Shown: positions 1 to 46,163 of the stretch, in pieces
Layout: each line of letters begins with the position of its first letter
How positions within the stretch are numbered: the first letter of the stretch is position 1
Assembly: GCA_007119175.1 (NCBI GenBank)
Contig: SKQC01000022.1
Span: forward strand, 1-46,163
Direction of reading: 5' to 3'
DNA: 46,163 bases
Source: Myxococcales bacterium
Lineage (GTDB): Bacteria > Myxococcota_A > Bradymonadia > Bradymonadales > Bradymonadaceae
Translations under genes and position numbers: made by a program
Notes under the pieces: model-generated
Database searches by the model: none
Seen by the model: the letters and a program-made list of their open reading frames with translations, nothing else
Told to the model about the DNA's origin: nothing

Positions 1-1073
1 ATGACCAATTGGCCGGGAGCGGCGTCAATAATGGTGGCCATGATGCGGAGGGCCAATTTATCGGTACCGAGGCCGGGACCGACGACGACCGTGTCGGCGC
101 CGTCGACGGCCTCGAGCAGAGCGTCATCGTCGAGGGTCTGGAGCCGGGCGTCGAAGATCGGCCGGGCCATGACCTCTGGAGTGGTTGTGGGGATGATCGC
201 CTGGCTGTGCTTGTCGGTGCCCACGGTGATGAGACCGGCGCCGCCGACGAGGGCGCCCCGGGCCGACAGGGCGATGGCGCCCGCCGTCTGTGGTCGACCG
301 CCGACGTGCAGCGTTCGTCCGGCACCACCCTTGTGGATATCAATGGGGCGCCGGGGCAGATTTTTGGCAACCCACCGGGCGTCGAGGCCTACCGCCGCGA
401 CTCCTACTTCGCCGCGGATCTTGTCTGGGATGCCGATGTCGACGACGACGAGATCTCCACAATAAGTCCGCGCCGGGTCGAGGCACTGACCGCATTTTGC
501 GAAGCCGAAGGTGACCGTTAATTCGGCGGCGGCTGCCGTCCCCAGAATTTGGCCGGTCTGCCCGTCGAGACCGCTCGGGATATCGACGGTCAAAAGGGGC
601 GCTTTCTGCTCGTCGAGCCAGTTTATGGCCCGGGCATAACGGCCCTCCACGGGGCGATCGAGCCCCGTGCCGAGGAGGGCATCGCACCACAGCGCACATT
701 CTGGCTGGTGGCGAAACCACTCTTCGACGGCGTCCTCGTCGGTGGCTGTGTCGAGATGGGTCACTAAGCCGGTGGCGATCTCAAAATAAAGATCTGCGTC
801 TGCCGAGAGTTTGTCGCGACTGCCGAGGATCAGGACCCGGGGCTCGAATCCGCGATGTGCGAGCATGGTCGCCATCGCCAGGCCGTCACCGCCGTTATTG
901 CCAGTGCCGCAGACAATGCCGATGCGGGCGCCATCAGCCGGCCGGAAGTGGTCTATGAGCGCGTCGACGGCACCTCGAGCCGCTCGATCCATGAGGACAG
1001 GACCGGGGACGCCAATATCCTCGATGGTACGCCGGTCCATCTCACGCATTGCCTCCGGGGTGACGAGATGCAC
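1..1073 (-). CDS. nnr: Bifunctional NAD(P)H-hydrate repair enzyme (epimerase + ADP-dependent dehydratase), 3' end cut off
   Basis: Repairs damaged NADHX/NADPHX: the N-terminal YjeF_N domain epimerises the hydrate and the C-terminal ribokinase-like domain dehydrates it using ADP. Reading the minus strand from a GTG at 1073 gives a protein opening VHLVTPEAMREMDRRTIED. The epimerase motif GTGNNGGDGLAMA follows at about residues 58-70, and an HKGGAGRTLHVGG-like entry into the dehydratase domain comes about 230 residues in. The GTG start is chosen because AAGGAG lies five bases upstream; an in-frame TTG a little further up is the alternative. The reading frame is open to base 1, so the C-terminus lies outside the window. 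It is the last visible gene of the ftsH-to-pdxJ operon, 41 bp after pdxJ. Family assignment is firm; exact start is fairly sure. Confidence 0.9.
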   Translation of the reverse strand, partial: MHLVTPEAMREMDRRTIEDIGVPGPVLMDRAARGAVDALIDHFRPADGARIGIVCGTGNNGGDGLAMATMLAHRGFEPRVLILGSRDKLSADADLYFEIATGLVTHLDTATDEDAVEEWFRHQPECALWCDALLGTGLDRPVEGRYARAINWLDEQKAPLLTVDIPSGLDGQTGQILGTAAAAELTVTFGFAKCGQCLDPARTYCGDLVVVDIGIPDKIRGEVGVAAVGLDARWVAKNLPRRPIDIHKGGAGRTLHVGGRPQTAGAIALSARGALVGGAGLITVGTDKHSQAIIPTTTPEVMARPIFDARLQTLDDDALLEAVDGADTVVVGPGLGTDKLALRIMATIIDAAPGQLV

Positions 1074-1114
1074 GTAGAGCTCCTTGGACTGGCGCAACGC
1101 CGCTAAAAAAAGTC

Positions 1115-1900
1115 TTAAAGTAGTTCGGCGCCGGCCCGGCGTCCGGCGTGTAGGGCCTCGATCATCTCTCGTACGGCCCGCTCAAAGCCCACGAGAACGG
1201 CGCGGGCGACGATGCTATGACCGATATTAAATTCCTCAAATTGCGGGATCGCCGCCACGTCGAGGACATTTTTATAATCCAGGCCATGACCGGCCGCCAC
1301 CACAAGTCCCAGGGTGTCGGCGACACGAGCCGATTTCTTGAGTCGCTGTAACTCGTGGTGGCGATCGAATTCCGACTCTCGGCGCCGGTTGGTAAACGGC
1401 GCTGCTGCCTCGCAATAATCTCCGGTATGCAATTCGACGATCTCAACGCCCAGATCGGCGCTGGCGGCGATTTGCTGGGGGTTTGGGTCGATAAAGAGAC
1501 TTAAATGAGCTCCGCAATCACGGAGCTTTTCGAGATAGCCCGAGAGGCGATCGCGGTTGCCCACCACGTCGAGGCCCCCCTCGGTGGTCTGTTCTTCGCG
1601 CTTTTCCGGAACCAGCGTGACCATATCGGGTTTTATATCGGTGGCGATATCGAGCATCTCGTCGGTGGCCGCCATCTCCAGGTTGAGGCGTGTCCCCACG
1701 GTTTCTCTGAGCACCCGCACATCGCGATCGACGATATGGCGTCGGTCCTCGCGAAGGTGAATTGTGATCTGGTCGGCTCCGGCCAATTCCGCCAGGGAGG
1801 CGGCGGCCACGGGCTCCGGATAGGGCGTGCCCCGGGCCTGCCGGACGGTGGCGACGTGGTCGACGTTGACCCCCAGTCGGGGGCGAATCAGGGACTGCAT
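1115..1900 (-). CDS. pdxJ: Pyridoxine 5'-phosphate synthase
   Basis: Last step of DXP-dependent vitamin B6 synthesis: condenses 1-deoxyxylulose 5-phosphate with 3-amino-2-oxopropyl phosphate to give pyridoxine 5'-phosphate in the cytoplasm. The 261-residue product carries the family signature [17 protein letters not shown] near the N-terminus, then [19 protein letters not shown], and a C-terminal GHGLDYKNV and FNIGHSIV. Length is close to the usual 240-260. It lies 30 bp downstream of glmM and 41 bp upstream of nnr on the same strand, so it is probably cotranscribed. In many Proteobacteria acpS follows pdxJ directly; here there is no room for it, and nnr follows instead. High confidence. Confidence 0.96.
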
Positions 1901-1930
1901 GGGGATACTCCAGATAGCAAAAAGTTCAAT

Positions 1931-3307
1931 TCAGGCGCCGATAAGGGTGCGAAGCTCACGGCCCAGCTCGTCGGCGTATGTCTTGACGGTCTGGTCGTCC
2001 GGGCCCTCGACCATAATCCGGGCTTTTGACTCTGTGCCGGAGTAGCGGGCGACGACGCGGCCCTCAGTGTCGAGCTTGCCCTCGATCTCGGTGACCAACT
2101 TTTGAAATCCGTCGAGCTGCTCCAGCGGAGGCTTTTCACGGACGTCGACGTTGACCAGAATTTGAGGAAATGGAGTCATCACCGTCGACAATTCACTGAG
2201 CGGCTTTTGGCGGTGCTGCATGATCGCAAGTACCTGCAAGGCCGCCAAAAGGCCATCGCCTGAAGTGGAGTGATCTAAAAAGATGAGATGTCCGCTCTGC
2301 TCGCCGCCCAGGTTATAGCCCGATTTTCGCATCTCCTCGACGACGTAGCGATCGCCGACGGCGGTGCGCACAAGGTTGATTCCGTGGCGCTTTAAGGCAA
2401 CTTCCAGACCGACGTTGCTCATCACCGTCGTTACCAGGGTATCTTGCTGGAGCTGGCCCCGTTCTTTTTGGTGGATGGCGCAGAGGGCTAAAATTCCGTC
2501 GCCGTCGACGATCTCGCCTTTTTCGTCGATCAATTTGACCCGGTCGGCGTCCCCGTCGAGGGTGATCCCGATATCGGCGCGGGTCTCGCGGACCCGCCGG
2601 GCGGTGGCCAGCGGATGCAGGCTTCCACACTCCTGATTGATATTGAACCCGTCGGGGGTAACCCCCATCGTAAATACCTCGGCGCCGAGCTCGCGCAGTA
2701 CCGACGGGGCCACCTTATAGGCCGCGCCGTTGGCGCAGTCGACGACCACTCTCAGCCCCTCCAGGGTCAGATGCCGGGGAAATGTATTTTTCAAAAATAC
2801 GACATAGCGTCCGGTGGCGTCGTCGATCCGGGTCGCCTTACCCACCTGGTCGGTCGCCGGGCGCGGTGGATTGTCGCCTAAAATCAGCTCCTCAATCGCC
2901 AATTCCTCTTCGTCTGGTAATTTAAAGCCGTCGGCCCCAAAGAGCTTGATGCCGTTGTCCTGGTAGGGATTGTGGCTCGCCGATATGACGATGCCGGCGT
3001 CGGCCCGCATCCCGGTGGTCAAAAAGGAGATTCCCGGTGTCGGCAGCGGCCCAACGAGCTGGACGTCGGCGCCCATAGACGTGATGCCGGCGGCCAGGCT
3101 GGACTCGAACATATAGCCCGATACCCGGGTATCTTTGCCAATCACAATTCGCGTGCGCTGACCGAAGGGCTTGCGGCTATTTTCATATTGGCCGCGAAAA
3201 TGATGAGCCACCGCCTGTCCGAGACGCACCGCCAATTCGGCAGTCATCGGATATTGGTTGGCCACACCGCGAATGCCGTCAGTTCCAAAAAGTTGTCGTT
3301 TCGTCAT
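1931..3307 (-). CDS. glmM: Phosphoglucosamine mutase
   Basis: Converts glucosamine-6-P to glucosamine-1-P for UDP-GlcNAc, hence peptidoglycan and LPS. The protein (458 aa from the ATG at 3307) starts [14 protein letters not shown]. The phosphoserine loop ISASHNP is at about residues 108-114, with the active serine directly before HNP. The metal loop is DGDADR and the C-terminal phosphate-binding motif is RYSGTE. Another in-frame ATG 15 bp upstream (3322) would add MGSLS; the family consensus start and a weak GGGA favour 3307. It follows cdaR by 135 bp in the order cdaA-cdaR-glmM. In Firmicutes CdaA, CdaR and GlmM interact and set c-di-AMP levels; conservation of the order suggests the same link here, which is inference. 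Confidence 0.96.
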
Positions 3308-3442
3308 CGATAGTGATCCCATACTGGTTCAGTGAGCGCATTCGTCGATACCACGGTGTACACAGCTCGCCAACGCCGTCGTTGTCGTCGAAGGGGCGTC
3401 GGCGGAGTCACAATTGTGTTCACCATTGGCGCAGCGGAAAGT

Positions 3443-4438
3443 TCAAAGCGAATCGGTTTCCTCTTCGTCGGCCTCGTCATCTTCTTCATCGTCGGCAGCA
3501 ACGGCCTCGGCAACGACGCGAAACCGCTCCGGATAAATGCGGACCAATTCGACGTCGGGATGAAGATTGACCACCTCGGCGCTGCGAGACAGGGTTCCAG
3601 GTCCGCTCTCGTCGCTGAGATCGATTTCGGCGCGGATCAGATCCAGATTTAGATCCTCGATCACCGATTTCGGGCCCCGGACCGTCAGCTCCGCATCATC
3701 GGGCTCAACCGTGGTTTGATAGGCGGTGTTGACGGCTTCAACGGGGATCTCGGCAAGGGTCTCCGTGATCTCCTCGGTGGCGATAATGACCGATAATTCG
3801 ACGGGGCCGTCGAGCTCGGCATTGACCAGTCCGTCGCTGATATCGAGACGCACCGGGCGCTCCAATGATTCGGTGCGGTTACTGACGTCGACCCGTTCGG
3901 TGGAGACCGAATCCATCTCCTCCAGGCGACTTTCCGGACCTCGAAGGGTCACCGTCGCCGGGCTCGTCGAGATATCTTCGACAGTATACGATTCCCGAGG
4001 ATCGCCGCTGACCCGGGGGCGTACGGGAACTGTCTTAAACGTCTCGCGCTCTAGATCGACATAGATTGAACTGGGCTCGATATCGGTGACACGAATCGTC
4101 GGCGGGACGGCGAGCCGGTCGGAGGTAATGGAGACCACGCTGTCTTTGTCGGTGGGACTCAAGTCGATGCGAATCGGATCGAGATGACTCGGGTCGAAGC
4201 GGTTGATATCGCTCCAGCGCCCGCGGAAGGTGATTTTGGCCCGATCGATGGGCTCCGAGACCAGGCTCAGCCCGTCGGGGACCACAAATTGCACCGGGGC
4301 ATAGCCGGCGACGACGGTCTCCCGATCTTCGCTGACCCAGATATACAGCGACAACGCAAGGATGATGGCGATGAACTTCAAAAAGAAGTTCTTGAGCATC
4401 GCTCGCCGAGCGAGGTTGATGAGTGCGCCGCGATTCAT
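3443..4438 (-). CDS. cdaR: YbbR/CdaR-type regulator of the diadenylate cyclase
   Basis: Membrane-anchored YbbR-repeat protein, the partner and modulator of CdaA. A single N-terminal membrane segment (about residues 16-36, FLKFIAIILALSLYIWV) is followed by repeated YbbR-like beta domains outside the membrane. The repeats share elements such as PVRPRVSG, TVRGPKSVIEDL and the evenly spaced 'AEIPVEAVN' type strands. The last 30 residues or so are strongly acidic (DDEEDDEADEEET), which is unusual for the family and may be a lineage trait. It starts 36 bp after the cdaA stop codon and precedes glmM. The assignment rests on the repeat pattern, membrane anchor and position; sequence conservation in this family is low. 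Confidence 0.87.
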   Translation of the reverse strand: MNRGALINLARRAMLKNFFLKFIAIILALSLYIWVSEDRETVVAGYAPVQFVVPDGLSLVSEPIDRAKITFRGRWSDINRFDPSHLDPIRIDLSPTDKDSVVSITSDRLAVPPTIRVTDIEPSSIYVDLERETFKTVPVRPRVSGDPRESYTVEDISTSPATVTLRGPESRLEEMDSVSTERVDVSNRTESLERPVRLDISDGLVNAELDGPVELSVIIATEEITETLAEIPVEAVNTAYQTTVEPDDAELTVRGPKSVIEDLNLDLIRAEIDLSDESGPGTLSRSAEVVNLHPDVELVRIYPERFRVVAEAVAADDEEDDEADEEETDSL

Positions 4439-4474
4439 AAAAGCAACTTTCGTCGTCGTTGGGTTCGCGTCGAG

Positions 4475-5416
4475 TTATTCATCCGTCTCTTCCAGTGCTG
4501 CCTCGGCCTTTCGCTTCGCCGAGGGCACTCCGTCGTCATCGTCGTCACTGGAGTCGCCGTCGGCAGTGCCGGTGGCGGCGCCGATTTCGCTTCGGAAGCG
4601 CTCCAGCAGATTACCGCGGCGACGGCGCAGATGGCGCGAGCTATAAATGCGCTGTAAAAAGGCCCGCATCTCGTTGGCGTCGAGATCGCTGTACAACTCT
4701 CCGTCGTGAGCCACAGAGATTTTGCCGGTCTCCTCGCTGACGACAGCTACGGCGGCGTCCGTATCCTCGGTCAGCCCGATGGCCGCCCGGTGACGGGTGC
4801 CCAGCGATTTTTCAACCCTGGGGTTTATCGTGAGCGGCAAAAACGAGCCGGCCGCCGCGATTCGACCCTTGCGCACGATGACTGCTCCGTCGTGCAGCGG
4901 GTTTTGATGCTCCGGCAGAAAAATCGTAAATAGCATATCTTTGGTCGCCACGGCGTCGACGCCGATTCCCTCTTCGACGTAGTGGCTCAGGTCGGCCTCT
5001 CGCTCAATGGCGATAAGGGCGCCCAATTTCCGATTCGACAACATCACGCAGGCTTTGATTACTTCCTCAAGGACCGATGTTTCTTCGTAGGCCCGTCCAC
5101 CCATCATCGGCGTGCGACCGAATTGAGCCAGGGCCCGCCGGATATCTTCCTGGAAGATGATCACCACGATGATGATCAAATTGGCCATGAATAAATCAAT
5201 GACCCAATGCGTGGTGCGCAGGTGCAGATAGTCTTCCTGGGACAGATAAAAGAAGACTAAGATAAAGATTAGCCCAAAGAGCATCTGCAGAGCTCGCGTG
5301 CCTTTGATGAGCAGCAGCACGCGGTAGACGATATAATAGACGATCGCCAGATCGAGAAATACGAGCAGCGCCTGCCAGGCGCTTTCGATTCGAAATATCT
5401 CGAGCAATGGCTCCAT
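4475..5416 (-). CDS. cdaA: Membrane diadenylate cyclase (c-di-AMP synthase)
   Basis: Makes cyclic di-AMP from two ATP. Three N-terminal membrane helices (about residues 17-35, 44-58 and 72-88) are followed by the DisA_N catalytic domain. Its two signature motifs are intact: DGA at residues 176-178 (LHDGAVIVRKG) and RHR at 208-210 (LGTRHRAAIGL). I prefer the ATG at 5416 (MEPLLEIFRI), which matches the usual start of the family; a GTG at 5458 in frame would add 14 residues. The C-terminal 40 residues are charged and low in complexity. It lies between folP and cdaR in the operon. Catalytic motifs make an active enzyme likely; c-di-AMP signalling in this organism is therefore expected, although no receptor is visible in the window. 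Confidence 0.95.
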   Translation of the reverse strand: MEPLLEIFRIESAWQALLVFLDLAIVYYIVYRVLLLIKGTRALQMLFGLIFILVFFYLSQEDYLHLRTTHWVIDLFMANLIIIVVIIFQEDIRRALAQFGRTPMMGGRAYEETSVLEEVIKACVMLSNRKLGALIAIEREADLSHYVEEGIGVDAVATKDMLFTIFLPEHQNPLHDGAVIVRKGRIAAAGSFLPLTINPRVEKSLGTRHRAAIGLTEDTDAAVAVVSEETGKISVAHDGELYSDLDANEMRAFLQRIYSSRHLRRRRGNLLERFRSEIGAATGTADGDSSDDDDDGVPSAKRKAEAALEETDE

Positions 5417-5530
5417 GCCCCGATCGGCAGTAAGAGTTGCGTAAAATGGCGAAACCACGGGAGACCTACCATAGTGAACCAGATGGCAGGAAAGCGCAAA
5501 AATTTTCAGCTCTGCCGTCGACCCGTCGCC

Positions 5531-6403
5531 CTACATCGCACAGACCGCCTCGGCGACGCGGACCACATCGTTCAATTCGGCGACGTCGTGGACGCGGACT
5601 ACGTCGGCGCCGGAAAAGACCGCACAGGCCACGGTGGCCGCCGTTCCAAACAGGCGCTCGTCTGCGCCGCGGTCGGTCACAGCGCCGATAAAACTCTTCC
5701 GGCTCGTGCCCACCAATAGCGGTTTTTTTAGTTGGCGAAAGGCGGCCAGCTCGCGGATGATTCGGTAGTTGTGGGCGACCGTCTTTCCAAAGCCGATGCC
5801 CGGGTCGAGGAGAATTTTATCACCGTCAATTCCGGCCTCGTCGGCGCGTTGGAGACGCTTTTTAAAATAGCTCGTAATATCGCCGATGAGATCGTCGTAA
5901 TGAATCTCGTTCTGCATCGTCGCCGGTGTCTTGCGAATATGCATCAGCACCAGGCCGCACTCGGCATCGGCGACGGTAGACGCCATGCGCTCGTCGAATC
6001 CCAGACCGCTTATATCGTTGACCAGGTGGGCGCCGGCGGCGACGGCCGCTTCGGCCACGTCCGCTTTGTAGGTGTCGACAGAAATCCAGGCGTCGCTATG
6101 TCGCCGAATTTCTTCGATGACCGGGATGACCCGCTCCATCTCCTCGTCGGCGTTGACCGGCTGTGCGCCGGGGCGAGTCGATTCGCCTCCGACGTCGATG
6201 ATGTCTGCTCCGGCTTCGACGAGCTGTAAGGCTTGCTCGATCGCCGACTGGCGCTCAAAGAATTGGCCGCCGTCGGAAAACGAATCGGGGGTGACGTTGA
6301 GCACTCCCATCAGATGGACTTTATGACCAAATTCCATGACCCGCTCGCCGACGCACAGCGAGGGCACCGGAGTGCGCGGCTGGGGCGTGGCGAGATAGGT
6401 CAT
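5531..6403 (-). CDS. folP: Dihydropteroate synthase
   Basis: Joins p-aminobenzoate to dihydropterin pyrophosphate in folate synthesis; the sulfonamide target. The 290-residue protein shows the family signatures in order: GVLNVTPDSFSDGG (about 34-47), IIDVGGESTRPGA (about 68-80), VNDISGL, LLDPGIGFGKT, and LVGTSRKSFIG near the C-terminus. It has about 30 residues before the TIM barrel. The ATG at 6403 lies 28 bp after the ftsH stop, consistent with one operon. The ftsH-folP-cdaA order is common in several phyla. High confidence. Confidence 0.96.
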   Translation of the reverse strand: MTYLATPQPRTPVPSLCVGERVMEFGHKVHLMGVLNVTPDSFSDGGQFFERQSAIEQALQLVEAGADIIDVGGESTRPGAQPVNADEEMERVIPVIEEIRRHSDAWISVDTYKADVAEAAVAAGAHLVNDISGLGFDERMASTVADAECGLVLMHIRKTPATMQNEIHYDDLIGDITSYFKKRLQRADEAGIDGDKILLDPGIGFGKTVAHNYRIIRELAAFRQLKKPLLVGTSRKSFIGAVTDRGADERLFGTAATVACAVFSGADVVRVHDVAELNDVVRVAEAVCAM

Positions 6404-6430
6404 GGGGCCGTCCGGCGAAAGTGTATTCTA

Positions 6431-8422
<1,992 letters not shown>

Positions 8423-8544
8423 ATTGGCCTCGTCGAAAATCGGTCAAAAGGCGAGCGGAATCTCGTCGACGGAGAGCCTCGAGTTTCGAGAACCTGCGAA
8501 GCCGTCGATTTGCGGCTTGCGGCGCCTAAAAAGCGCGCAGACGC

Positions 8545-8706
8545 GTTAGCCCGGATTATTCATGAGGCGTCGTAACGAGGCAATATCAGCGTCAAAAGCG
8601 CAAAATTGAGCCCCACAGGCGGTGCAGCGCACCGTCGAGGAGTGAAATGAAGCGATTTTGGGGCTGATGAGCCGCAGTAGACGAGTCATGAATAATCCGG
8701 GTTAGC
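8545..8706. repeat. 160-bp nested inverted-repeat element (MITE/REP-like) between tilS and ftsH
   Basis: Outer arms are a perfect 16-bp inverted repeat: CCCGGATTATTCATGA at 8550-8565 and its complement TCATGAATAATCCGGG at 8686-8701, with partial pairing beyond (TTAG.. / ..TTAGC). Inside are a second pair (AAAATTGAGCCCC near 8602-8614 with GATTTTGGGGCTGA near 8653-8666) and a central perfect hairpin CGGTGC-agc-GCACCG near 8621-8635. The whole can fold back on itself. There is no reading frame and no transposase. The size and form suggest a non-autonomous mobile element or repetitive extragenic palindrome; an RNA structure is the other option. No clear target-site duplication is visible. Confidence 0.7.
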
Positions 8707-8867
8707 TATATCACCACCACGGGGGGCGGTTCAACTGTGGTGACTCCGGGATGAACAGGGATAACGCCCCTGTACAACGCGGAGCATGAAATAGGCGCCG
8801 CAGTCGGTTCGATGGACGGCGTTGCCCTCCGGTGAGAGAGAAGGAAAAGGCAGCGTCGTTCATTCCG
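8707..8867. other. Rest of the tilS-ftsH intergenic gap, with two small hairpins
   Basis: The gap between tilS and ftsH is 445 bp (8423-8867). Besides the 160-bp element it holds an inverted repeat TCACCACCA/TGTGGTGA near 8711-8742 and a perfect ACAGGG-ataacgc-CCCTGT hairpin at 8755-8773. Neither has a T-run, so a classical intrinsic terminator is not supported, although their place just after tilS (minus strand) would suit RNA processing or weak termination. No supported gene and no convincing promoter was seen in the 8423-8544 part leading into ftsH. Confidence 0.4.
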
Positions 8868-10301
8868 TTATTGTTGGATAAATTCACTAATGCACAGCGA
8901 CGGGGTCACTCTGATGTTCCACACCTGCACCGTTTCGGCCTCCACAGACGCTGCCGCACCGCGCTCCAGACCCGCAGCCCACACCAGGTGATCATGGGCG
9001 TCGTATATGCAGGGCCAGCGCCAGCGAATATCGGCGTCCACGCCAGATGCTGAAAATAGCTTGGTGAGCTTTTGATGATAAATCTCATCACCGTCACTGC
9101 GGGTGAGCCGGGCGCCCGCCTCAAATCCGCCCAGCCTGAGGGGGCGGGCCAGCGCGTCGGCGTCGAAGCGCGCTTCCCAGCGGTGGTGGCCGGCCTCAGC
9201 ATCAGAACGCTCGAGGCCCCAGTGGATCTCGCTTCCGAAATAGGGCGCCTGGCCGCCATCGAATGGGGTTAGCAAGATGGGCTCTGCCTGACGCTCAAGC
9301 ACGTCTTTTCCGCCGCGACCTGTGGAGTGATAAAAGACAATACGGTCGCCCACAAAGGTGATAACGCAGCGAGATAAAGTGAGATGCCGAGGCGCCGCTG
9401 AGGGCGGCGCCGAGAGGTTGTTGTGGATTCGCCCGATCGCCGCGGCGTTAAGCGAGGGCTCCAGAATGTGAAATAGCCGAGCCACCGTCGCCGCGGGGGC
9501 TTTCGCCAGAGCTATGCGATCAAAGGCTCGGCAGCGAAGTCCCGGCCAGTCGATGGCCGCCTCATCGGCCAGTGCCCTCGCATAATGAGTCGCCGCGCGC
9601 CGCTCCGAGGCCAGGTGATCGATGGCGTCGAGCACGGCGCTTCGATGCTCATCATCGCCGCTCACGAGTTGGGGAACCAGATGATGGCGAATGCGGTTTC
9701 GCGAATAACCGTCTTCGATATTTGTCGGATCGGTCACAAACTCGACCCCCCGCGCGTCGGCATAGCTTTCAAGCTGGGCGCGAAAAATGCCGAGCACTGG
9801 GCGGATGATGCGCAAGTCGGCGCCGGGCAGGGGAAAAGGTGCCGTTAGCGCCATCGGTGCCAGACCGTCCAATCCGGTGCCTCGCCGCAGATTGAATAAA
9901 AATGTCTCGAACCGGTCGTCGCCGTGATGAGCAAAGGCGATATCGTCGATTCCCCGCTCGAAGGCGACGTCGGCGATCGCCGCCATTCTACGCTTTCGGG
10001 CCGCAGCCTGGCCGACATCTCGGCTCTTCCACGTCAGGCGCTCCGTGGCGATTGGAAGGCCCCGGCGCTTTGCTTCAGCGGTGCAGAAGTCGGCATCATT
10101 TCGGGAATCGTCGCGCAGATTGTGATCGATATGGACCAGCTCCAGTGGCGGTCCGCCCCGGTCGGTGTGGCGATGCAGAAGGTCGAGAAGTACCGACGAG
10201 TCCAGGCCGCCACTAAATGCGAGCAGAAGGCGGCGTTCCGGCGATAAGCCCGCTTTGCGCAGGCCGTCGGCGCAATGCGCGAGCAACTCGTCAGCGATCA
10301 T
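8868..10301 (-). CDS. tilS: tRNA(Ile)-lysidine synthase
   Basis: Converts C34 of the CAU-anticodon tRNA-Ile to lysidine so that it reads AUA; essential in nearly all bacteria. The 477-residue protein has the PP-loop ATPase motif SGGLDSS at residues 30-36, then VHIDHNLRDDS, AFAHHGDDRFETFLFNLRRGTG and GYSRNRIRHHLVP, all typical. The C-terminal part (about 380-477) is the TilS accessory domain with ARLTRSDG and KLTKLFSASG. The frame is open upstream to 10409, but the ATG at 10301 is the natural start. It overlaps the end of the preceding gene by 11 bp, which suggests translational coupling to the pseudoprotease-like protein. Confidence 0.95.
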   Translation of the reverse strand: MIADELLAHCADGLRKAGLSPERRLLLAFSGGLDSSVLLDLLHRHTDRGGPPLELVHIDHNLRDDSRNDADFCTAEAKRRGLPIATERLTWKSRDVGQAAARKRRMAAIADVAFERGIDDIAFAHHGDDRFETFLFNLRRGTGLDGLAPMALTAPFPLPGADLRIIRPVLGIFRAQLESYADARGVEFVTDPTNIEDGYSRNRIRHHLVPQLVSGDDEHRSAVLDAIDHLASERRAATHYARALADEAAIDWPGLRCRAFDRIALAKAPAATVARLFHILEPSLNAAAIGRIHNNLSAPPSAAPRHLTLSRCVITFVGDRIVFYHSTGRGGKDVLERQAEPILLTPFDGGQAPYFGSEIHWGLERSDAEAGHHRWEARFDADALARPLRLGGFEAGARLTRSDGDEIYHQKLTKLFSASGVDADIRWRWPCIYDAHDHLVWAAGLERGAAASVEAETVQVWNIRVTPSLCISEFIQQ

Positions 10302-11466
10302 CGTCGTCGCCGTCGCTTCCCTCCGCGCGTCCGGTTTGCATAAAGGCGTGAATCGCACCCGGCGGGATCGCCAGACTCTGTTTCGGGTCCTCCGGATAGC
10401 GCAGGGCATTAATCGCCAGAAGGCGGCCCTCTGCGGTCACGATTGGCGCGCCGAGGATGGCGCGAAAGTTGACGAGAAAATAAAAGGAGTATTCTCGCTC
10501 CAGATCGCTGGAATCATTGTAGCCCACAGGGGTCATAGTCTGTCCCACGGCGGGACTGAATCCGAAAATTGAGCCCGGCATCACGGCGTCCATATCATGC
10601 AAGATTAGTCCCGTTTCGGGGCCTGCAAATTCCTCGCCCTCGGCCGCAGCGAGGCGGGCCAGGTTGACGTGGCGATTCGACTCTTCAACCTGTAGCTCCA
10701 CCAGATCCGATCGGTGGCGCTCCAATAATCCGCGGCGATCGGCCATCACGTCGTCCAGTGGTTGGGGATCATGTCCACCCAATTCCAGTCCACCTTTAGA
10801 CAGGGCCTGGCTGACGTCGCCGTCGACGGCGTAAAGCTCGGAAGCGTCGCTGATCCAGTCTGCGGTGGATACCAGCTCTGGGTCGTCGCCGCTTCTCGAT
10901 GCCGAAATCCACAGGGCGTGGCCCCGGTAGATCATATCGGTCTGCCGATAATGCGACGGGGGCCTCTGAACGGCGATGATCTCCACTGTCGCCGCCGCGA
11001 CATGCGACGAGACGCGCTCTAACTGCGAGCCGCTCAGTGTCCGCGGAAGATTCGAGGCATCCATCCGAGACGGCGCCTGTGAGGGTAGACCGGGGCGAAA
11101 ATCGGGAATTTCATCGGGGCTAACCCGGGTCACTTCCACCTCGTCGAACGACTCGAAGGGGGAGTCGTGATCGCTTGCTGCGTCGTCGTCCTCGTCGTCA
11201 TCGAGCCCCGTCTGGTCGATGACGTCCTGGTCTTCATCGGATCGAGTCTGGTCGACCGTATCGGCCGGCACCACCCGCTGGGCCATTATCGGTGTGGTCG
11301 AAACGGTGACTACCAGGGCGACGACGACGGTCGTCGAGTAGAGCATCAGATGTCGACAAATCGATTTCACGAAGTCCACGAGGGAGCTGGGTGCGCGATT
11401 GGCTCGCTTTCGTCCCGGGCCAGGACGGCTTTGCGTTTGCCCATTTGGCACTGTACGATAGGCCAT
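10291..11466 (-). CDS. Exported trypsin-fold pseudoprotease-like protein
   Basis: Not assigned to a named family. A hydrophobic stretch (about residues 42-61, ending PIMAQ) looks like a signal peptide or anchor, followed by an acidic linker (75-110) and then a region built like an HtrA/trypsin domain. The segment RGHALWI aligns with the GSGFII strand, STADWI (about 200-205) with the LTAAHVV His loop, HVNLARL (about 267-272) with the DLALL Asp loop, and ILGAPIVTAEGRLLAIN (about 337-353) with the GNSGGPLV..GRVVGI Ser loop. In that alignment His, Asp and Ser become W204, N269 and L338, so it would be inactive. The start is uncertain: no Shine-Dalgarno precedes ATG 11466, and the long Arg-rich leader suggests a later GTG. 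It overlaps tilS by 11 bp. Confidence 0.6.
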   Translation of the reverse strand: MAYRTVPNGQTQSRPGPGRKRANRAPSSLVDFVKSICRHLMLYSTTVVVALVVTVSTTPIMAQRVVPADTVDQTRSDEDQDVIDQTGLDDDEDDDAASDHDSPFESFDEVEVTRVSPDEIPDFRPGLPSQAPSRMDASNLPRTLSGSQLERVSSHVAAATVEIIAVQRPPSHYRQTDMIYRGHALWISASRSGDDPELVSTADWISDASELYAVDGDVSQALSKGGLELGGHDPQPLDDVMADRRGLLERHRSDLVELQVEESNRHVNLARLAAAEGEEFAGPETGLILHDMDAVMPGSIFGFSPAVGQTMTPVGYNDSSDLEREYSFYFLVNFRAILGAPIVTAEGRLLAINALRYPEDPKQSLAIPPGAIHAFMQTGRAEGSDGDDDDR

Positions 11467-11555
11467 GGACGCAAGGGGCGCAAATTAGACGTTGGTCATC
11501 GAATAGGTCGTTGGGTGTCGGTGCCGATCGCGGGCGCCGTCATTTTATCCAGTCC

Positions 11556-11584
11556 TTGACGCAGAGATCGCCAAAACGTATCTT
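11556..11584 (+). promoter_or_regulatory. Sigma-70-like promoter upstream of the GltG-like gene
   Basis: TTGACG at 11556-11561 and TATCTT at 11579-11584 are separated by exactly 17 bp. This is a good match to the vegetative consensus (5/6 and 4/6). It lies about 150 bp upstream of the chosen GTG start of the following plus-strand gene and about 90 bp from the divergent minus-strand gene, so it would drive the AgmX/PglI protein. Confidence 0.5.
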
Positions 11585-11732
11585 CCCGACTCTGTTTATG
11601 TGGCCGCTGGCCGGCGTGTAACCTCGCTATAAGTCAGTATCCGCGCGGTAGATGCGCAACGAAGACGAAAGAAGCGCGTCCCGTCTATGTGGAGCGAACG
11701 AGTTTAAGATTACGAGTGAACGGAGCCATCCG

Positions 11733-13091
11733 GTGGAATCCAAGAATCACAGCTTACGTGTAGCACTCGTCTGGAACGGGACCATTTATCAAGAAAAGGT
11801 CTTCTCGCAGACCAGCGAACCCATCATCACGATGGGCAACGGAGACGAGAACCTATTTTCTCTTCCGGCGACGGGGTTTCCCGATTCCCTGCAGGTATTT
11901 GAGCGCCAGGAAAAGGGGTATAAACTCAAATTTACCGACAAGGTAGAGCTGAGCCTGACCATCAATGACGAGGAATACGACCTCGAGGAATTGGTCGATG
12001 AGCGCCGCGCTATTAAGGTCGGCACCGTCGACACCGAAGATGGCAAGGCCACCGTCTACGAGATGAGCCTTCATTTCGGCGACTGGGGTGTCATCGATCT
12101 GGGCAAGATCAATATCTTTTTCCAGTTGATGGAAAAATCGGATGTCGTCGCCGGCCGCGGCCCCAAAGAGATGTTGGACGGGCCGCTGACCGTGGCGCTG
12201 ATTATCGCTCTGGTATTGCACCTGGGCTTTTTGATCGCCGCTTTTTTGCAGCCCCCTCAGCCCCATTTCGAGGACGTCGAATACCACGACCGCTTTGCTG
12301 ATTTCGCCGTCGACGATATCGAGGATGCCCTCGAGGAAGAAGACGACGAGGAAGAAGAAGATACGACCGCCGAAAAGGCCGGCGGCGAAGAGGGTGAGTT
12401 CGGCGACCCGGAAGAAGAAATTGAAGAGTCAGAGACCCCGGAGCTCGACGAGGAGATGGTCGACGAGATCGATGTCGAAGATCTGGGAATTCACGACGCC
12501 CTGACTGACGATGTCATCGGCGAAGGTCCACTCGATCAGCTCTTTGACTCCGACGGATTCGAAGCGGAGATCGCTGTGGCCATGGCCGGCGACGGTGATG
12601 CCCTTGAGATCGGACGCGGGCAGGGCGGAATGGGACTTCGCGGTGCCGGCGGGGGCGGTGGTGGCGAGGGCTACGGCCGCGTCGGTGGACTCGGTGAAGT
12701 GGATACGGGCGGCGGAACCGGTGCCGGTGGCGAAATCGGCAGTGGTGAGCAGCGCGAGGTATCACCGCAGGTCGATACGGGAACACCCTCGGTCGGCGAT
12801 TTCTGCGACCCCGCCGATATTCGACGCGTGGTCAACGCCCGCACCAACGCCATCCAGCACTGCTACGAGCGCCAGCTCCAGACCAATCCAGAACTCGCCG
12901 GTAGCCTCACAGCCAATTGGCGAATTGAGCTCGACGGCTCGGTCTCAAATGTCATGATGGTGGAATCGACGGTCAACAACGCCCAGGTCGAGGGCTGTAT
13001 CACCCGTGTTATCGAGCGAATGCGCTTTGAAGAGCCCGACGGTGGTATGTGCGATATCAACTATCCCTTCGTCTTCTCCGGACTTCAGTAA
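11733..13091 (+). CDS. GltG-like AgmX/PglI C-terminal domain protein
   Basis: Single-pass envelope protein of the AgmX/PglI family, best known from Myxococcus gliding (Glt) machinery. From the N-terminus (452 aa) it has an FHA-like beta-rich cytoplasmic domain (about 5-135) and one membrane helix (152-172). A very acidic periplasmic stretch (about 190-285) and a Gly-rich linker (about 300-340) follow. The TonB-C-like AgmX/PglI domain (about 360-452) contains CYERQL, GSLTANWRIELDGSV and a closing CDINYPFVF. This order is that described for GltG. The GTG at 11733 is chosen because GGAG precedes it; ATG 11652 in frame would add 27 residues of poor quality. It stands alone: a promoter upstream, a strong terminator downstream. 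The family is clear; a role in gliding is not shown. Confidence 0.78.
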   Translation: MESKNHSLRVALVWNGTIYQEKVFSQTSEPIITMGNGDENLFSLPATGFPDSLQVFERQEKGYKLKFTDKVELSLTINDEEYDLEELVDERRAIKVGTVDTEDGKATVYEMSLHFGDWGVIDLGKINIFFQLMEKSDVVAGRGPKEMLDGPLTVALIIALVLHLGFLIAAFLQPPQPHFEDVEYHDRFADFAVDDIEDALEEEDDEEEEDTTAEKAGGEEGEFGDPEEEIEESETPELDEEMVDEIDVEDLGIHDALTDDVIGEGPLDQLFDSDGFEAEIAVAMAGDGDALEIGRGQGGMGLRGAGGGGGGEGYGRVGGLGEVDTGGGTGAGGEIGSGEQREVSPQVDTGTPSVGDFCDPADIRRVVNARTNAIQHCYERQLQTNPELAGSLTANWRIELDGSVSNVMMVESTVNNAQVEGCITRVIERMRFEEPDGGMCDINYPFVFSGLQ

Positions 13092-13127
13092 CAATACGGG
13101 ATAGTCGAAGTCCCGAAGCATAAAAAA

Positions 13128-13161
13128 CCGGCGCGCTCCGTGAGGGCGCGCCGGTTTTTTT
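13128..13161. terminator. Bidirectional intrinsic terminator
   Basis: A perfect 9-bp stem CCGGCGCGC / GCGCGCCGG (13128-13136 and 13146-13154) is flanked by an A-run before and a T-run of seven after. It therefore works for both the plus-strand GltG-like gene (stop at 13091) and the minus-strand glutaredoxin (stop at 13184), which converge on it. Confidence 0.93.
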
Positions 13162-13183
13162 AATTCGTCTGACAGTGCTGAGA

Positions 13184-13450
13184 TCAATCGCCGTCGCGAC
13201 CCAGTAGTCGGTCGAGTTCGCCGCTTTTCCGAAGTGATTGCACGTCTGTAAAGCCGCCCACCGACTTTCCGTCGATGAAAATCTGGGGCACCGTTCGTTT
13301 GCCGCCGCTTTTTTCGACCATCACACTGCGGGCCTCGGCATCGTCGCTGACGTCGATCTCTTTGTATTCTACGCCCATCTCATCGAAGAGGCGCTCCGCC
13401 ATATCACAATAGGGACAATACTCGGTGCGGTAGATGACGACTTCTGCCAT
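13184..13450 (-). CDS. grxC: Glutaredoxin (dithiol, GrxC type)
   Basis: Small cytoplasmic thiol-disulfide oxidoreductase that uses glutathione. The 88-residue protein has the CPYC active site (Cys12 and Cys15), the TVP cis-proline motif (KRTVPQIFIDG) and the GGFTD glutathione-binding turn, in standard order and spacing. The ATG at 13450 has AGGAG eight bases upstream, which decides the start, although the frame stays open to 13648. It is monocistronic, ending at the shared terminator. The next 288 bp up to 13738 contain no supported gene. Confidence 0.95.
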   Translation of the reverse strand: MAEVVIYRTEYCPYCDMAERLFDEMGVEYKEIDVSDDAEARSVMVEKSGGKRTVPQIFIDGKSVGGFTDVQSLRKSGELDRLLGRDGD

Positions 13451-13738
13451 GGCTGAGACTCCTGTCGATACTTTTCTGTGGGAAACTCTGTTGCGATCGC
13501 CGCGAATAATGGACTGATCGTATGGCCACGATAGGTGCCGGTGTGACCCTCCGCAACCAAATAGTTGTACCGTGTCTCGTGTGCCGCAACCCCGGAGCAG
13601 GACTGGGCGCGTCCATCTGCGTCGATACGTCAGTGAATAATCTATCACGGACTGCGTCCGTGTAACCGGTGGGCCTTTGAGCGCTGAAGGGGGTAAAGAA
13701 TGCCGGTTAATGCAAATTGAGAAGAGGATGTAGAGATA

Positions 13739-14725
13739 ATGGCTATTAGATATGCGAAAATGACGATCGGTTTTGCCGCTGTGTCAATGGCACTCTGTGT
13801 GCTTGCCGGCTGTGGCGATAGCGACAACGGCAATGGCAACGACGACGCCCGGCTGACGGCAAATTTCGAGCAAATAAGCGCCGGCCCTTATCTGGCATGT
13901 GGTATTACCTCCAACCAGGAGATAGCCTGCTGGGGCGGTGAACATCCCACCGGGGAGTCCGCTCCGGACGGAGGATTTTCCATGGTCAGCAGCGGAGACT
14001 GGCATAGCTGTGCCATCGATCTGGACGGTCAGGTTGACTGCTGGGGCATCGACGAGGATGTGGATGCGGCGCACGATCACAACAAACACGGGCAGGCCAC
14101 GGATGTGCCATCCGGCGAATTCGACTCTATATCCGCCGGAGCCGCCCATAGCTGCGCGATAGAGACGTCGGGAGAGATTCACTGTTGGGGCCGGTGGGAT
14201 ACTCCACCGGAAGAGTCGTTTGAGCAGGTCAGCACCGGAATTCGCCACTCCTGCGGGATCGACGTCGACGGCAAGGTTCACTGTTGGGGCATCGATAACG
14301 AGCAGCTCGGCGATTACGGTCAGGTCACGGAGACACCGGAGGAGGGAACGTACCTGAAGGTGGCCGCCGGAGGAACTCATAGCTGTGCAATCACTGAAGA
14401 TCAGGAGCTTGAGTGCTGGGGAGAAGAAAGCGGCGGCTCACTCGACCATGGCCAGGTCCGACACACCCCGGAGGGCGAATATGTGGAGGTCAGCTCCGGG
14501 CGTCATCATAGTTGCGCCATCAGCACTGAGGGCGCAGTCCATTGCTGGGGCTCCGATGACGAGGGACAGGTCAGCGGTGCGCCATCCGGCACATTTACCC
14601 AGATCACCGTGAGCAATGCCTATTCCTGTGCGCTCGATGAGGCCGGGGCGATAGAGTGCTGGGGCATCGACCATGGCGGACTAGGGGATAATGGCCAGGT
14701 CACGGATGCCCCGCTAGCAGAGTAG
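13739..14725 (+). CDS. RCC1-repeat surface lipoprotein (seven repeats)
   Basis: Predicted lipoprotein: signal peptide with lipobox VLAGC (Cys25), then seven tandem repeats covering the rest of its 328 residues. Each repeat has the form 'F.qISaG..HSCAI...G.v.CWG', the RCC1/alpha-tubulin-suppressor-like pattern, and seven copies would close one seven-bladed beta-propeller. Each blade carries two cysteines at fixed places (SCAI and CWG), which suggests an internal disulfide per blade in the oxidising periplasm or surface. Such proteins are numerous in Myxococcota; the ligand is unknown. It stands between the glutaredoxin (divergent) and sppA (convergent), apparently as a single gene. AGAG lies just upstream of the ATG. 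Confidence 0.85.
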   Translation: MAIRYAKMTIGFAAVSMALCVLAGCGDSDNGNGNDDARLTANFEQISAGPYLACGITSNQEIACWGGEHPTGESAPDGGFSMVSSGDWHSCAIDLDGQVDCWGIDEDVDAAHDHNKHGQATDVPSGEFDSISAGAAHSCAIETSGEIHCWGRWDTPPEESFEQVSTGIRHSCGIDVDGKVHCWGIDNEQLGDYGQVTETPEEGTYLKVAAGGTHSCAITEDQELECWGEESGGSLDHGQVRHTPEGEYVEVSSGRHHSCAISTEGAVHCWGSDDEGQVSGAPSGTFTQITVSNAYSCALDEAGAIECWGIDHGGLGDNGQVTDAPLAE

Positions 14726-14750
14726 CGCTGATCGCTGTGTCGCTTCTGGC

Positions 14751-16577
14751 CTATCCCATCTCATCGTGCTGCGGTCGGTAGGGCATCAATGCCAGAAGGG
14801 GATCGCGTTGTACGAGTTTGTGGAGAAGCTGGGTATTGGCCATCGTCTCCGTCCACAATGACGGGGTCGTCGCCGACTGCCGGATCAATGTCGATAGATT
14901 GACGCTTCGGTGGGCGTGAAATTTGACGGGCGTTGACTCGGGAAGCTCCGGCTCGGCAAGAGAGCGGGCGATGGCGCAGGCGTCTTCAAAACTTCCCAGA
15001 TCGTCGACCAGGTGGCGGCGTGCGGCGTCGATGCCGGTATAGATGCGGCCGCGGGCGTAGCGGTGAAGCCGCCGGTGTGGAAGGTGGCGGGAGTCGCCGA
15101 CACGGCGCAGAAATTGTCGATAAAAAGAGCGGGCGTCGCGCCGTAGATTCTCCATTACCTCTTCGGTCAACGGCTCGGTGATGCTCTGGAAGGTGGACGT
15201 GTCGTGGCGATAAAATGCCTCAGATCCCACCTCTAATTTCTCCAGGGTACCGGGGAAGGAAAATTTCCCGGCCACCACGCCGATAGAACCGGTAATCGTC
15301 TCCGGCTGGCAGACGATCCGGTCGGCGGCGACGGCCAGATAATAGCCGCCGCTTCCGGCGATATCGCTGCAATAAGCGACGGTCGGTTTCTCGTAGCGCA
15401 GGCGGCGAATTCCGTCCCAGATAAGCTCGCTGGCCAGGGCGCTTCCGCCAGGGGAATTGATATGCAAGACCACGGCGCCGATGCGGCGATCGGCGGCGAG
15501 CTGACGCAGTACCGGCAATACCTCGGTGGGATCGATAGTGGCCAGCGACTGGCCGGGAATCTCCATCTCCGGCATTACGATCATGCCGCTTAAATCGAGG
15601 ACGGCGATCTGAGGGCGGGCCCGAAATAAGGGCGTCCAGGGCACTGGACCGGGGTGAGAGTCGGCGTATTTTACGGCGTCTTTGATGCTGACGTCGCGCC
15701 CTTCGTCCTCTTCTGCTGGGGCCGGGACGTCGTCGTCAGTGGTTTTTTTTGCCTCCTCGGTGCCGACGACGTGATCTGCCAGAGCTGGATTGTCGACGAA
15801 TTTCTCGCCCTTTTTGATCCACCGTGCCACGTGTCGGCGGTGGATTCGGGCGTCGATAAGCCCCCGGGCGGCCGCCTCTCGGTCGTCCAGTGGCATGCGC
15901 GAGAAGGTCTCGCTCAACAACTCTTTGTCGAGCTTGCGACTCTGGCAGATGCGCTCCTCGCGGATCTCGGAGAGGCCGTCGACGATTTGATTCATCATCA
16001 ATCGAAGCGGCGGCGTCGACTCGCGATGGATAAAGCGATGGGCGGCGCCCTTAAAGGGGCCGATATGGACGAATTGGGCGACCACCCCCAATTTTTCCAG
16101 CAAAGAGGCTGCAAAGAACTGTTCGAATCGCTGCCCAAACATGTAAAAACGTCCCCCTGGCGTCATCAGCACGTCGTCGGCCGCCACGGCCAGGTCGTAG
16201 TCGCGGCTGTGGATGGTGTGGCTGTGAAAGACGATCGACTTGCCGGCCTCGCGCAAACGCTCGATCAGAGCGCGCAGATCGGCGGTCCGGCCGGCGCCGT
16301 GGAGCAGGTGATCGGCGGTGACCACCACTCCTTCGATGCGTGGGTCGTCGGCCACCACGTCGATATGCTCTCGCAGTTCGACGTAGGAGACCTTATCCTG
16401 AAAGTAGGTCGCCAGTCCCGCCGGCGGGCCGAAGCGAATTCGTTTCGGAAGACGCAGTCGGACCCACTTTCGCTTTTTTCGCGTCAAAAAATGACCGAGT
16501 CGAAAAAAGAACGAACGAATGACGTAGGACAGCAATTTGAACAAATTCCAGATCAGTGCGAATGGCGCACGAAGCAT
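14751..16577 (-). CDS. sppA: Signal peptide peptidase SppA, long (two-domain) form
   Basis: Membrane-bound serine peptidase that digests released signal peptides (family S49). The 608-residue length matches the E. coli long form (618). An N-terminal anchor (about 5-28) is followed by a first domain with the general-base lysine in GPFKGAAHRFI (Lys176). A lower-complexity acidic linker (about 272-295) leads to the second domain with VLHINSPGGS and the nucleophile serine in AGSGGYYLA (Ser409). Both catalytic residues are present, so it should be active. The frame is open to 16715, but MLRAPFALIW at 16577 is the sensible start. That ATG shares its CATG with the candidate start of the divergent lipoprotein gene, so one of the two starts is probably wrong. 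Confidence 0.92.
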   Translation of the reverse strand: MLRAPFALIWNLFKLLSYVIRSFFFRLGHFLTRKKRKWVRLRLPKRIRFGPPAGLATYFQDKVSYVELREHIDVVADDPRIEGVVVTADHLLHGAGRTADLRALIERLREAGKSIVFHSHTIHSRDYDLAVAADDVLMTPGGRFYMFGQRFEQFFAASLLEKLGVVAQFVHIGPFKGAAHRFIHRESTPPLRLMMNQIVDGLSEIREERICQSRKLDKELLSETFSRMPLDDREAAARGLIDARIHRRHVARWIKKGEKFVDNPALADHVVGTEEAKKTTDDDVPAPAEEDEGRDVSIKDAVKYADSHPGPVPWTPLFRARPQIAVLDLSGMIVMPEMEIPGQSLATIDPTEVLPVLRQLAADRRIGAVVLHINSPGGSALASELIWDGIRRLRYEKPTVAYCSDIAGSGGYYLAVAADRIVCQPETITGSIGVVAGKFSFPGTLEKLEVGSEAFYRHDTSTFQSITEPLTEEVMENLRRDARSFYRQFLRRVGDSRHLPHRRLHRYARGRIYTGIDAARRHLVDDLGSFEDACAIARSLAEPELPESTPVKFHAHRSVNLSTLIRQSATTPSLWTETMANTQLLHKLVQRDPLLALMPYRPQHDEMG

Positions 16578-16911
16578 GGCTTGCCCGAAGATAAAGAGGC
16601 GTGAATTTTGGGACGAGCAGCGTAAGGGCGTTCTGCGGTGGTGTCGAGCAGCGAGGGTTTTGCTGATCGCCGCGATCGCCATATCGTCGATAGTTCTTTC
16701 GGGATGTGTGACCACTGCGGAGTGCGACGACCCGGTGGGATGCCCCGACGGAGAGGTCTGCTTTCAGCGCCAGTGCAAACAGCCCTGCGGGGAGGACGGA
16801 CAATGTGAAGCGGGCGAGTCCTGCGTGCCCTGCTATGAAGACGACGACGATGGCACCGGTCCGGGGCGATGCCTCGAGGTCGAGGCCGACGTCTGTGTCA
16901 GTGACGACTAA
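16576..16911 (+). CDS. Small Cys-rich lipoprotein
   Basis: Predicted lipoprotein: hydrophobic stretch RVLLIAAIAISSIVLSGC with a clear lipobox, then about 67 residues containing ten cysteines. The pattern includes CPDGEVC and CGEDGQC-x5-C, like the Cys-rich knots common in Myxococcota surface proteins. The start is doubtful: ATG 16576 gives a 43-residue leader, long for a signal peptide, and coincides with the sppA start on the other strand. The true start may be a non-ATG codon nearer 16640. It ends 14 bp before xseA, so it could be cotranscribed with xseAB. A related CxxDGQC motif occurs in the DUF192 lipoprotein at 34.6 kb. Confidence 0.65.
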   Translation: MACPKIKRREFWDEQRKGVLRWCRAARVLLIAAIAISSIVLSGCVTTAECDDPVGCPDGEVCFQRQCKQPCGEDGQCEAGESCVPCYEDDDDGTGPGRCLEVEADVCVSDD

Positions 16912-16925
16912 CGATGGAGGGGCCC

Positions 16926-18686
16926 ATGGCCCGGGTGATCGATATCGAGGAGAAAAAAGAGCGAATCAAGATCGACTTTCCCTACGAGCGGGAGTTGGTC
17001 GACGTCGTTCGCACCCTTCCCGATCGGTGGTTCGACCGCACGAGCAAATGCTGGTTCGTCCCCTTGCAGCATCTCAACTACGTCATTGATCGCCTCGACG
17101 GCTATCATTTTAAATTTTCTCCGCGACTGCGCCGATTTCGCGCCGACGGCGATCACGACCAGCAGGTCAAACCGGCGGTCCCGGAGGTGCCCGAGGGCAC
17201 CTGGACTATCAGTCGGCTCAACCAGGCCGCTCGCATGGCGCTTCAGAAGCGCTTTGACGCTCCGGTCTGGATCGTCGGCGAACTTCAGGATTTCGACAAA
17301 AATCGGGCCAGTCGCTATCGGACATTTTTCTTCGATCTCGTAGAGCGCCCATTCGCCGGGGCCACGGAGGTGGCAAAGCTCAAAGCCGTGTTATTTGAGC
17401 GCCATCGAAATAAGATCTTCAAGAAACTCGGCGACAATAACCTCGAACTCGGCGACGGAATGGCCGTCCGATTGAGCGGGAAGGTCGATTTATACGCCCG
17501 AAACGGCCGCTACCAGATCATCGTCGAGGATATCGATCCCGCCTATACGGCCGGCGAAATCGAGCTGAATCGAGAGCGGGTCTTTCAGGCCCTAAAAAAG
17601 AAGGGGATCGAGGCCGATAATCGGCGACGACCGTGGCCCGATTGCCCGCTTCGCGTGGGGTTAATCACCAGTTTTGAGAGCGACGCCTATAACGATTTCG
17701 TTCATCAACTCCGGGAGAGCGGCCGCGGATTTTCCATCGCCGCCCACGACGCCAACGTTCAGGGCGTTCACACGGAACGCTCCGTGCTTCGCGCATTAAA
17801 GTATTTCGAAACCAATGCCGATGATTTCGACGTGGTTGCCATTATTCGCGGTGGTGGATCGCGCTCGGAGCTCGCCTATTTCGACACGGAGGCCATCGGT
17901 GAGGCGGTCTGCCGACATCCGCTCAAGATTGTCTGCGGCGTCGGGCATCAACGCGATATCTGTCTGCTCGATCTGATTGCGGAGTCCACAAAGACACCCA
18001 CGGCGGCCGCCGAACAGGTGGTGCGTCGGGTCGACGGCTTCGTCGATGATCTTCATCAAACCTACGAATCGATCGCCAGGCTGGGGGCGAAAAAAGTCGC
18101 CGATTGTCGCCAGGGGCTGGTGCGCCAGGGGGCGAGTTTAGAGCGGCAGGTCATCAGCAAATTGGGAGTCGAAAGGCAGCGTCAGGAGCGAATGGAGGCC
18201 GCCGTCGGTGAGGTGGGGCGGCGGCTTTTGCAGCGACAGCGCCGCGTGGTCGACGACGCGCAGCGAGCTCTTTATAGAAGTGGGCAGCGCTGTGCCGAGC
18301 GGCGCCGCCGGGCCGTCGATCGGGCCACCCGAGAGCTGTCAATGCGCCGGTTGTCGCGCCGCTTTGAGCGGCGTCGACAGGCGCTTGAGAATTTGGTCGA
18401 GGAGTTGAGAAAATCGACGCGTCGCGATACCAATTTTGCGCGACAGCGTCTGGAATTTCTGGAGGAGCAACTCACTCTGGTCGACCCACGGCGAATTTTG
18501 GAGCGAGGATTCGCTGTGGTTCGCGACGAGCGGGGAGTGATTCGCTCGCGCGACCAGATCGCCGTAGGCCATGACTTTGATGTCCTACTTGGAGATGGTG
18601 TACTCCGGGCCAGGCGCGTCGACGATGAGCAACCACAGCAACAACAGGCGAGCGGCGATGCTGCCCTTGCCGAATCTGTGGATTGA
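16926..18686 (+). CDS. xseA: Exodeoxyribonuclease VII large subunit with an extra N-terminal HARP-like domain
   Basis: Catalytic subunit of exonuclease VII, which degrades single-stranded DNA from both ends. The 586-residue protein starts at ATG 16926 after a strong GGAGGGG. Residues about 10-75 (DFPYERELVDVVRTLPDRWF, then KCWFVP) resemble the HARP-type module of SMARCAL1-like helicases and some recombinases; standard XseA lacks this. The OB-fold follows (about 91-190: WTISRLNQAARMAL, VWIVGEL). The XseA core has AIIRGGGS and a GHQRD...TPTAAAE motif where most XseA have GHETD...APTPSAAAE. The end is a long basic coiled coil and a final beta domain (RILERGFAVVRDE). xseB follows 17 bp later. Activity is likely but the changed motif needs checking. 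Confidence 0.9.
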   Translation: MARVIDIEEKKERIKIDFPYERELVDVVRTLPDRWFDRTSKCWFVPLQHLNYVIDRLDGYHFKFSPRLRRFRADGDHDQQVKPAVPEVPEGTWTISRLNQAARMALQKRFDAPVWIVGELQDFDKNRASRYRTFFFDLVERPFAGATEVAKLKAVLFERHRNKIFKKLGDNNLELGDGMAVRLSGKVDLYARNGRYQIIVEDIDPAYTAGEIELNRERVFQALKKKGIEADNRRRPWPDCPLRVGLITSFESDAYNDFVHQLRESGRGFSIAAHDANVQGVHTERSVLRALKYFETNADDFDVVAIIRGGGSRSELAYFDTEAIGEAVCRHPLKIVCGVGHQRDICLLDLIAESTKTPTAAAEQVVRRVDGFVDDLHQTYESIARLGAKKVADCRQGLVRQGASLERQVISKLGVERQRQERMEAAVGEVGRRLLQRQRRVVDDAQRALYRSGQRCAERRRRAVDRATRELSMRRLSRRFERRRQALENLVEELRKSTRRDTNFARQRLEFLEEQLTLVDPRRILERGFAVVRDERGVIRSRDQIAVGHDFDVLLGDGVLRARRVDDEQPQQQQASGDAALAESVD

Positions 18687-18703
18687 TACGACGAGAGGTG
18701 ATG

Positions 18704-18934
18704 ATGAGCGACCAACCGGTAGGCGACGAGCAAGAAGAGCTCAAATACGGCGAGGCCCTTCAAGAACTCAATGACATATTGGAGGCCATCGAAGAAGATC
18801 GCTTCGATCTCGACGAATTGGGCGACCAGGTGGGCCGGGCTGCCGAGTTGATCCGGCTGTGTCGAGACAAGATCGACGCCACAGAGCTTCAGATCCAGTC
18901 GATTATCGACGAGCTCGACGACGAGGATCGATAG
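18704..18934 (+). CDS. xseB: Exodeoxyribonuclease VII small subunit
   Basis: Small helical subunit that binds the XseA coiled coil. The 76-residue acidic protein has the family core YGEALQELNDILEAIE near residues 15-30 and LDELGDQVGRAAELIRLCRDK. The usual small-subunit length is 65-85. ATG 18704 is chosen because GAGAGG lies five bases upstream; an in-frame TTG at 18683 is less likely. It follows xseA with a 17-bp gap, so the two are made together. Confidence 0.93.
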   Translation: MSDQPVGDEQEELKYGEALQELNDILEAIEEDRFDLDELGDQVGRAAELIRLCRDKIDATELQIQSIIDELDDEDR

Positions 18935-18955
18935 ATTCCGCGTGATATTTGCGCG

Positions 18956-19501
18956 TTAGAGCACGTCGACCCGGAAGTTTGCATAGACCTTAAAGCGCAC
19001 CTCGCTGGACGGAGCGCTTCCGGATGCACTGGTCCGAAGCCGCAGGCCTTCTTCAGCGTAGGGCTTTAAATCCAGTTCGTCGTCGATATCAAAGACGAAT
19101 TTATCCACGTCTCGGGGAACCGGATCGCGCCAAGCGAGTTCTGCTTCCGGGAGATCACTGCCGGATTCCCGCGACGAGACGCGGATTGTGATATCGTCGA
19201 TAAAATCAAAGGAGTCCTTCTCCGTATTCTCGGTCAGCTCGAAGTATAGTTCGCGCAGTTTGACTGATTTCGCTCCACTGGCGTCCTGCTTGGCCAATTC
19301 CTCCTCGAGGTCGATTTCCATCGGAATTCGAGTCGGGAAGACATCGCCCAGGGGAGTGGTGGCCAGTGGTGAGGCCTCGACGACGATTTCCTCGCTTTCC
19401 TCGTTGAAGCTAAAGGCGCCAAACCCCGCACAGGCAGCGATGATGAGTGCCACGGCGAGGACGGCGATTGCGCCGAAGGGCTGGTGGTTGCTGGTGTTCA
19501 C
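18956..19501 (-). CDS. Small acidic exported protein, possibly a lipoprotein
   Basis: Function not recognised. The 181-residue product has an N-terminal hydrophobic stretch (about residues 10-30) with a possible lipobox IAAC (Cys24), then an acidic, beta-predicted domain without cysteines or known motifs (for example LYFELTEN and a closing VRFKVYANFRVDVL). The GTG start at 19501 has AGGAG seven bases upstream, which supports translation. It converges with xseB and is divergent from the GltJ-like gene, 231 bp away. A secreted or anchored envelope protein is all that can be said. Confidence 0.6.
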   Translation of the reverse strand: MNTSNHQPFGAIAVLAVALIIAACAGFGAFSFNEESEEIVVEASPLATTPLGDVFPTRIPMEIDLEEELAKQDASGAKSVKLRELYFELTENTEKDSFDFIDDITIRVSSRESGSDLPEAELAWRDPVPRDVDKFVFDIDDELDLKPYAEEGLRLRTSASGSAPSSEVRFKVYANFRVDVL

Positions 19502-19652
19502 GATATTTCTCCTGTGATTCGTGCGAATTGTCTCGCACCTGCAGTTGCGATTGTCATCTCGAACGGACTATGACGAACACCTCGCCGGATTCGTCATCAT
19601 CAAAACATTATGCAAGGCGCATTCCGAAGGGGCCTGCAGTCGATCTAATTGC

Positions 19653-19681
19653 TTGTCATGGGCAAGGTCGGGTTGTAAAGT
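19653..19681 (+). promoter_or_regulatory. Sigma-70-like promoter upstream of the GltJ-like gene
   Basis: TTGTCA at 19653-19658 and TAAAGT at 19676-19681 with a 17-bp spacer, about 50 bp upstream of the ATG at 19733. The -35 is one base from consensus; the -10 is weaker. It is the only good pair in this 231-bp divergent gap. Confidence 0.4.
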
Positions 19682-19732
19682 CTTGCTCGATCGAATGGAG
19701 GCGTTCCCGGTAAGTGAGTGAGGCGCGGGGAA

Positions 19733-22420
19733 ATGAAATTCTATTGTGATAACTGCCAGACCAAGTACTCCATTGCGGATGAAAAGGTCAGGGGGAAGGT
19801 CCTTAAAGTGCGGTGTAAGAGCTGCAATCACGTCGTGACCGTCAGCGGCTCGCAGATCGGAACCAATCCACGGGCCAGGGCGGCCCAGTCTGCTCCATCT
19901 GCCCCCGGGGCGCAGTCGCCGCGCCGGGGTGGAGCTCCGGGACCGCCACCGCCGCCACAGTGGCATTACTCGGTCAACGGTCAGTCTTTTGGCCCCGTTC
20001 CGCGCCCGGTTCTCGAAAAAAAGCTGGCCAGCGGAGAGCTCGGCGAGGCGGCGTATGTCTGGAATGACACTTTCAGCAATTGGAAACCGGTTCAACAGGT
20101 TGAGACTTTCGCAAAGGCGCTGAAGCGAGCCCGTTCGCCGGGACCACCGCGTCGGCCTCCATCTAGAGGACCCCAGCGGCAAAGTCCCGGTCCGCCAGCG
20201 CAGAAAGAACCGAAACCAAAGCCGAAACCGAAACCAAAGCCTGCGACCAATCGCAAGCCGACATCGAAGCCACAACCGAAGCCACAACCGAAGCCACAAC
20301 CGAAGCCACAACCGAAGCCACAACCGAAGCCACAACCGAAGCCACAACCGAAGCCACAACCGAAGCCACAACCGGAATCGGTGCCCGAGAAGACGGAGCC
20401 CGATGCGGAGCAGCCGACGCCGGGGCCGGAGGATTCTCCGCTACCGGCGCCCGAGCGGTCCGGGGAGGGGAGAAAATCGAGGAGTTCGTCACTTCCGGCG
20501 CTGGATAAGCCGAAAGCAGACAGTGACGTGCCGAGCGCGACTGCTCCAGAGGATTCTGCGCCAGCGGCGGCCGACCGGCCAGTCGAGGGGAGAAAACCGA
20601 GGAGTTCGTCGCTTCCGGCGCTGGATAAGCCGAAAGCAGACAGTGACGTGCCGAGCGCGACTGCTCCAGAGGATTCTGCGCCAGCGGCGGCCGACCGGCC
20701 AGTCGAGGGGAGAAAATCGAGGAGTTCGTCACTTCCGGCGCTGGATAAGTCGAAAGCAGACAGTGACGTGCCGAGCGCGACAGCCCCGGCGGTCGAAGAT
20801 TCGACAGCATCGCCAGAGTCGACGACGCCCGAGGAGTTTCCCGCTGAAGAGACAGCCCTCGACGATGACCTGCCGGACGCGGTCAAGGCGATGCAAGAAA
20901 AGGCGCGACAGCCCGGCACGCAAAAGGGCGATGAGGGTTCGCAACAAGATCGCCTTCAGGCATTGCGAGACCGTCTTCAGCTAGATTCCAAACCCGATGA
21001 CGGGGCGCCGCCCCCGAAGGCGGCCGGGGACGAGGCGGTAGAGCCCAGTGCCGGGGCACCGCCGCGTGTCGACATGCAGGCGCCGGCCAAAGCAGAGCCC
21101 GACGATTTCGGAGTACCGGGATCGGAATTACCCGAGCCACACCAGGCTGAACTCGACGCCCCGGCAAAGCCGGAAGTCAATGATATTGGCCATGCAGAGA
21201 CTTTGTTGGACTCTTCGGAGTCGGCTCCGGACAAGCCGTGGGAGGAGCCGTCGGGGGCCGATGATCAATCGCAGCATGACGGGCTATTTTCCACCCCTTC
21301 AGACAGCGGCGACGACTCTGAATGGCCTTATCCCTCGCCGGGCGGCACTTCCCTCGACGGGATTCCAGATGAACCCAAATCGGAAGATGCCGTTCCATTT
21401 TTTCCAGATGCCCCGAAATTGGGAGATGGAGCAGAGTCTCCAACGGAGCAGTCCTCATCGTCGCTCGAGGAGATGACGGGCAGTCTCTTGATCCAGATCA
21501 ACGAGATTAAAAGCGACGGGCGAAAACGCGCTGTTTTAGCTGGCGTCGGTGCGCTGGCGGCGATAGCGCTCCTGGGGGCGGTGGTTGCCGTCGGCTGGTC
21601 ACAATTGGGCGTAGAAGACGATGAGGTTGAAGAGGAGCGAGTGCGAATGGATCACGTCGGTGCCGAACCGGTATTTCGCGAATATACGGCCGACGAATTG
21701 GCCCGGATCAGCGAAACAATGGTCCTGGAGGAGGAATTGGTCGTCTCCCGCGAGGATGGTCGCGCTGCCGTTGAGCGCGAGGAGCGACGAGAGCGCGGCG
21801 GAAGCCAGGGGGGTACCGAGACAGACGAATCGCCGAGAATGCCCAGCGTCAATCCCGACTCCTTTCGCCATGAAGCACGGGCAGATGAACCGGAGGCCGA
21901 TCGCGTCGAAGAGGAAGCAGGCGCCAGTGGGTCTCGTTTTGCGCGCCCCGAGTTTGGTGGAAGTGGCCCCTCCGAGGAGGCCGGAATGGCATCCGCTGAT
22001 AATGGCGACGACGGCGCTGAAGAGGACAGCGAAGTAGACAGTCGCTTTGAGGCCATGGCTGCCCTCCACAGCGATACGGAGCGTGGCATTCACGGGGCAG
22101 ATGATAATCCCGATCTAGGCCGACAGATGCAGGATGGACTCAGCGGCGATGATATCGCCCGCGGTATTCAGTCCGTTATGGAGAGCGTGGGGATATGCCG
22201 GGAGCGGCATATTTACCGCGGTGGGACTCTAGAAGAAGACCAACTGCGGGTCAGTCTCACCGTATTGCCCGACGGCGACGTGGGACAGTTTAAGATGGAA
22301 CCGGGTACCCTGGCGGATACCGACTTCGGCCGCTGTATGCAGTCTCATACCGGTCGCTGGCCGTTTCCCCGCTTCCGGGGCGACCCCGTCGAAATTCAGG
22401 CTCCTTTTGCGCTGCAATAG
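19733..22420 (+). CDS. GltJ-like protein: zinc ribbon, GYF domain, Pro-rich region, TM, AgmX/PglI C-terminus
   Basis: Large single-pass envelope protein (895 aa) with the layout of Myxococcus GltJ (AgmX). Residues 1-36 form an MJ0042-type zinc ribbon (Cys5, Cys8, Cys28, Cys31). Residues about 76-126 are a GYF_2 domain (WHYSVNGQSFGPV). A long disordered region follows, with nine KPQP repeats and 40-residue repeats. A membrane helix is at about 598-620, then a charged periplasmic stretch and a C-terminal AgmX/PglI domain (about 800-895: CRERHIYRGG, LRVSLTVLPDGDV, CMQSH). In Myxococcus the zinc ribbon and GYF part contacts MglA and controls focal-adhesion assembly; that role here is inference. 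ATG 19733 is preferred over GTG 19718. It ends 6 bp from the convergent neighbour. Confidence 0.82.
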   Translation: MKFYCDNCQTKYSIADEKVRGKVLKVRCKSCNHVVTVSGSQIGTNPRARAAQSAPSAPGAQSPRRGGAPGPPPPPQWHYSVNGQSFGPVPRPVLEKKLASGELGEAAYVWNDTFSNWKPVQQVETFAKALKRARSPGPPRRPPSRGPQRQSPGPPAQKEPKPKPKPKPKPATNRKPTSKPQPKPQPKPQPKPQPKPQPKPQPKPQPKPQPKPQPESVPEKTEPDAEQPTPGPEDSPLPAPERSGEGRKSRSSSLPALDKPKADSDVPSATAPEDSAPAAADRPVEGRKPRSSSLPALDKPKADSDVPSATAPEDSAPAAADRPVEGRKSRSSSLPALDKSKADSDVPSATAPAVEDSTASPESTTPEEFPAEETALDDDLPDAVKAMQEKARQPGTQKGDEGSQQDRLQALRDRLQLDSKPDDGAPPPKAAGDEAVEPSAGAPPRVDMQAPAKAEPDDFGVPGSELPEPHQAELDAPAKPEVNDIGHAETLLDSSESAPDKPWEEPSGADDQSQHDGLFSTPSDSGDDSEWPYPSPGGTSLDGIPDEPKSEDAVPFFPDAPKLGDGAESPTEQSSSSLEEMTGSLLIQINEIKSDGRKRAVLAGVGALAAIALLGAVVAVGWSQLGVEDDEVEEERVRMDHVGAEPVFREYTADELARISETMVLEEELVVSREDGRAAVEREERRERGGSQGGTETDESPRMPSVNPDSFRHEARADEPEADRVEEEAGASGSRFARPEFGGSGPSEEAGMASADNGDDGAEEDSEVDSRFEAMAALHSDTERGIHGADDNPDLGRQMQDGLSGDDIARGIQSVMESVGICRERHIYRGGTLEEDQLRVSLTVLPDGDVGQFKMEPGTLADTDFGRCMQSHTGRWPFPRFRGDPVEIQAPFALQ
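20267..20374 (+). repeat. 12-bp tandem repeat, nine perfect copies (KPQP)
   Basis: The unit AAGCCACAACCG is repeated nine times without a single mismatch inside the GltJ-like gene, encoding KPQP x9. It follows a shorter KPKP run. Perfect identity at third codon positions points to recent slippage, so copy number may vary between strains without shifting the frame. Confidence 0.95.
20465..20781 (+). repeat. 120-bp in-frame tandem repeat, about 2.6 copies
   Basis: Copies begin at 20465, 20585 and 20705; the third stops at about 20781. Their second halves (20521-20580 and 20641-20700) are identical and the rest differs at only a few bases. The unit encodes a 40-residue segment with SRSSSLPALDKPKADSD and a Pro/Ala-rich end, in the disordered part of the GltJ-like protein. 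Near-identity indicates recent duplication. Confidence 0.95.
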
Positions 22421-22426
22421 CCCGGA

Positions 22427-23131
22427 TTACTCATCATCGCCGGCGTCGTCCGACGGCGGCAGCTCGTCGATTTCGGGCAGGGAATCAGCTAATAGCGCGA
22501 TATCGACGGCCGACGCCTTGTCGCCGATTTCCTCGGCAACCCGGCGAGCGCGGTTTAGCCATCTATGGGCGATTTCATAGGCGTCGTATTGAGCGAAGTC
22601 TTCGGCGGTTTCGACGAGCAGATCCACTCGCTCTTCGCCGTCGAGGGCCTCTGTGTAGCCGTCGTGGGCTTCGTCCGGTTGACCGGCGACGAGAAGTAGC
22701 TTTGCGCGCAGCAGGGGAATGACCTCCTCGAATTGAGGCCAGACTTCCTCGAGACGTGTAATTAACTCCTGGCCTGCCGCGAGGTCGTCGCTCTCGGCAC
22801 GCCGCCGGGCGACATCGGACAAAATTTCTGGATAGTGAAGCGCCGGGTGGTCGAAGTCACCGTTGATGACAGGCTCTAAGAGCTCGAAATACGCTCCGTG
22901 ATCGCCGCCGCTCAACACTCGGCGGGCAATGGCCCACCTGTCCAGGTCCGTCAACGGTGACAGCTCCTCTTTTAATGCGCTTAACTCTTTTGGCGAGGCG
23001 TGCAATATCTGCTCGTGGCGACGCGATTCAGAAGCTGATATTACCTCCCAAGCATGGTAGGTGTAGCCCAACTCGTCGTCGACGTAGTCGGGATAGCCGT
23101 CGCCGATGGAGCGCGCAAATTCAGGTGTCAT
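22427..23131 (-). CDS. Hypothetical helical (TPR-like) cytoplasmic protein
   Basis: No named family recognised. The 234-residue protein is acidic, has no signal peptide or membrane segment, and looks all-helical with TPR-like spacing in the second half (AKLLLVAGQPDEAHDGYTEA, then AHRWLNRARRVAEEIGD). The end is a short acidic tail. The ATG at 23131 or a GTG at 23137 could be the start. It converges on the GltJ-like gene, 6 bp apart, and is divergent from the DUF368 gene. Low-level functional inference only: a scaffold or adaptor. Confidence 0.6.
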   Translation of the reverse strand: MTPEFARSIGDGYPDYVDDELGYTYHAWEVISASESRRHEQILHASPKELSALKEELSPLTDLDRWAIARRVLSGGDHGAYFELLEPVINGDFDHPALHYPEILSDVARRRAESDDLAAGQELITRLEEVWPQFEEVIPLLRAKLLLVAGQPDEAHDGYTEALDGEERVDLLVETAEDFAQYDAYEIAHRWLNRARRVAEEIGDKASAVDIALLADSLPEIDELPPSDDAGDDE

Positions 23132-23262
23132 AGTCACTATCTCGCCAGGTGAATTCGTTGTCGATCATTCGATGAATACGCAAACCGTATAGGGGATGGA
23201 TGCCTCGCGTCGAGCACGACGCGATCGCCTTCGCACCTAAAATCAGCAAGTTCGAGGACAAG

Positions 23263-24498
23263 ATGAAGCGGGTTAAACTCTTCCTCAAGGGCGTCTGCAT
23301 GGGCGTCGCCGATATCATTCCCGGGGTCAGCGGGGGAACGCTGGCGTTGATATTGGGGATTTACGAAGAGTTGGTCAATACGATCCGAGGCCTCCACCTG
23401 CGGTGGTTGCCAGCAGTGTGGGCCTGGATTCGCGGCGGGTTTCAGCGTGAGGATATAGACCCCATCGCCGAAGCCTGGGAGCAGATGAACCTGACGTTTT
23501 TGGTGGTCCTGGTGAGCGGGATCTCGCTCGCAGTGGCCATTGGCGGGATGACACTTCCCACATTATTGGAGCGCTATCCCGAGATAATGCGGGCTCTATT
23601 TTTCGGGCTTATTTTAGCGAGTGTATGGATTCCGTTTCGAATGATCACGATACGCCGGTGGCAGACCTGGCTGGTGGTGGGACTGGCGGCAATTATCGGG
23701 TTTGGGGCCGCCTGGACGGCGACGGCGCCCCATCGAATCTATCAGGCGGGGACCAATTGGGTGGAGCTGATCGCCGAGGAGGGCGAGACATTCAAGGATA
23801 TCAATCGCCGGGGCCTGGCCTCCTGGCCGGGCGAGCAGGTGTATTGGGCGGAGGAAAACGCGCCACTGCGCGCTGCCATCGAGGCATCGGAGCAGGACGT
23901 GGAGTTGTTGCGGCCTGAGAGTACGGACATCATTGATCCCGATACGGTCGGGGAGCGCAGCGAGCAATACGAAGACCTCGAGATCGCCGCCGGCACGCCG
24001 GTTAAGATTCCTCAGCCGTTGCCCTGGTATATTTTTATCGCCGGAATGGTCATGGTCTGTGCCATGATTTTGCCCGGCATAAGTGGCTCTTATCTACTGC
24101 TGATTATGGGGGTCTATTATTTTATGCTCAACGCCCTGCGCGCGGTGTTAACGGCAGTGCCCGCGATGGCCATCCCCTGGAATGCGGTATTATATGTAGT
24201 GGTGTTCAATGCCGGGGCGTTGATTGGAATTTTGAGCTTCGCTCGTGTGATGAGCTATTTTCTGGAGCGGTATACGGTCCCCACGGTAGGAGTCCTGGTG
24301 GGATTGATGGTGGGAGGATTACGCGGCATCTGGCCGTTTCGACAGATCGTTGACGGCCAGATGGTCAATGTGATGCCGGCGACGATGGACTCCACTGTCC
24401 TGGCCGTGATCGGCGCCGGCCTCGTCGGTGCCGTGGTGGTCACCACCTTGACGTGGTTGGGGAATGGCCAAAAGGAAAAAAGCGGGTCAGCAGCATAG
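23263..24498 (+). CDS. DUF368 membrane protein (PopT-type undecaprenyl-phosphate transporter)
   Basis: Polytopic membrane protein of the DUF368 family, whose studied members recycle undecaprenyl phosphate across the inner membrane for cell-wall synthesis. The hallmark repeated loops are present: GVADIIPGVSGGTLALILGIYE near residues 13-34 and the second, inverted half MILPGISGSYLLLIMGVYY near 267-285. Between them is an unusually long hydrophilic insert (about residues 165-245: the TNWVELIAEEGE to TPVKIPQP stretch) not seen in short family members. ATG 23263 is chosen because GAGG lies five bases upstream; ATG 23200 is in frame but would add a charged leader. It precedes the Rrf2 regulator by 73 bp. 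Family is certain, substrate inferred. Confidence 0.88.
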   Translation: MKRVKLFLKGVCMGVADIIPGVSGGTLALILGIYEELVNTIRGLHLRWLPAVWAWIRGGFQREDIDPIAEAWEQMNLTFLVVLVSGISLAVAIGGMTLPTLLERYPEIMRALFFGLILASVWIPFRMITIRRWQTWLVVGLAAIIGFGAAWTATAPHRIYQAGTNWVELIAEEGETFKDINRRGLASWPGEQVYWAEENAPLRAAIEASEQDVELLRPESTDIIDPDTVGERSEQYEDLEIAAGTPVKIPQPLPWYIFIAGMVMVCAMILPGISGSYLLLIMGVYYFMLNALRAVLTAVPAMAIPWNAVLYVVVFNAGALIGILSFARVMSYFLERYTVPTVGVLVGLMVGGLRGIWPFRQIVDGQMVNVMPATMDSTVLAVIGAGLVGAVVVTTLTWLGNGQKEKSGSAA

Positions 24499-24571
24499 CA
24501 TTGATTCCGGGCGGCACATCGATGACACTTTGAGTGGAGCGCCGCATCAACCAACGATACGAGGAGTGCAA

Positions 24572-25024
24572 ATGCAGATCAGTGCCCGAACCATGTATGG
24601 GCTTCGCGCCCTCGTCACGCTCGCCGGTGCGCGAACCGACGAGCCAATGAGCATTCAGACCATTGCCGAAGAAGAAGAGTTGCCGGGAAAGTTTCTGGAG
24701 GGAATCATGGCCGATTTAAAGCGCGGTGGATTCGTGCGGAGTAAACGCGGGGCCAGTGGCGGCTATTTTCTGGAGCGTCCGGCCAGTGAAATTACGTTGC
24801 TGAGTGTGATTCGCCATCTCGAGGGTCCAGTGGCTCCCATGGCCTACGGCGACCGCACCAGTGGTGATGGGACGCCCACCGATCGGCAGGCTGCCTTCCG
24901 CCCGGTCTGGCAGGAGATTCGCGACGCCACAATCCGCGTTTTAGAGCGCTATACCATTCAGTCCATCGCCGACTCCGTCCCGGAGTTGATGCACGATGAT
25001 TTTCGCCCCATCTATCAGATCTGA
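24572..25024 (+). CDS. Rrf2-family transcriptional regulator without cysteines
   Basis: Winged-helix DNA-binding protein (150 aa). The family start MQISARTMYGLRALVTLA is followed by the helix-turn-helix (MSIQTIAEEEELPGKFLE) and the wing (GFVRSKRGASGGYFL). Most studied Rrf2 proteins bind an iron-sulfur cluster through three cysteines; this one has no cysteine at all, so it cannot sense by that route. It is more like CymR-type members in that respect. ATG 24572 has GGAG five bases upstream and matches the family start. It lies directly after the DUF368 gene on the same strand and might be cotranscribed; its target is not evident. Confidence 0.9.
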   Translation: MQISARTMYGLRALVTLAGARTDEPMSIQTIAEEEELPGKFLEGIMADLKRGGFVRSKRGASGGYFLERPASEITLLSVIRHLEGPVAPMAYGDRTSGDGTPTDRQAAFRPVWQEIRDATIRVLERYTIQSIADSVPELMHDDFRPIYQI

Positions 25025-25040
25025 TCGCCTGTAATTGCGA

Positions 25041-28000
25041 TCAGAAATCTGGCTGTTCCAGATAATCGGGGCGAATATTTTGGCCGACGTACAGGCCCTC
25101 GTCATAATCTTCGTATAGGCGCAGATAGACGTGCAAAAAGCGCAGTACTTTCTTGGCGTAGCCCCGGGATTCGTCGAAGGGGATTTCCTCGACGAATTCG
25201 TCGAGGGGGATATTACGTCCCCGCATATCGAGCCATCCGCTGACCCGGTGGGGCCCGCCATTGTAGCCGGCAAATGCCATCAGCTCCTGGCCGTGGAATT
25301 TCTTGACGAGGCGGCTGAAATAAAAGATTCCCTGCTCGATGGAGTTATCGGCCTCCAGTAGGTCGAAGGGGCCAAAATCGTCGGCACCGAATAGATCGGC
25401 GATCTTCAACCCGGTGCGCGGGATGACCTGCAGCAACCCCAGAGCATCGGCGATGCTGATGGAGTCGGGATTAAAGGAGCTCTCCACGAGCATCAGCGCC
25501 CAGATCATATAGGGGTTGATATTGTGTTTTTCGGCCAGGGGTATGACTTTTTCTGGAAAGGCCCTGGGGTAGGCCATCTTCCAATATCGGTGAGCTTCGC
25601 CTTCCGGTTTTTGTCGCAGCCACCAGGTATCGCCCAGGGCATGGCGGCGCACCAGGTGATAGTCACCGATTTCCTGATAGGCCTCCACGAGCAGAGGTTC
25701 GAGCTCGGCGCGTCGAGCATGAATGGCCTGCTGACGCTCCAATAGCTCTCGCTTGCTCTGAGCGTCGTCGGGAACGGGAAAGCGCCGCTCGTTGTCCTTC
25801 ATGCCCCAGTAGTCGGCGCGCTGACTGCGGCGGCGATTGTCGATATAATAGGCCCAGCGGCGATAAGAGAGCTCGTGGGGCGAACTTCGCGGCCGGGAGC
25901 GATTGGAAAGGGCTCGAAACTCCAGGGAAACATCGCGGATCACACGCCGAGCCTCGGTATGCCAGCCGGCCATCCACAGCCAGCGGGAGCGCTGCAATTC
26001 GGGAAATAACTCGCCGGCCTCATCGACGGCGCGGTGGATGCCACCGCGATGGGTGTCGTCGTCGTAGGCGGTCCACTCCGAGGGGGTGGGCCCGATCATA
26101 TCGCCCTGACTGTAGCTGACGAATTCGACGTCCGAGCCGTGGCGGCCGCCCCAGTAGATGCGGGCCTCGGTGTTGAAGCGTATCCGGGGAATATCGGCCC
26201 CTGGAAAGTCGACCTCTTTTCGGGGGATGCGAGCCTCGGTGGCCTCGTCGTGATCGAGTCCCTCGATCGATTCCTCGGGCTCGCCCTGCCAGGCGGGGCC
26301 GGTCGTCACCGGATGAAGCCCGTCTCCCATGCGCGGGTCCATCAGGGGTTGATCGAAATTCCAGGTCAATCCGTAAGTGGGAAAGGGCAGGCCGATGCCA
26401 CTTGGCGGACATGACTCAGGGGCCGCGCAATCGTCGTTGTGAATGGCCGCCAGAAGATCCTGGTCCCAGAGGCGGCTGACGGGGCGATCGGCGATGTCGG
26501 CGCCCACCTGGCGGGTGCGCGGGTCGGCGGCGCTCTGATAGGCCATCGGTGCACTGGCGGTGTGGGCGTCGTCGAAGACGGCAAAGACCTGCTCCGCACT
26601 GTCGATGACGCGATCGGCCTGGGCGAGAAAGGAGTCGTCCACCGTGGAGCGCTGCTCGAGGTCGATGGTGCGGTTGGCGGACTGGATTCCGTAATAGCTG
26701 TTGGGGCGGGCCTGGCTTATCTCGCGAAATAATTCGATGGCGTCTTCGTCGTTGCCGGCACGCTCTAAAGAGCGGGCCGCCCAGTATAGATAGCGAGCCC
26801 GGGTCTCTCCGCGAGAGCGCCGGGCCAGACGGCGCAGATTTTCGTAGGCATCCTGAAAGCGGCCGGTCTTATACATCAGATAGGAAAAATGCCAGCCCCT
26901 CTTTTGAGCCCCTGTATAAGTCTCGTCGTAGAGTTGGTAGGCCTCCTCATAGCGGCCGTAGCGCTCGTAAAATTGGGCAATGGCCTGTTTTCGGGTGCGC
27001 CGCGCGGAGTTTTCGTACAGTTTTTCAAGGACCTCGGTGGCCTCGTCAAATCGCCCCAGACGGGCCAGGGCGAAGTTGTGAAATCGATAGATGGTGCGCT
27101 TATTAAATCCCGAGCGGTGTCCGTCTTCGTAAATCGATCGCGCCTCTGCGAAATACTCCGCTGCTCCCTCGAAGTCGTGGCTGTGATAGGTGTTGAGGGC
27201 GATGCGCTCTAAAATTTGGTTTTCCAGGCGCGAATTTCGCTCCGGCGTTCTGACATCCTCGCGCAGCTCGGTCATCAATTCGTGGGCCAGGGGCCAGAAT
27301 TTGTCGATGCTCAACTGGCGATAGTGGGCAAATCGCGTCTCCGGATCGATGGGCTCCGGGGCAAATCCCTGCTCGCTGAGTTCGGCGAGGCGCTCTCCGG
27401 CGATTTCGCCCTCTCGCTTGTAGGGAAATTCAAAATTGGCCTGCTGATAGGCCTTAGCGGCGCGCTCGGGGTGCTCCAGGGCCTCCAGAACTTTTCCGTG
27501 ATGGTAAAGGGCGAGATGGCGACGCGGATAATCGGGAAAGGTATCGACGAGTTGTTCGACGATGGGCAGTGCCTCCTCCCAGCGCTCGGCGGCCACCAGG
27601 GCTTTTGACTGCTGGGCTCTGGCTTTCCAGTGAAGGGGACTGTCGTCGGCGTCGTAGATGGCGGCAAATGACTGGGCCGCTTCGTCATATCGCCCCAGAT
27701 CGCGAAGGGCCTGTCCGCGCAGCCAATTTTCGTAGTCCACAAGGGGAGTCGAGGTCTCCAATGCGTCGACGTATTCAAGCACGTCCTCCGGTTGTTCCAG
27801 AAGATGGGCTACATAGGCCTGCTGAAACCGGGCCAGGTCGCGATCTTTGGCCTCGTCGATGCAGTCATCATCGAGCAGCAATTCGACCAGCTTTTGTGCC
27901 TCGCCGTATTCCTGATAGTGAATCATCTCCCGGGCACGCTCGATTCCCCGGGCGCCCAATTCACATCGGGAGGCGGCGGCCGCGCTGCGCGCCGAGGTGC

Positions 28001-28211
28001 TCAACGCCGCCTGGGCGACCGGCAGGATCGATGCCGGCGCCGAGTGGCGGGCCGTCGGGGCATCGCCATTGCTCGTCATCTGTGATGGAAGATCGGGAGT
28101 TGCCGTGGCGTCAGGGGCGGCGGCCTCCAGGGGCGGAAGCCACATTACGGCCACTGTGGCGAGGCTCAAAATAGCGGTAAACGTCCATCCGGCCACATGG
28201 GGAGCTTTCAT
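25041..28211 (-). CDS. Very large TPR-type lytic transglycosylase (Slt70-like)
   Basis: Periplasmic peptidoglycan-cleaving enzyme. The 1056-residue protein has a signal peptide (AILSLATVAVMWLPPLEAAA) and a long helical TPR superhelix (about 80-520) with many repeats like 'EEALPIVEQLVDTFPDYPR'. Then comes an uncharacterised central region (about 530-760, with TYGLTWNFDQPL and WGGRHGSDVEF). The C-terminal SLT domain has the catalytic Glu in MLVESSFNP, then GLLQVIP and AGYNGG. E. coli Slt70 is about 645 residues, so this is much longer. ATG 28211 is preferred to upstream codons because it begins the signal peptide. It is a single gene, divergent from the YihY/BrkB gene and convergent with the Rrf2 gene. 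Confidence 0.88.
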   Translation of the reverse strand: MKAPHVAGWTFTAILSLATVAVMWLPPLEAAAPDATATPDLPSQMTSNGDAPTARHSAPASILPVAQAALSTSARSAAAASRCELGARGIERAREMIHYQEYGEAQKLVELLLDDDCIDEAKDRDLARFQQAYVAHLLEQPEDVLEYVDALETSTPLVDYENWLRGQALRDLGRYDEAAQSFAAIYDADDSPLHWKARAQQSKALVAAERWEEALPIVEQLVDTFPDYPRRHLALYHHGKVLEALEHPERAAKAYQQANFEFPYKREGEIAGERLAELSEQGFAPEPIDPETRFAHYRQLSIDKFWPLAHELMTELREDVRTPERNSRLENQILERIALNTYHSHDFEGAAEYFAEARSIYEDGHRSGFNKRTIYRFHNFALARLGRFDEATEVLEKLYENSARRTRKQAIAQFYERYGRYEEAYQLYDETYTGAQKRGWHFSYLMYKTGRFQDAYENLRRLARRSRGETRARYLYWAARSLERAGNDEDAIELFREISQARPNSYYGIQSANRTIDLEQRSTVDDSFLAQADRVIDSAEQVFAVFDDAHTASAPMAYQSAADPRTRQVGADIADRPVSRLWDQDLLAAIHNDDCAAPESCPPSGIGLPFPTYGLTWNFDQPLMDPRMGDGLHPVTTGPAWQGEPEESIEGLDHDEATEARIPRKEVDFPGADIPRIRFNTEARIYWGGRHGSDVEFVSYSQGDMIGPTPSEWTAYDDDTHRGGIHRAVDEAGELFPELQRSRWLWMAGWHTEARRVIRDVSLEFRALSNRSRPRSSPHELSYRRWAYYIDNRRRSQRADYWGMKDNERRFPVPDDAQSKRELLERQQAIHARRAELEPLLVEAYQEIGDYHLVRRHALGDTWWLRQKPEGEAHRYWKMAYPRAFPEKVIPLAEKHNINPYMIWALMLVESSFNPDSISIADALGLLQVIPRTGLKIADLFGADDFGPFDLLEADNSIEQGIFYFSRLVKKFHGQELMAFAGYNGGPHRVSGWLDMRGRNIPLDEFVEEIPFDESRGYAKKVLRFLHVYLRLYEDYDEGLYVGQNIRPDYLEQPDF

Positions 28212-28490
28212 TCCGGATACCTTATAGGTTCGGGGTGGCACCTGAAAAATCAGTACCCATCGGGCCGCTCTGCCAACAGCGTTGGTGGTCGGGCCTCGGC
28301 CCAATGAAATTTCAAAAGCGCAATGCGTTGGTTTTCATTATAAGTGCTTGCCCTCTAAAGGCGAATTTAATCATAGCACGCCACCGCCGACTGTCCCAAT
28401 AAAGTGCGAGGGGCTACGAGAGTTATTTTGTGGGATCCCCCTCCACGGGGTATAACCACAGAGCTGTCAATTATCGTCCCAATGGTGTTG

Positions 28491-29891
28491 ATGAATCCAA
28501 TGAATGACCTCCAACAACGGCTTCAGGGGTGGTGGAACGAAAGGGTGGAGGAGTTTTTTGATCATCCCTGGGAGGAGCGCTCCCGGCTGAATCGAATCGG
28601 CGCCGGGATTGCAGCGCTGACCTTTTTGACGACCCGGGAGGTGCTGCGTGACCGGGCGCCGATGATGGCGGCAAGCCTGTCGTTTTTTACGGTCCTCGCT
28701 GTGGTTCCGCTGGTGACGGTGGCGGCATCGCTGATGGCCGCGTTCGGGCTGCTCGAGGTCGAGGGTGGAGCTCTCTTCGATACGCTGTATCAGGTCTTTC
28801 CCGATGTGGCCTCTGGTATCGCCAGCTACCTCGGCGAGGTGGCTACCGAGAGCGCTCAGGCGGTCGGCGGGATCGGCGCGATTACGCTGCTCATCATCGG
28901 GTTGGTGCTGTTTAACGCCATCGAGGAGACGCTGACGCGGATCTGGCGCGGTGCCCACGATCGCTCGATGATTATCAAGATGCTCACCTTTTATGCGATG
29001 ATCACCTTTGGGCCGGTATTGATCGCGTTGTCCATCGTGCAGACGGCGAGCGCCCATTTTTATCTGACCCAGATTGGCATCGATGTCTCGCTTGTCGATC
29101 AGTTATTGCCCGTGGGGTATGGACTGATCGCCTTTACATTGCTGTATAAATTGGTGCCCAACGCCGACGTCAAATGGCGTACGGCGCTCGTGGGCGGAGT
29201 GTATGCGGCAGTGGCCTTTGAGCTGGCAAAATGGGGATTCAATCTCTACGTCAATCAACTGCTATTACATACTTATGATCGGGTCTACGGAGCGCTGGCA
29301 CTGATTCCCATCGGGCTTATCTGGGTGTACGTGACCTGGCTTGTGATCTTGATCGGCGCTGAGTTGGCATTTGCCTTTCAGCACCTCGAGGATTTGATGC
29401 AGGGAAGCGTGGGGAAAAGAAGTAGAAATGCCCGCCCCGACGATTATTACGTCGGCCATCCAATGGTGGCCCTTGAGGTGCTGGCGCCGATTGTCAGCGC
29501 CTTCGAACACAGGGAGACGCCGGTGACTACTGCGGCCATCGCCAGGGTGACGAGATTGCCCGACGATGTGGTGGACCGGGTCGTCCAGATCTGGGAGGAC
29601 GAAGAAGTCATTCGCTCCGTGGAGGGCTCAAAAGCTGAGAAATGCTACGTACCGGCCAGCGCTCCGGAGTCGATGGCGCTCGATGAACTCGTCGAGTTGT
29701 TCTGGGTGGCTACACCCGACGGAGTACGCGACGGTGTAGGGATGGTCTCGCGAGAGTATCTCAAAGAATCGCGGGCATTTTTTCAAACATTGACGGCCTC
29801 CGATCTGGTCGGTGATGCCGAGCCAGATCGGAGTGTGGACAATGCCGAGGAGGGACTGGAGGCGACGCCGGCTGACGCCGTCGGCGCCTGA
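28491..29891 (+). CDS. YihY/BrkB-family inner-membrane protein with C-terminal winged helix
   Basis: Six-helix integral membrane protein of the YihY (BrkB) family; once annotated as RNase BN, real function unknown. The family core includes RDRAPMMAASLSFFTVLAVVP near residues 55-75, FNAIEETLTRIWR near 142-154, and GALALIPIGLIWVYVTWLVIL near 268-288 followed by GAELAFAFQ. After about residue 310 there is a soluble domain with a winged-helix look (VTTAAIARVTRLPDDVVDRVV). The start is not settled: ATG 28482, 28491 and 28500 are all in frame without a clear Shine-Dalgarno. It converges with the YdcH-like gene, 9 bp apart. Confidence 0.85.
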   Translation: MNPMNDLQQRLQGWWNERVEEFFDHPWEERSRLNRIGAGIAALTFLTTREVLRDRAPMMAASLSFFTVLAVVPLVTVAASLMAAFGLLEVEGGALFDTLYQVFPDVASGIASYLGEVATESAQAVGGIGAITLLIIGLVLFNAIEETLTRIWRGAHDRSMIIKMLTFYAMITFGPVLIALSIVQTASAHFYLTQIGIDVSLVDQLLPVGYGLIAFTLLYKLVPNADVKWRTALVGGVYAAVAFELAKWGFNLYVNQLLLHTYDRVYGALALIPIGLIWVYVTWLVILIGAELAFAFQHLEDLMQGSVGKRSRNARPDDYYVGHPMVALEVLAPIVSAFEHRETPVTTAAIARVTRLPDDVVDRVVQIWEDEEVIRSVEGSKAEKCYVPASAPESMALDELVELFWVATPDGVRDGVGMVSREYLKESRAFFQTLTASDLVGDAEPDRSVDNAEEGLEATPADAVGA

Positions 29892-29900
29892 AGTTACCGC

Positions 29901-30101
29901 TTATTTATCCAGGGCGCGGATGCGATCTTTTAAAGCGAGCTTACGCTTTTTTAGGACCTGGACTTCGAATTGTTCTTCTGGAGATAGGGAGCGATGGCGG
30001 TCGAGCTTATTGAGCCGGCGTTCCAGTTGTTGGTGGGAGTGTCGAAGGGATTCGACGGTCTCTTCCTCGTGATGACGGCCAACAGTATTCGCATGAGACA
30101 T
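29901..30101 (-). CDS. DUF465 (YdcH-like) small coiled-coil protein
   Basis: A 66-residue basic helical hairpin. The C-terminal half (LNKLDRHRSLSPEEQFEVQ then LKKRKLALKDRI) is the classic DUF465 signature, found as small stand-alone proteins in Proteobacteria. Biochemical function is unknown for the family. ATG 30101 has AGAGG six bases upstream. It is monocistronic. Confidence 0.88.
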   Translation of the reverse strand: MSHANTVGRHHEEETVESLRHSHQQLERRLNKLDRHRSLSPEEQFEVQVLKKRKLALKDRIRALDK

Positions 30102-30270
30102 TAAGAACCTCTGAGTTGGAAAAGGTCAGTGGTGATTCGTCGCTGTGCACGGGAACCCGGTAAAGGAGAGGGGCCGGGAGGGGTGGGAGAAAGCCGGGAA
30201 TATGAGATTTGACGCGCCAATGGGGCTTTCTCCGTGGGGCTTTCGACGATCGTTTTCAGGAGTTTATAGA

Positions 30271-30375
30271 ATGCCAGCAGGTAGGAATTATTTCAACAGC
30301 GTCCGTGGGGCCAATTGCCGATACGGACGCCAGCTCGGCCGGAGGAAGCGACGGGTTCATTTAAACGAGATATGA
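30271..30375 (+). CDS. Possible 34-aa basic small protein (doubtful)
   Basis: The 363-bp gap 30102-30464 holds no confident gene. One short frame has CAGGAG eight bases before an ATG at 30271 and encodes 34 residues, strongly basic (MPAGRNYFNSVRGANC at the start and GRRKRRVHLNEI at the end). It is too short to judge from composition and has no recognised relative, so it is listed only because its ribosome site is good. The remainder of the gap shows no convincing promoter or terminator. Confidence 0.2.
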   Translation: MPAGRNYFNSVRGANCRYGRQLGRRKRRVHLNEI

Positions 30376-30464
30376 CCTCACTTAAGACAACCGACTCGGC
30401 GGCTCTTCAACCCGTCTTTGGATCAATATTCTCGCCGGGGCCGAATTTTTTTATCTCGTCTCGC

Positions 30465-31352
30465 TTAGTCCTCCACAATTCCACGAAACCGATCGAAACT
30501 AATTCCCATACCAATATGAAGTCCCCAGACGCCATCTGAAGAAAAGCCGAAGCCATAGGGGTTATTGATCGGGACAGTCAGGCGGGCATGGTAGGTCTGG
30601 TCGCCGACTTCGAGCTCGGCGAAGATCTCGGCGGCCGTCTGAAAGCCGCGCTGGCCCTGATTGCCAAGGGAGCGCCCAATGACGCCCTGAGCGCGAGTGC
30701 CGATGTCGAAGTCCTCGGAGAGCGACGTGCTGGCGACGATCCCCGTCTGTAATACGTAGATGGCATCTTGCTCCCCGTCTCCGAACCAGGACATGGCCGC
30801 CATCTGGAGTTCGCCGCCGAGGATGAAGCCACCCTGCATACGCTGGCGGATGGAACCGCCTACCACGGGCGCCAGTCTTCGGGGCGCCCACAGCCAGGGA
30901 TCGGCGCCGCCGCGCATCCCTTCGGCGAAGGCATAGCTGGCAGCTCCTTCTGTGCTCGCCAGCGGGACGGTTAGTCCGGTGGTGATATCGATCTGCCGGC
31001 CCGAGCCCTCGGTGAAGAAGCCGACCCCGAGGTAGGGGTTTCCGAATCTTACATCCACGTCGCCCCGGCTCTCCAGATCGACGTCGTCGTCGGTCAGATT
31101 GACGGTGCCCACACCACCGGCGATGATCTCGACATAGACCAAATCCGTCAGGTACAAATACCCGCTGGCCAGCGGTGACAGGGCGAGAACGGCGGCACCG
31201 ACCGGGGGATTTTGAGCGTGTGTGCCGAGCTCGAACCAGGCCTCACTTTCCTGGGCGCTGGCCTGCAGCGGCATCCAGATGATGAAGAGGGCGGTGACCA
31301 GGGCGAGTGTAGAAGGGCCACTTCGCATGTGGCGTGCATTGGAAGGCATCAT
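30465..31352 (-). CDS. Exported beta-rich (outer-membrane-like) protein
   Basis: No named family recognised. The 295-residue protein has a signal peptide (TLALVTALFIIWMPLQASAQ, cut after SAQ). Alternating beta-type segments with turns follow: VEIIAGGVGTVNLT, DVRFGNPYLGVGFF, GFILGGELQMAAMSW, and a C-terminal WGLHIGMGISFDRF. This pattern suits a small outer-membrane barrel or a periplasmic beta protein; FGNPYLGV resembles a turn found in several transporter-like barrels. The ATG at 31352 has GAGGAA six bases upstream. It is divergent from the zinc-ribbon gene across a 423-bp gap (31353-31775) that contains one plus-strand promoter but no gene. Confidence 0.6.
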   Translation of the reverse strand: MMPSNARHMRSGPSTLALVTALFIIWMPLQASAQESEAWFELGTHAQNPPVGAAVLALSPLASGYLYLTDLVYVEIIAGGVGTVNLTDDDVDLESRGDVDVRFGNPYLGVGFFTEGSGRQIDITTGLTVPLASTEGAASYAFAEGMRGGADPWLWAPRRLAPVVGGSIRQRMQGGFILGGELQMAAMSWFGDGEQDAIYVLQTGIVASTSLSEDFDIGTRAQGVIGRSLGNQGQRGFQTAAEIFAELEVGDQTYHARLTVPINNPYGFGFSSDGVWGLHIGMGISFDRFRGIVED

Positions 31353-31608
31353 CGAGACTTCCTCGAGGGTTTACGGAAACAAAACGATCATCGCGATCGT
31401 AGAATACGCGTCGCTGCTAGCTTCGTCTACGTATCTTTGCAACGGCTCTCACAGTCAGCCCGCGGTGGCACGCCACTGGGACGCGGTGACCCTCAAAGAG
31501 AGCCGACGTTCGAGACACGCGGCTTGTCCCCCGGGCTGCCGGCTACTCTCCAGTGTGTGAGGAGGGGGTTTGTCGTGGCTTGTTGTGGAGTTGCAGTTGC
31601 CGACGAGT

Positions 31609-31637
31609 TGACAAGGCCACAGGGGTTGGCTATGTCT
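31609..31637 (+). promoter_or_regulatory. Sigma-70-like promoter for the small zinc-ribbon gene
   Basis: A perfect -35 TTGACA (31609-31614), a 17-bp spacer and -10 TATGTC (31632-31637). It is the strongest promoter match in the window. It predicts a leader of roughly 130 nt before the ATG at 31776; no known riboswitch was recognised in it. Confidence 0.6.
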
Positions 31638-31775
31638 CCCCGTCCCTGTTTTTGCTGGCAGTTTCGGTGCGGGCACAGCCGCCGCGCCTCGGGGCGACAG
31701 CGGGATAATCGAGTAAAACCATTTTATTGCGGGATCGGCTCCGGTCGGCCTGCGAGCAGCATCGAGGAATCAGCC

Positions 31776-31985
31776 ATGGCACGGACAAAGATTGCGAGCA
31801 GAAAAAAGAAGAAGGCCACCAGCCGCGACTGCCCGGAGTGCAGCTCCGAGATGCAGATGACGCGCGTGATGCGCTACACCGACGGGCCGAGTGGAATGCT
31901 CTGGGCCTGCACCAACACGTCGTGTTTGACCCTGGTGACCCGAGACGGCGCCAAAGTGGGAAGTTTGCTCGATAAATCGGCGTGA
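31776..31985 (+). CDS. Small zinc-ribbon protein
   Basis: A 69-residue protein with a basic N-terminus (ARTKIASRKKKKATS) and a four-cysteine zinc knuckle: CPEC at about residues 19-22 and C-x5-C at about 45-51 (WACTNTSC). The arrangement CxxC-x22-CxxxxxC resembles a topoisomerase-C4 or ribosome-linked zinc ribbon. It has a GAGGAA ribosome site eight bases before the ATG and its own strong promoter. Function is unknown; a nucleic-acid or ribosome-associated role is inferred from the basic tail and zinc fold. The longer open frame upstream (from 31212) is rejected as a start. Confidence 0.7.
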   Translation: MARTKIASRKKKKATSRDCPECSSEMQMTRVMRYTDGPSGMLWACTNTSCLTLVTRDGAKVGSLLDKSA

Positions 31986-32155
31986 CGCCGGTGGTGGTCA
32001 GGGCAGCGAGTTCAATGTGGCGGGTCGATTGCGCCGTCGTCGATTTCTTCGAATTCGACTGGTGTGACGATCCGCGTTGCTCTGTGCGGCCATCGTCAAT
32101 CAAAGGACCAAATAAGGGGGAAGACCCGTGGAATGACTTTGGGGACGGGTCGAAT

Positions 32156-32214
32156 TATAATGAATTGTCGATAAACTGTGTCGTCTCATCGCAAGGGCAC
32201 GACGATCGACAATT
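32156..32214 (+). promoter_or_regulatory. Perfect -10 box followed by a 10-bp inverted repeat, upstream of the HEAT-repeat gene
   Basis: TATAAT at 32156-32161 is followed at once by AATTGTCGAT (32163-32172), repeated inverted as ATCGACAATT (32205-32214). An inner pair GTCGT (32180-32184) / ACGAC (32199-32203) continues the stem. It ends 49 bp before the HEAT gene's ATG. No good -35 pairs with the -10 at 16-18 bp, so the promoter may need an activator or be chance. The palindrome could be an operator or a leader hairpin. Confidence 0.4.
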
Positions 32215-32262
32215 TGGACGCAGTGCGCCCGAATACACGCGACGATAGCCGGATAGAGGACG

Positions 32263-34581
32263 ATGAATATTAGACGGTCGGATACGAAACAATCTGTGGC
32301 TGCCTGGTCTCGTTGGGGATTGGCGGGATTGGCGGCGATGATGGTGATGGGAACCTTTGTGGCGACGGTCAGCGCAGAGGGCGGAAATGTCCGCTACTCC
32401 TACGAGGAGGCGCGGATCGCCGGAGACCGCCAATTCGTGCTGGTCCCCCGTGCCGAAGACAACTTGTCCGGAGAGGTGACCACGGATCGACTGGAGGCGG
32501 CCTTTGAGGCCCTCCGGTCGGCAAAGCGACCCACCTACGGAAATTCCTATGCCGTCGCCAGTGGAAATCCGCCCCGGGGAGCACGGGTGGAGGTCCATAT
32601 CGACTCCGACAAAACCGATTTCGCGCCCATCATTATGGCCGAAGCGGTCTATACGCTGACCGAATTCGGTGTCCCCGAGGTTCATTTTCCCGGCCATACC
32701 TCTGGGGGACTGACCAGGGCGGATATCTCCTTTGCGGCCTATACACTGACCGCGCCGCTGTGGAAGGTGGTGCCCCCCGGATCGGTGACCACGGCCCAGA
32801 TTTTGATGCCCGACGGAGAATTACTGCCGGTCGCCGAGGTCAACGAGCGGTGGCAGAGCGACCGGGAGTCAGTCGTCGATGACGTATACGCCTTTCTGGA
32901 TACCGAAGAGCCCTACACGCTGCGCTCCATCGTGCGGATTCTGCCCGATGTCGACGAGCTTCGTCTCGACGACGTATTGCCTCTTCTGGCTCACGACGAG
33001 CGGATGATCCGGCGCTCCACGCTGCGTATTTTGGAGGGAATGGAAGACGATGAAACCGTATTGGATGCCGTCTCTACGGCGCTTGACGGGGAATCGAGCA
33101 GCTCTCTTGCCCGCCGATTCGCCGAGTTTTTAGGAGAATCGCGACACGCCGAATACAGTGTCCTGGAGCAATTTCATTTACTCGATCAGGGAGACGACGA
33201 GGAGGCCGAACAGGCCGTTCGCGATCTGGCCGATTGGGAGGGCGACCCGCGAGTCGTGGAGGCCCTCTCGGAGTCGCTGCGAGATGAGCGAAGCGAGGTG
33301 GCCATGGCCGCTGTGCGCTCCGTCGACGAATTAGAACTCAACGAGGTGCGCGCCGACGCGCTGGAAGACGCCTCGGTGGCGCCCGACGTCCGCCAGGAGA
33401 TCTCGGAGAATCTCGCCGTCTCCGAAAATGATCCCGAGATTCGATTGATCGGATTGACCTATATCGCCAATGAGCGCAGCGGTGGATACGCCAACCAGGC
33501 CATCGCCGCCATCGGCGAATTGCCGATCGATACGGCGCGAGAGCAGGTCGAGGAATTTCTCCAGAATAGCTCCACGGAGCGTCGACGCACGGCGATCGAT
33601 GCACTTATCGAGCGCAACTCCTTAGACAGTGTGCAATCTCTTATGGAGGCTGCCGACGACCAGCCCGAGACGCAGATGATGCAACAGGCGGCCTACGACA
33701 TCATGGTCTCCCACTCGTTGGACGAGATCATCGAGCAGACCGGATCGGGGTCGGTGCAGGTCCAGGAAGTGGCCTACCGCGCGATCGGCGAACGGGCGAG
33801 CCAGGAGGGAGAGCGCGACCGCTCGGTGGCGACCATCAACGAGGGACGTGCTCATCGCCTGGCCTCGATTCGCGGCGCTGCGGCTCGATCGCTGGGCCAG
33901 ATCGGCGGCGACGAGGCGCTGCAGACGCTGGGCGAGATGACAGGCGACTCCGACGCCGAGGTCCGGCGAGAGGTGGCCCTGGCGCTGGGAGGATTCTCCG
34001 GCACCGACTATGCCGACGAGTTGATGGAATATCTCGATGATAATGACCCGGGCGTGGTGGCAGCGGCCATCGACGCCATGGAGCAGCGCGACGATCGGCG
34101 CGCCGCCGATCGAATCCAGGATATGGTCGATCACGACGAGCCCGTCATTCGCGCCAGCGCCATCCGCGCCGTGACCACCTTTTTGCCGAAAGACCAGGAC
34201 GATGCCGTGCGGCGCCATATGGGGCTGTTGAGCGGCTCGGTAAGCGATGATGCCCTGGAGGTTCGCAAGGCCACCCTGGAGCAGCTCGGTCGATTTGAGA
34301 GTTCCATGGCGGTGACTAATATTGCCACTCAACTCGGCGCAGAAGATACAGATGTGCGGATTGCAGCGGTGCGGGCGCTGGCGGCCACCGGTCATGACGA
34401 CGCGCTGCCCCTGCTTCGCTCCTCGCTCGGCGATGCGGAAGCGCTGGTGCGACGGGAGGCCGTCGATGCCCTGACCGTATTGGCCGGAAGTAACGCCCGG
34501 CCGCAGCTCGAGGAGCGCATGGAAAACGAAGACGATCCCGAGGTGCGCGAGTTGATCCAGAGTCGCCTGCAGGAAATCTAA
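32263..34581 (+). CDS. Exported HEAT-repeat protein
   Basis: A 772-residue protein with a signal peptide (WGLAGLAAMMVMGTFVATVSA), an N-terminal mixed domain (about 40-230), and then a long run of HEAT/PBS-lyase-type repeats to the C-terminus. Typical repeats: DDVLPLLAHDERMIRRSTLR, IRGAAARSLGQIGGDEALQ, VRREVALALGGFSG, VRIAAVRALAATGHDDAL. Such solenoids act as protein-binding scaffolds; the signal peptide places it in the periplasm or beyond. AGAGGA precedes the ATG. It is followed 19 bp later by the DUF192 lipoprotein gene and probably starts the plus-strand operon. Binding partner unknown. Confidence 0.8.
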   Translation: MNIRRSDTKQSVAAWSRWGLAGLAAMMVMGTFVATVSAEGGNVRYSYEEARIAGDRQFVLVPRAEDNLSGEVTTDRLEAAFEALRSAKRPTYGNSYAVASGNPPRGARVEVHIDSDKTDFAPIIMAEAVYTLTEFGVPEVHFPGHTSGGLTRADISFAAYTLTAPLWKVVPPGSVTTAQILMPDGELLPVAEVNERWQSDRESVVDDVYAFLDTEEPYTLRSIVRILPDVDELRLDDVLPLLAHDERMIRRSTLRILEGMEDDETVLDAVSTALDGESSSSLARRFAEFLGESRHAEYSVLEQFHLLDQGDDEEAEQAVRDLADWEGDPRVVEALSESLRDERSEVAMAAVRSVDELELNEVRADALEDASVAPDVRQEISENLAVSENDPEIRLIGLTYIANERSGGYANQAIAAIGELPIDTAREQVEEFLQNSSTERRRTAIDALIERNSLDSVQSLMEAADDQPETQMMQQAAYDIMVSHSLDEIIEQTGSGSVQVQEVAYRAIGERASQEGERDRSVATINEGRAHRLASIRGAAARSLGQIGGDEALQTLGEMTGDSDAEVRREVALALGGFSGTDYADELMEYLDDNDPGVVAAAIDAMEQRDDRRAADRIQDMVDHDEPVIRASAIRAVTTFLPKDQDDAVRRHMGLLSGSVSDDALEVRKATLEQLGRFESSMAVTNIATQLGAEDTDVRIAAVRALAATGHDDALPLLRSSLGDAEALVRREAVDALTVLAGSNARPQLEERMENEDDPEVRELIQSRLQEI

Positions 34582-34600
34582 TCGGGGCATAAAGATAACG

Positions 34601-35212
34601 ATGGCTCATCGCTTATTGACACTGTTTTTGGCCACCTTCGTTGTGACCATCCTTGTGGGATGTAATCAATCGTCGGTGGCCCCCGAGGAGTCGGATACCG
34701 ACAGTGATGATGCAGAATCGGAGTGTGCCGTCGACGGACAATGCGACTCTTATAATCGATGCATCGACGGGGACTGCGCCACGCCGCCGGCAATGAGCGG
34801 TGCCGCCACGGCAGACACACCGGTGGCCCGAATCTATGACGGCGACGAGGTAGTGGCCCGATTTTATCTCGAATTGGCGATCAGCGCCGACGAGCAGCGC
34901 CAGGGGTTGATGTATCGGCCGTCGATGCTCGATGACTGGGGAATGTTATTTATCTACGACGACGATCAGGAATTGTCGTTCTGGATGAAAAATACGCTGA
35001 TTCCGCTGGATATGATCTTCGTCGACGCCACCGGCGAGGTTGTCGGCGTGGTCCACGAGGCAGAACCGGAGACGACAACGCCGCGAAATGTCGGTGAGCC
35101 GGCGCGATACGTGCTCGAGATCAATGGAGGCCTGGCCGCGAAGGCCGGAATCGACCGGGGCACAACGATGAGTCTTGAGCATGTGGAAGAGAGCCATCAG
35201 CCCACTCAATGA
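34601..35212 (+). CDS. DUF192 lipoprotein with Cys-rich linker
   Basis: Predicted lipoprotein (203 aa): signal peptide and lipobox ILVGC (Cys21). Then comes a short acidic linker with four cysteines (CAVDGQC-x5-C-x4-C, about residues 42-58), and a full DUF192 domain (about 75-195). The last shows the family signature GLMYRPSM, GMLFIY, FWMKNTLIPLDMIFVD and YVLEINGG. DUF192 proteins are exported and of unknown function. Its last 32 bp overlap the start of the next gene in another frame, which implies translational coupling. The Cys-rich linker resembles the small lipoprotein at 16.6 kb. Confidence 0.88.
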   Translation: MAHRLLTLFLATFVVTILVGCNQSSVAPEESDTDSDDAESECAVDGQCDSYNRCIDGDCATPPAMSGAATADTPVARIYDGDEVVARFYLELAISADEQRQGLMYRPSMLDDWGMLFIYDDDQELSFWMKNTLIPLDMIFVDATGEVVGVVHEAEPETTTPRNVGEPARYVLEINGGLAAKAGIDRGTTMSLEHVEESHQPTQ

Positions 35213-37481
35213 ATTTTTTCCCACCAGGATCCATCTGGTGGCACTGGTGCTGGTCAATGCCAGCGCTGTGGCGATGGCGTTTGTCCCGTTATTCAATCTG
35301 GTGGGATACGAGTCAGCGGCTTTCTACGGGGTCGTGCTTGGTGTTCTGGCGACGGGGCTAACGGTCTACTCGGTCAAAAGTGGGGCCGTGGATGCCCCCC
35401 TGGATGAGTCCCGGCGGCGAAGGCCAGCCGATGACTTCGGGCGCCTTGCGCTGGTTCATTTAACGCTGGCTCTGGGACCGCTGGCAATTTTGACGGTCAA
35501 CGGATTTCGGGTGCTCAATTGTGATTGGGTGGCCGGGTTTGCGTTCTGGGCGCTGATTGTGGGGCCGGCGGTTTTGATCGGCCAGGCTGCGGCCTGGCTG
35601 GCGCTGTCGCTGGTGCCGGAAAAAAAGGGAGTGGCCTGGCTATTGGCGTTCGCCTTTCCCGTCGGTGACGCGCTGGCGCTGATCTATCATCTGGCCACGG
35701 AGCCGCCGATTATCGGTCACCAGTGGTTTTTGGGCTATTTCGGGGGCTCGATCTATGACGAGGCGATGGCCGTGCCGCCCAGTTTGATCGCCTATCGTGT
35801 ATTGCACCTGTTGGCGATTATCGCCGTCGTCGCCGCGATACAGGCGGTCTTCGAACTCAACCGCGGTCGGCTTCCGCGGTGGACGATGGTTCTGGTTTTT
35901 GGGGCGAGTCTGTCGTTTGTCGTCGGATTTGCCGAGCGCGACCGCTTCGGTATCTCCATCGATCGCGTCCATATCGCCGAAGAACTCGGCGGAAAGGTAG
36001 AAAGTGAACATTTCGTGATTTACTACCCGGAGACGCGCCGGAGTCTGCAGCGACTAGAGGAGATGGTCGCCGATCACGAATTTCGCTACGACCAATTGCG
36101 CCGGTTTTTCGGAACCGATCCGGTTGCCGAGAGCGGAGAAAAAGTGGCCAGCTTCGTATACGCCGATAGGGACTCCAAGGGGAAATTGATGGGGGCTCGC
36201 CACACGATGGTGGCCAAATTGTGGCTTCACGAGATGCATATTCTGTGGAGTGGAACCGGCGACCATATGCTGACTCATGAGCTGGCTCATATCTTTACCG
36301 AGCCCTTTGGAGCAGGGCCACTGAGCTTGAGTATGCAGCGCGGCGTCGGCGTCAATATGGGGCTGGTCGAGGGCATCGCCTCGGCGGCGGAGTGGCGCTC
36401 CCAGGAATTGACCCTGCACGAGGCGTCGGCGGCGATGCGCAGACTCGATCTTTCGCCCGATCTGCGCACTATTTTGGGGGCCTCGGGGTTTTGGACCGAG
36501 GCCTCGGGGCCGGCGTATACGGCGATGGGATCCTTTGTGCGCTATCTGGTGGATACCCGGGGGATCGAGGCGTTTAAAAAAGCCTATCCGAGCGGCGATT
36601 TTTATGGGGCGTACGGTGTGGAGGTCGAATCACTGATCGAGGAGTGGGAGGAATTTGTCGATGAGTTGGCATTGACCGAACGCCAGAAGTCGGTGGCTCG
36701 CCATCGCTATGACCGCACGAGCATTTTCGGCAAGGTCTGCGCCCGGGCGCTTGCCGATATTCGCGAGGAAGCTCGGCGTGCGGCGTCGAGCGGGGCCTAC
36801 GGCAAGGCCAGAGCGAGTTATGAGCAATACCTCGACGACGATCCCCATCACGTCGCTGTGCGTCGATCTTATGCCCGTATCCTCGGCGAACTCGATGAGG
36901 TCGATGAGGCGTTGGCGGTGCTTGAGGACCTGCTCAGCGCCGATCTGACGACGGTGGAGACTGCGCAGGTATTTGAGTTGCGCGGCGATGTGCTGTGGTC
37001 TGAGGGGAATGACTCGGCGGCGGCCGACGCCTACGACGATGGACTAAGGCTTGCTGTGCCCGTCCACCAGGAGCGCTCTCTGCAGATGAAAAAGCGCCTC
37101 GCCGAGCGCGGTGACGATCGCGGACGGCAGATCCTCGTCGATCGCAGAAGCGAGGCGGAAGTGATGTATCAGATGATGAGCTGGCGGCGGGATGCGCCGG
37201 AGGATCCGATACCGGCCTATTTCGTGGGCCGCAGATTGTGGCAGGAGAGAAATTATTCTGAAGCCATCTCCCATCTCGAGGATAGTCGCCACAGGCTGGA
37301 CGCGGCGGTGCTGGACGCGGAAGTGTCGCTGATGCTAGGGCAGAGCTACTACTTTGAGGGTCATCTCGACGCATCGGATTCGATCTGGAAAAAATTGGCC
37401 GAATCACGGATCACGAGGTATCGAGAAACAGCCCGGGAGTGGGCGACTCGTATCGAGTGGGCCCGTCGGAATAGGCAGTGA
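35181..37481 (+). CDS. Membrane gluzincin (peptidase MA family) with TPR tail
   Basis: A 766-residue protein with three parts. About seven membrane helices occupy residues 15-250. A soluble metallopeptidase domain follows, with zinc motif HELAH (about 366-370) and a downstream glutamate in LVEGIASAAEW (about 396). TPR-like repeats fill the rest (GKARASYEQYLDDDPHHVAVR, EALAVLEDLLSADL). HExxH followed some 25 residues later by E is the gluzincin (peptidase_MA) layout. The ATG at 35181 lies inside the DUF192 gene, 32 bp before its stop; a TTG two codons earlier is possible. A second gluzincin with TPRs sits two genes downstream. Substrate unknown; probably a membrane-bound periplasmic or cytoplasmic protease. 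Confidence 0.78.
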   Translation: MWKRAISPLNEFFPTRIHLVALVLVNASAVAMAFVPLFNLVGYESAAFYGVVLGVLATGLTVYSVKSGAVDAPLDESRRRRPADDFGRLALVHLTLALGPLAILTVNGFRVLNCDWVAGFAFWALIVGPAVLIGQAAAWLALSLVPEKKGVAWLLAFAFPVGDALALIYHLATEPPIIGHQWFLGYFGGSIYDEAMAVPPSLIAYRVLHLLAIIAVVAAIQAVFELNRGRLPRWTMVLVFGASLSFVVGFAERDRFGISIDRVHIAEELGGKVESEHFVIYYPETRRSLQRLEEMVADHEFRYDQLRRFFGTDPVAESGEKVASFVYADRDSKGKLMGARHTMVAKLWLHEMHILWSGTGDHMLTHELAHIFTEPFGAGPLSLSMQRGVGVNMGLVEGIASAAEWRSQELTLHEASAAMRRLDLSPDLRTILGASGFWTEASGPAYTAMGSFVRYLVDTRGIEAFKKAYPSGDFYGAYGVEVESLIEEWEEFVDELALTERQKSVARHRYDRTSIFGKVCARALADIREEARRAASSGAYGKARASYEQYLDDDPHHVAVRRSYARILGELDEVDEALAVLEDLLSADLTTVETAQVFELRGDVLWSEGNDSAAADAYDDGLRLAVPVHQERSLQMKKRLAERGDDRGRQILVDRRSEAEVMYQMMSWRRDAPEDPIPAYFVGRRLWQERNYSEAISHLEDSRHRLDAAVLDAEVSLMLGQSYYFEGHLDASDSIWKKLAESRITRYRETAREWATRIEWARRNRQ

Positions 37482-37563
37482 CTCCGAGGCGGTTATGAGC
37501 ATCGTTGTTGGTCATCCCCCTCAATTGCGTCACGGAGCAAGTGTGAAACGTCAGGAGCAATCA

Positions 37564-38097
37564 ATGATGGAAATACGACGCCTTTTTAGCTGGATGGTGG
37601 TCGTCGGTATTTTGATGATCACCGCCGGGTGTGCCTCCAATGGGCTTGCCAGCGACGATATCTATCCCGAGGAGCCGGAATTTCAATTCGGGGAAGATGC
37701 CGATATTCAAGATACGCCGGAGGTTCGCGAGGTTGTGGATGTCCTGTTCCAATACCGGCAGGCTCTGATCTCAAAGGACTTCGGGACCCTCAATCGCCTG
37801 GTCTCCGAAAATTATTACGAAAATACGGGAACGACTCACACCACGGCCGATGATTATGGCCACTCCGGGCTTGCCGAGGTCTTTGAGATGATGGCCGAAT
37901 ACGCCAAGGAGATTCGCTATTCGGTGACCGTTCAGGATGTGGTGGTCCGAGATAACCAGGCTCATATCGACTTCGAATTTCAATACGCCTATCAATATCA
38001 GATCGCCGACAAGGAAACCTGGGATGCCGGTGTCGACGTCAATCGCATGGAGCTTCACCGCGAAGGAAACGCCTGGCGGATCGTCGGTGGAATGTGA
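37564..38097 (+). CDS. NTF2-like lipoprotein
   Basis: Predicted lipoprotein (177 aa) with lipobox MITAGC (Cys23), an acidic linker and a C-terminal cone-shaped NTF2/SnoaL-like domain. The domain is seen from VVDVLFQYRQALISKDFGTL, the mid-strand VVVRDNQAHIDFEFQY and the closing EGNAWRIVGGM. That fold often binds small ligands or acts as a structural module; no catalytic residues are obvious. Two ATGs stand at the start (37564 and 37567), with AGGAG seven bases upstream. It sits between the two TPR-gluzincin genes and is likely to work with them. Confidence 0.7.
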   Translation: MMEIRRLFSWMVVVGILMITAGCASNGLASDDIYPEEPEFQFGEDADIQDTPEVREVVDVLFQYRQALISKDFGTLNRLVSENYYENTGTTHTTADDYGHSGLAEVFEMMAEYAKEIRYSVTVQDVVVRDNQAHIDFEFQYAYQYQIADKETWDAGVDVNRMELHREGNAWRIVGGM

Positions 38098-38127
38098 CCT
38101 GCGTTTGCCTGGCGGGAGGATGGAGCG

Positions 38128-40881
38128 TTGCAGCCAGATGAACGCGAGACCACTGTCAATGGCGTCGCCGTATTCGTAGTCGCGCTGGTGTTGGCCGGGC
38201 TTTTTGCACCGGGCGCGGCGATTGCCGGTGATTCGGCAGAAGAACTTTTCAATCAGGGCAGGTGGGATGAGGCGAGCGAGGAGGCACTTCTTCGCGACGA
38301 CGCAGCGTCGATGCGATTTCGATCGCGGTTTTCTGTGTGGGCTGGCGACGATGACGACGCACTTCGCTTTGCACAGACCGCCGTGGAGTTGAGTGGTTCA
38401 TCGGAACAGCGCCGCCGCTCGGTGGTGGAGCTGGCGCGGCGGGAGTGGCTATACGGCGATCGGGAGCGCTCAATTGAGCGGCTTCGCGAAGCCCTTGGCG
38501 ACAGCCCCGACGATATGGAAGTGCGCTACGAGTTGGGGTGGCGCCTGGTTGCCGACGGCGCAGCCGACGAGGGCCGGGCTGTTCTCGAAGGGGTGGCGCG
38601 GCGCTACAACGACGGACTTATCACCGAGGTCGATGACCTGGTGTGGGCGGGCCGGGCGATGGCGGCGGCGGAGCGCCCGCGCGACGCAAACCGCGCCCTG
38701 AGCCGCGCATTGAGAGAGGATGAGGAGCACCTGGAGGCGAATCTGCGTCTGGGGCAATTGATGCTCGATCGCCACAATACGGCGGAAGCTGAGGGGGCGT
38801 TTAAGGCGGTGCTTGAGCGATATGAAGACCACCCGGAAGCCCTGGTGGGGATGGCGGAGATCGAGTTTTTTCAAAGCGGTCGATTCCGGGAGTCCATGGA
38901 GCTCGTCGACCGCGCACGCGACAGCTATCCCGGACATCCCGAGGTGATACGCGGTCGGGCGGAATTGTTGATCGCTCAGGGAGCCTGGGAGGAAGGGCGC
39001 GATGAGATGATTCAGTTTTTGAAGCGGGCGCCCGACGATGGACAGGCGCTGGCTCTGCTCGCGGCGGCAGCTTATCTGCTTATCGACGATGAGAGCTTTG
39101 ACGAGGCGACGAAGCGCTTTGATGCACGCCGGCCAACCAGACCCGATTTATACTCCACTGTTGGCGAGTTTGCGGCGCTCAACAACCGACATCGCGCCTC
39201 GGTGCAGTTTTTTGAGAAGGCATTAGAGCGGCGTGAGGACTACGCACCGGCGTTGACCGGCCTCGGCATGGCTCTGACCCGCACCGGCGAAGAGGCGCGG
39301 GGGATAGGCGTGCTGGAGCAGGCGTTTGATGCCGACCGCTTCCGGGTTCCCGTCTATAATACGCTGGAGTTATATGATCGGGGCCTTCGCGATTATATGA
39401 CCGACGACGTCGACGGATTTCGACTCCGGGCCCATCACCGCGACTTTGATCTGATCCGCGAGATGGTGGAGCCGCTGGTTGCCGAGGCGCGCCGCGAATT
39501 CGATGAGCGCTACGGGGTGGAGTTGCCGTCGCTGAGCGTGGAGATCTTTGCCGATCGAGAGGCGTTCTCCGTGCGCTCCGTGGGGCTGCCCCATATCGAT
39601 CCCCATGGGATCTGCTTTGGCCGCGTTGTGTTGACCCGCGGTCCCGGCGACGGAAATTTCAACTGGCCTATGGTGGTCTGGCACGAGCTCGCTCACTCCT
39701 ATCACCTGGAGTTGAGCGGCGAGCGCGTGCCGGTGTGGTTTACCGAGGGGCTCGCCGAATACGAAACGCGGCTTCGCGACCCGTCGTGGACCCGGTTTCA
39801 CGATCTGGACGTGGTGCGACGGGTCGTCCACGGCCAGATGTGGTCATTTGCGGAGATGGACGAGGTCTTTATGACGGGCCGCGGCGCCGATGTAAGCCAG
39901 GCCTATCAGGTGGCGATGCTGGTGATGGCCTTTCTCGATGAAACCTATGGATTTGAGGTCATCGTGGATATGCTGGAGCGTTTCGCCGATACACCGCGAA
40001 CCGAGGAGGTCTTTCAGGCCACACTCCAGATGACGACGGAGGCGATTGACGAAAAATTCGATCAGTGGCTCCGCCGGCGTTATTCGGGACTTTTTGCCCA
40101 GGAATTGGTCGACTGGTCGCGTCTGCATGCGATGCTCAATGACGAGGATGTCGATCATCGAAGTGAGGCCGAAGGGTCGGCCTACCGCGCGATGGTGGCC
40201 GCCGTGCGTGGCGATGAGGAGCGCGCCGGGGTGCTCCTTCGCAATTCGGAGCGCCAGGACGACAGCGATTTATCAGCGATGTTAATCCGGGCGCTCGTCT
40301 ACGATGCGATCGACGATATCGAGCGGGGACTCGAGGTCGGACGGGAGGTCCTCGATTCAGGCGTGGAGAGCTTTGACCTGCGCTATGCGATGTCGCAGAT
40401 GGCCGAACGAGCTGATCGGCGGACCGAGGCCTATGTTCATGCCCTGGCGGCGACGACGCTGGCGCCGCAAGAATCGGAAGGGTGGCGCCAGCTCCAGCCG
40501 CGGGCTAAGGCAGTCGATGAAGAGGTGCGCGCAGGCGTCGCCCTTCGGGAACTCTTTGCCCGCAGTCCGCACAGCGCGGAGTTGGCTCGACGGCGATTGG
40601 GTTTTTTCGAGGAGTATGGTGATTACGATGGAGCTTATAGTGCCGCCCGTCGCTGGACGGAGGTCGCCGCGTTAGACGCCCGCTCTCATCTGGCGATGGC
40701 CCGCGTTGCCGCGCGTCGAGGGGAACTCGACAAGGCGCAGGCAGCCTGGGAGCGAGCGGCATTGGCCTCACCGGCGCGCAGCCGGGAAATCTGGCAGACG
40801 GCGGTCGATGAGTTGAGCGCCGCCGGAGCCGACGAATTGGCCAAGCGCTATAAGCGCCGCTTACAAACCAACGACGATTAA
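38128..40881 (+). CDS. Exported TPR protein with gluzincin (peptidase MA) domain
   Basis: A 917-residue protein with a signal peptide (VFVVALVLAGLFAPGAAIA). An N-terminal TPR solenoid (about 35-400) has repeats like DAAN-type helices (AEGAFKAVLERYEDHPEALV, SVQFFEKALERREDYAPALT). A metallopeptidase domain follows with WHELAHSYHLE (His518/His522) and WFTEGLAEYE (Glu at about 540), and a second TPR region closes the protein. TTG at 38128 is the start used because AGGA precedes it and the signal peptide follows; no in-frame ATG is close. The zinc site is complete, so it should be an active enzyme in the periplasm. It differs from the 35.2-kb gluzincin in having no membrane domain. Confidence 0.8.
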   Translation: MQPDERETTVNGVAVFVVALVLAGLFAPGAAIAGDSAEELFNQGRWDEASEEALLRDDAASMRFRSRFSVWAGDDDDALRFAQTAVELSGSSEQRRRSVVELARREWLYGDRERSIERLREALGDSPDDMEVRYELGWRLVADGAADEGRAVLEGVARRYNDGLITEVDDLVWAGRAMAAAERPRDANRALSRALREDEEHLEANLRLGQLMLDRHNTAEAEGAFKAVLERYEDHPEALVGMAEIEFFQSGRFRESMELVDRARDSYPGHPEVIRGRAELLIAQGAWEEGRDEMIQFLKRAPDDGQALALLAAAAYLLIDDESFDEATKRFDARRPTRPDLYSTVGEFAALNNRHRASVQFFEKALERREDYAPALTGLGMALTRTGEEARGIGVLEQAFDADRFRVPVYNTLELYDRGLRDYMTDDVDGFRLRAHHRDFDLIREMVEPLVAEARREFDERYGVELPSLSVEIFADREAFSVRSVGLPHIDPHGICFGRVVLTRGPGDGNFNWPMVVWHELAHSYHLELSGERVPVWFTEGLAEYETRLRDPSWTRFHDLDVVRRVVHGQMWSFAEMDEVFMTGRGADVSQAYQVAMLVMAFLDETYGFEVIVDMLERFADTPRTEEVFQATLQMTTEAIDEKFDQWLRRRYSGLFAQELVDWSRLHAMLNDEDVDHRSEAEGSAYRAMVAAVRGDEERAGVLLRNSERQDDSDLSAMLIRALVYDAIDDIERGLEVGREVLDSGVESFDLRYAMSQMAERADRRTEAYVHALAATTLAPQESEGWRQLQPRAKAVDEEVRAGVALRELFARSPHSAELARRRLGFFEEYGDYDGAYSAARRWTEVAALDARSHLAMARVAARRGELDKAQAAWERAALASPARSREIWQTAVDELSAAGADELAKRYKRRLQTNDD

Positions 40882-40918
40882 TCGAGAGCGACCGACCCGA
40901 ATTTAGATCGACGAGCCG

Positions 40919-41551
40919 ATGACCACTGACACGGAAGGCAGCAAGGAGGGAATCGGCGAAGTAAGTGACGAAAAACTCGTCGAAAGGGCGCTCGATGACG
41001 ACTACGCGGCCTTCGAGGAGTTGGTGCGGCGCTATCGCGACAACGGCTATCGGTTGGCCTGGAGCCTGGTCAAAAATGAATCGGAGGCCCAGGACGTCGT
41101 TCAGGAAGCATTTTTAAATATCTACCGAAAGCTCGATACCTTCGCCGGCGATGCCCAACTGGGAAGCTGGATATATCGAGTGGTTGTCAACGCCGCCTTG
41201 ATGCGGCTTCGCAAACAGGAACGGCGCTCCGAGATTGGGCTCGAAGAGCTGGGCGCCGAGGTCGAGGAGCGCCAGGGCTCGTTTTCAAAGCGCCCGCAGT
41301 GGCAGATTCACGCCGATGAGGCCGCCGAAAACGTCGAATTGCGAGAGCAGATCCTGGCCGCCGTCGACGAGTTAGACCCCAAATACCAGGCGGTGTTTAT
41401 CCTGCGCGAAGTCGAGGATTTAGCGCTCAAAGAAATTGCGGAGGTTCTGGAGCTGAGCGAAGGGGCCGTCAAGACGCGACTACACCGGGCGCGATTACAC
41501 CTGCGCGCGGCCCTGGAGCCCTATCTGGGGCGGAGCGAGAGTATCGATTAG
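40919..41551 (+). CDS. ECF sigma factor (RpoE-like)
   Basis: Extracytoplasmic-function sigma factor, 210 aa. Region 2 has FEELVRRYRDNGYRLAWSLV, DVVQEAFLNIYRKL and LGSWIYRVVVNAALMRLRK; region 4 has LDPKYQAVFILREVED and the helix-turn-helix KEIAEVLELSEGAVKTRLHR. It is complete. No anti-sigma gene follows: the next gene is dnaJ on the other strand, 30 bp away. The upstream neighbours are the envelope TPR-gluzincin genes, 37 bp apart, so the sigma factor is probably transcribed with them and may regulate them or be controlled by one of them. That is inference. Confidence 0.93.
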   Translation: MTTDTEGSKEGIGEVSDEKLVERALDDDYAAFEELVRRYRDNGYRLAWSLVKNESEAQDVVQEAFLNIYRKLDTFAGDAQLGSWIYRVVVNAALMRLRKQERRSEIGLEELGAEVEERQGSFSKRPQWQIHADEAAENVELREQILAAVDELDPKYQAVFILREVEDLALKEIAEVLELSEGAVKTRLHRARLHLRAALEPYLGRSESID

Positions 41552-41581
41552 CCGTCGCCAACAGATGACGACTCAGGGGCC

Positions 41582-42700
41582 TCAACTGCTGAGCTTTTCC
41601 TTCATTTTCTTGAAGAAGCCGGCCGGCTTTACGTCGATATCACTTTCCTCGGCATATTCCTCGAGGAGCTCGCGCTGGCGTGTGGAGAGTTTGGTCGGGA
41701 TCTGGATGTCGAAATAGACGATGATATTGCCGCGTCCTGAGCCCTGGAGCTTGGCGAGCCCCTGGTTTTTTAAGATTTTCTTATCACCCTGCTGAGTGCC
41801 CGGATTGACGGTGACCGTCGTGGTGTCCTCCAGGGTGGGGACTTCAATTTCACAGCCGAGGGCGGCCTGAACAAAGGAGATCTCCTGGCGCAGGTGTAGA
41901 TCGGCGCCGTCGCGCTCAAAGACCTCGCTGGGCTGGATGTGCAAGAAGACGTACAGGTCGCCCTTGGGAGCCCCTCGGCTTCCATGTTCGCCTTCCTGAC
42001 GGAGGCGAAGCCGAGTTCCCGAGTCGACGCCGGCAGGGATGGTGACTTCCACCTCGCGTTCTACGCGCGTCTTTCCCTTGCCGTCGCATTCCGGGCAGGG
42101 ATCGCTGATTTGCTCGCCGGAGCCCTTGCAGTGGGGGCAGGTCGAAGACAGCGTAAAAAAGCCCTGTCGGTGATGGACCTGGCCGCGGCCTTTGCAGGTA
42201 CCACACGTGGTAGCAGTGGTCCCCGGTTTGGCGCCGGAGCCGTCGCAGGTCTCACAATCGACGTGGCGGGGGATGGTTAAAGACTTGGTGGTGCCGAAGG
42301 CCGCTTCTTCGAACTCGAGCTCCAGGTCGTAGCGCAGATCGGCGCCGCGGCGCGGTCCGCCTCGACGGCGTTGGCCGCCACCGAAGCCGAACATATCGCC
42401 GAAAATATCGCCGAATTGCGAAAAGATATCGTCCATGGAGTCAAAGCCCGCTCCCGGGCCGGCGGCGCCGGCGCCGCGCAGTCCATCGTGGCCGAATTGG
42501 TCGTAGAGCGCCCGTTTTTCGGGGTTGCTCAATACCTCATAGGCCTCAGATGCCTCTTTGAACGCCGCTTCCGCTTCTTTGTCCCCTGGATTGCGGTCCG
42601 GATGGTGCTTCATCGCCAGTTTCCGGTAAGCTTTTTTAAGCTCTTTACCGGTAGCGCCTTTGGCGACGCCGAGGACTTCGTAGTAGTCGCGTTTACTCAT
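41582..42700 (-). CDS. dnaJ: Chaperone DnaJ
   Basis: Hsp40 co-chaperone of DnaK, 372 aa, canonical type I. The J domain has HPD at residues 33-35; a Gly/Phe-rich linker (about 75-115) follows. The zinc centre has four CxxCxGxG motifs ([32 protein letters not shown]), followed by the substrate-binding C-terminal domains. ATG 42700 has AGGGAG five bases upstream, overriding the longer frame to 42871. No dnaK or grpE is near, and no CIRCE element was seen in front. The 330-bp gap to the next gene is described separately. Confidence 0.97.
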
Positions 42701-43030
42701 GGGGACTCCCTGGGAACTTCTCTTTGCCGTCGAGCATACTAGCTCAATCATCTCGAGTCGGGCGCGAAGCCTCGCAGCGCCCGTGGCGCTTGTCAAGCTG
42801 GCCAGATAAGCCGTCAGACTGCATGTGCGGCCCACAAAATAAGCCAGAAGCGGGCGACGGCAAGTCTTCAATTGCCGGAGGCCTGGTTCCAGTCTGGGTG
42901 GAAATCTTTAGCCAGCCTTCACAGGAGTATACAGTGAAGGCTGGGCGGGCATTCCAGGTTATGGTACCTGCGGGCAAATGAGCTGCGTCGGGCGCGGAGT
43001 TTTTTAGTAGATCTGTATCGGAGCGTATCG
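42701..43030. other. dnaJ / porin-like divergent intergenic region with hairpins
   Basis: No gene. It holds a perfect 11-bp inverted repeat CCAGCCTTCAC / GTGAAGGCTGG (42912-42922 and 42934-42944) and a smaller CGGCAA-gtcttcaa-TTGCCG hairpin near 42859-42878. A palindrome AGCGCCacgGGCGCT also lies at about 42776-42790. None is followed by a T-run. They may be operators or leader structures for the porin-like gene, or for dnaJ. A TTGACA on the minus strand near 42795 has no matching -10 at the right distance. Confidence 0.4.
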
Positions 43031-44032
43031 ATGAAGTATGGCCGACTGTATGTTTCGCTGATCGTCATTTTTATGAGCCTCGGAATCACCGGCGCTGCCA
43101 CGGCTGCCACCGTGGAGGAGACCGAGGAGCTTGCAATCGAATTTCGGGGGATCCTCGAGGTCGGCGCTGTGGGAGCCGATGAGACACATCCGCAGGTGAC
43201 GGGACCACGAATCGGCATGGCCCGGCTGGCCGGGCGGGGAGTCTACGAAGATCTGGGTCGGTTTTTTGTGCAATACGATGCATCGTCCGGCGACGCCAGA
43301 CTGCTCGACGTATTGGGCGTATTGGAGCTGACCGACTGGCTGAATTTACGGCTCGGTTATTTTAAGACGCCCATTTCCACGGATTATAATATCTCGGCAT
43401 CGCAAAAGCCCTTTCCGGGGCGGGCGTTGGTGGCCGACCTGACGCCGCGGCGGGCCGCCGGTGGTGAATTGGCCGCCGAGCTTCCGCTGGGCGAGGCGAC
43501 GACGGCATTTCATCTCGGTATCTTCCAGCCCGGATTTCCCGATGCGCCACCTGCAAGCGGGGATTTATATACGGCTCGCGCCGAAATCACCTGGCCCATG
43601 GGACTTGGTCTTCATCTGGGATATGTCGATCATTTCGACCAGATAGAGGTGGTCGACGATGAGGACGCGGCATTTTATGTCGAACAGCCCCGGCTAATAG
43701 ATCTGGCGGCGACCTATTCCGACGACGATTGGTTCGGTCATATAGAGACGGTCATTGCCCCGCATCGCGATCCGGGATTCGTTCCCGCCGGAGTCTATGT
43801 CGCCGTGGGTCATCGCATCGGCAATCTCGAAGAAGAGACGACCTTCGAGCCCATCGTGGGATATGATTTTATCGCTCTCGATACGGATTTCCCATTTCAT
43901 CGAATCCGCGCCGGAATGAACGCCTATCTGTTGGATTATCGAGTGGTGCCGAATATCCACTACGAGATGAATATCGGCGCCGACAGCTCGGTGGGCCACG
44001 CCGTATTCGGTCTTCTTCGAATTGCGATGTAG
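43031..44032 (+). CDS. Porin-like outer-membrane beta-barrel protein
   Basis: A 333-residue protein with a signal peptide (YVSLIVIFMSLGITGAATA). The mature part reads as alternating beta strands, with the phosphate-selective-porin (O/P-type) look: RIGMARLAGRGVYEDLGRFFVQYDA, then LRLGYFKTPISTDYNI, a loop with DLTPRRAAGGELAAEL, and a run of short barrel strands. O/P porins usually have 350-450 residues, so this is on the short side. GGAG seven bases before ATG 43031 fixes the start. It is transcribed divergently from dnaJ. Substrate unknown. Confidence 0.7.
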   Translation: MKYGRLYVSLIVIFMSLGITGAATAATVEETEELAIEFRGILEVGAVGADETHPQVTGPRIGMARLAGRGVYEDLGRFFVQYDASSGDARLLDVLGVLELTDWLNLRLGYFKTPISTDYNISASQKPFPGRALVADLTPRRAAGGELAAELPLGEATTAFHLGIFQPGFPDAPPASGDLYTARAEITWPMGLGLHLGYVDHFDQIEVVDDEDAAFYVEQPRLIDLAATYSDDDWFGHIETVIAPHRDPGFVPAGVYVAVGHRIGNLEEETTFEPIVGYDFIALDTDFPFHRIRAGMNAYLLDYRVVPNIHYEMNIGADSSVGHAVFGLLRIAM

Positions 44033-44146
44033 TCGGTGTCGGCGTTGACGGCTGTGCGGCGTATGTCATCATTCGTCATAAAATAGATCTCATGTGATTA
44101 GCCCTCGCGACTTTAATACCTCCACATCTTGCCCGCGGAAGAGAAA

Positions 44147-45250
44147 ATGGAAGCGAAAAGTCTTCAGGATTCAAAGGTGATAAAGCCCCTGAACGTGCTG
44201 GACGACGTCTTCGACGATCCGTCGCCAAAAGCCCGACTCGCACAGGCCAAAAAACGCGGCCGCGAGCTCCACGAAAAGATGATGGACTTCGATCCGGTGG
44301 TTTTTTACCGGTCTTTCGAATTGGTGCGCGTGCCGTACCCGACGCGCTATGCCTTTTTAAACGTCAAGGGCCTGCATTCGCCGTTTATTCATATCGTCAA
44401 TCGCGTCTTTATCATTCAATTCGAAAGCGACGAGGGCATAAAAACTCTTCTGGTCTCGCCCTCGGATCCGGATCGAAACCGGGAGACGCCGTTTTTTAAG
44501 CGTCTCTCCGAGTCATTTGGGCCATTGCAGGGGCTGGGAGACCGGTTGATGGCGCCTCAGGAAATGTCGGTTCTGGAGGCTCTTGCGGCGACGGGACTGC
44601 GCCCGGAAGACGTCGATTATCTGACGTATGACCACTTGCATACCCAGGATATTAGGGGATGGCTCGGCACGACAGAGGAGCCGGGCTTATTTCCGAACGC
44701 AAAGCTATTGGTCATGGAGCAGGAGTGGGTCTCTACCCAGAATCTACTGCCGCCGCAGGAGCCCTGGTACTGCCCGGAGGGCATCGACGATGTCGACCCG
44801 GAGCGAATCGTGCTCCTCGATGGGAGCGTCTATCTGGGCGAAGGGGTGGCTCTGATGCACACGCCGGGACATACCGAGGGGAATCACTCAGTGGTGGTGC
44901 GCACGCCGGAAGGGGTGATGGTGACCAGTGAAAACGGGGTGGGGCCCGACGCCTATGAGCCGCTGTCCAGCGAATTGGATCCGGTCCGCGAATATGCCGA
45001 GGAGTCGGGGATGGAGATCATCCTCAACGGCAATACGCTGGAGCGCGGCCTCGACCAATACGTCTCGATGGTCATGGAAAAATCGGTGGCCGGTCGCGCG
45101 GCGCGGGATAAGCGTTTTCCCAATATGGTCTGCTCCTCGGAGATGGCGGCTTATTGGGCGTTTCCCGGCATTAAGCCGACCTTTCAATTCGGTAATCTCT
45201 CCTTTGGGCGCCCCTTTTATCCAGCTCATGACAGTGGAGCCACGCAGTGA
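44147..45250 (+). CDS. Metallo-beta-lactamase-fold protein with degenerate metal site
   Basis: A 367-residue soluble protein. Residues about 85-270 follow the MBL fold: 'YLTYDHLHTQDIRGW' (His163, His165, Gln167, Asp168) replaces the usual HxHxDH, and MHTPGHTEGNHSV (His242) supplies the third metal histidine. The bridging Asp region reads MVTSENGV rather than a GD motif. So the first metal site could survive but the second looks lost. The first 75 residues and the last 90 are not typical of the fold. ATG 44147 has GGAAGAG just upstream. The last 4 bp overlap the SDR gene (GTGA), so the two are translationally coupled. Confidence 0.75.
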   Translation: MEAKSLQDSKVIKPLNVLDDVFDDPSPKARLAQAKKRGRELHEKMMDFDPVVFYRSFELVRVPYPTRYAFLNVKGLHSPFIHIVNRVFIIQFESDEGIKTLLVSPSDPDRNRETPFFKRLSESFGPLQGLGDRLMAPQEMSVLEALAATGLRPEDVDYLTYDHLHTQDIRGWLGTTEEPGLFPNAKLLVMEQEWVSTQNLLPPQEPWYCPEGIDDVDPERIVLLDGSVYLGEGVALMHTPGHTEGNHSVVVRTPEGVMVTSENGVGPDAYEPLSSELDPVREYAEESGMEIILNGNTLERGLDQYVSMVMEKSVAGRAARDKRFPNMVCSSEMAAYWAFPGIKPTFQFGNLSFGRPFYPAHDSGATQ

Positions 45251-46077
45251 CCATAAAGCAACGCAAGGTGATGTTTTTGACCGGTTGTGCCAGCGGAATC
45301 GGAAAGCATCTGGCCGACCGCTTTTTGGAGGAGGGACACCAGATCTATTGCACGGATATCGATCTGGAGGCGATGCGGGCCTGGATCGATGCCAGCGAGC
45401 ACACCGCTGACCGGGTGGCGATGCAAAAGCTCGACGTGCGCCAGCCAGAGGACTGGAAGTCGGCCCTCGACGAGGCGGCAAAGACCTTCGGAGAGATCGA
45501 TGTGGTGATGAATATCGCCGGTTATCTAAAGCCGGGATACGTCGAGTCAATCACCAAGGCGGAAGTCGATATGCATCTTGACGTCAACGTCAAAGGGGTG
45601 ATGTACGGCACGCAGGTGGCTGCGGAGCGAATGGTGGAGCAGGGCAGGGGCCATATCGTCAACGTCGGCTCTCTGGCCTCGCTGACTCCTGTGCCCGGAT
45701 TGAGCCTGTATGGAGCGTCGAAATTCGCGGTGCGCGGATTTTCGCTGGCCGTTGCCGAGGAGTTGCGCGAGCGCGGCGTCGCCGTATCGGTTGTATTATT
45801 GGACGCTGTCAAAACGCCGATGCTCGATCTTCAGGCTGATTACGAAGAGGCGGCGCTGACGTTTTCCGGGCCGCGGCCGTTGACTCTCGACGAGGTGGAG
45901 CGGTTGATTGTCGATGAGGTCTTAGAGGAGAGACCGCTGGAAGTGACGCTTCCCCGAAGTCGGGGGATGATGGCCCGGTTTGCCGGCCTGGCACCGGATG
46001 TGACGCGTCTTCTGGGGCCGCTTTTGACCCGCCTCGGCAAGAGAGCACAGAAGACTTATGAGGTCGACGAGGACTAA
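45247..46077 (+). CDS. Short-chain dehydrogenase/reductase (SDR)
   Basis: NAD(P)-dependent oxidoreductase, 276 aa, classical SDR. The cofactor motif is TGCASGIG (about residues 12-19), then NIAG, then the catalytic serine in NVGSLAS and the YGASK pair (Tyr and Lys). The C-terminal 60 residues continue past the core with LDEVERLIVDEVLEERPLEV and a basic tail. The start is GTG 45247, overlapping the stop of the metallo-beta-lactamase-like gene by 4 bp, so the two likely act on a shared pathway. Substrate unknown. The D residue after the second beta strand (YCTDIDLEAM) suggests NAD preference. Confidence 0.9.
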   Translation: MTIKQRKVMFLTGCASGIGKHLADRFLEEGHQIYCTDIDLEAMRAWIDASEHTADRVAMQKLDVRQPEDWKSALDEAAKTFGEIDVVMNIAGYLKPGYVESITKAEVDMHLDVNVKGVMYGTQVAAERMVEQGRGHIVNVGSLASLTPVPGLSLYGASKFAVRGFSLAVAEELRERGVAVSVVLLDAVKTPMLDLQADYEEAALTFSGPRPLTLDEVERLIVDEVLEERPLEVTLPRSRGMMARFAGLAPDVTRLLGPLLTRLGKRAQKTYEVDED

Positions 46078-46084
46078 CAGCCGG

Positions 46085-46163
46085 AAGTGCGGCCAGGCTG
46101 GCCGCGGGCCCCAAAAGCTAAAAGTGCGGCCAGGCTGGCCGCGGGCCCCAAAAGCTAAAAGTG
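46085..46163. repeat. 37-bp tandem repeat with internal palindrome, cut by the window edge
   Basis: Two full identical 37-bp units begin at 46085 and 46122, and a third starts at 46159 and runs off the end. Each unit contains the near-perfect palindrome GCGGCCAG-g-CTGGCCGC, then GGGCCCC and the A-rich AAAAGCTAAAAG. Read on the minus strand, each stem is followed by CACTTTTAGCTTTT, so the units look like serial terminator-like hairpins. It begins 7 bp after the SDR stop. No spacers are present. Confidence 0.85.

Follow-up and report, generated by a model that had tools for sequence, protein, structure and literature searches.

In Myxococcus, GltG and GltJ are modular TolA/TonB-like proteins, and GltG binds AglR (PMC5349195), while a single AglRQS motor is common to Glt and Nfs through GltG/NfsG (PMC3858216). 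In TonB and TolA the motor contact is a conserved histidine of the transmembrane (TM) helix (PMC12204202). The Bradymonadales are gliding and predatory bacteria (PMC7188933). The stretch of DNA analysed here (the window; 46,163 bp) is a whole contig, C395, of a Bradymonadales assembly of 5.37 Mb in 494 contigs (86% complete), and genome comparisons took in 26 genomes of the order. According to the ORF list it carries a GltG-like and a GltJ-like gene (hereafter GltG' and GltJ') on the same (+) strand, separated by a gap of 6.6 kb and located where the first-pass annotation had placed them, without glt neighbours as it had stated. The genes between and around the two encode a glutaredoxin, an RCC1-like lipoprotein, SppA, XseA and a small lipoprotein, all unrelated to glt. 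The ORFs of the window that were scanned included no further recognisable glt, agl or mgl gene; GltG' is not encoded with gltC/D/E/F, and no motor genes lie beside GltG' or GltJ' in the window, the AglRQS-like trio of this genome being located on another contig (C175). Two TPR proteins at 35175-40881 were considered as GltE/GltD and rejected, their TPR scores being generic and weak (GltE 18.9 bits against a cut-off of 225). Judged from its sequence features, the pair represents second copies of GltG and GltJ of putative function, a real variant of parts of the Myxococcus gliding machine.

GltG' resembles GltG/PglI of Myxococcus xanthus (NCBIfam equivalog NF033760) and its paralogue NfsG in having a cytoplasmic beta domain, one TM helix, an acidic periplasmic arm and an AgmX/PglI tail; it differs in lacking a canonical FHA domain, in lying outside a glt cluster and in branching in another clade than the FHA-GltG of this genome. 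The ORF list starts the gene at ATG 11652 (479 aa), whereas the orthologues begin at GTG 11733 (VESKNHSLRVALVWNG), which gives 452 aa and coincides exactly with the start proposed in the first-pass annotation. Both the TM helix and the AgmX/PglI tail that characterise GltG are present, the latter scoring 104–107.9 bits against NF033768 (AgmX/PglI tail, NCBIfam; cut-off 40). The score against NF033760 (157.4 bits) stays below the cut-off of 650, as does that of the FHA-GltG on contig C457 (332.6 bits), and the alignment of GltG' covers only model positions 201–646, that is, outside the canonical FHA part; its N-terminal domain aligns to the region that follows the canonical FHA domain of GltG. 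The FHA-like domain that had been proposed for GltG' thus holds at the level of fold and fails at the level of sequence: the best PDB match of residues 5–135 in Foldseek is the FHA domain 1mzk (prob 0.98, target TM 0.57, E 0.038, which is suggestive but short of significance), IRF IAD domains rank next, and Pfam gives no FHA match. As Pfam finds no FHA domain, "FHA-like" is used here as a statement about fold and phosphopeptide binding is not claimed. The models of GltG' and GltJ' are of low confidence overall (mean pLDDT 45 and 54, respectively); the GltG' tail, whose model confidence is too low for fold comparison, is assigned by NF033768, and searching the PDB with a profile of the GltG' alignment gave no match. 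In the TM helix, A159 and H163 are invariant in alignment A1, and the histidine of the (S/A/G)xxxH pattern is present in every GltG' orthologue read. The FHA-GltG of contig C457 and the TolA of this genome have SxxxH. GltG' shows the (S/A)xxxH pattern of TonB/TolA, and GltJ' does not. In close relatives the GltG-like gene is tandemly duplicated (L059:8512-9852 and 10028-11380; also G018 and G020).

GltJ' follows GltJ/AgmX of M. xanthus (NF033761; 7zok, 7z3c) in the sequence of its parts, with a zinc ribbon, a GYF domain, a Pro-rich region, a TM helix and an AgmX tail, all of them anticipated by the first-pass annotation. It differs from that protein in its long Lys/Pro linker and in lying outside a glt cluster, the glt-linked copy of this genome being the GltJ of contig C25. 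The start is most likely ATG 19733 (MKFYCDN), the ORF list giving GTG 19718 (900 aa). The N-terminal zinc ribbon and GYF domain expected of GltJ match the solved M. xanthus domains in phmmer searches (7zok, 5.7e-9, and 7z3c, 0.012, respectively), and GltJ' also has the TM helix and AgmX tail of GltJ, with 45–50.1 bits against NF033768 (cut-off 40). The tails of both proteins hence belong to the AgmX/PglI family, as had been claimed. Neither GltJ' (53.0 bits) nor the GltJ of contig C25 (142.4 bits) reaches the cut-off of 450 of the GltJ equivalog NF033761. The GltJ' tail is modelled as alpha-beta-beta-alpha-beta (pLDDT about 75–86) and nearly all of its best PDB matches in Foldseek are TonB/TolA C-terminal domains (best E 7e-4). 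The fold check that the first-pass annotation had proposed for the two tails was therefore positive for GltJ', the GltG' model being too poor to compare. A histidine in the TM helix is absent from the full-length GltJ' orthologues read. Repeats of the Lys/Pro dipeptide type occur in the linker at 20207-20700 of the window, as does a repeated block (GRKSRSSSLPALDKPKADSDVPSATAPEDSAPAAADRPVE). Both window proteins are similar to TonB/TolA in several respects, namely an inner-membrane anchor with the motor-contact histidine (GltG'), a flexible periplasmic arm and a TonB C-terminal fold (GltJ' tail), and differ from them by their large N-terminal cytoplasmic modules and by the lack of adjoining motor genes.

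Coordinates of the two genes and of their domains in the window
Feature	Position	Strand	Description and evidence
GltG' gene	11733..13091	+	452 aa, GTG start; ORF; NF033760, NF033768; orthologues in 25/26 genomes of the order
FHA-like (degenerate) beta-sandwich domain of GltG', residues 5-135, cytoplasmic	11745..12137	+	AlphaFold pLDDT about 63-82; Foldseek
TM helix of GltG', residues 151-172, AxxxH (A159, H163)	12183..12248	+	model helix; alignment A1
Acidic, then glycine-rich periplasmic linker of GltG'	12315..12767	+	sequence; low pLDDT, no fold
AgmX/PglI (TonB-C-like) tail of GltG'	12807..13079	+	NF033768, 107.9 bits
GltJ' gene	19733..22420	+	895 aa, ATG start; ORF, domains; full-length orthologues confined to the order
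Zinc ribbon (CxxC...CxxC) of GltJ'	19733..19834	+	Zn_ribbon_4 2.5e-12; PDB 7zok 5.7e-9
GYF_2 domain of GltJ'	19961..20107	+	GYF_2 1.3e-11; PDB 7z3c 0.012
TM helix of GltJ', without His	21518..21601	+	model helix
AgmX/PglI tail of GltJ', TonB C-terminal fold	22142..22414	+	NF033768; model; Foldseek

Elsewhere in this genome, where 14 AgmX-tail matches fall in 13 ORFs, most core glt/agl/mgl genes were found on other contigs. One of them (C457) harbors gltC, a GltD-like TPR protein, gltE, cglF (= gltF), an FHA-bearing gltG and a large GltI-like TPR protein, and another (C25) harbors gltC, gltD, gltE and a zinc ribbon-GYF-GltJ; the names GltD and GltI are based here on position and TPR content, with no model match. 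In addition to the AglRQS-like trio, MglA is split across two contig ends, with MglB adjoining one half (the MglA query was an approximate sequence, for which strong matches alone were counted). An AglRQS-like motor, MglA/MglB, gltC-D-E-F-G and gltJ thus coexist in one genome. The first-pass annotation had taken the two isolated genes as a possible reduced or repurposed gliding machine, to be abandoned if the genome held no AglRQS motor and no MglA. Both are present, so that this objection falls away, and the idea of a machine made of these two proteins draws some encouragement from the lack of any other recognised glt gene within the 46 kb window; the "reduced" part, however, is contradicted by the two gltC-D-E clusters, the FHA-gltG, cglF, a further gltJ, the AglRQS-like trio and MglA/MglB. 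The "repurposed" part may still apply: the two genes are old supernumerary paralogues that lack an adjacent motor, and relatives of GltG' elsewhere in the phylum adjoin an AglRQS-type motor and an MCE lipid transporter. As a whole, a two-protein gliding machine is considered highly improbable. The window genes are paralogues that come in addition to a dispersed Agl-Glt-type system, the inner-membrane and periplasmic core of which this genome encodes. A MotA-like gene on contig C416 was rejected as another Agl motor, its best match being flagellar PomA/MotA. At the end of contig C461 (L121), a third gltC/gltD-like pair lies together with a gene for an AgmX-tail protein, and MtsD-like proteins are encoded further along.

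Of the 26 genomes of the order, 25 encode a full-length GltG' orthologue, and the relatives in further families of the class sit at the same locus, next to tilS and ftsH; the gene order glmM-cdaR-cdaA-folP-ftsH-tilS-GltG' is shared by the order and by families f3 and f4. Full-length GltJ' orthologues, on the other hand, were found only within the order, with mainly tail-level matches outside it. In most genomes of the order, zinc ribbon-GYF proteins are encoded at two loci, of which one is glt-linked and the other is that of the window. GltG' and GltJ' lie 5–8 kb apart on the same strand and in the same order in 13 of the 14 genomes that have both on one contig, the exception being G002 with 67 kb between them. 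Conservation across the whole order excludes a chance pairing; the linkage is nevertheless weak evidence for joint function, because ftsH, tilS, grx, sppA and xseA have been kept there too, and the notion that it proves such a function was dropped since the microsynteny of the entire region is conserved. In a tree of 55 GltG-type proteins, the window orthologues (family f1 rows, UFBoot 100), their class relatives and families f12, f16 and f35-38 group in a single clade (97/94) that excludes both the FHA-GltG proteins and a third, motor-linked Bradymonadales GltG, which adjoins its own gltD-gltE-aglRQS. GltG' and GltJ' are ancient, vertically kept extra paralogues at a stable locus in Bradymonadales.

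One possible role for such paralogues is that of extra subunits of a single dispersed Agl-Glt complex, together with the products of contigs C457 and C25. All components coexist order-wide, MglA is nearly universal (25/26 genomes), most genomes have two GltJ-like loci, GltJ' has retained its zinc ribbon and GYF domain, and gliding is known in the order (PMC7188933). Nonetheless, long and well-supported branches part GltG' from FHA-GltG, and GltG' also occurs throughout the class and in further families of the phylum, in many of which the adjoining stretch that was read contains no gltC-D-E. Additionally, motility in Bradymonadales has mostly been put down to type IV pili (PMC11509652, PMC7460792), although the order as a whole harbors a dispersed Agl-Glt-like system plus the conserved extra GltG/GltJ paralogues. 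Participation in one common complex is rated as unlikely.

The closest motor-linked relatives of GltG' belong to another myxococcotan family (f16) and point in a different direction. Seven of its genomes (L094, L102-L107) carry the same-strand cluster MlaF-MlaE-MlaE-MlaF-MCE-GltG'-AglR(-AglQ-AglS) without gltC-D-E, where AglQ and AglS come after AglR wherever the contig allows (L102 stops after AglR); in one of these genomes Pfam assigned MlaE (222 bits), MlaD (62), MotA_ExbB (97) and ExbD (76 and 52). The MCE-GltG'-AglR cluster suggests that envelope lipid transport, and not gliding, may be the task served, and a literature search for an MCE-AglRQS link found none. On this basis GltG', with or without GltJ', might be a stand-alone transducer for outer membrane lipid transport or envelope upkeep, unrelated to gliding: the f16 proteins fall in the clade of the window gene, and GltG' lies among housekeeping genes across the class. 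On the other hand, no MCE genes were recognised near GltG' in Bradymonadales, the f16 relatives have no TM histidine and bear a further N-terminal domain with several TM segments, the stretch read around those of f12, f36 and f37 shows no MCE genes (f36 being cut by a contig end), and FHA-GltG and GltJ, with the same tails, are gliding proteins in Myxococcus. This alternative is also improbable, albeit the least so of those weighed here. Its narrower form, in which the GltG' lineage would be a PMF transducer for MCE/Mla-type lipid transport and the Bradymonadales copy a motor-sharing stand-alone with a GltJ partner, is more doubtful than either a general envelope role or a single common complex; if true, lipid transport would be a new role for AglRQS-GltG-type motors as far as the literature found. 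The motor-contact histidine and the MCE-linked relatives offer a testable handle on the sharing of one ion-driven motor type among envelope tasks.

The reading favored here, with somewhat better than even confidence, is that GltG' acts as a motor-sharing transducer and that this provides an extra surface-transport or envelope task, not a reduced gliding machine. GltG' itself is most likely an inner-membrane force transducer of the TonB/TolA kind. Its degenerate FHA-like domain would reside in the cytoplasm, the TonB/TolA-type histidine of its single TM helix would dock on a TolQR/ExbBD/AglRQS motor, the long acidic and glycine-rich arm would span the periplasm, and the TonB-C-like tail would touch an outer-membrane or periplasmic partner. 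GltG' probably relies on a TolQR/AglRQS-type motor from another locus, by analogy with the AglRQS motor common to Glt and Nfs in Myxococcus. The first candidate would be the AglRQS-like trio on contig C175, TolQR or ExbBD being possible as well; since the TM histidine is absent in GltG paralogues that adjoin AglRQS (the third Bradymonadales GltG and the f16 relatives), that of GltG' may point to TolQR or ExbBD and not to AglRQS. GltJ' would combine its cytoplasmic modules (zinc ribbon and GYF) with the same kind of tail and, as it lacks the motor-contact histidine, is more likely to connect the periplasm with a regulator in the cytoplasm than to bind a motor. GltG' and GltJ' may act together; this joint action and the motor use and partner of GltG' are inferred, while the domains, the paralogy, the conservation, the histidine motif and the other glt, agl and mgl genes of the genome are observed.

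Some features of the AglRQS-like loci were observed in passing. An MtsD/CglD-like protein (L033:7502-9679) is encoded directly upstream of the trio, likewise in G001 and G002. The AglQ-like subunits of Bradymonadales (L033:10561-11118, L164, L167, L152-L157) have an asparagine at the ExbD/TolR aspartate position (PVMNLF), whereas the AglS-like subunits retain the aspartate (SLLDMF) and the f16 pairs have it in both. Directly downstream of AglRQS lies a Ser/Thr kinase gene (L033:12094-14939; L164, L167; L008), and in complete relatives the long ORF at this place ends in an AgmX tail and has a TM helix with (S/A)xxxH, so that its product is a possible kinase-force transducer.
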